Of a stretch of DNA of 64,000 nucleotides, positions 1 to 64,000 are shown one piece after another. Within the stretch, counting starts at the first letter, position 1, and each line of letters begins with the position of its first letter. The DNA is from a bacterium. Lineage in GTDB: Bacteria; Fidelibacterota; Marinisomatia; Marinisomatales; TCS55. Below the pieces are notes generated by a model. The model saw nothing but the letters and a program-made list of their open reading frames with translations. It had not been told where the DNA came from and made no database searches. The stretch covers positions 39,645 to 103,644 of the forward strand of contig SGYN01000003.1 of the NCBI GenBank assembly GCA_004321715.1, read 5' to 3'. Both the position numbers and the translations under genes were made by a program.

Positions 1-2205
1 AATCATAAAACTTTCCTGTGCTGTTAATTGCTGACGATAGGTTCCGTAGTTAAAATATAATTTGCTATTTACCGTTATTGGAAACGAAATACGAATCTTG
101 GGATTAATTGTGATTTGAGTTTCTGCATCACTTGCAGCTACATCAGAAAAGCGTTCATCGCCTATTTCCCCTTTTTCTTTAGCAGTCAAATCTCTTGCAT
201 AATCATCATAATCCCACCATTTAGTATTTGGGTTGTAATAATCCATGCTAAGACCCAAGGTTGCAATCATACCTTTAAATTCTAATTTATCTTCAGCATA
301 TAAGCCCGCTTGAGTTGGGGTTTTTTTCCATCTCTGCGAACCACGTTCGACGTGTACAATTACAGAGTCGCTTGAACCATAAGTCATATCATAATCATAT
401 AATGACACCCAGGCGCCAGCATTTACTTGATTTGTACTATTAAGCTGCGTTGTATAATCAAAATTAATATTTGTACTAGAAACCTTTGAATCGTCACGAC
501 CTCTAGCCCAATGTCCTCCAATGCGAGCACCACCACCAGGGTTGCTCATACCATCTGAAGTCCATCCCCAAGGAGAGTATACTAATGAATCAGCATTTAC
601 ACCGCCAGAGCCATACAGTTTTATTACAGCGCTAGGTATGTCACCTGCGCTATCTCCAGGACCAGGGTTTGATCCGAGCCTCCGTGAATTAGGCCCTGTT
701 TCAAATGTTTCTGAATTCATGGAAACACCAACGTTATAATATGTCTTCGCATTTACGGTATTTGTAAATGTTGCTCCCATAATTTGGGTATTATAATCTG
801 TAACAGCATAACGATCCCAAGACCAGATCACGCTTCTTCCAACATGATCACCGTTTTGATTAATAAGGGTTTCTGTTGGTGCTATTCCTTGGTTACTACT
901 AAATACTAAAGTTGAATTGGCTGAACCTCCACCCCAAGGGTATAAAGGCGTTCCTCCTCTTTGTGGGTACGGAACTGTTAACATAGACCAAGCATCATGC
1001 GCCATCCCAGTTTGCTCTGAAGATTTAACGAATGCCATTAATTTCATTGAAGAATTCAGGTCATACATTAACTTTGCGTGCATAGTGTTTTCTTTATAAG
1101 AAGAGCGCGCCTGTGGATAAAAATAAGGCTCTTGGTTGCTTAAATATGAAACAAGGAACCTCATACCTGTGCTACCTAAGGGCATTCCAAAAGTCATATC
1201 TATAGATTGAAAAGCATCTGTCACATCTGTGTTTTTACGATGATGCCAATTAAAAACATCTAGCCATTCAGATTTTGTTAACAATGTATCATTGCCTGTT
1301 GTTCCAGCCATATGAGCATCCCAGCCAGTAAAAGCAGGATATTGTGATTGCTGATATGCATCCCAAGCGCCACCATCTGTTCCTGTTGAATTCATACTAT
1401 CATCTGTATACGGTTTCCACCAATATGCGTCTTCATCTTTAACACTTTTACCAAAAGACATCGAACTTGCAGGAGTATTATTAATAATAACATCTAATAC
1501 CATGCGATCACGAGGATCTTTGGTTACAATATTTATCGCTCCACCTCTTGCGTTTCCTACAGATGAACCTAAACCCCCTGTTTGAATCTGTAGTTCATCA
1601 ACTGAGGTTAATGCAATAGCCGTTGAGGGCGTACCATCTCTTCCTCCTCGAGTACTTATACCATCAACAACAAATGCTGTTTCGTTGAGGCCAGAACCCC
1701 TAATAACCATTCCTGGCTCAACGCCAGCTTGTTGACTTATAAAGTCTCCAACAGATCTAACGGGTATATTTTCAATATCTCCACCGCTTACATTAATAAC
1801 TGTACCCGCAACGTCTGGTTGTACCAAGGGTCGTTCCGCGAGGACTTCAACCGCTTCTCCAGATACTGCTTCAACACCTGTAACAAAATTCACAGTAGTG
1901 GTTAAATCAATAAATACACGAACATCCAGCTCTACGGCTGTTTGGTAACCAATAATTTCTGCACGCATAGTATATGCGCCAGGGGAAACATTTAAAATAA
2001 AATACTCACCATTTTCATCTGTTGCCGCACCAAATCCTGTTCCATCAATAAGAACATTGGCCCCGATCAAAGCTTCGCCAGTAGCTTCATCCGTTACCGT
2101 CCCTCTAACTTTTCCTGATGTCTGGGCAATTAAATTGCTAGCTATAAAAATAGTACAAATTAAAGCAAGCATTGTGTTTTTTAAGTAATAATTACGATCC
2201 GTCAT
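1..2205 (-). CDS. TonB-dependent receptor with N-terminal carboxypeptidase-regulatory-like domain (3' end outside window)
   Basis: Reverse-strand translation from ATG at 2205 gives MTDRNYYLKNTMLALICTIFIASNLIAQTSGKVRGTVTDEATGEALIGANVLIDGTGFGAATDENGEYFILNVSPGAYTMRAEIIGYQ..., followed by a plug-like region (GDFISQQAGVEPGMVIRGSGLNETAFVVDGI). Open to the window edge over the part I translated. Confidence 0.85.
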   Translation of the reverse strand, partial: MTDRNYYLKNTMLALICTIFIASNLIAQTSGKVRGTVTDEATGEALIGANVLIDGTGFGAATDENGEYFILNVSPGAYTMRAEIIGYQTAVELDVRVFIDLTTTVNFVTGVEAVSGEAVEVLAERPLVQPDVAGTVINVSGGDIENIPVRSVGDFISQQAGVEPGMVIRGSGLNETAFVVDGISTRGGRDGTPSTAIALTSVDELQIQTGGLGSSVGNARGGAINIVTKDPRDRMVLDVIINNTPASSMSFGKSVKDEDAYWWKPYTDDSMNSTGTDGGAWDAYQQSQYPAFTGWDAHMAGTTGNDTLLTKSEWLDVFNWHHRKNTDVTDAFQSIDMTFGMPLGSTGMRFLVSYLSNQEPYFYPQARSSYKENTMHAKLMYDLNSSMKLMAFVKSSEQTGMAHDAWSMLTVPYPQRGGTPLYPWGGGSANSTLVFSSNQGIAPTETLINQNGDHVGRSVIWSWDRYAVTDYNTQIMGATFTNTVNAKTYYNVGVSMNSETFETGPNSRRLGSNPGPGDSAGDIPSAVIKLYGSGGVNADSLVYSPWGWTSDGMSNPGGGARIGGHWARGRDDSKVSSTNINFDYTTQLNSTNQVNAGAWVSLYDYDMTYGSSDSVIVHVERGSQRWKKTPTQAGLYAEDKLEFKGMIATLGLSMDYYNPNTKWWDYDDYARDLTAKEKGEIGDERFSDVAASDAETQITINPKIRISFPITVNSKLYFNYGTYRQQLTAQESFMI

Positions 2206-2497
2206 TTTGTTGTCCTCCATGTAAAATCGTTTAATATTGTTTTTTAATTCTTATCACTCGAATGAGTGAGTTATCGAGCGCTTTGGCTTGGCTAACTACC
2301 ATCTGACAGTAAATGTGTAAACATTTTAATAAAGATACAAGAAAAATATCCTTACAATGCGATAGCATTTGGCTGTTTTTGTATGTTATAAAAATCGTTT
2401 TTTCTTATGTTAAATGCAGCTAAAGCAATTAATCAAACTTGCTATGAGCCAATATTTATTAATAGAAAATAACAGTTAATCCTTATGAATATATTAT

Positions 2498-3826
2498 CTA
2501 TGGTAAGAAAAACATAGATAGTAATTGAATTAAAATAATGGCCGTTGCGCCCTGTAATAAAGTTGTAACAGCATGACAGCGAATAGCAGTATTTGTGTCC
2601 ATATTAGAGAACTGCGCAACCACCCAAAAATAACTATCATTTAAGTGAGAAAATGTCATTGCCCCAGCACCAATTGAAAGAACAGCTATGACCTTTCCCA
2701 TTTCACTAGATAATCCTAAAGTATTAAGTAGCGGCAAAACCATTGCGGATGTTGTGATAATTGAGACCGTTGATGACCCTTGGGCTGTCTTTAACAATGC
2801 GGCAATTATAAAAGGCAAAAACAACCCTATTTCATAACCCATTAATATTTTACTAAGGTAATCTCCTAGTGATATGGATCTTAATATGTTTCCAAATGCT
2901 CCGCCTGCGCCAGTTATTAATATTATACTTCCTGCTGCTTTTAACCCATCAGAAAACCAATCATAATGATTTTCTAATGAATAATCTTTTGCTAAAAGTA
3001 TACTAATTATTACGCCTGATAAAATTGCAATAATAGGATGTCCAAAAAAGCTGATTAATATTTGAATTTGTATATTTTCAAAATTCGTTGTTGGATGATC
3101 CATTGCAGAATTGAGACTTATTAGAATTATAGGGATTATGATTGGAAGTAAAGCAGAAAATAAATTTGAAGATTGATTTTTATCTTTTTCTACGTTTATT
3201 TGATTTACTTCTGCATTTATGGAAAACTTAGAGCAATAATAAATTGACCATAACCACCCAACCAGGGAAACGGGGATTGCAATTAGAAACCCAAAAATTA
3301 AAACAAGTCCAATATCGGCACCCAGTATGGAGGCGGAAGCTAGCGGTCCCGGGGTAGGAGGCACAAACACATGGGCAGCATAAAGGCCAGCAGACAAGGA
3401 GGTTCCTAAAACAGCAAGCGATATTCCTGTTTTTCTATTTATCGCCTTATTTAGTGTAGATAGGATTACATATCCAGAATCACAAAATACAGGAATTGAA
3501 ACAAAGAACCCTGTGATATTCATTGCTAGAGGAGAATTGTCTTTTCCTATTGCTTTTAACGTTGATTCAGCAATTGATTTTGCACCGCCTGTTTTTTCTA
3601 AAAAAACACCAATAATTGAACCACAAGCAATTACAATGCCAATGTTTTTTAGGGTGTTTCCAAAACCCTCAGATAGGCTTATAATTATTTTCTCTGTATC
3701 TAACCCGCCTAATAAACCCATTGTTAGTGAAGCCAATATAAGAATTAGAAAAGGATGGATTTTGTATTTTGCGGTAGCAAATACAATAATTCCAATTGTT
3801 ATAAATAGATAGATAATAATTAACAT
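2498..3826 (-). CDS. GntP-family permease (gluconate/hydroxyacid:H+ symporter)
   Basis: 442 aa, polytopic; GntP-like segments (HVFVPPTPGPLASASILGADIGLVLIFG; LLKTAQGSSTVSIITTSAM). Confidence 0.8.
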   Translation of the reverse strand: MLIIIYLFITIGIIVFATAKYKIHPFLILILASLTMGLLGGLDTEKIIISLSEGFGNTLKNIGIVIACGSIIGVFLEKTGGAKSIAESTLKAIGKDNSPLAMNITGFFVSIPVFCDSGYVILSTLNKAINRKTGISLAVLGTSLSAGLYAAHVFVPPTPGPLASASILGADIGLVLIFGFLIAIPVSLVGWLWSIYYCSKFSINAEVNQINVEKDKNQSSNLFSALLPIIIPIILISLNSAMDHPTTNFENIQIQILISFFGHPIIAILSGVIISILLAKDYSLENHYDWFSDGLKAAGSIILITGAGGAFGNILRSISLGDYLSKILMGYEIGLFLPFIIAALLKTAQGSSTVSIITTSAMVLPLLNTLGLSSEMGKVIAVLSIGAGAMTFSHLNDSYFWVVAQFSNMDTNTAIRCHAVTTLLQGATAIILIQLLSMFFLP

Positions 3827-3847
3827 AATATAGTTTTTGTAATATGG

Positions 3848-4723
3848 TTATTTATAATCATTGAAACGGCTTTCTATTTCCTGTTTGCTTCTAGTTAGTG
3901 GATTGTCCTGCTCCATTTTTAGGCTTGTTGCTGCTGCAGCCCATTTTGTGGAATCACCAGGACCTAGATTCCGCCGCATATATACGTAGCTTGCTCCACA
4001 GGTGTCTCCCCTTCCACTCCTGCCAATAATTTTATTTAGCTTAAATGGTTCAACAAAAATTTGATTTTTTGCATACACAAGAACACCATCTTTATGGGTG
4101 ATTATAACCTCTTTAGGTCCATAAGACTTTAGGATTTTTGCCGCGGAAACTAAATCTGATTCGCCCGTTAAAAATTTTGCCTCCACCCCATCTGCTTTTA
4201 AATAATGCGTTAGACTAAGTACTTCTTTTTTCTCTTCCCATTCACTATTAATCAGAACATTGTTTGTGTTCCGTGTTCTTATAAACCCTTGAAGGTCCAC
4301 CCCTATCAAAGAGCCTTTCTTTTTAAGATCATATAGAGTAGCAAGCTTAAATTCATCTCTCACAGACGCGTTGATTAAAAAGACTGTTGAATTAATATTC
4401 ATGAACTGTTCTGATGTGAAAGACCCTGCTGATTTAGGCATGATTAGCGATCTATCATCAAAATTATCACTGGGGTATATAAGTTTCATATGAGTTGAAT
4501 TATCAGTGTATGTGGGGAAGACATCAACCCCTATAGATACTAGCTTATCTACAACATGTTGGTCATTATTTTTCAAACGCGTTATTGCTGCTGTTTTTGC
4601 TCCTAAAGCAATAGCAGCATGCGCTCCATAGTTGAACCCTCCCCCATCAACATGTTTAGTCTCATCTGGGGTTACAATAGTATCTTTCGTATAATTCCCA
4701 ATTAAAGTTATATCATACGCCAT
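3848..4723 (-). CDS. PfkB-family carbohydrate kinase
   Basis: 291 aa; N-terminal GGGFNYGAHAAIALGAK and C-terminal GRSGRGDTCGASYVY (GxGD catalytic motif). Confidence 0.8.
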   Translation of the reverse strand: MAYDITLIGNYTKDTIVTPDETKHVDGGGFNYGAHAAIALGAKTAAITRLKNNDQHVVDKLVSIGVDVFPTYTDNSTHMKLIYPSDNFDDRSLIMPKSAGSFTSEQFMNINSTVFLINASVRDEFKLATLYDLKKKGSLIGVDLQGFIRTRNTNNVLINSEWEEKKEVLSLTHYLKADGVEAKFLTGESDLVSAAKILKSYGPKEVIITHKDGVLVYAKNQIFVEPFKLNKIIGRSGRGDTCGASYVYMRRNLGPGDSTKWAAAATSLKMEQDNPLTRSKQEIESRFNDYK

Positions 4724-4762
4724 GATTAATTTTCCATTTCTTGTATATAATTTTAATTTAAT

Positions 4763-6040
4763 TTAATTCATAATTATAGTTGGCAACCAAATAACAATAT
4801 TAGGAAATATAGCAACAAGAACCAGTGTGATAATATTCGCAACTAAAAAAGGGGCGGCTCCTTTAAATATTCTCCCAATACTCAATCCTGTAATAATAGA
4901 ACAAACATTAAGACAATTTCCAACTGGTGGCGTGCACGCTCCAACCGCCAAACCAATAACCAAAACAACGCCGAACAAGATTGGTGATATACCCATTTCA
5001 ATAATACTTGGCAAAAAGACAGGGGTAAGCAATAGTATCGCTGGGCTAACATCAATAAATGTCCCAGATATCAAAATTATAATAATAAATAAAAACAACA
5101 TTCCTGTTGGATGAAATCCAAGATCTGTGATGATTGCCGATAATCCATCCGGTATCCTTTCATAAGCTAATACCCATATAAAAATTTTTGAAAATGCTAT
5201 AATGATCATAATTTTTGCACTTGTCAAAACAGAGCTTTTTAATGCATTAAAGATTTTTTTTCTATTCAAACTCTTAATTAAAAACCCACCAATAATTAAC
5301 GAATAGAATACGCCTAAAGCGGCAGATTCAGTAGCAGTTGCTATACCAAAAATAACCGACCCAACAACAAAAAAAGGCATAAACAATATATAAGAATTTT
5401 TTGCCGTCATTATTAATATTTTGTTGAAAGAAAAATTTTTATCTTCCCTTGGATAAGAATTTTTTTTAGATAACCAGATCGTAATTAATAATTGAAAAGT
5501 TCCTACTAATATCCCCGGTATAACACCACCTAAAAACAATCGACCAACTGACTCTTGTGCTGTAACTGCAAATAAAACCATAGGAATGCTTGGAGGTATA
5601 ATCATACCCATTGTAGATGAAGCCACTGTAAGACCGGCTGCATAATCCTCAGGGTATCCTCGCTTTTTCATTTCTGGTATTAGAATAGACCCTATGGATG
5701 CCGTGTCTGAAACTGAAGATCCAGATATTCCTCCAAACAGCATACTAGAGATAACATTAACGAGGCCCAACCCTCCTCTGATTTTCCCAACAAAAATTAA
5801 ACAAAATTCAATCAATCTTGATGTGATCTTACTCTCATTCATAAGCTGGCCCATTAAAATAAAAAGCGGAAGGGCTATTAAGGTATATGAATCCATTCCC
5901 GCAAACAACATCTGGGGCATAACATTTAATAATTCGCTATTAAAAATTAGAAAGTAAATAGCGGTAGACAACCCAAGTGAGTACGCAATTGGTACCCCGA
6001 TTGCTAAAAAAATAAATAAACTAGAAATTAGTACTATCAT
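4763..6040 (-). CDS. TRAP transporter large permease, DctM subunit
   Basis: 425 aa, polytopic; DctM signatures (GGISGSSVSDTASIGSILIPEMKKRGYPEDYAAGLTVASSTMGMIIPPSIPMVLF). Confidence 0.9.
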   Translation of the reverse strand: MIVLISSLFIFLAIGVPIAYSLGLSTAIYFLIFNSELLNVMPQMLFAGMDSYTLIALPLFILMGQLMNESKITSRLIEFCLIFVGKIRGGLGLVNVISSMLFGGISGSSVSDTASIGSILIPEMKKRGYPEDYAAGLTVASSTMGMIIPPSIPMVLFAVTAQESVGRLFLGGVIPGILVGTFQLLITIWLSKKNSYPREDKNFSFNKILIMTAKNSYILFMPFFVVGSVIFGIATATESAALGVFYSLIIGGFLIKSLNRKKIFNALKSSVLTSAKIMIIIAFSKIFIWVLAYERIPDGLSAIITDLGFHPTGMLFLFIIIILISGTFIDVSPAILLLTPVFLPSIIEMGISPILFGVVLVIGLAVGACTPPVGNCLNVCSIITGLSIGRIFKGAAPFLVANIITLVLVAIFPNIVIWLPTIIMN

Positions 6041-6537
6041 GATTTGTTAAATGGCTTTGTACTAGATATATCAATAACATCAATTAATGCTATTACACAG
6101 TATAAAAAACATAATACACAGCCTAGCGGAATGCTTACTATAGCGACTAAGCGCGGCAGTCCAGTAGCGGGCATAAGATAGCCACCTGTTTGACTAATCC
6201 ACTGTAAACAATAAATGAATAATAATATGTGTAATGTAAAAATGAAAATGATCTGTAATGTTTTTATTGCTCCCTGAAATTTATCAGGTAAGATATTTAC
6301 AAAAACATCAATGCCTATATGTTCATTCTTTCCAATAGATACCGCTGCACCTATTGAAGTGGTGTAAATGAATAAAATTGTTACAATTTCATTAGCGCCA
6401 GTTATGGATTGGTTCAAAATATATCTTAAAAAAACTAGAATAAGCGTAATAACAAATACTAAAAATAAAAATCCAGCCAGAATATTTTCTAAAAAACTGG
6501 TTATGGATCTAAACTTATTTTTTATAAAACTAAGTAT
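6037..6537 (-). CDS. TRAP transporter small permease, DctQ subunit; proposed non-canonical start upstream of the ORF-track start (6417)
   Basis: In-frame extension upstream of 6417 reads ...LSFIKNKFRSITSFLENILAGFLFLVFVITLILVFLRYIL-NQSITGANE, supplying the missing first TM helix. No ATG/GTG/TTG in the extension; ATA at 6537 is one candidate start. Confidence 0.75.
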   Translation of the reverse strand: MLSFIKNKFRSITSFLENILAGFLFLVFVITLILVFLRYILNQSITGANEIVTILFIYTTSIGAAVSIGKNEHIGIDVFVNILPDKFQGAIKTLQIIFIFTLHILLFIYCLQWISQTGGYLMPATGLPRLVAIVSIPLGCVLCFLYCVIALIDVIDISSTKPFNKS

Positions 6538-6560
6538 TAGATGTTTACCGAGCTTTGTGG

Positions 6561-7571
6561 TTACATATTAGTTTTTTTTGCAATATCCTGTGCCTTTTTT
6601 ATTTCTTCTAAAGTAAAGGTTCCTTTATTTATAAAGTAATTATATACTGGTTTAACGGCATCCCGAAAAGGGATTAATGCATCACCAGCGATGTGATTAA
6701 TTTCTAAATGGTTGGATAACTGCTCAAGGTATTCTGTTTCTTTTGATCTGTACATTTGATCGCTTTTTGACATTGCATCTTTTGCAACTCTGTCAAATAT
6801 TATTTTTAAATCAGGTGTCAGCGTATTATACCAGCTTAAGTTTACTATAAAGGGGTCTGGACCTGTTGCATAGTTAGTTACTGTAAGGTATTTAGATACT
6901 TCATACATTTTAAAATCCCAAATATTTGAAGGTGGATTATCTTGACCATCAATAACCCCCGTTTGCAATGCCTGGTATATATCTATTGCTGCTAACTCTT
7001 GTGGGTTTGCACCAAAAGCTTTAGCAGTTTGAATAAAAACCTCTTGCATTGGTACTCTCATTTTCAGTCCCTTAAAATCACTGGGATGTTTTATTGGTTT
7101 CTTATTGTTAGTGTGGGCGCGAAAACCTTGTGATATACCCGTTACAGGAATATGAAATCCATTTTTTTTTGCACCATTATTTATCTCATTCATAAATGAA
7201 CTGTTTACTAATCGCAATGCTTCTATCCAACCACTAGTTAAAAATGGTAAAGTCAGTAAATTATATTTAGGGTTGGCATCATTAAAAAAGCCTCCACGGG
7301 TTCCTTGTAATGCTCCTGTTGCAACCAAATCCATAAGCTCTCGCTCATTTCCGAGTATGCCGCTAAAAAATAATTCTACCCTGATCTTTCCATTTGTTTC
7401 TTTTTCAAGCTTGTCCTTAAAATAAACCATTGATTGACTTCGTATTGCGCTCTCCGGTTGTTCATTAGAGTACTTGAATACATATCCTTCTTGATTCGTT
7501 CTACAAGATCCAAATAGCATAAGAACGCTAATCAACAAAGGATATATGGTATGGAAAATATTTTTTAACAT
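6561..7571 (-). CDS. TRAP transporter solute-binding protein, DctP family (lipoprotein)
   Basis: 336 aa; lipobox-like MLFGSCRTN; DctP features (FRAHTNNKKPIKHPSDFKGLKMRVP; GVIDGQDNPPSNIWDFKMYEVSKYLTVTNY). Confidence 0.9.
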   Translation of the reverse strand: MLKNIFHTIYPLLISVLMLFGSCRTNQEGYVFKYSNEQPESAIRSQSMVYFKDKLEKETNGKIRVELFFSGILGNERELMDLVATGALQGTRGGFFNDANPKYNLLTLPFLTSGWIEALRLVNSSFMNEINNGAKKNGFHIPVTGISQGFRAHTNNKKPIKHPSDFKGLKMRVPMQEVFIQTAKAFGANPQELAAIDIYQALQTGVIDGQDNPPSNIWDFKMYEVSKYLTVTNYATGPDPFIVNLSWYNTLTPDLKIIFDRVAKDAMSKSDQMYRSKETEYLEQLSNHLEINHIAGDALIPFRDAVKPVYNYFINKGTFTLEEIKKAQDIAKKTNM

Positions 7572-7591
7572 AAAATTATTACTAACATTTT

Positions 7592-8458
7592 TTATGAATA
7601 TAGTTGTTTAAATTTTGCTATCGATGCCTTAAACCCATCTTCAAAATCTCCTTCTTTTGGTCGAAACACACTCTCTAGTGACATTGCCCCATCATAACCG
7701 ATGTCATTTAGCCTATCCGCTATTTTTTGAAGATGTGGCGCCATTTGCCCCTGACCAAGTGCGACGCATTTAATTTTTGCCTGATGAATAGAGACCTCAA
7801 CATCTTTCATATGCACATGCCCAAGATAGCCTCCCTCCATTGAATCCAGCGCATTATTACTTGGGTTTTCCCCGCAATAAAGTGTATTCGCAGGGTCCCA
7901 TAGAACTTTTAAATGTTTTGTGTCAAGATCGTCTATCAATTTTTTTCCTAGATAGCAAGATGTGATCATTGCATTATTTCCTGTTTCTACCACAAGCATA
8001 ATATCTAATTCTTTCGCTAGTTTAACAATGGGGCCCATTAATTCTACTAACTTATTCCAGGCTCCATCGCTTACGTTCCATTTTTCCGCACCATGCTCTC
8101 CAAACAAAACCATTTCTTTCCGAAAACTCATAATCCGCACCAAGGGTGAATCTAATTTATGAGCCATATCAATACACTCCTTAAGTTTTTCCATATGTTG
8201 GTTATATGTGCTATCGCCTATACTTACTTCATGCACACCAATACCAGCAAAATTATGACGCGATATACAGGATACATCCATATCATATTGTTTTAAAAGA
8301 TTTTCTACTTTTTGAATTTCACTCTTGTCTAGATCTCCAACCTCTTTATCCCATAAGAATTGTAGTTCAGCTTGATTTAAATTATTCTTATTCATTACTT
8401 GCAAAGCATGTTCAAAGTCAGTGCTTATTCCATCCGTTATCACACCTAGTTTCGCCAT
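7592..8458 (-). CDS. Sugar phosphate isomerase/epimerase (AP-endonuclease-2-like TIM barrel)
   Basis: 288 aa; VVETGNN...LWDPANTLYCGENPSNNALDSMEGGYLGHVHMKDV typical of the family. Confidence 0.8.
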   Translation of the reverse strand: MAKLGVITDGISTDFEHALQVMNKNNLNQAELQFLWDKEVGDLDKSEIQKVENLLKQYDMDVSCISRHNFAGIGVHEVSIGDSTYNQHMEKLKECIDMAHKLDSPLVRIMSFRKEMVLFGEHGAEKWNVSDGAWNKLVELMGPIVKLAKELDIMLVVETGNNAMITSCYLGKKLIDDLDTKHLKVLWDPANTLYCGENPSNNALDSMEGGYLGHVHMKDVEVSIHQAKIKCVALGQGQMAPHLQKIADRLNDIGYDGAMSLESVFRPKEGDFEDGFKASIAKFKQLYS

Positions 8459-8484
8459 AGTTATCGCTCCTAATTTTTGTATGT

Positions 8485-9378
8485 TTATTTATTGTTTTTC
8501 CATTCTACTTTTGTGTTAGACATTTTTTCTAATAGTTTTACTATAGACCAGTTGTCTCCTTCCGGGTACATTGAAATTCCAGCTTGAAACAGTTCAAAAG
8601 CTGCGCTAGTAGTAAACATTGGTACTCCATTCTTTTTAGCTAAATCCATACTAATCCCAAGATCTTTATACATAGTTGATATATGACTACCAGTATTTTC
8701 AAATTTTCTATCCATAATTAACTTAGCACAATTTTTAAATAAGGGGCTACTAACTCCGCTTGTACTAAATACATCATAAAGAACTTGTCCATCAATACCT
8801 GCTTTAGAACCCAAAACTAAAGATTCAAAAATTGCCGTAAACGTTGAACCAATAAACGATTGCAGCGCTGCCTTTACAGTTTGACCATCACCAATATTAA
8901 CACCTACATGAATTATGTTTTTTGAGATAGCCTCTAATATCTTTTTGCAATCTTGAAATACTTTATTATCTGCGGAAGTCATAAGTGTTAACGAGCCATC
9001 ATGGGCCCCCTGTAGCCCCCCGCTTACGGGGCTGTCTACTAAATCAATATTATATTCTTGAGCAATTCTATTTGCATCTATTACTTCTTCTGGCGTAATA
9101 GTTGCAGTTATAATTATAGTCCCTTTATCTTCTAATCCTGGAGATAGCTTAGTGATAACATCTTTTACTTGGTTACCATTCATAACCATTACAAATACTA
9201 CATCACTAAATTCCCCAACTTCTAAAACACTTTTTGCAGCCTTGCCTCCATGTGAAATTATTTCTTTTAAACATTCTTCTCTCAGGTCATAACCGATGGT
9301 TTTATACCCATTTTTTATTATGTTTTTAGCAATCCCCATCCCCATGTTCCCAAGGCCTATTATACCAATTTTTTGCAT
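8485..9378 (-). CDS. NAD(P)-dependent 3-hydroxyisobutyrate / 2-hydroxy-3-oxopropionate reductase-family dehydrogenase
   Basis: 297 aa; Rossmann GIIGLGNMGMGIAKNIIKNGY, VDSPVSGGLQGAHDGSLTLMTSAD. Confidence 0.88.
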   Translation of the reverse strand: MQKIGIIGLGNMGMGIAKNIIKNGYKTIGYDLREECLKEIISHGGKAAKSVLEVGEFSDVVFVMVMNGNQVKDVITKLSPGLEDKGTIIITATITPEEVIDANRIAQEYNIDLVDSPVSGGLQGAHDGSLTLMTSADNKVFQDCKKILEAISKNIIHVGVNIGDGQTVKAALQSFIGSTFTAIFESLVLGSKAGIDGQVLYDVFSTSGVSSPLFKNCAKLIMDRKFENTGSHISTMYKDLGISMDLAKKNGVPMFTTSAAFELFQAGISMYPEGDNWSIVKLLEKMSNTKVEWKNNK

Positions 9379-9414
9379 AGTATTAATCTTTCTAATTAAA
9401 TGATTATCTGATAT

Positions 9415-10173
9415 TTATTTTTCTAAAATAGTTCTTAATTTATTTGCTGATGTATCAGGTTTATCAAATTCCCCAACTAGTTCTCCATTTTTAATAATGA
9501 AAAATTTATCGCCGATCATAAATGCTTGATCTATATTATGTGAAACAAGAATCACATTAATATTTTTATTTTTTAATTGAATTATTTGTTCAACAACTTT
9601 ATTTGACTCTTTCACTCCAAGCGCAGATGTCGGCTCATCAAGAATAAGTATTTTAGCCCCAAAATATAAAGCTCTTGCAATAGCAAGAATCTGACGTTCC
9701 CCACCAGAAAGAGTTCCTGCTGATCTTTTTGGATTATCTATACTGATATCAAATTTTCTTAATTCTTTTTTTGTTGTATCTATTGCAAACTCTTTATCCA
9801 TCATATTAAGGTAATTGTTATGTATTGGTTCATTGCCTAAAAAGAAATTTCGATAAATATTCATAATAGGTATGATTGCTAAGTTTTGATAAACTGTTGA
9901 AATTCCTGCTTCAATTGCTTCCCGTGGATTTGAAAAACTAACTTCATCATCGTTGACTACATACTTCCCCTGATCCGCACGAAAAACTCCAGAAACAATA
10001 TTTACCAGGGTAGACTTTCCTGCGCCATTATCACCTAGAATACAATGGATTTTCCCTGAATTTGTAGACATTGAAATGTTTTTCAATGCATTTATATTTC
10101 CAAAGTTTTTATAAATATTTTTTAGAACTATTTGGTTATTATTAGTAAGCATATTTCTTTCTAAAAATGCCAT
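9415..10173 (-). CDS. Sugar ABC transporter ATP-binding protein, single NBD
   Basis: Walker A GDNGAGKST, signature LSGGERQ, Walker B ILILDEPTSALG. Start may be the internal ATG (MLTNNN) because the first residues overlap the permease gene. Confidence 0.88.
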   Translation of the reverse strand: MAFLERNMLTNNNQIVLKNIYKNFGNINALKNISMSTNSGKIHCILGDNGAGKSTLVNIVSGVFRADQGKYVVNDDEVSFSNPREAIEAGISTVYQNLAIIPIMNIYRNFFLGNEPIHNNYLNMMDKEFAIDTTKKELRKFDISIDNPKRSAGTLSGGERQILAIARALYFGAKILILDEPTSALGVKESNKVVEQIIQLKNKNINVILVSHNIDQAFMIGDKFFIIKNGELVGEFDKPDTSANKLRTILEK

Positions 10174-11131
10174 TAACTAAAACTGCTGATATAAGCATAG
10201 CCCCCATAAAAACCTGAAACCAATCTGCGTCAGCACCAGCAAAAATGATTCCCTGTTTAACTATCCCAAAAATTAAAGCACCAATCATTGTCCCAAGGAT
10301 AGACCCATATCCTCCTGTTAATAGCGTTCCACCAATCACAACTGCTATAATAGCAATAAATTCTTTTTGCTCTCCTCTTAATACGTCGGCGCCACCAAAT
10401 GTTGTAATCTGTGTAATCGCAATAAACCAAGCGCAAAAAGCTGTTAGCATAAAAAGAGATGTCCTTACATTATGTACAGGTATGCCCATTAGTTCTGCGC
10501 TTTCCTTAGAAGCCCCCGTGGCAAATATCCAGTTCCCTACTTGACTATGTTTCAATAATAAATACCCAAAAACTCCAAAGAATAACCACCACAAAATTGA
10601 AATAGGAAAATCTGTGCCTGATATTGTAAAGCTATTACTAAAAATAGTGGACATAATACCGTACCCTTTTGATTCTTCTAGTCCACCAACCTGTGTTCTG
10701 CCAGTGATAATTTTAGATACCGCAATTGTAATTCCCCTAATAACAAATAAAGATCCAAGCGTTATAATGAAAGAAGGTAAACCGCTTTTAACTACGGTTA
10801 TACCATTACAATAACCAATGAAGAGCACTATGATCAAAGTCAAAATAGAGGCAAGGGGCATTCCTAAATTAGTTTCTGTAGTAAGTAATGTAACGGACAT
10901 GCCGGAAAACCCTATTAATGATCCTATTGAAAGATCAAATTCTCCACTTATCATTAACAAGGTGACGCCAATTGCAAGAATTCCAATCTCTGATGAAACC
11001 TGAAGATATGATTTGACCCCCTGTACTGATAAAAATCCACTATGCGCAAATATTGCAAAAAACCCCCAAACAAAAATGAGCCCTAAAAAAGCACCCGCCT
11101 CTGGTTTAGAAAGTATTTTTTTTATAGTAAT
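10142..11131 (-). CDS. Sugar ABC transporter permease, RbsC-like; proposed ATT start overlapping the upstream stop
   Basis: ORF track starts at TTG 10960 inside a TM helix. In-frame extension reads TIKKILSKPEAGAFLGLIFVWGFFAIFAHSGFLSVQGVKSYLQVSSEIGILAIGVTLLMISGEFDLSIGS, a typical RbsC-type N terminus. Confidence 0.85.
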   Translation of the reverse strand: MTIKKILSKPEAGAFLGLIFVWGFFAIFAHSGFLSVQGVKSYLQVSSEIGILAIGVTLLMISGEFDLSIGSLIGFSGMSVTLLTTETNLGMPLASILTLIIVLFIGYCNGITVVKSGLPSFIITLGSLFVIRGITIAVSKIITGRTQVGGLEESKGYGIMSTIFSNSFTISGTDFPISILWWLFFGVFGYLLLKHSQVGNWIFATGASKESAELMGIPVHNVRTSLFMLTAFCAWFIAITQITTFGGADVLRGEQKEFIAIIAVVIGGTLLTGGYGSILGTMIGALIFGIVKQGIIFAGADADWFQVFMGAMLISAVLVNGIFRKKYAY

Positions 11132-12105
11132 TATCGTGACCCTTTTTTACTTAGAGCTAAAACTTCTAGCGCATTATCAATATTAATTATGCTTGGCCCT
11201 GTCTCTAGCTTTTTGAAAGCAGGCGTGTTCTTATTGGTTATATATAGGTTCATTAAAACTACTGGTAGATAACCCTGCAAATATTGCTGTTGGTCTAAAG
11301 CAAAAATAATATGACCGCTTAAAATGCCATCAATGATCTGAGGGGTGAAATCGAACGTTGCGAGCTTAATTCTTTTTTGCATATCAATTTCTTTTAATAG
11401 TTTTGCTATTGGTATTGCTCCTAGTGGCCCCAACGCTAATACACCATCAATCTCTTTATTGTAACTAAGAAATGACCTAACCGTTTCTTGGGTCTCTGCT
11501 GGATCTGAGGCATCTATAGGTATTGTTTTAACGAGAACATTGTTTTCTTTTAATACTTTTCTAAATCCTTGTTCTCTTTGATCTAAGCTGATATTACCTA
11601 TTTCATGATTGATACATAGAGCGCTTTTTACATTATGTTTTAACATTTCTTGTCCTGCTTTCAATCCGGCTTCATATTCACTCTGACCTATATAGGTAAG
11701 TATATCGACCTCTTCCATAATTTTACTTCCGGCATTTATCACAATAATTGGAATATTGTTTTTTGATGCAGAGATAACGCTATTTTTAAGAGCTGGAATA
11801 TCTGGAACGGAAAGAATCAAGCCATCTGGATTTGTTGCAATAACAGCATCGATCATTCTTGACATTGTTATCATATCAAAATTTTGTGGAGATTGATATT
11901 GCAAGCTAATTCCAAGTTTTTCAGCGGCATCTTTTGCTCCATTTCGAACTACACTCCAAAAAGGATCAGTTGCCTGCCCATGGGTTATCATTTTTATCGT
12001 AATGTTTTTATCTGATATATTTTGATTACTATTTTCTGAACAACTAAAAAACGCACAGATGAGAAAAGGAAAAAATAGAAATCTAGTAATTTGTTTATGT
12101 ATCAT
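11131..12105 (-). CDS. Sugar ABC transporter substrate-binding lipoprotein (ribose/inositol-type, PBP1 fold)
   Basis: 324 aa; lipobox FFSCSEN; HGQATDPFWSVVRNGAKDAAEKLGISLQYQSPQNFD typical of periplasmic-binding protein type 1. Confidence 0.88.
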   Translation of the reverse strand: MIHKQITRFLFFPFLICAFFSCSENSNQNISDKNITIKMITHGQATDPFWSVVRNGAKDAAEKLGISLQYQSPQNFDMITMSRMIDAVIATNPDGLILSVPDIPALKNSVISASKNNIPIIVINAGSKIMEEVDILTYIGQSEYEAGLKAGQEMLKHNVKSALCINHEIGNISLDQREQGFRKVLKENNVLVKTIPIDASDPAETQETVRSFLSYNKEIDGVLALGPLGAIPIAKLLKEIDMQKRIKLATFDFTPQIIDGILSGHIIFALDQQQYLQGYLPVVLMNLYITNKNTPAFKKLETGPSIINIDNALEVLALSKKGSR

Positions 12106-12111
12106 TAATTT

Positions 12112-13104
12112 TTATACCATAATCTGTTTATTATTTAAAAGTGATTCTTTAGCAGCTAGTCCTGATTTTAGCGCATGCAGACTATCGTCAACATTAGCAT
12201 AATCAACTTTCTCCCCTTTTATTGACTTAATAAAGGTTCCCATTTCTTTTTTGTAAGACATCTCATATCGATCAATAAAAAAATTTTTCGGGTTAGCAGA
12301 TTCAAATCCTTTTTCTGTGCCTTTTTGCACCCCATGTAATAATTTATTCCCTACTTTTAATATCCCTTTTGAACCAAGAACCTCAGCTCTCTGGTCGTAT
12401 CCATACGGTGCTTTTCTTGAATTGATAATAGTGGCAAGAACTCCATTTTTAAGGCTCATATTTATAATTGCCGTATCAATATCATTAGCTTTTTCTATTT
12501 CAGGGTCAATAAAACAATTACCCCTTGCATATATTTCAGATATTTCTGAACCTGATAAATATTTGACCATATCAAAATCATGTATAGTCATATCCAAAAA
12601 CATCCCTCCTGATTGTTTAATATAACTTATAGGGGGTGGAGACGGGTCTCTTGAAATTATTTTTATGGTGTGAATATTACCAATGTCCCCAATTGATAAT
12701 GATTTTTTTAAATTAGAAAAATCTGGATCAAATCTTCTATTAAAACCAATATGAAGATTAAGGTCTTTATTATCCACCATTGTTTTAATATCCATAATTT
12801 CATTAACAGATAGCCCCAGTGGTTTTTCACAGAAAATATGTTTTACCTTTTGAGATATTTTTTTTATTTGATCAATGTGAAAATCGGAAGGTGAACAAAT
12901 AACTACACCATCAATATTTTGATTTTCGAAAATATCCTCAAGCTTTTTTGATAATTTTACTTTGATATCACCAAGCTGATTTTCCGAATGTAATATGGGG
13001 TCAATAATCATCTTCAATGTTGCGTCTTTTGCTGATATGATATTATCCGCGTGTATTTTTCCTATCCTACCAAAGCCAACTACTGCTAAATTTATTTTAT
13101 TCAT
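12112..13104 (-). CDS. iolG: Inositol 2-dehydrogenase-like Gfo/Idh/MocA oxidoreductase
   Basis: 330 aa; VGFGRIGKIHADNI, HIFCEKPLGLSV, HIGFNRRFDPDF, GGMFLDMTIHDFDMVKYLSG. Confidence 0.75.
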   Translation of the reverse strand: MNKINLAVVGFGRIGKIHADNIISAKDATLKMIIDPILHSENQLGDIKVKLSKKLEDIFENQNIDGVVICSPSDFHIDQIKKISQKVKHIFCEKPLGLSVNEIMDIKTMVDNKDLNLHIGFNRRFDPDFSNLKKSLSIGDIGNIHTIKIISRDPSPPPISYIKQSGGMFLDMTIHDFDMVKYLSGSEISEIYARGNCFIDPEIEKANDIDTAIINMSLKNGVLATIINSRKAPYGYDQRAEVLGSKGILKVGNKLLHGVQKGTEKGFESANPKNFFIDRYEMSYKKEMGTFIKSIKGEKVDYANVDDSLHALKSGLAAKESLLNNKQIMV

Positions 13105-14107
13105 TTTTTACCATTTGTGAACTATTTGTCAGTAAAGACTTTTTACCAGCATCTGCTGCTCTTATCGCTGATAAAATATTTTCTGGTCCAACCTCAGGCT
13201 TTTTGTTGGATGAAATACACTTATAAAAATATTCAAGTTCATTCACATATGATTTTTTATATCTTTCAATAAAAGAGTCTTTAATTTTTGATCTCTGCGT
13301 ATTTTTTTGATTACTTAAGCAATATAAACTTTCTGTTTTATTCTCAACTAAGAGAATGCCCTTTGACCCAAATAGTTCAATTCTCTGATCATAACCATAG
13401 TGTGTTTGTCTTGAACTATCAATTAAACAGAGAATCCCGCTTTCAAGTTCAAGGGTAATTATCGCATTGTCAATATCACCAATATCTTTTAGTTCTGGCT
13501 CAATAAATACGGCCCCATTAACATATATTTCTTTAATCCTTTCTCCGGTTAAGAAGTGTAGCATATCAAAATCATGTATGCATAAATCAAAAAGCATTCC
13601 GCCAGAAGATTTCAAAAATTTCAGCTTAGGTATGGAGGAATCATGGTTTGTAATATGAATTGTGTGAATATCACCGATTATTGCAGCGCCCACCTTTTCT
13701 TTTACCAAAATAAAATCATCATCAAATCTTCTGTTAAACCCAACTTGGACATGTATTTTTTCATTATTAATTGTTTTGATTGTTTCTTCTATTTCTTTCT
13801 CTGAAAAAGAAATTGGTTTTTCACAAAAAACATGTTTTTTATTTTGAGCACACTGTTTAATTAATTCAACATGTGTTGGTGTTGGTGATGAAATAATTAT
13901 TGCATCAATAGACTTACTTGATATTAAATCATTGGCATTTTTAAATAAATCAACCTCACCTACTGATTTGATAAAGTCCATATTGGGGTCTGGATCTGCA
14001 ACACCTTTTAGATTAAGCATTGGAAGGCTATGGTATATATTTTTCGCGTGCATTTTTCCAATTCTACCAAGTCCAATAAGGCCAATATTAATAACTTTTT
14101 TTTTCAT
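13097..14107 (-). CDS. iolG: Inositol 2-dehydrogenase-like Gfo/Idh/MocA oxidoreductase (paralog of the neighbouring gene)
   Basis: 336 aa; IGLGRIGKMHAKNI, HVFCEKPISFS, QVGFNRRFDDDF, GGMLFDLCIHDFDMLHFLTG. Confidence 0.75.
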   Translation of the reverse strand: MKKKVINIGLIGLGRIGKMHAKNIYHSLPMLNLKGVADPDPNMDFIKSVGEVDLFKNANDLISSKSIDAIIISSPTPTHVELIKQCAQNKKHVFCEKPISFSEKEIEETIKTINNEKIHVQVGFNRRFDDDFILVKEKVGAAIIGDIHTIHITNHDSSIPKLKFLKSSGGMLFDLCIHDFDMLHFLTGERIKEIYVNGAVFIEPELKDIGDIDNAIITLELESGILCLIDSSRQTHYGYDQRIELFGSKGILLVENKTESLYCLSNQKNTQRSKIKDSFIERYKKSYVNELEYFYKCISSNKKPEVGPENILSAIRAADAGKKSLLTNSSQMVKNE

Positions 14108-15186
14108 TGGATTAATCTAACTGAGGATCTTTCAATTAAATTCGAGTTTAGTATAATATTTTTTACATTCATCTTTTCATTATTTATTCTGGATATAATC
14201 AGCTTCATGCTTTCTTGTCCCATTTCATAAATTGGCTGATGCATTGTTGTTAAAGAGATCGTTGTTAGGGGCATATTATCATAACCTACTAAGGAAAAAT
14301 CTTTAGGTACTTCTAAACCAAGATGTTTTGCTCCTGCATAAAATAATAAAGCAATTCTATCGTGTCCCGCATAGACTGCAGTAAACTTTTTTCTGTTTTT
14401 TAAAATTTTATGCACGTGGGTTAGGTATCTATTAACATCAAATGCTTTATCATCTAGAATGGTTATTGATGAGTCTTGATTTACATTAATCTCTTTCATC
14501 TTAGATATAAAACCATCATATCTTAATCTTTCTGTACTATATAATTTGTTGCTTAAAAATGCAATTTTTTCATGACCATTATCAATAAGGTGTTGTGTTA
14601 TTTTGCGTGATCCCTCAAAGTTATTTGTTGTAACAAAATCTAAATTTGAATCCTGGATTCCTCGATCGGCCAAGACAACAGGTATATTTTTTCTTTTTAG
14701 TTTATTAATCACTTCAAGGTTTTGTTTGTCCGTTGCTGCTACAGGGATATATATTATCCCGCTGACTGAAAGTTTAATTAATCTTTCAACATGATATGTT
14801 GCCTGACTCAATTTATCATCCGTATTACATAAAATTAGGCTAATATCATTTTGGTTTGCTTCATCTTCTGCTCCCCTAGCAAGGATTGCGGCATAACCAG
14901 ACCTAATATCAGGTATTAATATTCCAATAGTTGGAATATTTAATAAGTTTCGTTTATTTTTTTTTACGAAAGATCCTACTCGTTTCTTTCTAATAATATA
15001 ACCATCATGCTCAAGGTTTTTTAATGCTTGTCTTACGGTGGCTCTGGATATCCCACTCATTTGCACTAACTCATTTTCTGTTGGTATTTTATCATTAGTA
15101 GCATAGTACCCTTGTTCAATTTTATCCTGTAACCAGGATTGTAATTGGAAATATTTTGGTATAGAACTTTTGTTATTTATAATCAT
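14104..15186 (-). CDS. AraR-type transcriptional regulator: GntR winged-helix N terminus fused to LacI-type ligand-binding domain
   Basis: 360 aa; IPKYFQLQSWLQDKIEQGYYATNDKIPTENELVQMSGISRATVRQALKNLEHDGYIIRKKRVGSFV (GntR) plus PTIGILIPDIRSGYAAILARGAEDEANQ...FSLVGYDNMPLTTISLTTMHQP (LacI/PBP1). Confidence 0.9.
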   Translation of the reverse strand: MIINNKSSIPKYFQLQSWLQDKIEQGYYATNDKIPTENELVQMSGISRATVRQALKNLEHDGYIIRKKRVGSFVKKNKRNLLNIPTIGILIPDIRSGYAAILARGAEDEANQNDISLILCNTDDKLSQATYHVERLIKLSVSGIIYIPVAATDKQNLEVINKLKRKNIPVVLADRGIQDSNLDFVTTNNFEGSRKITQHLIDNGHEKIAFLSNKLYSTERLRYDGFISKMKEINVNQDSSITILDDKAFDVNRYLTHVHKILKNRKKFTAVYAGHDRIALLFYAGAKHLGLEVPKDFSLVGYDNMPLTTISLTTMHQPIYEMGQESMKLIISRINNEKMNVKNIILNSNLIERSSVRLIQ

Positions 15187-15196
15187 TATTTGTCTA

Positions 15197-15214
15197 TAAT
15201 TGTACGTACAATTA
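15197..15214. promoter_or_regulatory. Candidate operator: perfect 18-bp palindrome TAATTGTACGTACAATTA
   Basis: Read directly; 11 bp upstream of the regulator start. Core TTGTACGTACAA resembles the AraR operator consensus (ATTTGTAC half-sites). Confidence 0.75.
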
Positions 15215-15264
15215 ATTAGATTTCTATTTTAATGATTAACAAATTATTAATAAATATTTGAAAC

Positions 15265-15293
15265 TTGCATATAAAAAAACTTTCAGCTATAAT
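15265..15293 (+). promoter_or_regulatory. Candidate sigma70-type promoter TTGCAT-N17-TATAAT
   Basis: TTGCAT 15265-15270 and TATAAT 15288-15293 with 17-bp spacing, upstream of the 15329 ATG. Confidence 0.6.
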
Positions 15294-15309
15294 TGTATAT
15301 ACAATTATA
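15288..15309. promoter_or_regulatory. Candidate operator: perfect 22-bp palindrome TATAATTGTATATACAATTATA overlapping the -10
   Basis: Read directly; shares the AATTGTA..TACAATT arms with the 15197-15214 palindrome. Confidence 0.75.
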
Positions 15310-15328
15310 ATAACTCTAGGAGGTAATA

Positions 15329-18220
15329 ATGTTTTTTAAACAAGTATCAGTAACAGTTATTTCGTTATTATTTATTAATATAGTATTCGCCGGTGATGTT
15401 AGCGGGCGTGTTTCAGATTCTAGCTCGGGTGACTTTTTGCCAGGTGCGAATGTGGTTCTAGAAGGTACAAATTATGGAGTGTCTTCAGATAGATCTGGGA
15501 TGTTTAAAGTAAACAACGTTCCTGAAGGTAGCTACACATTAAAAGTGACCTATATTGGCTATGGCGATTATACAGAAACTATAACAGTTGGCTCTGAATC
15601 TATGATGATCAATGTATCTCTTAGTGTTGATTATGTTGCAATGGAGGCTATTAATGTTACGGGTCTTTCACAGGGACAAGCAAAGGCTTTAAGTCAACAA
15701 CGTAGTGCAGGAAATATTAAAAATGTAGTTTCTAGAGATCAGATGGAAAAATTTCCTGATCAAAATGTAGCAGATGTTCTGCAAAGACTTCCAGGAATTG
15801 CCCTTGAGAGTGATCATGGTGAGGGTAGATACGTTCAAATTAGAGGTGCTGAAGCAACATTGAACACAACAACTATAAACGGTGTGAAAGTGCCTAGCCC
15901 AGAAGATGTAAGAAAAATTTCATTAGACATTATCCCTAGTTACTCTCTTGGGTCTGTTGAGGTAACTAAAGCAATTACTCCAGATATGGATGCTGACGCA
16001 ATTGGGGGGCATGTAAATCTAATAACAAAAAATGCTTTTGATTATGATGGGCAATTTATTGAAGCAAAAGTTGCTGGTGGACATAGACCTCTTTACGGAA
16101 AAAATGGAAGTATGGGGGCGTTTACGTATGGAAATCAATTCATGAATGGGAAGCTTGGTTTACTTGTATCTTCAAGCTATGAGTTCAATGATATGAAAAC
16201 CGATAATATTGAATTAGAGTGGGATGATAAGTATGAATGGGTAAGCGATGTTGTTGATAGCCAAGAAGACGAAACTTACGTTGTAGAAGAAGCCGACGGG
16301 ATTATTCTAACTGATATGCAACTAAAAAATTATGCTCTAAGTAGAGAAAGAGTTGGGTTAACTACAGGGCTTGACTACAAGCTTGGAGAAAATTCAAAAT
16401 TATATTTGAACCTTATAACAAACACCTATACTGATAAAGAAAATAGAAATAGACTTCGGTATAGATTTGACAAGTCTATTGATGAAGAAACGCCTGGTTC
16501 TGGTTACGATCCATCGGATGGTATGAGTGTAAATCTTGCGAGGATATATAGAGAATTAAAAAGTAGATCATCAATATCCAAAATTAATAGTTATTCTCTT
16601 GGGGGTGAACATGGCTTAGGTATGCTAAGTATGGACTGGTCTTTTACCAAATCATACGCAGAAGAACTTAGAGACCCCTCTGTAAATGCTGAGTTTGTGG
16701 TTAAAGATATTAACTGGGACTATGAATACAGCGATTCAAACCATCCTCAGGTTTCTAACTTTACTGATGAAGATGGCGCAACCTTCGATCAACATGATTT
16801 ATCAAAATATGAATTAGATGCTATTGAGATTGAAGGGGATTACATACCTAGCGCTAAAAACCCAAACGGAAATCTGGTTTCTGGTGATGATCAAGTTATA
16901 GCATTTAATGCTTCTATGCCCCTTGCTTTAGGCGTAGCTAACGGTGAAATAAAAGTTGGTGCAAAATTATCTGCTAAAGAAAAAAAATCAGATAAGTCTG
17001 GTGGAGAAGTTTGGGAATGGGATGGTGATGATGACCTAATAATGCAAGGTTTTAATATGAATATTGAAGGTGATAATTATATGGATGGTAACTATGTGCA
17101 TACCCATGGATTAGATGTCAAAAAAGTACGGGATCACATGAGTGCGAATATTGGGTCGTATGAAATTTTACCTCTTTATGAAGATGCTATACTAGAGACA
17201 TGGGATGCGACCGAAGATGTTTCTGCATTCTATGGTATGGCCGATATGAAAATGGGTAAAATTAATTTTATAGGTGGCGCCAGAATGGAAAAAACATCGA
17301 CTGTTTATAATTCTTGGGCTGGTTCTGTAGAAGATGCTGAAGATGGTGAGCTAAGTATAGATGAAAGTCTTGCTGCATATTTTACCGCTCAAAAAGTATC
17401 GAAAGAATATACAAATGTACTTCCAATGGCACACGTTCGGTACGCGGTTAATGATAGAGCACAGGTTCGAGCTGCCTATACAGAAACTATTGCAAGAGCA
17501 GACTTTGCTTCGCTGGTTCCCTTTATTGCAACTGATGGAGATGATGCAGAAGCAGGAAACCCTGAACTCGAATCTGCGCACTCAAGCAATATTGACCTTA
17601 TGTTTGAGTATTATCCAAAGGGTCTAGGAATATTTTCCTTTGGCTATTTTAGCAAAACAATTGATAACTATATTTATACAGCTGTACTTAAAGATGCTAC
17701 AATTCGTGGTGGTTCTAAAGTATACGATGAAGTTGTTATGCCAGTTAACGGAAATGAAGCGACTCTAAGTGGTTGGGAAATGAACTTTGTAAAGAATCTA
17801 GATTTTTTACCTGGACCATTAAGAAACGTCTCACTTTATTTTAATTATACTTCAACTACTTCAGAAGCTGACTACGGTTCAGAGCGAGAAAAAACAACCT
17901 TCCCCGGACAAGCTGAAGCCACAGGAAACCTAAGCTTTGCCTATGAAACCAGCAAGCTAACTGCAAGGTTTTCACAAGCTATTGCTGACCAGTATATAGT
18001 TGAGGTTGGTGAAGATGCAGATGAAGATATTTATTATAATCCGGCAAACCGTTTAGATTTCTCCATGGGCTATAATCTTAGTAGCAAGCTTACTATTTTC
18101 GCAGATGTACTAAATATTACAAACGTCCCTCACGTCTATTTCATGGGTGATGCAAGTAAGCCTGTTGAAAAAGAAGTTTATGGAGCAACAGCAAAAGTTG
18201 GGATGAGCTATAGATTCTAA
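15329..18220 (+). CDS. TonB-dependent receptor (Caulobacter/Xanthomonas-like class with CarboxypepD_reg domain)
   Basis: 963 aa; signal peptide, DVSGRVSDSSSGDFLPGANVVLEGTNYG; plug FPDQNVADVLQRLPGIALESDHGEGRYVQIRGAEATLNTTTINGVKVPSPE; C-terminal aromatic VGMSYRF. SD-like AGGAGG before ATG. Confidence 0.92.
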   Translation: MFFKQVSVTVISLLFINIVFAGDVSGRVSDSSSGDFLPGANVVLEGTNYGVSSDRSGMFKVNNVPEGSYTLKVTYIGYGDYTETITVGSESMMINVSLSVDYVAMEAINVTGLSQGQAKALSQQRSAGNIKNVVSRDQMEKFPDQNVADVLQRLPGIALESDHGEGRYVQIRGAEATLNTTTINGVKVPSPEDVRKISLDIIPSYSLGSVEVTKAITPDMDADAIGGHVNLITKNAFDYDGQFIEAKVAGGHRPLYGKNGSMGAFTYGNQFMNGKLGLLVSSSYEFNDMKTDNIELEWDDKYEWVSDVVDSQEDETYVVEEADGIILTDMQLKNYALSRERVGLTTGLDYKLGENSKLYLNLITNTYTDKENRNRLRYRFDKSIDEETPGSGYDPSDGMSVNLARIYRELKSRSSISKINSYSLGGEHGLGMLSMDWSFTKSYAEELRDPSVNAEFVVKDINWDYEYSDSNHPQVSNFTDEDGATFDQHDLSKYELDAIEIEGDYIPSAKNPNGNLVSGDDQVIAFNASMPLALGVANGEIKVGAKLSAKEKKSDKSGGEVWEWDGDDDLIMQGFNMNIEGDNYMDGNYVHTHGLDVKKVRDHMSANIGSYEILPLYEDAILETWDATEDVSAFYGMADMKMGKINFIGGARMEKTSTVYNSWAGSVEDAEDGELSIDESLAAYFTAQKVSKEYTNVLPMAHVRYAVNDRAQVRAAYTETIARADFASLVPFIATDGDDAEAGNPELESAHSSNIDLMFEYYPKGLGIFSFGYFSKTIDNYIYTAVLKDATIRGGSKVYDEVVMPVNGNEATLSGWEMNFVKNLDFLPGPLRNVSLYFNYTSTTSEADYGSEREKTTFPGQAEATGNLSFAYETSKLTARFSQAIADQYIVEVGEDADEDIYYNPANRLDFSMGYNLSSKLTIFADVLNITNVPHVYFMGDASKPVEKEVYGATAKVGMSYRF

Positions 18221-18237
18221 TTTTGGCAGTAAAATTG

Positions 18238-18275
18238 ATATAAATATGGGCCTCTTTTGAGACCCATATTTATAT
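18238..18275 (+). terminator. Strong intercistronic hairpin after the TonB receptor (terminator, attenuator or mRNA-processing element)
   Basis: Arms around AAATATGGGcCTC-TTTT-GAGaCCCATATTT, extended by A/T pairs; only a weak T-tract follows. Confidence 0.55.
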
Positions 18276-18376
18276 AATAAGTTTTATAAAACGAACCACG
18301 TTTTTATATCAAATAACATGTATCGTTAAATAACTCAGTTGTCTAATAATAATTTTAATTTGAGAGGTTGTCTTAA

Positions 18377-19471
18377 GTGAAAACGAACTTTATAACAATT
18401 TTATTTTTTTCAATTTTTATTTTTGTTGCATTAAAATGTGAAAAAAAACATAATACTCTTGAGCCCGATGGAGCAGTATCGGCAATATTTGAAACAGAGC
18501 CCGTTGGTTCGTCTGAAGACACGGCTGATGATCCATGTGTTTGGGTACACCCTACGGATCCATCTTTATCTATTATTATTGGTACAGATAAAGATGAAAA
18601 CTCTCCCGGGTTAAGGGTTTATGATATGAGTGGCAAGCAAATTTATTTTACGACAAATGAAAAAGCAAATAATGTTGATATAAGATATGGTATGGTGCTA
18701 GCTGGAAAAAAAACAGACATTATCACAGCAGGTCTAAGAGTCTCTAATACCTTAGGAGTATATAAAGTAAATCCTGAAAGCAGGACTTTAACTTCTATTT
18801 CAGCAAGAGCAATAAAGCTTGGTATTGAGGTGTATGGATCTTGTATGTATAAGGATGTTTCCACAAATATATTCTATGCAATTGTAAATGATAAAAAAGG
18901 TAACGTTGAACAATATAAATTGTTTGATAATGGTTCAGGGTTAGTTGATGCAGAGTTGGTTAGAACGCTTAAGCTGGGTGGTCAACTTGAAGGTTGTGTT
19001 GCTGATGATATTTTGGGCAACCTGTATATTGGAGAAGAAGAACACGGTATTTGGAAATATGATGCATCGCCAAGTGGGTCAGATAATGGTATTCTTATTG
19101 ATACGATGGGTCCACATATTGCACCAGATGTTGAGGGGCTAACCATTTACTATGCCAATGAATCTTCTGGGTATCTTATTGCCTCAAGCCAAGGTGATGA
19201 TACTTATGTTATTTACACTAGAGAAGGGCAAAATAAATTTATTGGTAGGTTCTCTGTTGTAGATAACAACACTATTGATGGCACAAGCAGTACTGATGGA
19301 ATTGATGTTTGCAATATGAGCCTTGGAGGGCAATTATCAAATGGGGCTTTTATTGTTCAAGATGATGTTAATGATATTGGAAATCAAAATTTTAAAATAA
19401 TATCATGGAATGATATTGCGTCCTTATTTAATCCGCCCCTAGCAGTAAATAATGAGTGGGATATACGATAA
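18377..19471 (+). CDS. Beta-propeller phytase (3-phytase), putative lipoprotein
   Basis: 364 aa; DDPCVWVHPTDPSLSIIIGTDKD, GCVADDILGNLYIGEEEHGIWKY, PDVEGLTIYYANESSGYLIASSQGDDTYVIYTREGQNKFIG match beta-propeller phytase motifs. GTG start; hydrophobic N terminus ending in Cys. Confidence 0.92.
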   Translation: MKTNFITILFFSIFIFVALKCEKKHNTLEPDGAVSAIFETEPVGSSEDTADDPCVWVHPTDPSLSIIIGTDKDENSPGLRVYDMSGKQIYFTTNEKANNVDIRYGMVLAGKKTDIITAGLRVSNTLGVYKVNPESRTLTSISARAIKLGIEVYGSCMYKDVSTNIFYAIVNDKKGNVEQYKLFDNGSGLVDAELVRTLKLGGQLEGCVADDILGNLYIGEEEHGIWKYDASPSGSDNGILIDTMGPHIAPDVEGLTIYYANESSGYLIASSQGDDTYVIYTREGQNKFIGRFSVVDNNTIDGTSSTDGIDVCNMSLGGQLSNGAFIVQDDVNDIGNQNFKIISWNDIASLFNPPLAVNNEWDIR

Positions 19472-19493
19472 TTAAACGCGGAAAACTGATCAA

Positions 19494-21350
19494 ATGAAAC
19501 TAACAATGGCACAAGCAGTTATTCGTTATTTAAATAACCAGTATATTCAAAGAGATGAAAAAGAAAACAAATTCATTGCTGGTGTCTGGGGTATCTTTGG
19601 CCATGGTAATGTGGCAGGAATTGGCGAAGCGTTAGAGCAGGATAAAAACTTAAAGCATTTTCTACCGAGAAATGAACAGGCAATGGTTCATTCTGCTGTT
19701 GCATATGCAAAGCAAAATAAGCGGATGCAAACTTATGCATGCACAAGTTCTATTGGCCCCGGAGCAACAAATATGATAACCGCAGCCGCAGGAGCAACAA
19801 TTAATAGATTGCCAGTTTTGCTGCTACCTGGAGATATTTTTAGCAGGAGAAATGTTGGCCCTGTATTACAACAGCTCGAATATAATAGATCTCCAGACGT
19901 ATCAGTTAATGATTGTTTTAAGCCTGTAAGTGTTTTTTGGGACAGAATAAATAGACCAGAGCAGATTCTTTTTTCTTTACCTGAGGCGTTTAGAATTTTA
20001 ACTGACCCGGTAGCCACTGGTGCGGTAACCTTATCTCTTCCACAAGATGTTCAGGCGGAAGCATATGATTATCCAGATCATTTTTTTGATAAAAGAATCT
20101 GGGATGTTCCAAGAAACGCGCCTTCTGAAAAAACTATAATTGCAGCAGCAAATATTATTAAAAATTCTTCTAGACCAGTAATAATTGCAGGTGGTGGTGT
20201 TTTGTTTTCCGATGCTGAGAAATCTTTAGCTAAAGTTTGTAACCACACAGGAATTCCTGTTGTAGAGACACAAGCCGGGAAGGGCGCTATACCATGGGAT
20301 CATGACCAGTGTCTTGGCGCTATCGGTGTTACAGGAACAAGTGCAGCCAATATTATTTCTCGTGATGCTGATCTAATCATTTGTATAGGAACAAGGCTAT
20401 CGGATTTTACAACTGCATCTAAAACTCTTTTTCAAAACCCTGATGTTACTTTTCTTAGTATCAATGTATCGCCATTTGATGCCCATAAACATTCTTCTGT
20501 TTCAATAACAGGAGATGCAAGAGAATGTCTTGAAAAACTTTGCGATATATTAGACGCAGGTGGATTTAATATAGCAGATAATTATAAAAATGTAATTAAG
20601 GATCAAAAAGCAAAATGGGATCAAGAAGTAGATAGAATATTTAACTTAAATAATAAACCTGCTATTAGCCAGGGTGAGGTTATTGGAATTCTTTCGAACG
20701 CTATGAATAAAGAGGATACCGTTGTGTGTGCCGCAGGAAGCCTTCCTGGAGATATGCATAAACTTTGGAGAACTGTAAATGGGGATCAATATCATATGGA
20801 GTATGGTTACTCATGCATGGGCTATGAAATTGCTGGTGGACTAGGGATTCGAATGGCAAAAAACAAAGGGGATGTTTTTGTTATGGTTGGTGATGGATCT
20901 TATCTGATGATGAACTCAGAAATCGTAACATCAATACAAGAAAATCAAAAACTCATAATTATCTTGATTAATAATCATGGTTTTGGAAGTATAAATAATT
21001 TATCCCTAAGCCTTGGCAGCCATGGTTTTGGTAACCAATACAGGAAAAGGGAACATCAGACAGGCGCATATACTGGAGATAAATTACCCGTAGATTATGC
21101 AATGCATGCAAGGTCTATGGGCATTAATGGAATAAAAGCACAAACAAAACAAGAGTTTGAATCCGCTCTCAACAAAGCAAAAAAACATGAAGTTTCAACA
21201 TTAATAGAAGTATTGGTTGACCTAAGTATTTCTGTCCCTGGTTATGAAGCATGGTGGGATGTGCCAGTAGCTGAGGTATCCCAATCAAATAAAGTTGTTA
21301 AAGTAAGAAAAGATTATGATCAACAAATTAAACAAGAACGAGATTATTAG
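19494..21350 (+). CDS. iolD: 3D-(3,5/4)-trihydroxycyclohexane-1,2-dione hydrolase
   Basis: 618 aa ThDP enzyme; MTMAQAVIRYLNNQYIQRD-like N terminus, GVWGIFGHGNVAGIGEALEQ, YACTSSIGPGATNMITAAAGATINRLPVLLLPGD characteristic of IolD. Confidence 0.95.
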   Translation: MKLTMAQAVIRYLNNQYIQRDEKENKFIAGVWGIFGHGNVAGIGEALEQDKNLKHFLPRNEQAMVHSAVAYAKQNKRMQTYACTSSIGPGATNMITAAAGATINRLPVLLLPGDIFSRRNVGPVLQQLEYNRSPDVSVNDCFKPVSVFWDRINRPEQILFSLPEAFRILTDPVATGAVTLSLPQDVQAEAYDYPDHFFDKRIWDVPRNAPSEKTIIAAANIIKNSSRPVIIAGGGVLFSDAEKSLAKVCNHTGIPVVETQAGKGAIPWDHDQCLGAIGVTGTSAANIISRDADLIICIGTRLSDFTTASKTLFQNPDVTFLSINVSPFDAHKHSSVSITGDARECLEKLCDILDAGGFNIADNYKNVIKDQKAKWDQEVDRIFNLNNKPAISQGEVIGILSNAMNKEDTVVCAAGSLPGDMHKLWRTVNGDQYHMEYGYSCMGYEIAGGLGIRMAKNKGDVFVMVGDGSYLMMNSEIVTSIQENQKLIIILINNHGFGSINNLSLSLGSHGFGNQYRKREHQTGAYTGDKLPVDYAMHARSMGINGIKAQTKQEFESALNKAKKHEVSTLIEVLVDLSISVPGYEAWWDVPVAEVSQSNKVVKVRKDYDQQIKQERDY

Positions 21351-22242
21351 TTCAGGGGATCGTGGGGTTCGTTTTGGCATTGCTCCAATTAATTGGAGCA
21401 ATGATGACATGACAGAATTGGGCGGTCATTATACTTTAGATACAATGCTATCTGAGATGTCTGCGGCTGGTTATGTAGGAACTGAGATAGGAAACAAGTT
21501 TCCTAAAGATTCATTTGGTATTAAAAAAGCACTAACTAATTTTAATTTAGAGCTTGCTTCTTCATGGCACTCTACTTTTTTTTTATCAAACAATATTGAT
21601 TATGAACTTGAAAAAATAAAACATAAATCTATAATGTTACTTGAGGCTGGTGCAAAAATTATAAATCTTGCAGAATGCACTGCTTCTATTCACAGCAAAA
21701 TAAACGCCCCTCTTTCCTTAAAACCTGTATGTGATGAAAAAAACTGGAAGATTCTTACAGAATCTTTGAATCAAGCTGGAGAAATTTGCAATGAAGAAGG
21801 TATTAGTATGGCCTTTCATCATCATATGGGGACATATATTCAAAGTAAAAATGAATTAAATAGATTGTTATCTGATACAGACCCAAAACTTGTTAATCTT
21901 TGTGCAGATACGGGGCATCTATATTTTGCTGGAATTGATCCTATAAATTTCTTCAAAGAAAATATGAACCGAATCAAACACATACACTTTAAAGATCTTA
22001 GAAGTAATATTTTCAACAAAATAAATTTTGATGAAACTTCTTTTTTAAATGCTGTTTTAGAAGGAGTATTTACTGTCCCAGGCGATGGCTGTATAGATTT
22101 TAATTCTATAAGTAAAGTAATTATTGAATCCGATTATAATGGGTGGGTAATTGTTGAAGCTGAGCAAAACCCTGACATCGCAAATCCTTTTGAATACGCA
22201 AGAAAATCAAAACAATATCTTAATAATATTTGGGGTAATTAA
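21316..22242 (+). CDS. iolE: Myo-inosose-2 dehydratase-like
   Basis: 308 aa; GIAPINWSNDDMTELGGHYTLDTMLSEMSAAGYVGTEIGNKFPKD typical of IolE; overlaps the iolD 3' end. Confidence 0.9.
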   Translation: MINKLNKNEIISSGDRGVRFGIAPINWSNDDMTELGGHYTLDTMLSEMSAAGYVGTEIGNKFPKDSFGIKKALTNFNLELASSWHSTFFLSNNIDYELEKIKHKSIMLLEAGAKIINLAECTASIHSKINAPLSLKPVCDEKNWKILTESLNQAGEICNEEGISMAFHHHMGTYIQSKNELNRLLSDTDPKLVNLCADTGHLYFAGIDPINFFKENMNRIKHIHFKDLRSNIFNKINFDETSFLNAVLEGVFTVPGDGCIDFNSISKVIIESDYNGWVIVEAEQNPDIANPFEYARKSKQYLNNIWGN

Positions 22243-22244
22243 TA

Positions 22245-23303
22245 ATGACGCAAAAAAGCATAATGCAGCAAACAGCCGAATTTGGTTCTGATTGGTGGAA
22301 TGATTCTAATGATCATTTGGAGCTTCAACATGCCTATAAAGAAGGTGCCGTAGGAGCAACTTCAAATCCTGTTATTACGCTCAATAGCGTTAAAAGCCAT
22401 CCAAATATATGGATTCCAGAGATTGATGAAATAATTATAAAGAACCCCACTGCTAGTGAAGATGAAATTGTATGGGTATTAATTGATAAAGTTGGAATAA
22501 AAGCTGCAAATATATTACTCCCTGTATATAAAAATACAAACGGGCAAAAAGGGAAACTGTCTTTACAGGTAAGTCCTAAATATTATCGAAATGCTGATGC
22601 GATGGTTGAGCAAGGAAAATACCTGGCTTCTCTAGCTACCAATATTGCTGTAAAATGCCCAGCTCTTCCTGCTGGAATTATGGCAATGGAAGAATTAACA
22701 GCAATGGGGGTCTCGGTAAATGCAACAGTTTCATTTACTGTTCCTCAGGCTGTTCAAGTTGCTGAAGCTATTGAGCGCGGCCTTGCTAAAGCAGAAAAAG
22801 ATGGAATTAACACAGAAAATATAACGCCCTATATTACTATTATGGTTGGCAGAATTGATGACCACTTAAAAAGGCAACAAAAAGAACATAACATTGATTT
22901 TGATCCAGATCTAATAAATTGGGCTTCGATTGCTATTTTTAAAAATGCTTATTCAATATTTAAAAAGAAGGCTTACAAGTCTAAGCTTTTAGCTGCAGCC
23001 TTTCGCTGTGATTTGCACTGGAAAGAAATTGTTGGTGGAGATGTAATAATTAGTATGCCATACGAATGGTGGAATAGGTTTAATGAGTCAGGCATTGAAG
23101 TAATCGAAAGAATAAATAATCCTGTAGATCCTGAAATTGTGCGTGCCTTGAAGGAGAAATTTGTTGATTTTAACCGTGCTTATAATGAGGATGGAATGAC
23201 GGTTGATGAATTTGAATCTTTTGGCGCAACAATACATACCATGAATACTTTTTTCGATGGCTATGATGAGTTTGTTAAATTAATTCGCAGGCGTATGATT
23301 TAA
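22245..23303 (+). CDS. Transaldolase-family protein
   Basis: 352 aa; GAVGATSNPVITLNSVKSH, NIAVKCPALPAGIMAMEELTAMGVSVNATVSFTVPQAVQVAEAI; located between iolE and iolB. Confidence 0.8.
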   Translation: MTQKSIMQQTAEFGSDWWNDSNDHLELQHAYKEGAVGATSNPVITLNSVKSHPNIWIPEIDEIIIKNPTASEDEIVWVLIDKVGIKAANILLPVYKNTNGQKGKLSLQVSPKYYRNADAMVEQGKYLASLATNIAVKCPALPAGIMAMEELTAMGVSVNATVSFTVPQAVQVAEAIERGLAKAEKDGINTENITPYITIMVGRIDDHLKRQQKEHNIDFDPDLINWASIAIFKNAYSIFKKKAYKSKLLAAAFRCDLHWKEIVGGDVIISMPYEWWNRFNESGIEVIERINNPVDPEIVRALKEKFVDFNRAYNEDGMTVDEFESFGATIHTMNTFFDGYDEFVKLIRRRMI

Positions 23304-23318
23304 AATTCGGAGTTAACT

Positions 23319-24083
23319 ATGAGCTTAATTAAACCATTCAGAGGTGGATTTAAAAATGGTATTAATACCTACAAAGACACATATGATCAAACAGGAATAG
23401 ATTTTGACATATTAATTATGGAAAAAGATGAAACCTTTTCAATATGTGAGGCAAAAAATGAGATTGCAGTTATTATAATTCAAGGTAAAGGTGTCTTTCA
23501 TTTTCAAAATGAAGATTCGTATTTCGATCGCGAAAACTGGATTGAGAATGATCCGACAATTGTTCACATGGGTCCAGGTGAAAAAGTTAAAATAAGCGCA
23601 AAAAGACAAAGCAGGGTTGCAATTGTAAAAACAGAAAATCCAAATCAATTCAGTGGAAGTATCTATACAACAGATAAAATAGATACTGAACATAGAGGTA
23701 AAGATCAATTAGATGACACTTGCTATAGATTAGTTCGCCTAGCTTTTGATGATACTATAGCACCTAAAGAGTCAAAATTAGTTATAGGAGAAGTTCTAAA
23801 TTTTCCTGGTAAGTGGAGCAGCTATCCCCCGCACTATCATCCGCAGCCGGAAATATATTACTATGAAATATCTCCATCATGGGGGTATGGACATGGCGAG
23901 CTTGGTGATAATGTGTATAAAATTAAGAATGGTGATGTATTAGCAATAACAAATGGCAAAACACACAGCCAAACATCTGCTCCTGGTTTTCATATGTATT
24001 ATCTTTGGGCAATTAGACATGGTGATAAAAAAAGATATGATGGATTTACCTATATTAAACCATTTGAAAACATGCTGGAGTAA
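23319..24083 (+). CDS. iolB: 5-deoxy-glucuronate isomerase
   Basis: 254 aa; FPGKWSSYPPHYHPQPEIYYYEISPSWGYGHGELGDNVYKIKNGDVLAITNGKTHSQTSAPGFHMYYLWAIRH. Confidence 0.92.
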   Translation: MSLIKPFRGGFKNGINTYKDTYDQTGIDFDILIMEKDETFSICEAKNEIAVIIIQGKGVFHFQNEDSYFDRENWIENDPTIVHMGPGEKVKISAKRQSRVAIVKTENPNQFSGSIYTTDKIDTEHRGKDQLDDTCYRLVRLAFDDTIAPKESKLVIGEVLNFPGKWSSYPPHYHPQPEIYYYEISPSWGYGHGELGDNVYKIKNGDVLAITNGKTHSQTSAPGFHMYYLWAIRHGDKKRYDGFTYIKPFENMLE

Positions 24084-24087
24084 AAAG

Positions 24088-25506
24088 TTGAAAACCAACA
24101 TTATATATGTAATTATTTTTTTATTGATTGACAATGTGAGCTCGACAGAAATTGATTATTACTGGTCTGGGGCTGTTACCATAAACACTGGTGTGGTTTC
24201 TGTTGCAACTGATTCTGAAGCAGAAGTCAAAGTTCAGTACAGTGATACAAAAGATTTTAGTAAAAATAATTTATTTTCTAAATTATTCAAAACTAATAGC
24301 GAATCTGATTATTTTACTAAGGTGAAGCTAGAAAACCTAAAACCTAAAACAATTTATTATTATAGGTTTGTTGTTGATGGTATTATAGATAAAAAGCAAG
24401 TTGGAAAATTTAACACACACGGGCCTGGTTCTTTCTCTTATAAAATTGCTCTAGCGACGTGTGCTACAACTGGGTCTAATAGTCCAGTCTTTGATAGAAT
24501 TCGAGAAGAGGATCCTTTGTTTTATTTAATGCTCGGAGACTTTCATTATGGGAATATATATAGAGATTGTGAAGATAATTTTTTAACGTATTTTCGAGCA
24601 ACTCTTGGTTCCAAAAAACAGTCTAAATTATATCAGAACACAGCGATAGCATATATGTGGGACGATCATGATTTTGGCCCTAACAATAGTTCTGGTATTT
24701 CTCCAAATAAAGATGGGCGGGCGGCTTGTCGCCCAGAAGCTTATAAAGCGTACAAGAATTATGTGCCTCATTATGCCCTGGCTTTTAAAGAAGAAGGTGA
24801 AGTTATTTCTCAATCTTTTAATGTCGGTAGGGTAAAGTTTTTATTAACAGATTTAAGATCTCAAAAAAGACGGCCGCTTTTTAATGGGGATTGTTCAAAC
24901 CCAAAGTCTTCAAACTGTAAAAAAGTAAAACAGGGGTCTAACTTTGGAACTGAAGAACATCTTAGATGGTTTAAAAATCAATTATTAGATGCAAAAAATA
25001 ATAATCATGCTGTTGTTTGGCACTCAAGCTTCCCTTATTTAAGTTTGCCAGATTTGAGTTGGTTTAATTGCGACGAAGAAAATACAATTAAAACTGATAC
25101 TGGATATGAGTGTGATGATCATGATAATTGGGGTTGGTATCCAGAAGAAAGAACAGCGATTGCAAACTTTATAAAAGAGCATCAAATACAATTGTGCATC
25201 GTTAGTGGAGATGCGCATATGAGCGCAATTGATGATGGTTCTAATAGTGATTATGCTTCTGGTGGAGGAGCCCCAATACCAATTTTTCATGCTGGGCCCT
25301 TAGATAGAAAGCCGAGTATCAAAGGCGGGCCTTATTCACATGGCGTTAGTGGGCTCCGAGGGCAATATGGAATTATGAAAATTATCGATAGCGGGAGTAA
25401 AGATCTGTGCGTGGAATGGAAAGTAAAAGACTATAAGGGTGAATTTGTTCGCAAAAGCAATGGGGATCTACTCGAGCATTCATTCTGTTTTCAGTTAGAT
25501 AATTAA
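24088..25506 (+). CDS. PhoD-like alkaline phosphatase (secreted)
   Basis: TTG start at 24088 with signal peptide (LKTNIIYVIIFLLIDNVSS). VKVQYSDTKDF..., LGDFHYGNIY, MWDDHDFGPNNSSG, VVSGDAHMSA-type motifs. The longer ORF-track start (23953) overlaps iolB and is unlikely. Confidence 0.85.
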   Translation: MKTNIIYVIIFLLIDNVSSTEIDYYWSGAVTINTGVVSVATDSEAEVKVQYSDTKDFSKNNLFSKLFKTNSESDYFTKVKLENLKPKTIYYYRFVVDGIIDKKQVGKFNTHGPGSFSYKIALATCATTGSNSPVFDRIREEDPLFYLMLGDFHYGNIYRDCEDNFLTYFRATLGSKKQSKLYQNTAIAYMWDDHDFGPNNSSGISPNKDGRAACRPEAYKAYKNYVPHYALAFKEEGEVISQSFNVGRVKFLLTDLRSQKRRPLFNGDCSNPKSSNCKKVKQGSNFGTEEHLRWFKNQLLDAKNNNHAVVWHSSFPYLSLPDLSWFNCDEENTIKTDTGYECDDHDNWGWYPEERTAIANFIKEHQIQLCIVSGDAHMSAIDDGSNSDYASGGGAPIPIFHAGPLDRKPSIKGGPYSHGVSGLRGQYGIMKIIDSGSKDLCVEWKVKDYKGEFVRKSNGDLLEHSFCFQLDN

Positions 25507-26852
25507 TGTATGTAAAAATACTTAATTTTTTTAAGGCGGGCTCAGATCAGCCCCCTTTAGTTGATGAAAATCAGATAAACAAAAAATATTCTAAATATCG
25601 TAAAGAAGTTCTCGCTTCTATTATAGTTTTATATGGATTTGGTTATACTTGTAGGCTTGCACTATCTGTTGTTAAAAAACCACTTATTGATAATGGTATT
25701 TTTTCTATTATTGATCTTGGGCTAGTTGGCTCTGCTTATTTCTATGGGTATGCCCTGGGAAAATTTATTAATGGGTTTTTAGCTGACTATGCTAATATAA
25801 AAAAGTTTTTTACTTTTGGTTTAATTATATCAGGTGCAATAAATATTTCCATGGGTTTAAACCAGTCTTTACCCTTATGGATTGTATTCTGGTTTTTAAA
25901 TGGCTGGGTTCAAGGAATAGGTGCACCTTCATGTGCAATAGCTCTTACAAATTGGTTTAGTCCGAAAGAAAGAGGGTGGTATTATGGTTTGTGGAGCACA
26001 GCGCACTCTATTGGTGAAGGTCTTACTTTTATTGTTACAGCAGCTTTAGTTGATTATCTATCTTGGCATGCAGGATTTATTGGACCTGGAATCTCTTTAA
26101 TATTGATAACTGCTGTGGGGTATAGGTTTTTACAAGATAGCCCTAGTAGCTTGGGCCTTCCAAGCATTAGCGTTTGGAAAAAAGAGATTGATATAAAAAA
26201 GCTTTCAAATAACTTCAGTGAGGTATTAAAAAATCAATTAAAAATTATTAAATATCCATCTATTTGGATTTTGGGACTAGCAAGTTCAACTATGTATATC
26301 ACTAGATATGCAATAAATAGTTGGGGTATTTTATATTTACAAGAGGCTAGGGGCTATTCTTTGATTGAGGCTGGGGGCTTGGTTGGGTTAAACACTTTTA
26401 CTGGTATTATTGGATGTATTGCATATGGTTTTATATCAGATAAATATTTTAATGCTCGAAGACCTCCTGTTACGTTGATGTTTGGTGTCGCTGAAATCAT
26501 ATCATTGTTTTTAATTTTTTTTGGTCCACAATCAACATTCATATTAACGATCGCCTTTATTATTTATGGATTTACATTAAGCGGGTTGCTTGCGGTTTTG
26601 GGCGGTTTATTTGCTATAGACATAGCTCCCAAAAATATATCTGGCGCCGCTATGGGGTTTATTGGATTGTTTAGTTACATAGGCGCGGGAATACAAGAAA
26701 AGATTAGCAGTGTTTTAATAAAAACATCGCAGTCAGATTTAACTTTAGAGACAATATATAATTTTGATAGCGTAATAATATTTTGGATTTCCGCGTCAAT
26801 TGTATCTTTTTTTCTAGCTTTATCCCTTTGGAATTACAAGACTAAGGATTAA
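25506..26852 (+). CDS. MFS organophosphate:phosphate antiporter family (GlpT/UhpT-like)
   Basis: 448 aa; YGFGYTCRLALSVVKKPLIDNG, GLVGSAYFYGYALGKFINGFLADYANIKKFF, GWYYGLWSTAHSIGEGLTF. Confidence 0.8.
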   Translation: MYVKILNFFKAGSDQPPLVDENQINKKYSKYRKEVLASIIVLYGFGYTCRLALSVVKKPLIDNGIFSIIDLGLVGSAYFYGYALGKFINGFLADYANIKKFFTFGLIISGAINISMGLNQSLPLWIVFWFLNGWVQGIGAPSCAIALTNWFSPKERGWYYGLWSTAHSIGEGLTFIVTAALVDYLSWHAGFIGPGISLILITAVGYRFLQDSPSSLGLPSISVWKKEIDIKKLSNNFSEVLKNQLKIIKYPSIWILGLASSTMYITRYAINSWGILYLQEARGYSLIEAGGLVGLNTFTGIIGCIAYGFISDKYFNARRPPVTLMFGVAEIISLFLIFFGPQSTFILTIAFIIYGFTLSGLLAVLGGLFAIDIAPKNISGAAMGFIGLFSYIGAGIQEKISSVLIKTSQSDLTLETIYNFDSVIIFWISASIVSFFLALSLWNYKTKD

Positions 26853-27655
26853 TTATTTATTTTATTAGTTCACCTGCTTTAATAATTTTTATTTTAGCTT
26901 ATGTTAATATAGCTATTTCTTCAGATGCTATTATTGGAGCACACTCTCACAATGATTATAAAAATGAAACGCCTTTATTTGCGGCATTAGATCAAAAAAT
27001 TAAAAGCATTGAGGTGGATATTTTTTTGTCAAAGTCAAATCTATATGTTGGACATCATTGGTTAGATTTAAAAAATGATAAGACAATTCAGAAAATGTAT
27101 TTGGACCCTCTGTGGAAAATTTATTTAGATAATAAATCTATATATGGCAATTCGACACTATATCTTCTTGTAGATGTAAAAACCTCGGCATTAAAAACAT
27201 ATAAATTATTAGAGGATATTTTAAATAAATATAAACCTATGTTGACACATGTTAGCTTAGACTCCTTGTATATAGGACCTGTAACAATTATTTTATCTGG
27301 TAATAGACCGCCGATAAACTATTTTGATGATTACCACGAATATAGAAATGTTTTTATAGATGGTAGGATTAATGATATTGGAAGAATGGTATCTGAAAAA
27401 ATTATGCCCTTAATTAGTTCTGATTGGGGAGATAGCTTTGAATGGGATGGTAAAGGTATAATGTCGGAAGACGAAAAAAAGATACTTCGAGAATTAGTAA
27501 TTAAAATTCATAATGAAAAAAAAGAAATTAGATTTTGGGGGGCGCCTGATAACCAAAACACCTGGAAGGCATTGCTTTCTGCTGGTGTCGATTTAATTAA
27601 TACAGATAATATTGAAGAATGTAGAAATTTTATTATACAACAAGGTAAATATTAA
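26852..27655 (+). CDS. Secreted PI-PLC / glycerophosphodiester phosphodiesterase-like protein; proposed ATT start
   Basis: ORF track begins at GTG 27014. In-frame extension reads IIYFISSPALIIFILAYVNIAISSDAIIGAHSHNDYKNETPLFAALDQKIKSIEVDIFLS, giving a signal peptide plus the HSHNDY...EVD catalytic-type motif. Confidence 0.78.
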   Translation: MIYFISSPALIIFILAYVNIAISSDAIIGAHSHNDYKNETPLFAALDQKIKSIEVDIFLSKSNLYVGHHWLDLKNDKTIQKMYLDPLWKIYLDNKSIYGNSTLYLLVDVKTSALKTYKLLEDILNKYKPMLTHVSLDSLYIGPVTIILSGNRPPINYFDDYHEYRNVFIDGRINDIGRMVSEKIMPLISSDWGDSFEWDGKGIMSEDEKKILRELVIKIHNEKKEIRFWGAPDNQNTWKALLSAGVDLINTDNIEECRNFIIQQGKY

Positions 27656-27671
27656 ATAAGGATGATATAAA

Positions 27672-29153
27672 ATGAGCATAATAAAATTCCAAGATTTCCA
27701 AAGCTGTGGAAACTGGATAAACAATGAAACTAAAAAAGACGAAACTCCAGATAGAATAAAAATAATCTCGCCATATTTTGATAAGCAAATTGCTACAGTT
27801 CCTAATTCTGATACTGAGGATGTTAATCAAGCCGTTGAAGCTGCAAGCAGTGCTTTTCTTAATTGGTCTAGAACTAATATTCGCGATAGAGCTCAGATTA
27901 TGTTTCGATTTAAATCAATTATTGAGAGCGATATTCACAACCTTTCATCTATTATTGCTTTAGATAATGGTAAAACAATTGATGATGCTCTGGCGAGCAT
28001 CAAAAGAGGTATAGAGGTAATTGACTTTGCTATCTCTTTGCCAAACATTTTAAAAGGAGAATCATCAGAGGTTAGTCCTGGCATTAATTGCGTTATGACT
28101 CATGAGCCAATTGGTGTTGTAGCGGGCATAACCCCATTTAATTTTCCTGTGATGGTCCCCTTGTGGATGATTCCTTTGGCTATTACAGCAGGAAATACTT
28201 TTATATTAAAACCATCTGAACAAACCCCTCTTGCATCTATAAAGCTTGCAGAATATTTAGAAAAAGCGGGCACACCTAAAGGGGTTTTTAATATTGTTCA
28301 TGGATCAAAAAAAGCAGTCGAAGCTATATGCGATCATCCTCAAATTAAAGCTATTGCATTCGTTGGTTCTTCAAAAGTCGCTGAAATTGTTTATACTCGA
28401 TCAACACAAAAAAAGAAACGATCTATTTGTCTTGGTGGAGCAAAAAACCATATGATTGTTGTTCCTGATGCTGACGTTGAGTCTACCGCTAAAGGGTTGC
28501 TGGCAAGTTCAATGGGCAGCGCCGGACAGCGCTGTATGGCAGCCAGTGTTGCTGTCGGCGTTTCAGATATTGATCATATTATTAGTCAATTAGTTAAAGA
28601 AGCCAAAGAGTATAAGCTTGGTGTAGATATGGGCACAATTATAAGCAAAGTTTCTTTAGATAGAATAACCAATTATATAAATGACGCAGAAAAAATAGGG
28701 GCAAAAATTTTGTTTGATGGAAGAAAAGTATCCATTCCATCTGATTATGAATCTGGCTATTGGATTGGGCCAACAATATTGGATTGTGTTGATCCGAAGT
28801 GGGCATGTGCAACCGAAGAAATATTTGGACCTGTTTTATCAATTATTAGAGCTGAAACCGTAGAAGAGGCAATGATGATTGAAAACAATTCTCAATTTGG
28901 AAATGCTGCATCTGTATTTACTACTTCTGGTGATATAGCAAAAATTGTATCTGATAGCGCATCGTCGGGTATGGTTGGAATTAATATTGGGGTTCCAGTA
29001 CCTAGAGATCCTTTTAGTTTTGGCGGGTGGAATGAATCAAAATATGGGCATGGAGATATTACTGGTATAAGTGGCGTAAACTTTTGGACAAATCTTAAAA
29101 AAACTACTTCACGATGGCCCGAATCATCAGAGGAGTGGAAGAAGTACTTTTAA
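27672..29153 (+). CDS. iolA: Methylmalonate-/malonate-semialdehyde dehydrogenase (CoA-acylating)
   Basis: 493 aa; GVVAGITPFNFPVMVPLWMIPLAITAGNTFILKPSEQTP, LGGAKNHMIVVPDAD, MGSAGQRCMA typical of MmsA/IolA. Confidence 0.93.
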   Translation: MSIIKFQDFQSCGNWINNETKKDETPDRIKIISPYFDKQIATVPNSDTEDVNQAVEAASSAFLNWSRTNIRDRAQIMFRFKSIIESDIHNLSSIIALDNGKTIDDALASIKRGIEVIDFAISLPNILKGESSEVSPGINCVMTHEPIGVVAGITPFNFPVMVPLWMIPLAITAGNTFILKPSEQTPLASIKLAEYLEKAGTPKGVFNIVHGSKKAVEAICDHPQIKAIAFVGSSKVAEIVYTRSTQKKKRSICLGGAKNHMIVVPDADVESTAKGLLASSMGSAGQRCMAASVAVGVSDIDHIISQLVKEAKEYKLGVDMGTIISKVSLDRITNYINDAEKIGAKILFDGRKVSIPSDYESGYWIGPTILDCVDPKWACATEEIFGPVLSIIRAETVEEAMMIENNSQFGNAASVFTTSGDIAKIVSDSASSGMVGINIGVPVPRDPFSFGGWNESKYGHGDITGISGVNFWTNLKKTTSRWPESSEEWKKYF

Positions 29154-30289
29154 ATTAATAAAGAAGTCATTTCTTTTTTTATAGATATGTCTAGGTTTTT
29201 AGATGCATTTTTAATTGCTGTATTTAATTTCATATTATTAGGGGTTATTTGTTTTGCAATAGTTATTCCTGGAAGTTTTCGAGCTGATAAATTATCATTT
29301 ATTTTTCCAGCAAATGCGATAATCGGTATTGAAGCATTGAGTCCCATCGCGCCTAAATGCCATATTAGTTTTCCATTTATCGTTTGCTTATCAATACACC
29401 CCTCACCAGTGATTATCCAATCATAGTTACCATGTTTTATCTTTTTTTCTAAATCTAATATTTTTGATAATAGAGGAAACCCCTCTTCAAATGTAGCGTT
29501 CAAAAAACTAAAAGCAATAAATCCTATACCCCCAGCTGCACCAGCTCCTTTATTATTTATATAATTTTTTGAGGTTATGCTTACAACAGCTTTTGAAAAA
29601 TGAAGAATCTTTTTCTCTAGAAACTCCATGATTAATTCTGTTGCACCCTTTTGTTTACCAAAATAATACGTAGCACCCTTAGGTCCAGTCAGCGGATTAG
29701 TAACATCGCATGCAATAACAAAATCTATTTTATTTATGACATCATAGTTGGGGCAATTTTCAATTTTTTTTATTTTATCTAGATTTTTTACATTTGCATT
29801 TAATTGGTTATTATTTGAATCATAAAAAGTAAATCCAAGAGCATCAAGGATTCCAATTCCAACATCATTTGTTGCGCTTCCTCCAATAAATAAAATGATT
29901 TTTTTCATTCCATCAGAAATAACTTTTTTAATTAATTGTCCGGTTCCATAACTAGTAGTTTTTAATGGATTTCTTAATTTTTTTGGGACTAACTGCATTC
30001 CTGATGCTTCTGCTAATTCTATTATTCCTGTTTTAGTTTTTCTGTTTATACAATATCTGGCCTCAATATCTTTTCCTAGAGGGCTTTTTACAATAGTACT
30101 TTTAAAAGTATAATCTTTAATCATTTTAAACGACTCAAGCGACCCTTCCCCTCCATCGCCCATAGGAATACAATCAACAACTGTACTAGGATTTATTTTT
30201 AATATTGAACTTTTTGCTACACTGCAAAAGTCTTTAGAGCTGATACTATCTTTAAAAGAATCTGGTATTACTAAAATTTTTTTTGGCAT
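29150..30289 (-). CDS. Glycerate kinase (GlxK/GarK-type)
   Basis: 379 aa; VIPDSFKDSISSKDFCSVAKSSI, DCIPMGDGGEGSLES, FIGGSATNDVGIGILDALGFTFYD. Confidence 0.92.
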   Translation of the reverse strand: MPKKILVIPDSFKDSISSKDFCSVAKSSILKINPSTVVDCIPMGDGGEGSLESFKMIKDYTFKSTIVKSPLGKDIEARYCINRKTKTGIIELAEASGMQLVPKKLRNPLKTTSYGTGQLIKKVISDGMKKIILFIGGSATNDVGIGILDALGFTFYDSNNNQLNANVKNLDKIKKIENCPNYDVINKIDFVIACDVTNPLTGPKGATYYFGKQKGATELIMEFLEKKILHFSKAVVSITSKNYINNKGAGAAGGIGFIAFSFLNATFEEGFPLLSKILDLEKKIKHGNYDWIITGEGCIDKQTINGKLIWHLGAMGLNASIPIIAFAGKINDNLSARKLPGITIAKQITPNNMKLNTAIKNASKNLDISIKKEMTSLLI

Positions 30290-30375
30290 TGTTGTTAGTT
30301 TATAAAGCTTTATTCAATTTAATATTTTATAATGTTCCAAGCACCAGATAGGTTTGTACTTATGTTAAAATTCTT

Positions 30376-32112
30376 TTGGATAAATTTTTACAAATGAATA
30401 GGTCTTTATATATACTACTATTTTATATGCAATTATTTTTTTCTTGTGATAATAAAAAATCGATAGGAAATAATTATTTAACAAAAAAAACTTCTGCAAT
30501 TTCAAACATAGAATTTTCCGATGTTACTACGTATGCTGGTTTGGAAAATTTTATTCATGACAATGGTTCATTCGGAAAAATGTGGTTTCCTGAACAAATG
30601 GGTTCTGGTGGCGGATTTATCGACTATAATAACGATGGGTGGTTAGATATTTTATTAATAGGTGGCGGAGCCTGGAAAGACTATACTAATCGAGAAGTGC
30701 AAACACTATGGCTGTATAAAAACAATACAAATGGAACGTTTTCTGATGTGACAGCCGAAACAAGACTTGATAAAATTAATACATATGGATTGGGCATTAC
30801 TGCTGCAGACTATGATAATGATGGTGATCAAGATATTTTCCTTACAACGCTAGATAGAAATATTTTATTAAATAATAACGAAGGCTCATTTGTAAACGTT
30901 TCAAATAATGTTGGTTTAGGAAACGCGCTTGATTGGAGTAGCTCAGCTGTTTTTTTCGATGCGGATAATGATGGGTGGCTTGATTTGTATGTTGGTAATT
31001 ATGCTATCTGGTCTCCTTTAAGTGATCTTTGGTGCTCATTGGATAATAAAACAAAGGTATACTGTCCTCCGGAAATGTATACTGGCCTTCCAAGCAAATT
31101 TTATCATAATAATCGTGATGGCACATTTAGTGATTATACAAAAAAAGCAGGGTTTTTACCTGCCCCAGGAAAGTCTTTGGGTGCAGTTTTGATGGATTAT
31201 AACAATGATGGGGCATTGGATCTCGCTATTGCAAATGATGGAGAACGTGATTTATTATATAAAAATAATGGGAATGGAATCTTTGATGAAATAGGAACAG
31301 AGCTTGGTATGGCATATGGTGAAAATGGTGAGGCCCGTGCTGGGATGGGTATTGATGCGGGCGTAGTTGATAGTAGTGGGAACTCTACAATATTTATTGG
31401 GAATTTTTCTAATGAAATGGTTGGCGTTTACAGTTATTCTAGTGAAGGGTGGTTTAATGATCGCTCTGCTCTATCAAAAATAGGAAGGCCAAGTTTTCTT
31501 TCTTTAACTTTTGGACTAATACTTTTTGATGTGGATATGGATAGCGATCTAGACTTATTTATTGGCAATGGGCATGTATACCCTGAGCGGACTAAAAATC
31601 AAGATGGAATTTCATACAAACAAGCATCCCAGCTATTTTTAAATAATGGTAATGGTCTTTTTGCAATAGCAAATGAGAAGGTTTCTGGTGTATTAAATAA
31701 TCAAATGGTTGTTCGGGGTGTTGCTGTTGGAGATTACGATAAAGATGGGGATCTTGATTTGCTACTTACAGAAAATAATGGACCTGCACATCTTTGGAGA
31801 AATGATACAAAGAAAAAAAACTATCTTCGTGTTGATCTTATAGGTACAGATAGCAATAAGGACGGTATTGGCTCAAAAGTGCTTTTATATATTGAAGGAT
31901 ATAAAATGGAACGTTTAATTCGCACAGGATCCAGCTACCTTTCTCAATCCGAGCTAACGGCAACGTTTGGCCTGGGTGATCATCAAAAAGTTGACTCTCT
32001 ATTTATTTTTTGGCCTAACGGTAATAAAGAAGTTTTTTATGATATTGAAATCAATAAAGAAATATTAATAAAAGAAAACTCAGGTGAAGTTGAATATTTT
32101 ATAAAAAAATAA
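30376..32112 (+). CDS. FG-GAP/VCBS repeat lipoprotein with C-terminal ASPIC/UnbV domain (CRTAC1-like)
   Basis: 578 aa; LFFSCDNK lipobox; DYNNDGWLDI, DYDNDGDQDIF, DADNDGWLDLY repeats; GSSYLSQSELTATFGLGDHQKVDSLFIFWPNG. Confidence 0.85.
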   Translation: MDKFLQMNRSLYILLFYMQLFFSCDNKKSIGNNYLTKKTSAISNIEFSDVTTYAGLENFIHDNGSFGKMWFPEQMGSGGGFIDYNNDGWLDILLIGGGAWKDYTNREVQTLWLYKNNTNGTFSDVTAETRLDKINTYGLGITAADYDNDGDQDIFLTTLDRNILLNNNEGSFVNVSNNVGLGNALDWSSSAVFFDADNDGWLDLYVGNYAIWSPLSDLWCSLDNKTKVYCPPEMYTGLPSKFYHNNRDGTFSDYTKKAGFLPAPGKSLGAVLMDYNNDGALDLAIANDGERDLLYKNNGNGIFDEIGTELGMAYGENGEARAGMGIDAGVVDSSGNSTIFIGNFSNEMVGVYSYSSEGWFNDRSALSKIGRPSFLSLTFGLILFDVDMDSDLDLFIGNGHVYPERTKNQDGISYKQASQLFLNNGNGLFAIANEKVSGVLNNQMVVRGVAVGDYDKDGDLDLLLTENNGPAHLWRNDTKKKNYLRVDLIGTDSNKDGIGSKVLLYIEGYKMERLIRTGSSYLSQSELTATFGLGDHQKVDSLFIFWPNGNKEVFYDIEINKEILIKENSGEVEYFIKK

Positions 32113-32115
32113 AGT

Positions 32116-32309
32116 AATGAGAATATAAGAGCATTTGACAAGGATTTCGGAAAAGAGCTTTGGAAATACAAACTTCCTGCTGGCGACTATGCTACTCCTA
32201 GTGTAAATCATGTAAATATAAACAATATATAGTTATTGCATGTGGTGGTGGAAAAATGGGGACAAACCCTGTGGAATATCATCTATCTTTTGGTTTACCT
32301 TCAAACTAA
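32116..32309 (+). pseudogene. C-terminal relic of a PQQ-dependent quinoprotein dehydrogenase, frameshifted
   Basis: NENIRAFDKDFGKELWKYKLPAGDYATPSVNHVNINNI* then, in another frame, YIVIACGGGKMGTNPVEYHLSFGLPSN*; resembles the C terminus of membrane PQQ glucose dehydrogenase-type enzymes. Confidence 0.7.
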
Positions 32310-35300
32310 TTCTTTGCAATATAGTTGCGTATTTCATTTTTAAATGAATCAATCGTAATAATTCTGGTATTATAATTTTTCATATATTCATCATGATCTT
32401 TAGTCTTGGGGTGTAAATCTTTTTTATCCGGCGGGTAGAATAACATTCCATGAAACGGCAACGGCGTAGCAGTCTGCCCTTCGGCCGTATTCAAATCCCC
32501 ATCTTTTAACCATCCATCATTATAAAATAAAAAATCTCTTGACCAACGATTCGGTGTTTTTAGCAAATTAGATTCAAGAAATTTTAAGGAAATTTCATCT
32601 CCAGCGTTCATGATTACATATTTGTTATCTGATTTTAATAATAAGGATAAAACATCTCCATATTTTGTATAGTTTCCTGTAAGATCTCGCCATTTTTGAT
32701 TAGATGTGGTGTTATAATAATCTGGTATATGTGGACTGCTAAAGTTTTTTCTAGAGGTTCTTGAAAAACCTCTAAAGTGAAGGTTCGCATAGATTGGGCT
32801 CAGCTCTCTGGTGCGTATATTCTTATTGTTTACATCGCTAGATATAAAAATGTTATCCCAATAAATTTGCATATTGGTTTGTATTCGTATTCTATAATCA
32901 TTAGAAAGAAATTTGTCCGTTAGGTTAAAAACCATGGTTTTATTTTTACCTTTTGGGAAACCAATTTTATTAAAAACGTTTTCCCATTCTCCTTCTTGAT
33001 TTACTACTTGTAAATTGGGAAATTTCAAAGTTGTACTGCTAGACTGGGAAATATTCACATTGATACTAGCATCGGTTGGAAACAACCAACCCTTCATAAA
33101 TAAATATATTGAATCAAGGTTACTTAAATTCCCGAAATCCAAAATCATATCGTGTTCTTCAGTTATCCCTTGATAATCAGATGGTGTTATATGGTTTGCG
33201 TATTGTCCATCATCCAATAATAATGCACCACGAAGATCGTTTCCTAAATTATCAATAGCATTATTAGGAAGTATCTTATTGCTCACACTATAAATACGAA
33301 ATGGGGGGTACGGTGGTGGAATAAATGTCTCATTTATATATATATCAACGCTGTCGGGGTGATCTATTACCATTAATTTTATATTATCAAGGTATGGTGT
33401 CTCCCACAACTCAGTCGTAAAGTTAAACTCATAATTACCATTTCTTGATTCCACTATTTCTCCAGGAACTTTTAAATACTCATCGGTTGAGTTTGGGAAA
33501 GCAAATAGTTTTTCTCCAGCCATAATCCCCAATGGCATTCCCAATGCGCTAGGCCATAATACATCAGTAACAAAATCGAACTTTGATCCGTTCCAGGCAA
33601 ATAAATATGGACAAGATCCTTTTAATATTTGTGTTTCAACTATTGTTTGATTCTTCTGGGGGTTTAAATGGTTTTGAGGAACTCCATTGCTCCACAAAAC
33701 CCTAACAACATCTCCTTGGTTTCTCTCTCCTAATCCAAAATGAGTTACTGATTTATTTACAGAACGCATTTGATATAAATCACCTGCTTTCAGTTCTAAT
33801 TTAGATCCTATACCAAAGTAATTATTTTTGCTGCTTCCCGCTCTCAAACCAGCAAGCCTAATCTTTAAATGGTTATTAATATTCCCTCCATCATTTCTTA
33901 AAAGAAAAGAACCATCACTATGATGAACAACGAGATCTAGATCTCCATCACTATCCACATCCATTGTTAATATAAAATCGACTGCTGACTTTATTGGTGG
34001 TAATGAATTTGATACATTGCTAAAGCCTTCTAACCTGTCATTGCGCAATATGAGTAATCCGCTATTATTCATACTACCTTTGGGGGCACCAATAATGATA
34101 AGATCCAAATAGCCATCATTATCCAAATCTGCAAACTCTGCTTGTTTTGCTGAAAAATCTTTTAACTCGGGATTTAAGTTTAGCTGGTTATCAAAAACAA
34201 ATGTACCATTGCCTTTGTTTTTATATAATGAGTGATTGCCATTTAAATCACAAATATAAATATCTAAATACCCATCGTTGTTATAATCTGCAGTTGTTAT
34301 GCTGCTCGGGCTGCCTTTGTGTTTTATACCGGACTTTTTAGTAAGATCCTTAAAATAACCCTGTCTTAAATTATCATAATAAATCACGGAACTGTTTTCA
34401 TTAAGTACTACCATATCTACATCACCATCATCATCAAAATCTCCAAATACTTGATCCAGGGTGTTTTCTTCATTTAATATTATATCAGAAACACTAGAAA
34501 TGTCTGTAAACGTTCCATCTGAATTATTTCTGAATAATTGATTGTTCCCATTTCGTGATACATAAATATCTAAATCTCCTTCAAGGTCAAAATCAAATAA
34601 ACCTAATTTGTTTATAGGGTTATTAATAAATAAATCTGAAGGTTGTGTCATGTCAACAAATTCAGCGAGCCCATTGTTTTTATATAGTTTTACCCCAAAT
34701 GAGCTGCTAATCATAATATCAAGATACCCATCATTATCATAATCATGGCTGATTGCAAAATGATCTTGCCCTGAATGACTTATGCCTGATCGGCCTTCCT
34801 TCTCTTTAAACACTCCGTTTTGATTTATTAATATTATTTGATTGCTTGATTCGTCTTGCTTCTTCATCGAGATAAATAAATCATCATCTCCATCCATATC
34901 ATAATCACCATTAATCAATACTTGAATATTATCTAGACCGTTAAGACCTGATTTATTAGTAATATCTACAAAACTTACACTTCTAAAGGTCTTGTCATTA
35001 TTATCAAAAGTTGGTGGTTGCAAATTAATGAAACCGCTAATTGGTGATCCTGCAATTGGACCAGGGCCCCCTCTAAGCTCTTGTGCCCCAGATTTATAAT
35101 ACGTTGTTGATTTAAGTAGATTGTGGAAAATTAAAGATTGGACCCTTGATTTGCTGCTATCATTATTACGCAATGACCGAATTGATTCATTTAAGTACGT
35201 ATTTGCTTCTTTTGGTATAGCAGGTAAAATCTGTCTAACCCTTTCTAATAAATAAAGGGCTTGCTCTAAGTGGTTATTTTTTATTGATATATCGATAACT

Positions 35301-35833
35301 TTTAAATGCGCAGCAAGATTTGAAGGTAAAACCTGAAGCGCTTGTAATAATAATTCTTCTGCTTTAATTAGATCTTGTATCGCTGAGGGCTTTCTATAAA
35401 ACTCAGACAGTTGATATAGTGATAACACATGATCTGCTGTATTGTCTATTATTAAATGTAGTCTTTCTTGGGCTGCTTTATTTCTGTCTGATAATTCATA
35501 CATTTTTGCAACCATAAATACTATGTCACTATTTCTTTGGCTTAATTCTTCAGCTTCTAATAAATACATTTCTGCTGAGTCGAGCTTATTGGGCAGTTGC
35601 AAATAAGACCAGCCAAGATTTGCGTACCCCGATGCCTCAAAAGGGGCAATATCTATAAATGATTTGAACTGCTGCGCTGCATCTAAATATTGCTCTTCCT
35701 CAATATACGCTAGCCCTTTATTGCGGTATGATAAGAGTTGTTGATATTGGTCTTTATCTAGCTGATGCTTATCTGTACAACCTGAAAAACAAAAAATTAT
35801 AATGAATATAATAGGTGTGATAAGGTTTTTCAT
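32306..35833 (-). CDS. Large lipoprotein: TPR repeats + FG-GAP repeats + ASPIC/UnbV + about 400-aa C-terminal region
   Basis: 1175 aa; CFSGCTDKH lipobox; TPR segment; many DxDxDG-type repeats; SVTHFGLGERNQGDVVRVLWSNG (UnbV). Confidence 0.85.
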   Translation of the reverse strand: MKNLITPIIFIIIFCFSGCTDKHQLDKDQYQQLLSYRNKGLAYIEEEQYLDAAQQFKSFIDIAPFEASGYANLGWSYLQLPNKLDSAEMYLLEAEELSQRNSDIVFMVAKMYELSDRNKAAQERLHLIIDNTADHVLSLYQLSEFYRKPSAIQDLIKAEELLLQALQVLPSNLAAHLKVIDISIKNNHLEQALYLLERVRQILPAIPKEANTYLNESIRSLRNNDSSKSRVQSLIFHNLLKSTTYYKSGAQELRGGPGPIAGSPISGFINLQPPTFDNNDKTFRSVSFVDITNKSGLNGLDNIQVLINGDYDMDGDDDLFISMKKQDESSNQIILINQNGVFKEKEGRSGISHSGQDHFAISHDYDNDGYLDIMISSSFGVKLYKNNGLAEFVDMTQPSDLFINNPINKLGLFDFDLEGDLDIYVSRNGNNQLFRNNSDGTFTDISSVSDIILNEENTLDQVFGDFDDDGDVDMVVLNENSSVIYYDNLRQGYFKDLTKKSGIKHKGSPSSITTADYNNDGYLDIYICDLNGNHSLYKNKGNGTFVFDNQLNLNPELKDFSAKQAEFADLDNDGYLDLIIIGAPKGSMNNSGLLILRNDRLEGFSNVSNSLPPIKSAVDFILTMDVDSDGDLDLVVHHSDGSFLLRNDGGNINNHLKIRLAGLRAGSSKNNYFGIGSKLELKAGDLYQMRSVNKSVTHFGLGERNQGDVVRVLWSNGVPQNHLNPQKNQTIVETQILKGSCPYLFAWNGSKFDFVTDVLWPSALGMPLGIMAGEKLFAFPNSTDEYLKVPGEIVESRNGNYEFNFTTELWETPYLDNIKLMVIDHPDSVDIYINETFIPPPYPPFRIYSVSNKILPNNAIDNLGNDLRGALLLDDGQYANHITPSDYQGITEEHDMILDFGNLSNLDSIYLFMKGWLFPTDASINVNISQSSSTTLKFPNLQVVNQEGEWENVFNKIGFPKGKNKTMVFNLTDKFLSNDYRIRIQTNMQIYWDNIFISSDVNNKNIRTRELSPIYANLHFRGFSRTSRKNFSSPHIPDYYNTTSNQKWRDLTGNYTKYGDVLSLLLKSDNKYVIMNAGDEISLKFLESNLLKTPNRWSRDFLFYNDGWLKDGDLNTAEGQTATPLPFHGMLFYPPDKKDLHPKTKDHDEYMKNYNTRIITIDSFKNEIRNYIAKN

Positions 35834-36002
35834 TGCTTATGAATTAATTAATAATATTGTTAATCAATAATAATATAAATATTAGGTATATATATATCCT
35901 ATTGCGAATTGTGTAAATATTATTGAGCATCCTGTAATTTCAGTATAGATTTGTATATAATTCAAATTAGATGAATTAAAAATATGAAAAAACTTTACTA
36001 TA

Positions 36003-36971
36003 ATGAATAAAGGAGACGTTATGGAAACCAGACGTGAATTTCTTAAAAAATCAGTAGCTATTGCTAGTGGTGTAAGTGTAATAGGGTTGGGTGCTTCTTC
36101 TCTTTCATCTTGTACGGCGAGTAATGCGCCATTATTTAAAATTTCATTAGCAGAGTGGTCACTAAACAAAGGTATTCGTTCTGGTGAAATTCCCCATATA
36201 GATTTTGCAAAAATTGCTAAAAGAAATTTTGGGATAGACGCTGTAGAGTATGTTAATCAATTGTTTGCAGATAAAAGCGGTGGTACTGGTGAATATATAA
36301 AAGAAATGAAAAATATTGCTGACTCGGAAGGGGTAAAAAGTTTATTAATAATGTGCGATGGAGAAGGTTATTTAGGTGATCCTAATAGTTCAGAAAGAAC
36401 CAAGGCAGTTGAAAACCATTATAGATGGGTTGAGGCGGCAAAATACCTTGGTTGTCATTCTATTAGAGTTAATGCTCAAAGTAAAGGTGAATACGATGAG
36501 CAGATGAATCTTGCGGCTGATGGATTGAGCCGACTTACAGAATATGGCGCTAAAAATAATATTAATATTATTGTTGAAAACCATGGTGGTCTTTCTAGCA
36601 ATGGTAAGTGGCTTTCCGGAGTAATGGATATGGTTAATCATCCACATTGTGGTACACTTCCCGATTTTGGAAACTTTTACTTAGGGACATGGGATGATAA
36701 AGGCAAAGAGTGGTACGATAGATATGTTGGTGTACAAGAACTAATGCCATACGCTAAAGCAGTTAGTGCAAAAAGTCATGAGTTTGATGATAGTGGAAAT
36801 GAAAAAGATACGGACTATTATAAAATGATGAAGATTGTACTTGACGCTGGTTACCGTGGTTATGTGGGAATCGAATATGAAGGTCCTGAATTAAGTGAAA
36901 TGGATGGCATAACCACTACAAAAAAATTATTGGAAAAGGTTCGATCAGAACTAACTGGGGATTATAGCTAA
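36003..36971 (+). CDS. Exported (Tat-type) sugar phosphate isomerase/epimerase-like TIM-barrel protein
   Basis: 322 aa; [31 protein letters not shown] (twin arginine plus lipobox-like Cys); [35 protein letters not shown]. Confidence 0.82.
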
Positions 36972-36990
36972 CGCTCCGGCTATAATTTTA
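36961..36990 (+). terminator. Possible rho-independent terminator
   Basis: ATTATAGC (36961-36968) / GCTATAAT (36979-36986) followed by TTTTAAAT, at the end of the 36003-36971 gene. Confidence 0.45.
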
Positions 36991-37107
36991 AATACCAGTT
37001 TTCTTAAAAACCCATTAGGTTGAACTTTGATAAATCATCTATTGGTGCCTAGGTCTCATAAACCATTATTCTTCAAAATAATTATAAAAAAAACTTAAGT
37101 TGACAAA

Positions 37108-38301
37108 ATGATCCTGAGGAAATCTTTTTTTAACACATCTTTATTAACAATTATGATATTTGCTTCATGCGAAAGCAATAATATGTCAGATCCAGAAATC
37201 GCAAGATTGATTTTTCAGGCTGAAAGCGCATTTAGAAGTGGATACTATAATGCAGCGCTTTCCATAGCTGATAGTGTTATATCTCGAAAGCCAGATACGC
37301 CTGATATACATTTTCTTAGAGGAAGGGTTTTAACCAAGCTATCAAGACTCGTTGATGCCGAAAAGGCTTATCATGTGGTGCTTTCATTAGATAATAAATA
37401 CCAAGGCGCCTGGTTCAATGTGGGGACAAACTATTTGAGGCAGAATAAAATACCTCAAGCTATATATAGCTATTTTAATGAAATGGAAAAACACCCTTCT
37501 GCTCAATCGATGGTTCAAATAGGAAAGGGTTATTCTGATTTAGGAAAACCCGATAGCGCGTTAATTGCCTTTGAAAAAGCAATCCGTATTAACAAAGATT
37601 TTGCACCTGCATATATGAGACTAAGCCACCTTAAAAAAGATGCTGGGGAAATTAATGAAGCTATAGCATATGCAAAAAAAGGCATGCAAATAGATCCTGA
37701 TAATATTGATTATAAATATTTTATGGGTTCTCTTCTATTGTTAAACGGTGAACCAAAATTATCCATACCATTTTTTAATGAAGTTGTTGATGATAAACCT
37801 TGGCATTATTGGGCTCATCATAATTTGGGTCAAGCTTTATTTCGCGTAGGCAAGAAAACAAAAAGTGAATATTATATTTCAAGAGCCAAGGATCTCCAAA
37901 AAGGTATACAAGAAATAGAAAACTGGCGCAATCTTGCCAACATGAACCCAGATCAATTCATGCTATGGATTAACCTAGGAAATTCATTAAATGCTATGGG
38001 AAGAATAAATGAAGCTAGAGATGCTTTTTTAGTGGGACTATCAATAAAACCAATGAATATAGCTGTACAAAATAATATAGCTAATTTAAGCCTGGTGTTA
38101 GGAGATACTGTAGATGCTGTTATTCGATATCAAACTATTCTATCTCTAGACTCTACCATAATAGACGTTTGGCAAAATCTAGGTGTTGTGTATGCAAGCT
38201 CGGGTAGAATCAATGAAGCGCGGAATTCATGGAGAAGAGCCCTTAAGTATGAACCTAACAACAATACAATTATTGAATATTTAAAAACTGTAAATGAATA
38301 A
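37108..38301 (+). CDS. TPR-repeat lipoprotein
   Basis: 397 aa; MIFASCESN lipobox; repeated TPR units (YKYFMGSLLLLNGEPKLSIPFFNEVV). Confidence 0.82.
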   Translation: MILRKSFFNTSLLTIMIFASCESNNMSDPEIARLIFQAESAFRSGYYNAALSIADSVISRKPDTPDIHFLRGRVLTKLSRLVDAEKAYHVVLSLDNKYQGAWFNVGTNYLRQNKIPQAIYSYFNEMEKHPSAQSMVQIGKGYSDLGKPDSALIAFEKAIRINKDFAPAYMRLSHLKKDAGEINEAIAYAKKGMQIDPDNIDYKYFMGSLLLLNGEPKLSIPFFNEVVDDKPWHYWAHHNLGQALFRVGKKTKSEYYISRAKDLQKGIQEIENWRNLANMNPDQFMLWINLGNSLNAMGRINEARDAFLVGLSIKPMNIAVQNNIANLSLVLGDTVDAVIRYQTILSLDSTIIDVWQNLGVVYASSGRINEARNSWRRALKYEPNNNTIIEYLKTVNE

Positions 38302-39975
38302 ATGTTCAACCCCTTTATTATAAAACTATTTATCATAATTACATTATTATTATCATGTGAACATTCCTTAACAGATTCTAGCAAAAAATCTCTTCTTAGT
38401 TTTACAGATGTTACCAAAAAAGCTGGACTAGCTAATTTTAAACATGTTTCCGGATCAATTGGGAATAAATGGTTTCCAGAATCAATGGGGTCTGGATGCG
38501 GGTTTATTGATTATAATTCTGATGGGTGGGTTGATATTCTTCTTGTGGGTGGTGGAAGTTGGGAAAACGAAGCAGACCCACCTTCACCTTCATTGTTTTT
38601 GTATAAAAATAACAAGGACGGAACATTTAAAGATGTGACGGATGAAAGTGGGCTGGGAGAAATATATACGTATGGTTTTGGGGTTTGTGTTGCAGATTAT
38701 GACAATGATGATGATCATGATTTTTTCTTTACAACAATATGGAATAACTATTTATTTAGAAATGATAGCGGGGTTTTTGTTAATGTGAGTAATAGCAGTG
38801 GGCTCGGAAATGATTCTCTGTGGAGTACTACATCAATTTTTTTTGATGCAAATAAAGATGGTTTTGTTGACTTGTTTGTGGGAAGCTATGTTGATTGGAG
38901 CCCCGCGAATGATATTTGGTGTACTTTAGATGGAAGTACAAAAAACTACTGTACTCCGGAACTATATAATGGCGTTGCTAGTCAGTTTTATCAAAACAAT
39001 GGAGACGGAACTTTTAGCAATACAACTGAAGCTGCTGGTTTCCTTCCCTCGCCTGGTAAAATGTTAGGAGCCGCGGAGTTAGATTTTAATAATGACGGTT
39101 GGCCAGATTTAGCTGTCGCTAGCGATACACAAAGAGATCTTTTATACCAAAATAATGGAGATGGAACTTTTAATGAAATTGGGGCAATAAGCGGGGTTGC
39201 TTATGATGAAAATGGTAGAGCAAGAGCTGGAATGGGAATCGATGTTGGTGTAATTGATAAATCCGGAAAAGAAACAATTTTTGTAGGAAACTTTTCCAAA
39301 GAAATGATAAGTGTGTTTAGGCATTCCAGCGGACAGTTTTTTGAAGACATATCTGCTATATCAAAGGTTGGGCGCCCAAGCCTCATGACCTTAACGTTTG
39401 GATTGTTTCTTTTAGATATTGATCTTGATGGTGATTTAGACTTGTATACTGCAAATGGCCATGTTCAAATAGGAATTGAAGAAACGCAAGATGGTATTTT
39501 TTATCGAGAACCTAGCCATTTGTTTCTTAATGATGGGAACGGTATTTTTAATGATATTGTTCCTTTAATAGGCGGACCTCTTTCTAAACCGATAGTTGGA
39601 AGAGGGGCTGCATATGCTGATTACGATAATAATGGAACGTTAGATATTTTAGTGACTGAAAATAATGGCCCAGCTTATCTTATAAGAAATAATAATCTGA
39701 ACAATTATTTGAGAGTTAAAATTAAATCAATAAATAGCAATCGAGACGGTATAGGTACAAAACTAATTGCAACAACTAAAGATAATAGGATGATTAGAAG
39801 GGTCAAAACAGGATCAAGCTTTATGTCACACTCTGAAGCTACTATAACGTTTGGTCTTGGAAAACATCAAATGGTTGATAGCTTATATGTATATTGGCCA
39901 AATAATAAAATAGACATATTTCTTGATATTCAATCTTCACAAGAAATACTATTAATTGAGAATAATGCAAATTAA
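38302..39975 (+). CDS. FG-GAP/VCBS repeat lipoprotein with ASPIC/UnbV domain
   Basis: 557 aa; LLLSCEHS lipobox; FIDYNSDGWVDILLVGGG; GSSFMSHSEATITFGLGKHQMVDSLYVYWPNN; clearly paralogous to 30376-32112. Confidence 0.85.
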   Translation: MFNPFIIKLFIIITLLLSCEHSLTDSSKKSLLSFTDVTKKAGLANFKHVSGSIGNKWFPESMGSGCGFIDYNSDGWVDILLVGGGSWENEADPPSPSLFLYKNNKDGTFKDVTDESGLGEIYTYGFGVCVADYDNDDDHDFFFTTIWNNYLFRNDSGVFVNVSNSSGLGNDSLWSTTSIFFDANKDGFVDLFVGSYVDWSPANDIWCTLDGSTKNYCTPELYNGVASQFYQNNGDGTFSNTTEAAGFLPSPGKMLGAAELDFNNDGWPDLAVASDTQRDLLYQNNGDGTFNEIGAISGVAYDENGRARAGMGIDVGVIDKSGKETIFVGNFSKEMISVFRHSSGQFFEDISAISKVGRPSLMTLTFGLFLLDIDLDGDLDLYTANGHVQIGIEETQDGIFYREPSHLFLNDGNGIFNDIVPLIGGPLSKPIVGRGAAYADYDNNGTLDILVTENNGPAYLIRNNNLNNYLRVKIKSINSNRDGIGTKLIATTKDNRMIRRVKTGSSFMSHSEATITFGLGKHQMVDSLYVYWPNNKIDIFLDIQSSQEILLIENNAN

Positions 39976-41179
39976 TTATTCAATTAAAACCCTTCTGGCT
40001 TTATTGCTTATATGCTCTTGCTCAAAAGAAGAAAACAAGATTTCTTATAACATTAAAAAAAGAAATCCTATGGTGAATTATTTTTTGATGCAGGGCAATC
40101 TGTTTTTAAAAAAACATGATTTTAAAAAAGCTTTGGCTCTAGCTGACAGCGCGGAATCATATGACTTAAATAAAGATGATGTATATTTTTTTAAAGGAAG
40201 GGTTTTTTCAGAACTTGGAAGGTTTGCAAAAGCTGATAAAGCTTATAATAATACAATAAAAATAAATCCCAATTATATTGGCGCTTGGAACAATTTAGGC
40301 AACAATGCTTTTAGGCAACAAAATTTTAGTCAAGCGGTTAAATACTATAAAAAAGAATTAAATCAAAATAAAACAAGCATCCCGTTCAGGGCATTAGGTA
40401 GGGCATATGTAGAGCTAGGAAAAACCGATAGTGCGAGAATTTGTTTTCAACACGCAGTAGAGCTCGATAATAATTATGCATCTGCCTATTTAAACCTTGG
40501 GCAACTTGAACAAGATGAAGGAAATTTAAATAAGGCACTTCAACTGGTAAGTAGAGCATATGCATTGGAACCAGGCAATGTAGAATATCAGTATGTCTAT
40601 AGCACTATTCTTGTACAAATGGATCGGGGCAAAGAAGCGATATACAGTCTTCGAGAAATAATAAAAAAATGGCCTTGGCATCATGGCGCACATTATAATC
40701 TTGGAAGAGCCCTAATTCAATCAGGGCAAAAAAAAGATGGTCAAGAATATTTAGATAAATCTGAAATCGTACGTGCGGCACAAGCAAAAATAGATCACTT
40801 GGAAAACACCATACGGGCCCTTCCTGATGATCCTTATTCCTATGCTGCCCTAGCATTTGCGCTTAGAAAAGTGGGGCGGTTTAATGATGCAATGCATTCA
40901 TATAAAGTTGCATTGTTTCTTGATCCAAATAATTATGATATATGGAATAATGTAGCAAATCTATATTTATTACAAAAGGATACTACAAAAGCATTAAACA
41001 CTTATAATTACATTGTTGAAAAAAGCCCAGAGTTAATTGATACATGGTTAAACATGGGCGTTGTATACGCATTATCCAATCAAAAAGATAATGCAATATA
41101 TGCTTGGGAGCGCGTTCTGGGGTATCAGCCAAATAATCTTTCCGCAATTAAGTATTTAAATAAAATTAAAAATAATTAA
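39956..41179 (+). CDS. TPR-repeat lipoprotein (paralog of 37108-38301)
   Basis: 407 aa; LLICSCSKEE lipobox; TPR repeats; overlaps the preceding gene by 20 bp. Confidence 0.82.
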   Translation: MRIMQINYSIKTLLALLLICSCSKEENKISYNIKKRNPMVNYFLMQGNLFLKKHDFKKALALADSAESYDLNKDDVYFFKGRVFSELGRFAKADKAYNNTIKINPNYIGAWNNLGNNAFRQQNFSQAVKYYKKELNQNKTSIPFRALGRAYVELGKTDSARICFQHAVELDNNYASAYLNLGQLEQDEGNLNKALQLVSRAYALEPGNVEYQYVYSTILVQMDRGKEAIYSLREIIKKWPWHHGAHYNLGRALIQSGQKKDGQEYLDKSEIVRAAQAKIDHLENTIRALPDDPYSYAALAFALRKVGRFNDAMHSYKVALFLDPNNYDIWNNVANLYLLQKDTTKALNTYNYIVEKSPELIDTWLNMGVVYALSNQKDNAIYAWERVLGYQPNNLSAIKYLNKIKNN

Positions 41180-41197
41180 AAAATTTTATTCTGATTT

Positions 41198-42256
41198 ATG
41201 CATATGAAAACAATCTATTTGTTTGCAATCACAGTAATTATATCTTTTTCTTGTGATAGAAATAGTGTCATACAAGGAAATTTTTCATTTCTTGTAACTG
41301 GAAATGTGCAAGGTGAGTTATATCCTAAAAAAATGCGTAGAGGGAGCTTGGGCGGAATAGCCAGGCGGTCTACTTTTATAAATGAAGAAAAAAAGAATAT
41401 GAATCCAATAATTCTTGATGCTGGAAATTTATTTGCTGGAGACTCTAGTGGTGTGGCGCTAGTTAAAAGTTATAATGCAATGGGTTATGATGCTCTCAAC
41501 GTTGGAGTAGAAGATTTATCTATTAAGAACGACTTAAAGAAAATGAAAAGACTTGCCAATTTTCCGTTTATCTCTGCAAACATAATAGATAAAAAATCTG
41601 GAAAACTCGCATTTAAACCATATGTAATCATTGAAAGAAACGGGTTTAAGGTTGGAATAGTTGGTTTGTCTAATAATAGAAATATTAATTCAGATTATAC
41701 AATTAATGATCCTGTTGTGATTGGTAAAAAGATATTAAAAACATTAGCAAGAAAAACCAGATATCAAGTTGTAATGTTTAACGGCGCGTATGATCAAAGC
41801 ATACAATTGCAAAAAGAACTATTAGAAGCTGATTTTATATTTGTTAGCGGACATAAAGAGATACCAAGAAAAACAAGTGTTTATGATGGTGGGGCTTTTA
41901 TATACAGTGTGGGTGAATATGGACAATCAATTGTATCAACTAAAATTAGCATCGCTCATGTTGATTCCTCATTAAAAGATATAAGCATGTTGCTTGAGCG
42001 TGAAAAATTTATTGATGAGACCTTAGATCTTCTTCATGGTGGGTCTTCTGTAAGTGTAGAAAAAATGTATTCAGGCAATTACGATATGACGCAGCGAATT
42101 AAACAAATTAAACTTGAACTACAATCAGCTAGAGATGAGCTGGAAAAAACCGTTAACTCGGTTGAGTTTGATTTTATTCCTTTATCAGATTTTATAAAAG
42201 ATGATGAAAAAATTAATTCAATTATAAATGAGGAAAATGTTGAGCTTAACAAGTAA
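41198..42256 (+). CDS. UshA-like metallophosphoesterase-fold lipoprotein with degenerate catalytic motifs
   Basis: 352 aa; ISFSCDRN lipobox; FSFLVTGNVQGELYP, MGYDALNVGVEDLS, FPFISANI, FIFVSGHKEIPRK align with 5'-nucleotidase motif positions. Confidence 0.65.
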   Translation: MHMKTIYLFAITVIISFSCDRNSVIQGNFSFLVTGNVQGELYPKKMRRGSLGGIARRSTFINEEKKNMNPIILDAGNLFAGDSSGVALVKSYNAMGYDALNVGVEDLSIKNDLKKMKRLANFPFISANIIDKKSGKLAFKPYVIIERNGFKVGIVGLSNNRNINSDYTINDPVVIGKKILKTLARKTRYQVVMFNGAYDQSIQLQKELLEADFIFVSGHKEIPRKTSVYDGGAFIYSVGEYGQSIVSTKISIAHVDSSLKDISMLLEREKFIDETLDLLHGGSSVSVEKMYSGNYDMTQRIKQIKLELQSARDELEKTVNSVEFDFIPLSDFIKDDEKINSIINEENVELNK

Positions 42257-44120
42257 ATTATTTCCATATAGCGCTATGGCTGAAGAAAAAACAATTGCTT
42301 GTTATGTGTATTTTTTATTCATAACCATCTCAAGTGTAATAAATAATAATATTGCATTTGCTCAGCAAAACACATCAATAAAATTAAAAGACTTAGCTAG
42401 TTCATCGGGAATTGATTTTATTCATTATGCTCCAAGACCCCGGTGGTGTGAAATTGGCCCTACAGTAGTTGGCGCAGCAACAAATGAGGGTTTAAATCTA
42501 GTTTTTGAACAGGAAAAGGAATATTGGAAATCAAATGGGCGTCTTATGACCATGGATGAGTTTGCTAATATCCACTTAATAAAAATGAATGGCTCTGGTG
42601 CGGCTTGGATTGATTATGATAGGGATGGTGATTGGGATCTTTATTTAGTTAATTGTCAAGGAGATGCAAGTGTCACTAATGCCATGTATGAAAACATAGG
42701 TAGTGGCGTGTTCACAAAAGTAAATAAATCTGGAGCTGAAGATGACGGGGAAGGAATGGCCGTTTCTTCAGCCGATTATAATAACGATGGGTTTCCTGAT
42801 CTGTTTGTTACTAATTATGGAAATTTTAAACTATATAAAAATAATAAAAACAAGACTTTTTCAGATGCTACTCAAGAAGCTTTTAGTAGTACAATTAAAG
42901 ATAAATGGTATGGTGGATCAGCTTGGGGGGATTACGATAACGATGGCGACTTAGATTTATATGTTACAGGGTATGTTGATTTTTCTAGAAGGCCAAAATT
43001 TACTAGTTTACGCTTTCCTATGGATTTCGGCGGCACACCAAACACATTATACAGAAATAATGGTGATGGCTCTTTTACTGACGTTACTACAACAACCGGG
43101 GTTTTGGATGATGCATCAAGAAAATCAATGCAGGTAGTATTTAATGATTTTAATGATGATCGTTTGCCTGATCTTTTTGTAACAAACGATACAGATGCAA
43201 ATGGTTTTTATTTAAATAAAGGCGATGGAACATTCAAGCAGTTTTCAGGTCCTAGTGGCCTAAGCACAACCGATGGAAGCATGGGTATAGCTTTAGGAGA
43301 CGTTAACAAAGACGGCTTAACAGATGTGGTATATACTAACTATGCGGCTGAAGTAAATACATTAGCAATGCTGCTGGATAACAAGTCAAGCAATGATGGA
43401 AAATTGAATAATGCCGTTTTTGTTCAAGATTTTGAGTCTCCACTTTTGCATAAGTTAACATGGCCAAAAGTTAGTTGGGCTCCAGGACTATATGATTTAG
43501 ATAATGATAAAGATTTGGATCTTTTTTTTGCCAATGGTCATTTAAACTCGGTTAGCGGTGATAACAGACAATCAAATCAACTTTTTGAAAATGATGGTAC
43601 CGGACGATTTAAAGATATTACAGAAAGTTCTGGCGTCTTAAGCGCAGGAAACCGTATTCACCGATCCGCAATATATGCAGATTATGATAATGATGGTATG
43701 GTTGATATGTTTGTTACAGTTAATGGACAACAAGTAGAAGATGGATCTGGAAATAATATATTTGATAAACACCAAGGAAAAGGCGTTTTGTTTCATAATG
43801 AAACCAAAAATAACAACCATTGGATTAAAGTGAGGCTGGAGGGCGTTACATCAAATAAAGACGCCTTTGGATCGCAGGTTATCATCCATACAGCAAGCGG
43901 TGTATACTCTCAATCGCTAGTCTCTGGTCAAGGATATTTTTCATCCCATGCAAAAGAATTATATTTTGGTCTGGGGACAGAAGATAAAATTGATAAAATA
44001 GAAATTAAATGGCCAAGTGGCGTTAATCAGTTTTTTAATAATATTTCTACAAAACAAACAATATATGTTATTGAAAACGGAAAATTATATCAAAACACTT
44101 TGGTCTTAAGCAATCAATGA
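42228..44120 (+). CDS. FG-GAP/VCBS repeat protein with ASPIC/UnbV domain
   Basis: 630 aa; DYDRDGDWDLYLVN, DYNNDGFPDLFVTN, DYDNDGDLDLYVTG; GQGYFSSHAKELYFGLGTEDKIDKIEIKWPSG. Confidence 0.85.
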   Translation: MRKMLSLTSKLFPYSAMAEEKTIACYVYFLFITISSVINNNIAFAQQNTSIKLKDLASSSGIDFIHYAPRPRWCEIGPTVVGAATNEGLNLVFEQEKEYWKSNGRLMTMDEFANIHLIKMNGSGAAWIDYDRDGDWDLYLVNCQGDASVTNAMYENIGSGVFTKVNKSGAEDDGEGMAVSSADYNNDGFPDLFVTNYGNFKLYKNNKNKTFSDATQEAFSSTIKDKWYGGSAWGDYDNDGDLDLYVTGYVDFSRRPKFTSLRFPMDFGGTPNTLYRNNGDGSFTDVTTTTGVLDDASRKSMQVVFNDFNDDRLPDLFVTNDTDANGFYLNKGDGTFKQFSGPSGLSTTDGSMGIALGDVNKDGLTDVVYTNYAAEVNTLAMLLDNKSSNDGKLNNAVFVQDFESPLLHKLTWPKVSWAPGLYDLDNDKDLDLFFANGHLNSVSGDNRQSNQLFENDGTGRFKDITESSGVLSAGNRIHRSAIYADYDNDGMVDMFVTVNGQQVEDGSGNNIFDKHQGKGVLFHNETKNNNHWIKVRLEGVTSNKDAFGSQVIIHTASGVYSQSLVSGQGYFSSHAKELYFGLGTEDKIDKIEIKWPSGVNQFFNNISTKQTIYVIENGKLYQNTLVLSNQ

Positions 44121-44151
44121 CATCTTTAATATTCTTGTTATCTGATAATTT

Positions 44152-44991
44152 TTGTTTACATATATAAAAGGTTCAGCTTTATTGATTTTCATAGCTGCAA
44201 CTTGTGTAACAGCGCAAGTTAGGCAGCAAGTATCTATGGAGCTATCTATGAGCTTTGATGTTCCATATGTTGGTCCTATCAAAAAATTAGACACATTTAT
44301 TTTTGGTCCTAATATTTCACATCACACAGAAAAAACAGAGGCAAAAAGATTTTATGCAAAAATGTTGGTTAATGATTCCAAAGGGAAAATAATTGATGCA
44401 AACAACAAACTGTACATCAAATATAATATTGAAAATAAAGAATACTGGGAAATACCATTTGAAAAAGCATTATATAAAAAAGACTCTACTAAAACAAAAA
44501 AAAGTTCTAAAAGGAAAAATTCGAGATGGTCAATGCCCTTTGGTGATGATGAAAGCCCTATAGATAGTGTTTATAGAACAAAACAGAATGGTGGGCTACT
44601 TCTGGGGGTCGAAAGCATGAAATGGAAAACAACTTTTACGGACTCTTCTGGGGGTGTCTTAATTATAGAAGAATGGGAAACTCCCCAGCTGCCAGCATTA
44701 AGGCTTGCAGATTCATTAAATAAATCATTACAGATGTATCTTGGCAGACCAGATACAATGATAGCAACGTTTGGTGGTGGGTTTTCAAATATGATGCTGA
44801 AATCCAAAAACATCAAGCATCAGCTGCCTCCTATTAATGGTGAAATAATTAAAGCTATAATTCAAACTTTTGAAGAAGGTGAATTAACCCCAACTTTCGT
44901 AATGGAGCTCGAGATAACGGAGCTTAATATTGAGCCTTTAAATAAAGATAGCTTTCGTGTTCCAAAGCTGTATACTATAATTGATCAATAG
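44152..44991 (+). CDS. Hypothetical secreted protein
   Basis: 279 aa with N-terminal signal-like sequence (YIKGSALLIFIAATCVTAQ); no family recognised. Confidence 0.55.
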   Translation: MFTYIKGSALLIFIAATCVTAQVRQQVSMELSMSFDVPYVGPIKKLDTFIFGPNISHHTEKTEAKRFYAKMLVNDSKGKIIDANNKLYIKYNIENKEYWEIPFEKALYKKDSTKTKKSSKRKNSRWSMPFGDDESPIDSVYRTKQNGGLLLGVESMKWKTTFTDSSGGVLIIEEWETPQLPALRLADSLNKSLQMYLGRPDTMIATFGGGFSNMMLKSKNIKHQLPPINGEIIKAIIQTFEEGELTPTFVMELEITELNIEPLNKDSFRVPKLYTIIDQ

Positions 44992-45853
44992 CGTGCTAAA
45001 CAAGCAGATTTACCCACTACTTATCGTTGGTTTAATAGCGATATCTACATCCCCGGTTATTGCGAAACTATTACCCAATGTCCCTGCTGCTGTAATAGCC
45101 TTTTGGAGAATGGCAATTGCGAGCGCAGTTTTATGGATCTACGCTGGGGTTTTTTCACATAGTTCGAAAAGCTCTAATAATACAAAATTAGTATATTTAG
45201 CAGGAGCATCTCTAGCGATGCATTTTATCTTTTGGTTTGGAGCCTTGAAACTAACTTCTATAGCAAACACAACTGTTTTAGGAATAGTTGCACCTGCGTT
45301 TACGCTATTAATTGAGAGACTGATTTATGGTAAAAGAATAAATACTCTTAGCGCCATATCCTTAATAATAATTTTTATTGGATGTACAGTTGTTCAGGGA
45401 AGTAATTTAGGAAAATTTAGCGGTGAAGGACTTGGCAATGCTATGGCTATTATATCTGCAGTATTTTTGGGTATAGTATTTCTGATTGGTTCAAAAGCCA
45501 GACAAGATATCGGAGTTCTTCCTTACACAAAAAATTTATTTACTGTATCGGCTGTTGTGCTTCTGATTTCTTCTTTATCGTTAAATAATTCCATATTCAA
45601 CTATAGTATAGAAAATTATTTTTGGTTATTTATGTTGGGAATTATTCCTACGTTGATAGGTCATACCATATTTAGCTACTCAATAAAATATGTTTCTCCC
45701 ACAATCTTAGCATCCATACCCCTTGGTGAGCCTATAATCGCTTCTATTCTTGCCTTTGTTTTGTTTAATGAAGGTATTACTTCCCATGTTTTTATTGGTG
45801 GAATAATTATAGCAGCGGGGTTGCTTTTATTGATCAAGAATAATACAAATTAA
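44981..45853 (+). CDS. EamA/DMT-superfamily transporter
   Basis: 290 aa, about 10 TM segments; SPVIAKLLPNVPAAVIAFWRMAIASAVLW, TLIGHTIFSYSIKYVSPTILASIPLGEPIIASILA. Confidence 0.85.
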   Translation: MINSVLNKQIYPLLIVGLIAISTSPVIAKLLPNVPAAVIAFWRMAIASAVLWIYAGVFSHSSKSSNNTKLVYLAGASLAMHFIFWFGALKLTSIANTTVLGIVAPAFTLLIERLIYGKRINTLSAISLIIIFIGCTVVQGSNLGKFSGEGLGNAMAIISAVFLGIVFLIGSKARQDIGVLPYTKNLFTVSAVVLLISSLSLNNSIFNYSIENYFWLFMLGIIPTLIGHTIFSYSIKYVSPTILASIPLGEPIIASILAFVLFNEGITSHVFIGGIIIAAGLLLLIKNNTN

Positions 45854-45869
45854 TTGATATAGAATTAAA

Positions 45870-46559
45870 TCATTTTGTGTCATTCGCGTATTCGCCATGA
45901 AACTTTCTTGGTAGCAGTGCTGCTATATTCCGCATGATATCATCACCAATTTCAGCTAATTGGTTTTGGCGGTTGATTCGGTCAGATGGAAGATCACGTG
46001 AAATAGAAAATGGAATTCCAACTTTGACTTTCACCTGAGGTCTTATACCTTTAAACCACTTGTGCCATATATCTTTATCCAAGCCAACAACGCTCATGGG
46101 CAGTATTTTGCAATCAGATTTTAATGAAAGATATGTAACCCCTTTTTTTGGCTTTCGCAGCGCGGGCCCTGTAGTTGCTTCTGGGAATATTCCTAATATT
46201 TCACCATTTCGCAAAGCTTGAACTGCTATCTTAATTGTTGATGGAGCTAGCTTCTGTCTGTTGGTTGGAATAAAACCATAAAGTTTACCTGCAACTATGA
46301 CATCCCATTTAATATCTTGGTCGCTTGCTGCGAGAAAGCTTATAGGCTTTCGTATTGCATATGCCACAAGTGCTGGGTCAAATATATGGAAATGATTTAT
46401 TGCTATAATATATGGACCGTTTTTAGGAATATTATTTCTTCCATATACTCTGGGCTTTAATAAAACGGTGCATAGCAAAAGATTCAAATAACTTGATAGA
46501 TACCGAACCCATTTTGGTAATAATTTGTAAGAATCCAGCTTCGTTCGTACAGAACTCAT
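45870..46559 (-). CDS. 1-acyl-sn-glycerol-3-phosphate acyltransferase family protein (PlsC-like)
   Basis: 229 aa; NHFHIFDPALVAYA (HX4D-like), GIFPEATTGPALRKPKKGVTYLS. Confidence 0.82.
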   Translation of the reverse strand: MSSVRTKLDSYKLLPKWVRYLSSYLNLLLCTVLLKPRVYGRNNIPKNGPYIIAINHFHIFDPALVAYAIRKPISFLAASDQDIKWDVIVAGKLYGFIPTNRQKLAPSTIKIAVQALRNGEILGIFPEATTGPALRKPKKGVTYLSLKSDCKILPMSVVGLDKDIWHKWFKGIRPQVKVKVGIPFSISRDLPSDRINRQNQLAEIGDDIMRNIAALLPRKFHGEYANDTK

Positions 46560-46585
46560 TACAATATTATATAACTAATTATTTA

Positions 46586-46984
46586 TTAAAACGGTAAGTC
46601 ATCATCGTTTGATGGTGGCGAAGATTGGCTGCCTCCGCTTTCCGTGTTGCGACGCCCTAGCGTTGTAAAGGCATTTCCGACCACTTCTGTTGAATATCTT
46701 TTCATCCCTTCTTTGTCTTCCCAGGACCGTGTTTGCAGCCTGCCCTCCACATACACCATTTGCCCTTTTTTTACATACTCTCCAGCAAACTCTGCCTGCT
46801 TCCCAAACAATACGCATCGATGCCACTCTGTGTGGTCCTCCCAATTACCCTCGGTATTTTTTCTAGATTCATTGGTTGCCACGCTAAATGTTGCAACAGC
46901 GGTACCACCTGGGGTAAATCTGCTTTCAGGATCTCCCCCTAAGTGGCCAACTAGTATAACTTTATTTACACTCCCTTTTTGCAT
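46586..46984 (-). CDS. ssb: Single-stranded DNA-binding protein
   Basis: 132 aa; NKVILVGHLGGDPESRFTPGGTAVATFSVATNE and acidic C-terminal tip DDDLPF. Confidence 0.96.
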   Translation of the reverse strand: MQKGSVNKVILVGHLGGDPESRFTPGGTAVATFSVATNESRKNTEGNWEDHTEWHRCVLFGKQAEFAGEYVKKGQMVYVEGRLQTRSWEDKEGMKRYSTEVVGNAFTTLGRRNTESGGSQSSPPSNDDDLPF

Positions 46985-46996
46985 GTGTTCTCCTTA

Positions 46997-49255
46997 TTAT
47001 TTTACTAAAATTACTTTTCTTGCCTCTTTATAATCATCCCAAATGTAGTTCACATTTTCCTGTTGATTATATATAAAATTGTTTGCTTGTAATAGCACTA
47101 TATACGTGCCACTAGAAACAACCTTTCCATATTTATCTAACCCATCCCAAGATATTGAATGGGTACCAGCACGGCTCTTCCCGTTAAATAGTGTGTTGAT
47201 ATGAAGGCCTTTAATATTAAAAATATTTAATGTAATTCTTGAATCCAGGGGCATGTTATACTTTATTGATACAGATTGGTTAAAGGGGTTTGGATATAAA
47301 GGATTCATAGAAAATTTTTCGGGAATTAAGCTCATTTCTGTTTGTGTGGATAATAACTCATTATCCATCCATTCCATTCTCGTTATAATCCAGCTTCTTA
47401 GATAGTCTATTTCATCTTGATATGTTTGACCAATGTAATAGTTAGGCCAAACGTATTCTCCCAACGTTGGCCAACGTTCGAAATTTCTTTCTGCAGCTTC
47501 ACCTATATGAGCTTGCAAAGAGTCTATTAGTAAATGTACTGAGGCATTAGAAAGAGAATTGTTTCTTAGGTTGTTCCATCGTTGCTGTACTGACCATCGA
47601 AAACTTTGATCTGTCCAAATAATACCCCACCAATATGGAATACTAAAATCGTCAAGAGGTAAATCTGCTTCTACTTGCCAGCCTTCTGGCTCCCAGCCAT
47701 TATAATAGTCCGCATTTCCAAACCCAAGGTTAAAATCCCAAATGGGCCCTGCAACTAATTGGCCACTTTCGCTATCTTTATCCTTATGTAAAAAACTGCT
47801 CAGCCTGTAACCGTCGACATTTTTTGTTATTTCTTGCATAATAAAAAAATCAACAAAGGACCCCCAATCAATAATGCTGGGGTATCCTGTTTCTGGATTT
47901 GCAAAGTCTTCGCTTAAAACTATCTGTTCAAAGGTATCCATATAGTTCATTATATATTGCTGTTGTTCATAGACAATTTCATCTGGTTTAGGATAATGGT
48001 ATTGATAATAGAAACCCCCATATGAATCCAATGGTGGCTCAGAGTGCCAACCCCCAATATTTTCTCCATCCCACTTATCAACCTTAATTATGTATCCACC
48101 GGTTATATCATCCCCTGAAACCTCTTCTACCTCTAGTTTAGAAATATTTACTCTATTATTATCCCTCTTTATTTTTTCAAACATCACATACAGTCCTCTA
48201 TAGTCACCATTAACCACCAATTCAAAATAATGTGACCTTGATGCATATTTTCCCGCCTCTCTGGCCATTGTGTAAATGATTGCATTGCGCATTAGTGATT
48301 TATCTGTGTACGGTGCATTAAATATCCAATCATTCTCTTCAGGCATACCAAAAAGAGAAACGTTGTTATTTTCACCCACGCTATCTCTTGTTTCAACCGC
48401 AAACTGTTTCTTTGGAAACCACGTTGTTGAAGATCCGCGTATCTCAATTCCAATAAAACCGTCATAGTGATTATATGGGTCTGATAGATAGTTTATTACT
48501 CCTGGGCCATTATCAATAATTCCCATGTGGGCTGTGAGTTTTTCTTCATTAGGTATTTCTTGGCCGTTGGTATTCACTACTATTATTGGGAGATGCGATG
48601 AAGAAAAATCTGTCGGAATGTAAAACCATTCTGGTGTCTCTCCATAGTATGACAACCCTTCACTTAGTTTAAATGATAAATAAAATAAACTAGACATGTC
48701 AGAAGAAGTTGTGTTGACATTGTGTACCTGTACGGCTAAAACGTTTTCTCCTGTGGATAGAACATCTTCAAAATCGCTAGGATATAAAACAAACGCTTCT
48801 GGTGCTTGCCCTTGGTACATTACTGCCTCGTGGTCTGTTTCGGTAGTTTGTTCATATGTAACCTGTGATCCTGGCTCACCCATATTCGCAGATCGTAAAA
48901 CTTCAGTTCCATTTATGTATGCTATAAATCCATCATCATAATCTGCGTGTATGGCTAAAGATAGTATTTCATCCAGAGATATGACGTTAAAATTTTTACG
49001 GAAAAACACTGATAATGTATTAGTTATAATTGTGTTATCATCGCCATCTGCATACCCAAAGCCTCCTTGCCCTGTATTCCAATTGCTTGAATCAAAGTTT
49101 AACTGATTCCAATTTTCTGGTGGAGATGTTGTTCCGACAAAATAACTCCATGTGTCTTCTGCATATATTGCTGTCTCCCATTGTGGTTGCGCTAGTAAAA
49201 TTGAAACACTTAATGTTAGCAACAAAAACATGGTGTGTAGTTTATGAATCATCAA
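46997..49255 (-). CDS. CotH-kinase-family secreted protein with C-terminal sorting-type domain
   Basis: 752 aa; ELVVNGDYRGLYVMFEKIKRDNNRVNISK; C-terminal YPNPFNQSVSIKYNMP...SGTYIVLLQA...ARKVILVK. Confidence 0.85.
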   Translation of the reverse strand: MMIHKLHTMFLLLTLSVSILLAQPQWETAIYAEDTWSYFVGTTSPPENWNQLNFDSSNWNTGQGGFGYADGDDNTIITNTLSVFFRKNFNVISLDEILSLAIHADYDDGFIAYINGTEVLRSANMGEPGSQVTYEQTTETDHEAVMYQGQAPEAFVLYPSDFEDVLSTGENVLAVQVHNVNTTSSDMSSLFYLSFKLSEGLSYYGETPEWFYIPTDFSSSHLPIIVVNTNGQEIPNEEKLTAHMGIIDNGPGVINYLSDPYNHYDGFIGIEIRGSSTTWFPKKQFAVETRDSVGENNNVSLFGMPEENDWIFNAPYTDKSLMRNAIIYTMAREAGKYASRSHYFELVVNGDYRGLYVMFEKIKRDNNRVNISKLEVEEVSGDDITGGYIIKVDKWDGENIGGWHSEPPLDSYGGFYYQYHYPKPDEIVYEQQQYIMNYMDTFEQIVLSEDFANPETGYPSIIDWGSFVDFFIMQEITKNVDGYRLSSFLHKDKDSESGQLVAGPIWDFNLGFGNADYYNGWEPEGWQVEADLPLDDFSIPYWWGIIWTDQSFRWSVQQRWNNLRNNSLSNASVHLLIDSLQAHIGEAAERNFERWPTLGEYVWPNYYIGQTYQDEIDYLRSWIITRMEWMDNELLSTQTEMSLIPEKFSMNPLYPNPFNQSVSIKYNMPLDSRITLNIFNIKGLHINTLFNGKSRAGTHSISWDGLDKYGKVVSSGTYIVLLQANNFIYNQQENVNYIWDDYKEARKVILVK

Positions 49256-49302
49256 AGATAAAGCTGATACTTGCTCAATGTTTTTAATAACACTTACAAA
49301 AC

Positions 49303-50124
49303 TTACTTTTTATACACTGAAAACGTTTGGGGGTTATCTTTAAACGCCTCCAGAGGTCTTGTAACACCAGCAACGCCTATCTCTCTGATTTTTCTTACAT
49401 GTTCAAAGTCAATCACACATGTTTGTATACAAGGCCCCTCTCCATTGCTTTGTAACACCACTCCTTCTGGATCAATTATTTGAGAGCCCCCCACCCCGCC
49501 ATATCCAACACCGTTACAAGACACAACATAACTCTGCTGAGTAATAGCTGTTGCTTGTGATATTATCTGTTCTTGCTTTCTGTCTCCTGTAGTTGTCATT
49601 GTTGGGACAATAATAAGTTCTGCGTTCAAATGAATGAGATCTCTTGCTACTTCTGGAAACCATATATCATAACAAATCATTATACCTATGTTCCCTATTC
49701 CATCTAGGCTAAAAACAAAAGGGGATGAACCGCAAGTTGTTTTTTCATATGGTCTCCATGGGTATCGTTTTCTATACAAACCCTCCATTTCTCCTTTTGG
49801 AGAAAAAACGACTGATGTATTATAAATATTTTGATCTGATAATTCATACATGCTGCCTGGTATTATCCATAAGTTATACTGTTTTGCCCATGATGAAAAA
49901 ATATCTGTTAATGGCCCTGGAATTTCTTGAGCATCTTTTTTCATTTCTTTGCCAATGTTCATAGCACACAATTCTGGGTATACAACCATGTCAATTTGGG
50001 GAAATGTTTTTTGTATGTGCTGTAAGTATTGCTCCATCGTCTTAAGATTTTCATCTTGGCTCTGCGTCATGTGCATCTGAACGGATGCAATGTTTAAACT
50101 CGTTTTTACTCTCTTATTATTCAT
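49303..50124 (-). CDS. Carbon-nitrogen hydrolase (nitrilase superfamily)
   Basis: 273 aa; VVYPELCAMNIG (Glu), YRKRYPWRPYE (Lys), IGIMICYDIWFPEVARDL (Cys). Confidence 0.9.
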   Translation of the reverse strand: MNNKRVKTSLNIASVQMHMTQSQDENLKTMEQYLQHIQKTFPQIDMVVYPELCAMNIGKEMKKDAQEIPGPLTDIFSSWAKQYNLWIIPGSMYELSDQNIYNTSVVFSPKGEMEGLYRKRYPWRPYEKTTCGSSPFVFSLDGIGNIGIMICYDIWFPEVARDLIHLNAELIIVPTMTTTGDRKQEQIISQATAITQQSYVVSCNGVGYGGVGGSQIIDPEGVVLQSNGEGPCIQTCVIDFEHVRKIREIGVAGVTRPLEAFKDNPQTFSVYKK

Positions 50125-50130
50125 TATACA

Positions 50131-51702
50131 TTATGACACAATATTATACTCTGCCGTAATTAAGCTTTTTGTGTATCGGCGTTTTGGGTGGTTAAGAATA
50201 GTATATGGGTCTTCTTCCTCTATTATTTCTCCTTTATATAATACAGCTAATCGATCCACAGTTTCCATAACGATTCTAATATCGTGTGAAATTAATAAAA
50301 TTGTAAGGTTGTCATCCTTTATTAAGAATTGTAATAAATCAAGGATTGTCTGTTGAGATTTTATATCTAAAGCAGACGTTGGTTCATCTAAAATTAACAA
50401 GGAAGGGTTTTGTATTAGGGCTCTTGCAATGGAAACACGTTGACGCTGCCCACCGGAGAGCGTGTGCGGATATCTGCTTAATAAATTGGTGCTTAGTTCA
50501 ACTTTTTCAATACAATTATTTAACTTATCATTCATGCCGGATAAATCAAGACCCCCAGAAATTTCCATTGGCTCCATTAATATTTCAACAATTGTCATGC
50601 GCGGGTTTAGAGAGCCTAATGAATCTTGAAAAACTGCACTTAGGCGCCTGTTTGGCTTATTGTGGATCGTCATGTTTCCATTTTCATCAAGAACAGAAAC
50701 CTCTCCCTTATCTTGATGAATAATTTGCAGCAATATTTTTGCTAACGTGGACTTTCCGCTTCCAGATTCACCAATAATTCCAAGGATTTCATTTTTATAT
50801 ATATCAAGATTTATATTTTTTAATACGTTCTTTTGTTTACTTGAATGAGCATAGCTCTTATATAAATTATTTATAGAGCAAATGGTAAGTTTTTTATCTT
50901 CATCATTAGAATTGTTTGGTTTAATTAACTTGAGACTCCGAATTAATGATTTAGAATAACTGTTTTTTGGTTTATTAAACAGTATATCGGTTTCGGAAAA
51001 CTCAACAATACTTCCAGCTTTCATTACGGCTGTTTTATCACAGTATTTCTTTATTGATAGCAGATCGTGTGAGATCAGCAGCGTGCTTATATTGTTTTGT
51101 ACTCGCAACTCGTTAATCAAGTGAAGGATTTCTTCGCGCAGGTTTGCGTCTAGGGCTGTTGTAGCCTCATCGGCAATTAATAGTTTGGGTTTAATAGACA
51201 TTGCTATTGCAATCATTGCTCGTTGCATCTGTCCACCTGAAATTTGATGTGGGTACCGATTTAAAATATCAGTTTCTTTCTTTAGATATACACGTTCTAA
51301 CCATTGTTTTGCTATTATCAAAGATTCTTCTTTTGTTACACCAAACCGTTTCATAACAATCAATGAAAATTGTTTTCCAATAGTTTGTATTGGGTTTAGG
51401 GAAAGCATTGGGTTTTGAAAGACCATAGAAACTTCGCGTCCTTTTAATCTGCTTCTATTATTTGTCATGTCTTTGTTCTTAAAAAATATTTTTCCAGTTA
51501 TGACACAACCTAAAACCGGAAGCTGATCTAGAATAGTCCAGGCTAACATGGTTTTTCCACTTCCTGTTTCACCTATAAGGCCGACGGCTTCACCCGATTC
51601 AATCTCCAGATTAATTGAATCAAGAAATGTTGTTTCAATATTTTGATTATATGATTTTAAACTAACGTTTTGTAGTGATAATAACATCTTAGTTGTTTTC
51701 AA
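50131..51702 (-). CDS. Fused dipeptide/oligopeptide ABC transporter ATPase (two NBDs)
   Basis: 523 aa; two Walker A motifs (GETGSGKT, GESGSGKST), signatures ISGGQMQR and LSGGQRQR. Confidence 0.93.
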   Translation of the reverse strand: MKTTKMLLSLQNVSLKSYNQNIETTFLDSINLEIESGEAVGLIGETGSGKTMLAWTILDQLPVLGCVITGKIFFKNKDMTNNRSRLKGREVSMVFQNPMLSLNPIQTIGKQFSLIVMKRFGVTKEESLIIAKQWLERVYLKKETDILNRYPHQISGGQMQRAMIAIAMSIKPKLLIADEATTALDANLREEILHLINELRVQNNISTLLISHDLLSIKKYCDKTAVMKAGSIVEFSETDILFNKPKNSYSKSLIRSLKLIKPNNSNDEDKKLTICSINNLYKSYAHSSKQKNVLKNINLDIYKNEILGIIGESGSGKSTLAKILLQIIHQDKGEVSVLDENGNMTIHNKPNRRLSAVFQDSLGSLNPRMTIVEILMEPMEISGGLDLSGMNDKLNNCIEKVELSTNLLSRYPHTLSGGQRQRVSIARALIQNPSLLILDEPTSALDIKSQQTILDLLQFLIKDDNLTILLISHDIRIVMETVDRLAVLYKGEIIEEEDPYTILNHPKRRYTKSLITAEYNIVS

Positions 51703-52555
51703 TTTTTGGGTTTAGATAATCTCGCAAATCATCGCCAATTATATTAAAACAAAGAACTGTAAGTAGAATGAAAACCCCAGGAAAGACAACCACCCACCAA
51801 TGATAAAGAAATTGTGCTCGCGATGCTGTTATTAACAATCCCCATTCGGGCAAAGGTGGCTCTGCCCCTAGGCCTATAAAAGATAATCCGGCAACAGTCA
51901 AAATAGCATACCCAGCATCAATACTTCCCTGAACAATTACTGGGCTAATGCTGTTTGGTAAAATATGTTTTGTTACGATATGGAATAATGATCCGCCCAT
52001 ACTTTTTGATATCAGAACATAGTCGGAAGATTTTATTGTTATTGCCTGTGCGCGGGCAATTCTTACATACCAAGGAAACCAAGATATAGAAATTCCAACA
52101 ATTACACTGTTTAATGACCCCCCTAATGCAACAGCAATTACGATTGGTAAAACCAAAGGAGGAAACGAAAGAAACGCATCACATATTCGCATAATAACTT
52201 CATCTACTCTTTTTTCAGAAACGCCCGCAACAAGACCTAAGGGCACCCCAAGTGCAATTGACATGAAGACCACGCTGATGGCAACTCGAATGGATACTAG
52301 CCCTCCCCGGAGGGTTAATGTAAACATGTCTCTACCAGCGGCATCTGTTCCAAAAAAATGAGATAATGATGGCGCTTGGTTGTTTATTTCAAGATGCACT
52401 GCGCCCCTTAAATCATCGGAATAGGGAGATAAAAAAGGGATGAGCACAGCGAATAGAATGACTGTGGATAAAAACAATATAGAAACTATCGTAGTGTTTT
52501 TATGCTGAGCAAATATGAAAAAACTCTTCATGTTATCATATCGTTCTAGGGTCAA
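51689..52555 (-). CDS. Dipeptide/oligopeptide ABC transporter permease (DppC-like)
   Basis: 288 aa; HFFGTDAAGRDMFTLTLRGGLVSIRVAI; AGLSFIGLGAEPPLPEWGLL. Confidence 0.93.
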   Translation of the reverse strand: MTLERYDNMKSFFIFAQHKNTTIVSILFLSTVILFAVLIPFLSPYSDDLRGAVHLEINNQAPSLSHFFGTDAAGRDMFTLTLRGGLVSIRVAISVVFMSIALGVPLGLVAGVSEKRVDEVIMRICDAFLSFPPLVLPIVIAVALGGSLNSVIVGISISWFPWYVRIARAQAITIKSSDYVLISKSMGGSLFHIVTKHILPNSISPVIVQGSIDAGYAILTVAGLSFIGLGAEPPLPEWGLLITASRAQFLYHWWVVVFPGVFILLTVLCFNIIGDDLRDYLNPKIENN

Positions 52556-53546
52556 TAATTAGATATAGCATATCAATCAAAAAATTTATCAACACATAAC
52601 TAATGGAATAAATTAATGTTAATCCAACGATTGCTGGAAAATCCCCTGTTAATATAGATAAAACACCAAATTGACCAAGGCCTGGCCAATCAAATATTGA
52701 TTCAATAAGGAATGTGCCACCAAGCATCATTCCATAGCTTAAACCCACAATAGTTGAAACAGGAACAAGCGTGTTCTTATACGCAGAGCCCACCACCGCC
52801 TGCTGTGGAGTAAAACCAAAGGATAATAATGTAGTAAAAAAGGGCTCTTTCATTGTATCTGCTAAAGAGGATTTAGATATTCTAATGATGATACCCATTA
52901 CCGCCACACTCATTGTTATCGCGGGTAAAAATATATAATGAAGAGCATTAATAAATAAAGTCCATTCGCCCGAAATAAGTGTATCAAACAATATAAAACC
53001 TGTGTGTATAATTAAATCAGCATTCATATATATATCGGTTGAAAATCTTCCTTGAAGAGGGAACCAACCAATCCAAGCAAAGAAAACAATTTGAAGAATC
53101 ATTCCTAACCAAAACACAGGTATAGCAAGACCCACATAGCCTAATCCTCGTATCAATATATCTAGGGTTGTGTTATTTTTTAATGCAGCAATTAATCCTA
53201 AAGGAAAAGCAATTAAAACAGAAAAAAACATGGAAACGCTGACTAGTTCAAATGTTGCAAAAAAACGGCTTGATAGCTCTGTTGTTATTGGCTGTTTTGT
53301 CCGCAATGATACCCCCAAATCACCCTGCAAAATATTTGTTATATAGTTAATATATTGTGTGCCCAAAGATTTATCCAGATTTAGATCTTTCCTCGCAACT
53401 TCTAATTGTTCTTCTGTTGGGTGTGACCCAACCCATAATGCGGTTGGGTCTCCAGGAAGCCAGTGAGCAATGAAAAAAGTGATTGTTGCTACAACAAAAA
53501 TCACCCCCGCCATCATAAGCAATCGTTGAAGAAAATATTTAATCAT
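52536..53546 (-). CDS. Dipeptide/oligopeptide ABC transporter permease (DppB-like)
   Basis: 336 aa; FIAHWLPGDPTALWVG; GGTFLIESIFDWPGLGQFGVLSILTGDFPAIVGLTL. Confidence 0.93.
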   Translation of the reverse strand: MIKYFLQRLLMMAGVIFVVATITFFIAHWLPGDPTALWVGSHPTEEQLEVARKDLNLDKSLGTQYINYITNILQGDLGVSLRTKQPITTELSSRFFATFELVSVSMFFSVLIAFPLGLIAALKNNTTLDILIRGLGYVGLAIPVFWLGMILQIVFFAWIGWFPLQGRFSTDIYMNADLIIHTGFILFDTLISGEWTLFINALHYIFLPAITMSVAVMGIIIRISKSSLADTMKEPFFTTLLSFGFTPQQAVVGSAYKNTLVPVSTIVGLSYGMMLGGTFLIESIFDWPGLGQFGVLSILTGDFPAIVGLTLIYSISYVLINFLIDMLYLIIDPRTI

Positions 53547-55092
53547 TTTCTCTTTGCAGATTATAGACTAGAAGGGTGGAGTATGCTGGGTTTGCCCTAA
53601 GTCCCTGGATGTCTGATCTAGAAACCGATTGAACGCTCAAGTCTGATGCGGGAATAACCACACAATCATCAATTAGTTTTTCTTGAATTGCTTTATAGTG
53701 CTTTTTTGCTATTTGCGGGTTTGTCGCCTCCTGTTCCCAGGCTATGGCTATTAATGAGTCCACTTCTGGGTTGCTATAATAAGATAAATTAAATAACGGG
53801 TTTTGCTGCGTTTCATATAAACCAAAGAACCAATCTGATGGGGATGCATATGTTGGCCACCATGCCATAGATATAATATTTGGCGCAGTTTGTAAATTTT
53901 TTGCTTTTTCCCAATTTGTTGACCACAACCCTGGTTTAAGTTTTGTGTTTATACCAACTTTTCTCAAATTATCAAACATGGTTAGTGCGGTCAATCGATA
54001 CTCTTCAGAAGTAGAAACATAGGAAAGGTCAATGTTGATCTCTTTGTTTGATAAACCTGATTGTTTTATGTATTTATTAGACTTTTCTAAGTCAAAGCTT
54101 ATGAGATTATCCGGGGCAACAAATAAAGGGGTGTTTGATGGAATCAGTCCAGTTGGCTCACGGCCTAAGTCACGATAGATATATTGATTGATTTTTTTTC
54201 GATCAAAAGCAGCCGCAATTGCTCTTCGAATAAAGACATTATCGGTAGGGTGCTTCTTCGTATTTAATAAATAAAAATGATTAATCCATGCTGGGAAAAA
54301 AGAAACGCGAACACCGTCTGTCTCCTTTAGTTTTTTTAGGAGCTGATTTGGTATGAGAACGGCATAATCTGCCAGTCCGCTTTCAATCATTTGTAATCTT
54401 GTAGAAGATTCAGATACAACTCGAATTTGTATCGTTTCAAAATAATGTGTCTGCTCCCACCCTCTCCAATATTTATTGTTTCGAGCAAGTTCAATCTGAT
54501 GGTTTCTCTGCCAGCTCTTAAATTTATAGGGGCCGGTTCCTGCAACGTATCCTCTTGAAATTGAATCGCCAGACATGTTTTTTGTAGCCGGCGAATACAT
54601 CCACGCGCCATATTGAGAGCTTACAATTCTATCTAAAGGAACTGCTTTATCTAAGATAAATGTAACGCGATGCTCCTCGTCAACGCGTACTTCCTTTACA
54701 TTTGACCATATATAACTTGCGCCCAGATAGCGTGATTTGTTTCTATCTACTACATACTTTACTGCATCTGCATTAAAGCGTTGACCATCATGAAAATAAA
54801 CATTTTTTCTTAATTCAAATGTCCAAAGAAGACCATCATCTGATTTTGTGTAAGATGTTGCAAGACCCGGTGTCATCTTATGCTCCTCTCCAGAAGCATC
54901 CATCCAAAGCAATGGTTCGTACATGTTTGACATGGGTAATACTTCTAAAGAATATGCTGTTGCAGGATCCCAATCCGTCACATCATCATATGTTGCAATA
55001 ACAAACACATCTCTATTTTTTTTAATTTCTGATGTGCATGACATATTAAAGATCAAGGAGAAAAACATTAAGTACTTGATCCAAATCATCAA
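53539..55092 (-). CDS. Dipeptide/oligopeptide ABC transporter substrate-binding lipoprotein (SBP_bac_5)
   Basis: 517 aa; FNMSCTSE lipobox; TYDDVTDWDPATAYSLEVLPMSNMYEPLLW, WTFELRKNVYFHDGQRFNADAVKY. Confidence 0.92.
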   Translation of the reverse strand: MMIWIKYLMFFSLIFNMSCTSEIKKNRDVFVIATYDDVTDWDPATAYSLEVLPMSNMYEPLLWMDASGEEHKMTPGLATSYTKSDDGLLWTFELRKNVYFHDGQRFNADAVKYVVDRNKSRYLGASYIWSNVKEVRVDEEHRVTFILDKAVPLDRIVSSQYGAWMYSPATKNMSGDSISRGYVAGTGPYKFKSWQRNHQIELARNNKYWRGWEQTHYFETIQIRVVSESSTRLQMIESGLADYAVLIPNQLLKKLKETDGVRVSFFPAWINHFYLLNTKKHPTDNVFIRRAIAAAFDRKKINQYIYRDLGREPTGLIPSNTPLFVAPDNLISFDLEKSNKYIKQSGLSNKEINIDLSYVSTSEEYRLTALTMFDNLRKVGINTKLKPGLWSTNWEKAKNLQTAPNIISMAWWPTYASPSDWFFGLYETQQNPLFNLSYYSNPEVDSLIAIAWEQEATNPQIAKKHYKAIQEKLIDDCVVIPASDLSVQSVSRSDIQGLRANPAYSTLLVYNLQREND

Positions 55093-55149
55093 TCTGTTCC
55101 AAAGATTAATTGAATAGTACCTATAAAAAACATAGCTGCTGATAAAATA

Positions 55150-56826
55150 TTAACGGTTAAGAATCATCTTTTGTGTTAATATATCGCTTTCGCTTGTTAA
55201 GCGACAAAAATAGATACCACTTGGAGCTATGGCTCCTGAGTTATCTACTCCTGTCCATTGAACGTTGTGGCTTCCTGCTCGTTGTAACCCCTTATGTATT
55301 GTAAATACTTCTTTTCCCAATAAATCATATATGGCCAAATAAATATTTTCTGTTTTACTCAGCGAATAATGAAACTGGGTTTGTGGGTTAAAAGGATTTG
55401 GGTAGTTTTGGTCTAAGGAAGCTGATGTCGGGATAACGGCTTTTATATTATCTATTGCAAGCTCAGAAGATCCATCGTGCTCCAAAAAGTAAATGTGCGG
55501 CTTATCGGAACCAAGTCCTGCAGAAGTAAATATAATATCTCCTTGATTATCATTGTCAATATCTCCTGCAAATAATTTAGCTACTCGAACCTTGCCTTGG
55601 TCTGTGCCGCTTGTAAAATCATCCGTGGTGTCATCCATAAAAATTATATGTTCTATAAAGCTTGAATCGGATAGGGGATTGTCTCCAACAAACTCCCAGT
55701 CGTAAACAGCTTCATTATAATGACCTGCTAAGTATAGATTTGGTTTTCCATCCATATCTGCATCACCTGTGTTTATTTGCCTTAACCCACCTTGGTAGTG
55801 TTTAAAATAATGAAAGTTCGAAAATGTAAGTTGGCTAACGTTGTCATTTCCTTCAATAGCATAAAAATAACCAGGGGTTAATAGTTCTCCTGTTAGTGAG
55901 TTTGTACCAGATGTAACAGCGTATAGTTCATTTGTGTTATTTCCATCAAGATTTGCCATAATAATACTTTGATTTCCTCTTTCATTTACTTCGTTACTCA
56001 CGTAGAAATCCGTTTGATACGCATATAGGTCTTCCGAACCAATGTTTTCATAAACGATTAAACGATAATACTCATAGGCTATGGTATAAATTTCCATGAG
56101 TCCGTCTTGATCTAAATCGTTTACATAAATATTATACCCGCTCCAGTTTGTTGTTATTGGATCTGTATATTCTATATGCCATATGGCGGAATCTAGGTTG
56201 CTGTTTTCCAACTCAAATATCATAAAATGACTGCTACCTGTAGTTCCCCATGGTCCATTCATTATTGATACGATAACTTCCTGGTTTGCGTCACCATCTA
56301 ATTCCGCTGCCACTATCTGCCCGGCTTCCCAAACGCTGTCCAACCCCATGTCCCATGTGGCTGTAGGCATATACGGAAACAAAAGAGAATCCGCATTCCA
56401 TTCAAAAATTTGCAACCCTTGACCGCCGGAAACGCCTGGCTCAGTATCGGCTAACACTAGAATTTCTGGGTTACTGTCTCCATCCACATCCCCAACTGTG
56501 ACGCTAGAATAATTATCAAAGGAACAACTTAGATCACCAAAATAATAGTACCACTGTAACGCAATGGTATCATCTTCTGTCGCTTCAAAATGATACACGC
56601 CATTGCAAAAGGTTCCTGTATAGCTGCTAGTTACTATAAAATCACCAAACCCATCGTTATCAAAATCGTATGGCCCAACCATACTCCAGGGGGGGCCATC
56701 TGGGTGTATGCCGCCGCTGCCCCATGGCAAATCGGTCCACTTTACCGAAAAAGCGCTGTCTATTTCCGCTCCGGTAATTATTGTAAAGCTTAAACAAGTT
56801 ATGATTGTATTAATATATATTCTCAT
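55150..56826 (-). CDS. Secreted FG-GAP/VCBS-like protein with C-terminal sorting-type domain
   Basis: 558 aa; DFDNDGFGDFIV, DVDGDSNPEILVL; C-terminal NYPNPFNPQTQFHYSLS...SGIYFCRL...TQKMILNR. Confidence 0.8.
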   Translation of the reverse strand: MRIYINTIITCLSFTIITGAEIDSAFSVKWTDLPWGSGGIHPDGPPWSMVGPYDFDNDGFGDFIVTSSYTGTFCNGVYHFEATEDDTIALQWYYYFGDLSCSFDNYSSVTVGDVDGDSNPEILVLADTEPGVSGGQGLQIFEWNADSLLFPYMPTATWDMGLDSVWEAGQIVAAELDGDANQEVIVSIMNGPWGTTGSSHFMIFELENSNLDSAIWHIEYTDPITTNWSGYNIYVNDLDQDGLMEIYTIAYEYYRLIVYENIGSEDLYAYQTDFYVSNEVNERGNQSIIMANLDGNNTNELYAVTSGTNSLTGELLTPGYFYAIEGNDNVSQLTFSNFHYFKHYQGGLRQINTGDADMDGKPNLYLAGHYNEAVYDWEFVGDNPLSDSSFIEHIIFMDDTTDDFTSGTDQGKVRVAKLFAGDIDNDNQGDIIFTSAGLGSDKPHIYFLEHDGSSELAIDNIKAVIPTSASLDQNYPNPFNPQTQFHYSLSKTENIYLAIYDLLGKEVFTIHKGLQRAGSHNVQWTGVDNSGAIAPSGIYFCRLTSESDILTQKMILNR

Positions 56827-56908
56827 CGAGCTACCCCTCTAAAATGTTAAGAAAATATCAGGTTTATACTATTCGTGCTTTTAATTTACATTATCCAATT
56901 AATTAATC

Positions 56909-58336
56909 ATGAATATAGTTAAACACCCAAATTTATTATTCGCAATAATCTTCTCTGCAACAATTGTTGCTCAAAGCCCTTTTTTGGAGTCGTTACCGTA
57001 CGCACCTCCTGATTTTCAACAATATCCAATAAGGCATCACACGGATCATAATTACCCAACACAAACCCCTAATGGGGTCAATGCAAGATTTGATGGACGT
57101 ATTTTTACAAACAACATTGTGGCCTTCGATTGCCCTGCCGGTGTTTCTTGTTATGATGGTCATGCGGGAAATGATTATCATATGCCAATGAATACGCCAA
57201 TCCTAGCAGCAGCTGATGGCTATGTCGTATGGTCTTCATTTTCTCCTGGGGCGGACCCCTGCCCAGGAGGTATATCTCCTAATGGTGACACTGGTATTAT
57301 CATTATTTATCACTACAATGATTACTTTACTTGTTATCTTCACCTGAACCCTCCATTAAATGTTTTGGTTGGGGAAACAGTTGCGGCAGGAGATACTATT
57401 GGATTTAATGGGATGACCGGTTGTGCAACCTCCCCTCATTTGCATTTTGAAGTAAGAAAAGAAAATTACTTCTTTGATCAACAGCTGCCTTGGGTTGTTG
57501 ACCCTTATGGATGGTGGGGCGATTACGAAGATCCAATTCGTAGCTTGCGAGGCTTTGAAAATGAATGGCTATGGAAATCGGGGTGGATTATCGATGATGG
57601 GGATGTTGCCTTTCAACGGTTTCATGGGCCAAACTGGAGCTACCTAGATATTGGGTATAATGATGATTCGTGGACTGTTCCAATTTCTTCTGATGAAGAA
57701 AACAGCGCACATTATGCTATATGGGTTCCGGAACTTGTAGATAGCGGTGAGTATAATATTGATGTGTTTATTCCAAATATTTCTGATTTAACAACTGCGG
57801 CACAATATGAAATTATTATAAAGGATAGCTCTGGTATAAATACTAAAAACATTGTAACCGTTGACCAAACAAGTAGTTCGGGTGGTTTCACAACCATTGC
57901 GACACTAGATCTTCCGGCTGGTTCAAACTGTGCTGTTATTCTTCGGGATGTGGTGGGCCCTCAGTCAACGGGGCTATATGTATCTTTTGATGCTGTTCGT
58001 TTTATAAACAATCAACAGCTGGAAATCAATAATGAAAGTAGTTCGTCAATCATTCCTAATAGCCTTGTTGTATATCCGTCTTATCCAAACCCTTTTAATT
58101 CTAACACTACAATTCTCTATGAAGTTTTTGATCAAAACGTAATAGAGATGTCTATTTTTGATATATCGGGTAATCATGTTAATACCCTAATAAATGAATT
58201 GAAACCTCCTGGAAAACATTCTTTTTCATGGAATGGCGAGGATAACAATAATCAGATTGTTCCATCTGGTTTATACTATTGTGTTGTTACAGCAAGCGGG
58301 TTCCGAGACGTCCAGAAAATTATTTTATTGAAATAA
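56909..58336 (+). CDS. Secreted M23-family metallopeptidase with C-terminal sorting-type domain
   Basis: 475 aa; GHAGNDYHMPMNTPILAAADGYVVW, CYLHLNPPLNV, TSPHLHFEVRKENY; C-terminal YPNPFNSNTTILYEV...VQKIILLK. Confidence 0.9.
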   Translation: MNIVKHPNLLFAIIFSATIVAQSPFLESLPYAPPDFQQYPIRHHTDHNYPTQTPNGVNARFDGRIFTNNIVAFDCPAGVSCYDGHAGNDYHMPMNTPILAAADGYVVWSSFSPGADPCPGGISPNGDTGIIIIYHYNDYFTCYLHLNPPLNVLVGETVAAGDTIGFNGMTGCATSPHLHFEVRKENYFFDQQLPWVVDPYGWWGDYEDPIRSLRGFENEWLWKSGWIIDDGDVAFQRFHGPNWSYLDIGYNDDSWTVPISSDEENSAHYAIWVPELVDSGEYNIDVFIPNISDLTTAAQYEIIIKDSSGINTKNIVTVDQTSSSGGFTTIATLDLPAGSNCAVILRDVVGPQSTGLYVSFDAVRFINNQQLEINNESSSSIIPNSLVVYPSYPNPFNSNTTILYEVFDQNVIEMSIFDISGNHVNTLINELKPPGKHSFSWNGEDNNNQIVPSGLYYCVVTASGFRDVQKIILLK

Positions 58337-58340
58337 CGCT

Positions 58341-60338
58341 TTATTTTATCAATAGCATTTTTCCAGATCTTGTTAATAAATCTGTTTTTAATTGATAGAT
58401 GTAAACACCAGAGCTTGCAGCTTTATATTTATAATCATTTCCATTCCAAGATACTTCCATTTTCCCTGGTGGAAAATTTCCATTAATTAATTGTTTTACA
58501 AGCTGCCCTCTATAATTATAAATCGCTAGGGTTCCTTTTGTTTCTTCAGGGATGCTTAGATATATTATTGTTTCAAATGCAAATGGGTTTGGGTAATTGC
58601 CATAGTTTTCATCTTCTGTCTGGGGTTTACCCAAAAATGTAAAATGTATGTCCTTAATGTTAAATTCTTCATCAATCACATTTAGCTGCAATGTGCTCTT
58701 TCCTTGTTCAATATAGTGCTCTGCTACAGTTACATCTTGCCAGGATCGCCATCCGCCAGTGTTTGGAACAGTAACAATTTCTCCTATCCTTGAATTATCA
58801 TATAACAGCTCGAGCTCTCCTCCGTACACGTTGGAAGCTATTCGTATACTAATTTTATACATGCCAGTCGAATCTGCGTGAACTGTATATTTTGTCCATT
58901 CATTATCCATTGTCCAGCCAATAGCGTATTCCGATCCAACATTGTCACTGGTTTTTAAAATATCTACCCCATCGTTTCGGTATGTCCACCCTGAATTCCA
59001 CGCTTTGGAATCCCCACTAAATTTATTGGCATCTTCAAATATTTCATCTTGATATGCTACTCCATTCATTCCAATATCAAAATCTGTTGCTGACACCATT
59101 CCTGGTAAACGGTGTTCCGTAAAAGGTTTTGATGTAGAAGAGAAATCGGGGTCATTAAATGCAGCCAACAAACCAGCGTTAGGAACACAATTTTCAAACT
59201 TATACGCTTCCGCCAACTGCTGTAGTCCAGACTGTGCTTTTTCTACTGATGGTTTTGGACCCAGATTGCTCCAGTGTTTAAGAATAGATGTAAAATCTTC
59301 TGGGGGCTCAATTCCCATCAAAGTAGAAATACTTCCGTTGTGTTTAAAATTCCACCAACTCCAACCAATATTGTTGTCTTCAAATAATTTAATTTTATGA
59401 TATGCCCAATGGTTTGAGTTTTCTCCTACCTCTCCAACCCATAGGGGAACATTGTAGGCTGCGCTCATGTTTGTATATTGACTAACCCAAGCAGTTTGCG
59501 TGCTGGGACCAATATAATGGTGAAAACTATATGACATATTATCATCAAAAGGAGGAGTTAGATTTGCAAAGTCATTTGCATACCAATTGCCTTCGATGAA
59601 AATGATGTGATTTTGATCAACAGATCGTATGGAGTCAACTATCTCAATGTAATATTCTCTAAAATCTAGAGAAGTAAAGTCTGCTTCAAGAACTGGTTCA
59701 TTTAATAAATCATAGCCCCCTATCCATTGAGACTCAGAATAATAATCTGCAATGTATTTCCAAATAGCTACGGTCCAATCCCGGTTATATTTGTGTACCC
59801 ACAGACCGGCCTCATCTCCGTTACCATCAGAAAAATCATTTCTGTTTTGACCGCCAGGGGCACAATGCATATCCAAAATAAGATAAATTCCATTATTAGA
59901 ACACCACTCAAGGACTGGGTCAATAATATCAAAACCATCATTGATAAACGTATTGGTGTCAGTAGAAAAAAATTTGTAGTGAAAGGGAACGCGTAATGAA
60001 TTAAACCCCCATTCAGATAGCTGTACGATATCTTCTTCCGTAATATATGTTGAATAATAGTTTTGATAAAAAGCGCTCGTTGCGCTATCGCCCACCAAAC
60101 TTATTATTTGATTCTCTATTTCCGTTGTGGACCCATAAAAGCCGCTTGTGTTCCACATATACCCTTCTTGTACAAGCCAACCACCCAGCCCAAAACCTCG
60201 AAGCTGAACCGTGTCTCCACTAGTGCTTACAAATACCCGACCGGATGTTGCTAGATATGCATATATAAAGTTGGGCGCACAAAGCGAAAACAGAAATATA
60301 GTTGTATATATGTAAGGGCGATAAATGCACTTTTTCAT
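58341..60338 (-). CDS. Glycoside hydrolase family 5-like with CBM-type domain and C-terminal sorting-type domain
   Basis: 665 aa; QLRGFGLGGWLVQEGYMW, YLILDMHCAPGGQN, GGYDLLNEPVLE, PLWVGEVGEN; C-terminal NYPNPFAFETIIYLSIP...SGKMLLIK. Confidence 0.87.
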   Translation of the reverse strand: MKKCIYRPYIYTTIFLFSLCAPNFIYAYLATSGRVFVSTSGDTVQLRGFGLGGWLVQEGYMWNTSGFYGSTTEIENQIISLVGDSATSAFYQNYYSTYITEEDIVQLSEWGFNSLRVPFHYKFFSTDTNTFINDGFDIIDPVLEWCSNNGIYLILDMHCAPGGQNRNDFSDGNGDEAGLWVHKYNRDWTVAIWKYIADYYSESQWIGGYDLLNEPVLEADFTSLDFREYYIEIVDSIRSVDQNHIIFIEGNWYANDFANLTPPFDDNMSYSFHHYIGPSTQTAWVSQYTNMSAAYNVPLWVGEVGENSNHWAYHKIKLFEDNNIGWSWWNFKHNGSISTLMGIEPPEDFTSILKHWSNLGPKPSVEKAQSGLQQLAEAYKFENCVPNAGLLAAFNDPDFSSTSKPFTEHRLPGMVSATDFDIGMNGVAYQDEIFEDANKFSGDSKAWNSGWTYRNDGVDILKTSDNVGSEYAIGWTMDNEWTKYTVHADSTGMYKISIRIASNVYGGELELLYDNSRIGEIVTVPNTGGWRSWQDVTVAEHYIEQGKSTLQLNVIDEEFNIKDIHFTFLGKPQTEDENYGNYPNPFAFETIIYLSIPEETKGTLAIYNYRGQLVKQLINGNFPPGKMEVSWNGNDYKYKAASSGVYIYQLKTDLLTRSGKMLLIK

Positions 60339-60368
60339 AATAAATAATTTATCGCCCTAATATATAAT

Positions 60369-63300
60369 CTACTTCATTAATATCATTTTTTTAATGGATG
60401 TATAGCTCCCAGCATTTATTTTACAAATATATACACCAGAGGAAACGGCTGAACCCATATCGTTTGTGCCGTTCCACTGCAATGAATAAAACCCAGGCTG
60501 ATGTACGTTGTTGGTTAGGGTTTTCACCTTTTGTCCCAATAAGCTATACACAGAAATCATAACATTCGATGTGTTTGGAATATCATATCGAATACTTGTA
60601 ACTGGGTTAAAAGGGTTGGGGTAGTTTTGATGCATTGCAAACTCGATTGGCAATATAGCCTCATCTTGAGCGCTTAGCTCTTCGGGGAAATTTGTTTCCC
60701 AAAACGCGTGCATCTCACCAGCAACATATTCTAATTCATAAATACTACTTGCAGCAAGGGCAGCTATACCAAACGTTATGGAGTCACCATATGCAATGTC
60801 TACCGGACCCACACCAACATAATTGGACACATCCGCATTGAAAACAGATTCATCATTAACGCCGGCTGTCATATGGGACCATTTTTCTTCATTAGAATAC
60901 AAGTAAACACCATCGCTATTGTTGTTTAAAGAGTTAATGTTCACACCCAAACCTTGGTTCAGCATGATTAACCCTGCAAAATGAGATGGGTTTCCTTCTT
61001 GGTCTTGAGCATATACCATTCTATAGTCAGGGCTATAGTGAGAGCTATTGCTTTGATGGTCTGCTATATCCCAATCAAAAAACAGCCCTGCATAGAAACC
61101 AGTTAAATCCGTATTGCCCTCATTCACTATTGTATAATGAAAAATGGCTCCGTTTCTTAATTCAAATGAATCATCAGCGAAGCTTCGTTGTTCAATGCGA
61201 ACACCCAGAGGGTTTTCCGCATCGCTGTCGCGAAGCGACACCACACCAACTTCATTGGCAAGTGCGTGCGCGGTGTCTACATAAAGATACGTGCCTTCTG
61301 TTTCAACAAAATCTTCATCTTGTGTCCAGCCATCTGTATCGTTGCGTATACAATCCGAGATATGATCGACTCCGGTTCCCAACATCAACCCTGCTTCATA
61401 TAAGTAATTATTATTTACATATAGAAAACCAAGACCTACTGAGTCAATGTCCAGTGAGTCTGGTGAAGTTCGGGCGTTGGTATACCCAATGTTTCCTTCA
61501 TTTGTGATTGTTGATTGTAGAATCTCAGTGTTGTGGTCTCTGCTCACTGCATAAGGAATAACACATACAGCATCAGATTGTGGAGATTCGCCCTGTAAAT
61601 ATACCGTAGACATGGTAATACAATGCTCTTCCCCGTTTTCTAACCCATCGATAACTACGTGAGTTGCGCTATCAGCAACAAATGCGGCGCTATCGCCATT
61701 TACATAAAAATGATAACCTAAAAACGAACCACAATCGTCATCTATGTTTTCCTGTAAATCGGCTTCTGATCTAGTGATTTCCGTTTCTATTGGGCGCTTA
61801 TCGTTTAAGCTCACACCTGCATTTATTAATGCATTATACGGAGCTTCCCATGAAACCAACACTTCATTATCTCCAGGTTCTGCATCTACACTATCCGGAA
61901 GACACAACTGAGGGGTTATTCTTGAAATACATATTGTATCCGTGTGCGCCGATTCCCCTTCAACATATAATGATGTAACATAAAAACAATACTCTGTATC
62001 ATACGATAGGTTTGATATCTCATATTCTGAACTCAATAACGTATCAATAGGAACATTGTCTTGGTATACTGTGTACCCTAAAAACGAACCACAAAAATCC
62101 CCTGAAAAGGGAGACCAGTCTAAATACACATTGTCGTAGTCGGAATCTGCTATAAAATAATTTGGTGGGCAAAATGCGGGCGTGATAAGCGATGTGCATA
62201 TGGTATCAGATAAAGAAGAGCTTCCTTGCGTATACCTTGCCATTACATTATAGCAATACTCTTGATCCCATACGGCGTCAAGTATACTAAACGCATGATC
62301 CATTGTTGTTCCAATAGAATCTCCATCTTCCAAGATAGTGTATCCAAGCAAGGCGCCACAATCTTCACCACTGTCTGCTCGTAGAGCTAGGTTGTAGTTA
62401 AAACCGGCATCTACCTGAACGACATTATCGAATGTTTGTGACAAAGCTACACCCCAGTCGTCTGGTCCCCACGCAATAACGGTTCCATCGCTCTTCAGAG
62501 CGATATTGTGATAATATCCTGCGGAAATACCTATAACATCTGATAAATCATCAGGAGGAATAAGAGAGTTTCCAGATAAATTAAAACCCCATACAGCAAC
62601 CGTCCCATCGCTTAGAAGAGCAAGGTTATGATCTCTTCCAGCAGATATAGCGACTACGTTTGTTAAACTATTAGCAATTGAATCTTGCTCTACGCCCCAA
62701 TCATGTGCGCCCCAATCCATAACCGTGCCATCCGCTAATAAAACCAAAGAGTGTACATAGCCAGCAGATACAGCAACCACACCTTCTAAGCTGTCTGGTA
62801 CGTCTGTCTGACCGTTAAAATTATATCCCCAAGCAACAACCGTGCTATCTTCTAATAATGCTAAAGAATGTCTCCATCCAGCAGAAATGGCAACAACGCT
62901 ATCCAATCCGGCTGGTGGGTCTGATTGCCCATCTGCGCTTTGACCATACCCAAAAACAGTTCCATCCGATCGGAGTGCTATTGTAAAATTTAACCCCGCT
63001 GCAACTTGAACCACATCGTGGTTAATCTCAGCCCCTGGCTGTAACCAATTACCTACAGGGTGAATGCTTACCGTGCTGTCGCTATGTAAATAGGCAATGT
63101 GCGATTCGCCAGCAGCAACGCTTTGAACTCCAACAAATTCTGGTAGCGGGTTGAAGCTCCATGGGGCGCCCCATTGTTCTACATATCCATTGGAAAACGG
63201 TGGAGACCAAAGAAGCTCAATCGTGGAATACGTATGAATACTGCTAAAATTCTCTGGTGGACACAACAGGAACTCAACAGGGCTGGTACAAGATGTATCG

Positions 63301-64000
63301 GAAGGGGTAGAATGCGAGGTTTCTAAAAGAACGCCTGAGGAATCAAACTCTCTAAATTCCGCGGTAGCATAAAAACAATATTCCTGTCCAATGGTCAAGT
63401 TGCTCACTAGGAATTCTCTATCCGCGGTATATGCAATTGTATCGCCATCCATAAAAACATAATACTTCCACGCAGAGCTACAGTCGTCCTCTGTTCGTTG
63501 ATTTAATTCTATACTTACTTCATGTTTTTGCGATTCATGTTCTTCTTGTTCGCCGCTTAAAACACTGTTTTTATATTCTGCGACATCTGCACTACTAACA
63601 CCTGGCCCTGGAACCGCAGGGGTAATAAAGCGCTGGCCGTCTCCATAGGTTACGGTTAAGGTTGGGGGGTTGGGTTCAGACCAACCATGAAGAGATATAT
63701 AATATTCCCCGTTTTCAACAAAATCATAATCTACGATTCCAATGGTAAACCAGTTAGATGTGTCGGCAGCGTTGGCAATATCTTCGAATACAGTTCCGAT
63801 TAATGGATACGAATAGGAACCTGCGGAAAAACTAGCTGCCTCCAGAAAGGCTCCATAGTTGTCAGCATTTTCTCCCCACCCCTCGATTATATCTGCATAT
63901 AAATCTTGCGCATCTGTAGTAAGCGGGTTAGAAGAAACCTTTGTTACGTTCCAATACGGCCAATTGGTCTCATATACATAAAAATTGAACTCTACCGATA
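60369..64000 (-). CDS. Large secreted multidomain protein: fibronectin-III-like segments, RCC1-like repeats, C-terminal sorting-type domain (5' end outside window)
   Basis: ORF track starts at an internal ATG (63452); the frame continues upstream (QRTEDDCSSAWKYYVFMDGDT...). RCC1-like VVAISAGxxHxLALLxDGTVxxWG repeats; C-terminal NYPNPFNPVTSIRYDIP...IKKMILMK. Confidence 0.82.
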   Translation of the reverse strand, partial: SVEFNFYVYETNWPYWNVTKVSSNPLTTDAQDLYADIIEGWGENADNYGAFLEAASFSAGSYSYPLIGTVFEDIANAADTSNWFTIGIVDYDFVENGEYYISLHGWSEPNPPTLTVTYGDGQRFITPAVPGPGVSSADVAEYKNSVLSGEQEEHESQKHEVSIELNQRTEDDCSSAWKYYVFMDGDTIAYTADREFLVSNLTIGQEYCFYATAEFREFDSSGVLLETSHSTPSDTSCTSPVEFLLCPPENFSSIHTYSTIELLWSPPFSNGYVEQWGAPWSFNPLPEFVGVQSVAAGESHIAYLHSDSTVSIHPVGNWLQPGAEINHDVVQVAAGLNFTIALRSDGTVFGYGQSADGQSDPPAGLDSVVAISAGWRHSLALLEDSTVVAWGYNFNGQTDVPDSLEGVVAVSAGYVHSLVLLADGTVMDWGAHDWGVEQDSIANSLTNVVAISAGRDHNLALLSDGTVAVWGFNLSGNSLIPPDDLSDVIGISAGYYHNIALKSDGTVIAWGPDDWGVALSQTFDNVVQVDAGFNYNLALRADSGEDCGALLGYTILEDGDSIGTTMDHAFSILDAVWDQEYCYNVMARYTQGSSSLSDTICTSLITPAFCPPNYFIADSDYDNVYLDWSPFSGDFCGSFLGYTVYQDNVPIDTLLSSEYEISNLSYDTEYCFYVTSLYVEGESAHTDTICISRITPQLCLPDSVDAEPGDNEVLVSWEAPYNALINAGVSLNDKRPIETEITRSEADLQENIDDDCGSFLGYHFYVNGDSAAFVADSATHVVIDGLENGEEHCITMSTVYLQGESPQSDAVCVIPYAVSRDHNTEILQSTITNEGNIGYTNARTSPDSLDIDSVGLGFLYVNNNYLYEAGLMLGTGVDHISDCIRNDTDGWTQDEDFVETEGTYLYVDTAHALANEVGVVSLRDSDAENPLGVRIEQRSFADDSFELRNGAIFHYTIVNEGNTDLTGFYAGLFFDWDIADHQSNSSHYSPDYRMVYAQDQEGNPSHFAGLIMLNQGLGVNINSLNNNSDGVYLYSNEEKWSHMTAGVNDESVFNADVSNYVGVGPVDIAYGDSITFGIAALAASSIYELEYVAGEMHAFWETNFPEELSAQDEAILPIEFAMHQNYPNPFNPVTSIRYDIPNTSNVMISVYSLLGQKVKTLTNNVHQPGFYSLQWNGTNDMGSAVSSGVYICKINAGSYTSIKKMILMK

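Follow-up and report, generated by a model that had tools for sequence, protein, structure and literature searches.

The window, the whole 64-kb stretch of DNA analysed here, comes from an uncultured marine bacterium with a genome of Marinimicrobia type and contains two divergent operons separated by a 142-bp intergenic region. On the minus strand the first gene encodes a regulator, followed by inositol dehydrogenase and transporter genes, and on the plus strand a TonB-dependent receptor gene is followed by genes for phytase and inositol catabolism. The features are as follows.

9415–12105, minus strand: ABC transporter (ATPase 9415–10173, permease 10142–10960, substrate-binding protein 11131–12105)
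12112–13104, minus strand: second inositol 2-dehydrogenase-type protein (TIGR04380, 389 bits, cut-off 355)
13097–14107, minus strand: inositol 2-dehydrogenase IolG (TIGR04380, 364 bits, cut-off 355)
14104–15186, minus strand: regulator of 360 aa with a GntR winged helix-turn-helix (HTH, PF00392) and a LacI-type periplasmic-binding-protein sensor (PF13377/PF00532), from Pfam domains
15329–18220, plus strand: TonB-dependent receptor, first gene of the divergent operon
18377–19471, plus strand: beta-propeller phytase (PF02333, 345.6 bits)
19494–21350, plus strand: IolD, trihydroxycyclohexane-1,2-dione acylhydrolase (TIGR04377, 926 bits, cut-off 715)
21316–22242, plus strand: IolE, inosose dehydratase (TIGR04379, 375 bits, cut-off 290)
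22245–23303, plus strand: transaldolase-family protein (PF00923)
23319–24083, plus strand: IolB-like 5-deoxy-glucuronate isomerase (PF04962; TIGR04378 below cut-off)
23953–25506, plus strand: PhoD-like phosphatase (PF09423)
25506–26852, plus strand: MFS transporter, organophosphate (UhpC/GlpT) group (PF07690; UhpC/PgtP/GlpT are the best NCBIfam models, all below cut-off)
27672–29153, plus strand: (methyl)malonate-semialdehyde dehydrogenase, IolA-type (TIGR01722, 514 bits, cut-off 448.5)

The iolG gene at 13097–14107 overlaps the end of the regulator gene and lies in the same operon. The closest NCBIfam model to the ABC substrate-binding protein (11131–12105) is a rhizopine-binding protein, below its cut-off, and beyond this transporter the minus strand encodes a TRAP transporter, a HIBADH-like reductase, a PfkB kinase and a GntP permease. 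On the plus strand, one more open reading frame separates the MFS transporter from the IolA-type dehydrogenase. With these genes, the route from phytate into central metabolism is almost complete. The gap between the TonB receptor and phytase genes holds a strong hairpin with a 17-bp stem (18238–18275), which might lead to trimming or attenuation of the transcript and hence to unequal amounts of receptor and enzymes. The longest perfect palindrome in the window, 26 bp (CATTGCTCCAATTAATTGGAGCAATG, 21378–21403), falls in the iolE reading frame, and a cluster of FG-GAP, ASPIC/UnbV and TPR proteins (32306–44120) adjoins the inositol region.

The Pfam domains agree with the original prediction of a GntR HTH joined to a LacI-type sensor: PF00392 spans residues 18–74, PF13377 residues 198–356 and PF00532 residues 86–350. 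No match to UTRA, the HutC-type sensor, was found in the regulator, which has the LacI-type domain in its place. No other GntR protein of the recovered genome exceeds the Pfam cut-off, and the regulator is present there as one copy. NagR/YvoA is the closest solved DNA-binding domain; this part of the protein scores higher against NagR/YvoA, and the sensor against CcpA/RbsR, than either does against AraR. The counterparts of AraR residues Y5, E30, R41 and R45 are nonetheless kept in the window regulator and in nearly all of its orthologues.

Two palindromes and their promoter context

The intergenic region contains two perfect palindromes, one proximal to each operon, and a recognizable promoter for the TonB/phytase operon.

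15197–15214, no strand: operator 1, TAATTGTACGTACAATTA, regulator-proximal perfect palindrome
15265–15270, plus strand: -35 element TTGCAT of the TonB/phytase operon promoter, from sequence
15288–15293, plus strand: -10 element TATAAT, the first six bases of operator 2, from sequence
15288–15309, no strand: operator 2, TATAATTGTATATACAATTATA, perfect palindrome proximal to the structural operon, overlapping the -10
15318–15323, plus strand: Shine-Dalgarno AGGAGG of the TonB receptor gene (ATG at 15329), from sequence

Checking the letters confirmed that both palindromes are perfect with centres 93 bp apart, and that the second starts at the TATAAT of TTGCAT-N17-TATAAT, as had been claimed. Calling this promoter near-consensus suits the -10, which matches at 6/6 positions, and is generous for the -35, which matches TTGACA at only 3/6. 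A standard promoter scan of this AT-rich DNA returned 83 promoters against 88.9 expected, and TTGCAT-N17-TATAAT is not listed under its rules. Operator 1, an 18-mer, stops 10 bp short of the regulator ATG. In first-order Markov sequence of intergenic composition, the chance expectation per 142 bp is 0.015 perfect palindromes of at least 18 bp and 0.0007 of at least 22 bp. The TTGCATATAAAAAAACTTTCA stretch at the structural promoter is identical in two relatives (L088 and L071), and both have a counterpart of operator 2 at the same place.

A position weight matrix (PWM) was trained on 24 regulator-proximal sites taken from the upstream regions of orthologues in other genomes, with the window excluded. 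Scored with this matrix, operator 2 was the best site in the 64-kb window at 26.6 bits and operator 1 the second at 21.2 bits, followed by a site of 9.2 bits; about 0.35 sites of at least 14 bits are expected per 64 kb. The genome-wide motif scan proposed with the original prediction covered the 1.63 Mb of a recovered, 67% complete genome and returned three exact copies of ATTGTAYRTACAAT, namely the two operators and one copy within the coding sequence of an AGCS-type transporter (G000:C43). With up to 2–3 mismatches there was no clear excess over a reversed-pattern control (64 vs. 51; 161 vs. 186), and the motif is thus locus-specific in the recovered 67% of the genome. The regulon could not be extended by these degenerate scans. 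The strongest off-locus matches examined lie in coding sequence; the one exception, with 1 mismatch, precedes an unrelated repeat protein (L007). No intergenic site comparable to the two operators was found in the rest of the recovered genome.

Orthologues of the regulator, with 46–80% identity, were collected from Neomarinimicrobiota, KSB1, Calditrichota, Ignavibacteriota and Bacteroidota-labelled MAGs. All 28 non-redundant orthologues have a TAATTGT-MTAK-ACAATTA-like site 15–60 bp before the regulator start. A remote homologue with 34% identity (L104) is without the site, and none of the tested inositol genes is found at its locus. Could these palindromes belong to another DNA-binding protein, or be chance or RNA features? 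HutC-type GntR regulators do have the pattern NyGTMTAKACNy in common (PMC4494728), but a single GntR protein exceeds the cut-off in the recovered 67% of the genome, and the site accompanies this regulator across several phyla. The probability of such palindromes arising by chance is very small, and, being perfect and having neither a loop nor a T tract, they are not terminators. We regard this alternative as extremely improbable; because only one GntR protein is over the cut-off, the site can be assigned to the adjacent regulator as well as sequence allows.

When the regulator promoters of the relatives are aligned on the operator they read CTTGACA-N17-TA[TAATTGT..], and the overlap of -10 and operator recurs there. 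Matches to TTGACA average 4.61/6 at one fixed offset, which places the hexamer N17 ahead of a -10 having four bases in common with the operator, and average at most 2.29 at each of 26 other offsets. Because the TTGACA-like -35 keeps one fixed distance, the operator is fused to the -10. Structural-side -35-like hexamers occur at the same operator offset in the window and in L088, L071, L093, L094, L055 and L061, while the window regulator's own promoter is poor at the conserved offset (TTAATC-N17-ATTAAT). Given this conserved geometry, a repressor bound to the operator would therefore sit on the -10. It is very improbable that, bound to these sites, the regulator instead acts as an activator of the catabolic operon. 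Activation does occur with some LacI/GntR regulators, and the weak -35 of the structural promoter would be in keeping with it, but an operator over the -10 at a conserved offset is the classical position for steric repression, and activators normally bind farther upstream, beyond the -35.

We infer that the two palindromes are very probably the operators of the adjacent, autoregulated GntR/LacI-type repressor of AraR architecture, one for each divergent operon, with inositol or 2-inosose as the predicted inducer. The regulator would act as a dimer at both sites. With no inducer, a dimer at operator 2 would block RNA polymerase by covering the -10 of the TonB receptor-phytase-IolD-IolE operon. 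A dimer at operator 1 would repress the operon that holds the regulator gene itself, the two IolG genes, the ABC transporter and the genes beyond it, so that each operator serves one promoter, its own. Binding of inositol, or of 2-inosose (2-keto-myo-inositol), the first product of its oxidation, to the LacI-type domain would release the repressor and turn both operons on. Autoregulation and repression of the divergent inositol/phytate operon, predicted originally from this locus, are supported by the phylogenetic footprints.

The divergent TonB receptor is kept in eight loci (L088, L071, L089, L090, L092, L093, L094 and L103), several of which also have phytase. In the divergons L089, L090, L091 and L092 the second site is weak (10–13 bits). 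One relative (G146) has a third operator of 17.0 bits between the TonB receptor and phytase genes (L088:12113–12130); the TonB-phytase gap of the window has no site of at least 8 bits matching it. Outer half-sites are present in many operators, with ACA at positions 20–22 in 14 of 28 and the mirror TGT in 12 of 28. In L050, L056, L063, L092, L093, L094, L098 and others, the operator is extended toward a 26-bp four-box palindrome by further half-sites, TTTGTA on its upstream and KACAA on its downstream side, and none is in register at the window's two operators. Additional boxes beside operators have been reported previously (Suvorova et al., 2015; PMC4494728).

The original prediction also allowed for looping, in which dimers of the same regulator at the same two operators would join and loop the intervening 93 bp. 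This distance corresponds to 8.9 helical turns, four TonB divergons (93, 115, 135 and 137 bp) are in phase with p=0.03 in a subset of n=4 chosen post hoc, and AraR of B. subtilis loops between in-phase operators (PMC4218819). However, Rayleigh tests of helical phasing gave p=0.1 for the six short spacings and p=0.45 for all 11. The operators are between 93 and 384 bp apart, farther where the intergenic region is longer (r=0.90), and each site lies near its own gene. Such spacing is the pattern of operon-specific, not cooperative, double sites (Suvorova et al., 2015; PMC4494728). Because phasing gives no firm support, we keep looping as a rival only and consider it unlikely.

Candidate inducer and probable exchange of the pathway

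In almost all loci with enough sequence, the regulator is adjoined by IolG together with either IolM, IolN and IolO or IolD and IolE. Most relatives have IolM, IolN and IolO, the Thermotoga-type pathway, as neighbours of the regulator. In the window, L088 and L091 these three are absent from the locus and IolD is present, with IolE wherever the contig reaches. No orthologue locus has both sets, and IolN was not found in the recovered, 67% complete window genome. On the regulator tree, where L087 and L071 were labelled IolD/IolE by kinship, their contigs ending before that point, the IolD/IolE loci require at least two changes, and the clade of the window is nested among IolM/IolN/IolO loci.

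This clade (the window, L087, L088 and L071) has a very long stem of 1.02 changes per column. Regulators with 80% identity are found in another family of the same order, and five genomes of the same genus are without the regulator (E<=1e-60). The long stem and patchy presence suggest that the regulator was transferred, or that it changed fast once the pathway had been swapped. At the positions of AraR K4 and S40 the window clade has the AraR-like K and S, and most orthologues have Q and A. The operators of the clade have an AraR-like GTAYRTAC centre vs. GTMTAKAC, and a co-change in specificity is possible.

Inositol and 2-inosose are common to the IolM/IolN/IolO and IolD/IolE routes. Because both routes share them, they are favoured as inducer, and we infer from gene content that the inducer is likely one of these two, not phytate or a late intermediate. 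The pathway genes shared across loci uphold the inositol-type inducer that had been predicted, while the inositol phosphates named beside it look less likely, as most orthologue loci show no phytase. A system sensing phytate or an inositol phosphate, the phosphorylated substrate itself, would fit the phytase, PhoD and organophosphate-type MFS genes in the operon, and the TonB and phytase genes divergent from the regulator in several relatives. Yet the loci without phytase do have inositol dehydrogenase with IolM, IolN and IolO, the sensor belongs to the LacI type of sugar-binding domains, and the phytase is presumably exported, so that its product rather than phytate reaches the cytoplasm. We find a phosphorylated inducer quite improbable.

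The broader picture is probably one in which the regulator-operator-promoter module stayed with inositol use across several phyla of the FCB group while the pathway was exchanged at least twice (IolM/IolN/IolO vs. IolD/IolE), a history that points to inositol or 2-inosose as inducer. In Neomarinimicrobiota an outer-membrane receptor and a phytase would then have come under the same repressor, so that the capture of phytate is coupled to the breakdown of inositol. If the sensor-operator unit outlives the pathway it controls, comparative genomics can narrow the inducer to metabolites that occur in both pathways. The fusion of operator and -10 is simple and makes site prediction in related genomes straightforward. 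For marine bacteria that are abundant but uncultured, and about whose regulation hardly anything is known, the locus offers a regulon of inositol and phytate use that can be tested.

Comparison with known regulators

AraR of B. subtilis has the same domain architecture as the window regulator, a GntR HTH with a LacI-type sensor. Its box, At(T/A)tGTaCGTAcaa(A/T)T, is fitted by operator 1 at 15/16 positions and by operator 2 at 13/16, and R41, one of the kept contact residues (Y5, E30, R41 and R45), contacts G5 of the AraR box (PMC4218819). However, AraR controls arabinose genes, whereas the neighbours of the window regulator are inositol/phytate genes, and AraR is not its nearest relative in either domain. 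The original label of AraR-type therefore stands for architecture and operator type; it does not extend to the regulon or to the nearest relatives (NagR/YvoA and CcpA/RbsR). The family core TTGTMTAKACAA equals the published consensus NyGTMTAKACNy of the HutC subfamily (NagR/YvoA, TreR), and for these GntR families both double sites in divergons and further, outer boxes have been described (PMC4494728). The HutC sensor has the UTRA/chorismate-lyase fold, unlike the LacI-type sensor here.

Among open-licence papers we found none on a GntR/LacI inositol regulator in these phyla. Known IolR proteins also control inositol catabolic operons, but with other architectures: IolR of B. subtilis belongs to the DeoR family and that of Corynebacterium glutamicum is GntR-type. 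The signal for B. subtilis IolR is DKGP, a late intermediate that would not be made by those lineages here that are without IolD/IolE. In Thermotoga maritima, IolR is a ROK family protein (PMC3750489). The IolG-IolM-IolN-IolO set of T. maritima stands beside the orthologous regulator in most relatives; the window has IolD/IolE in its place.
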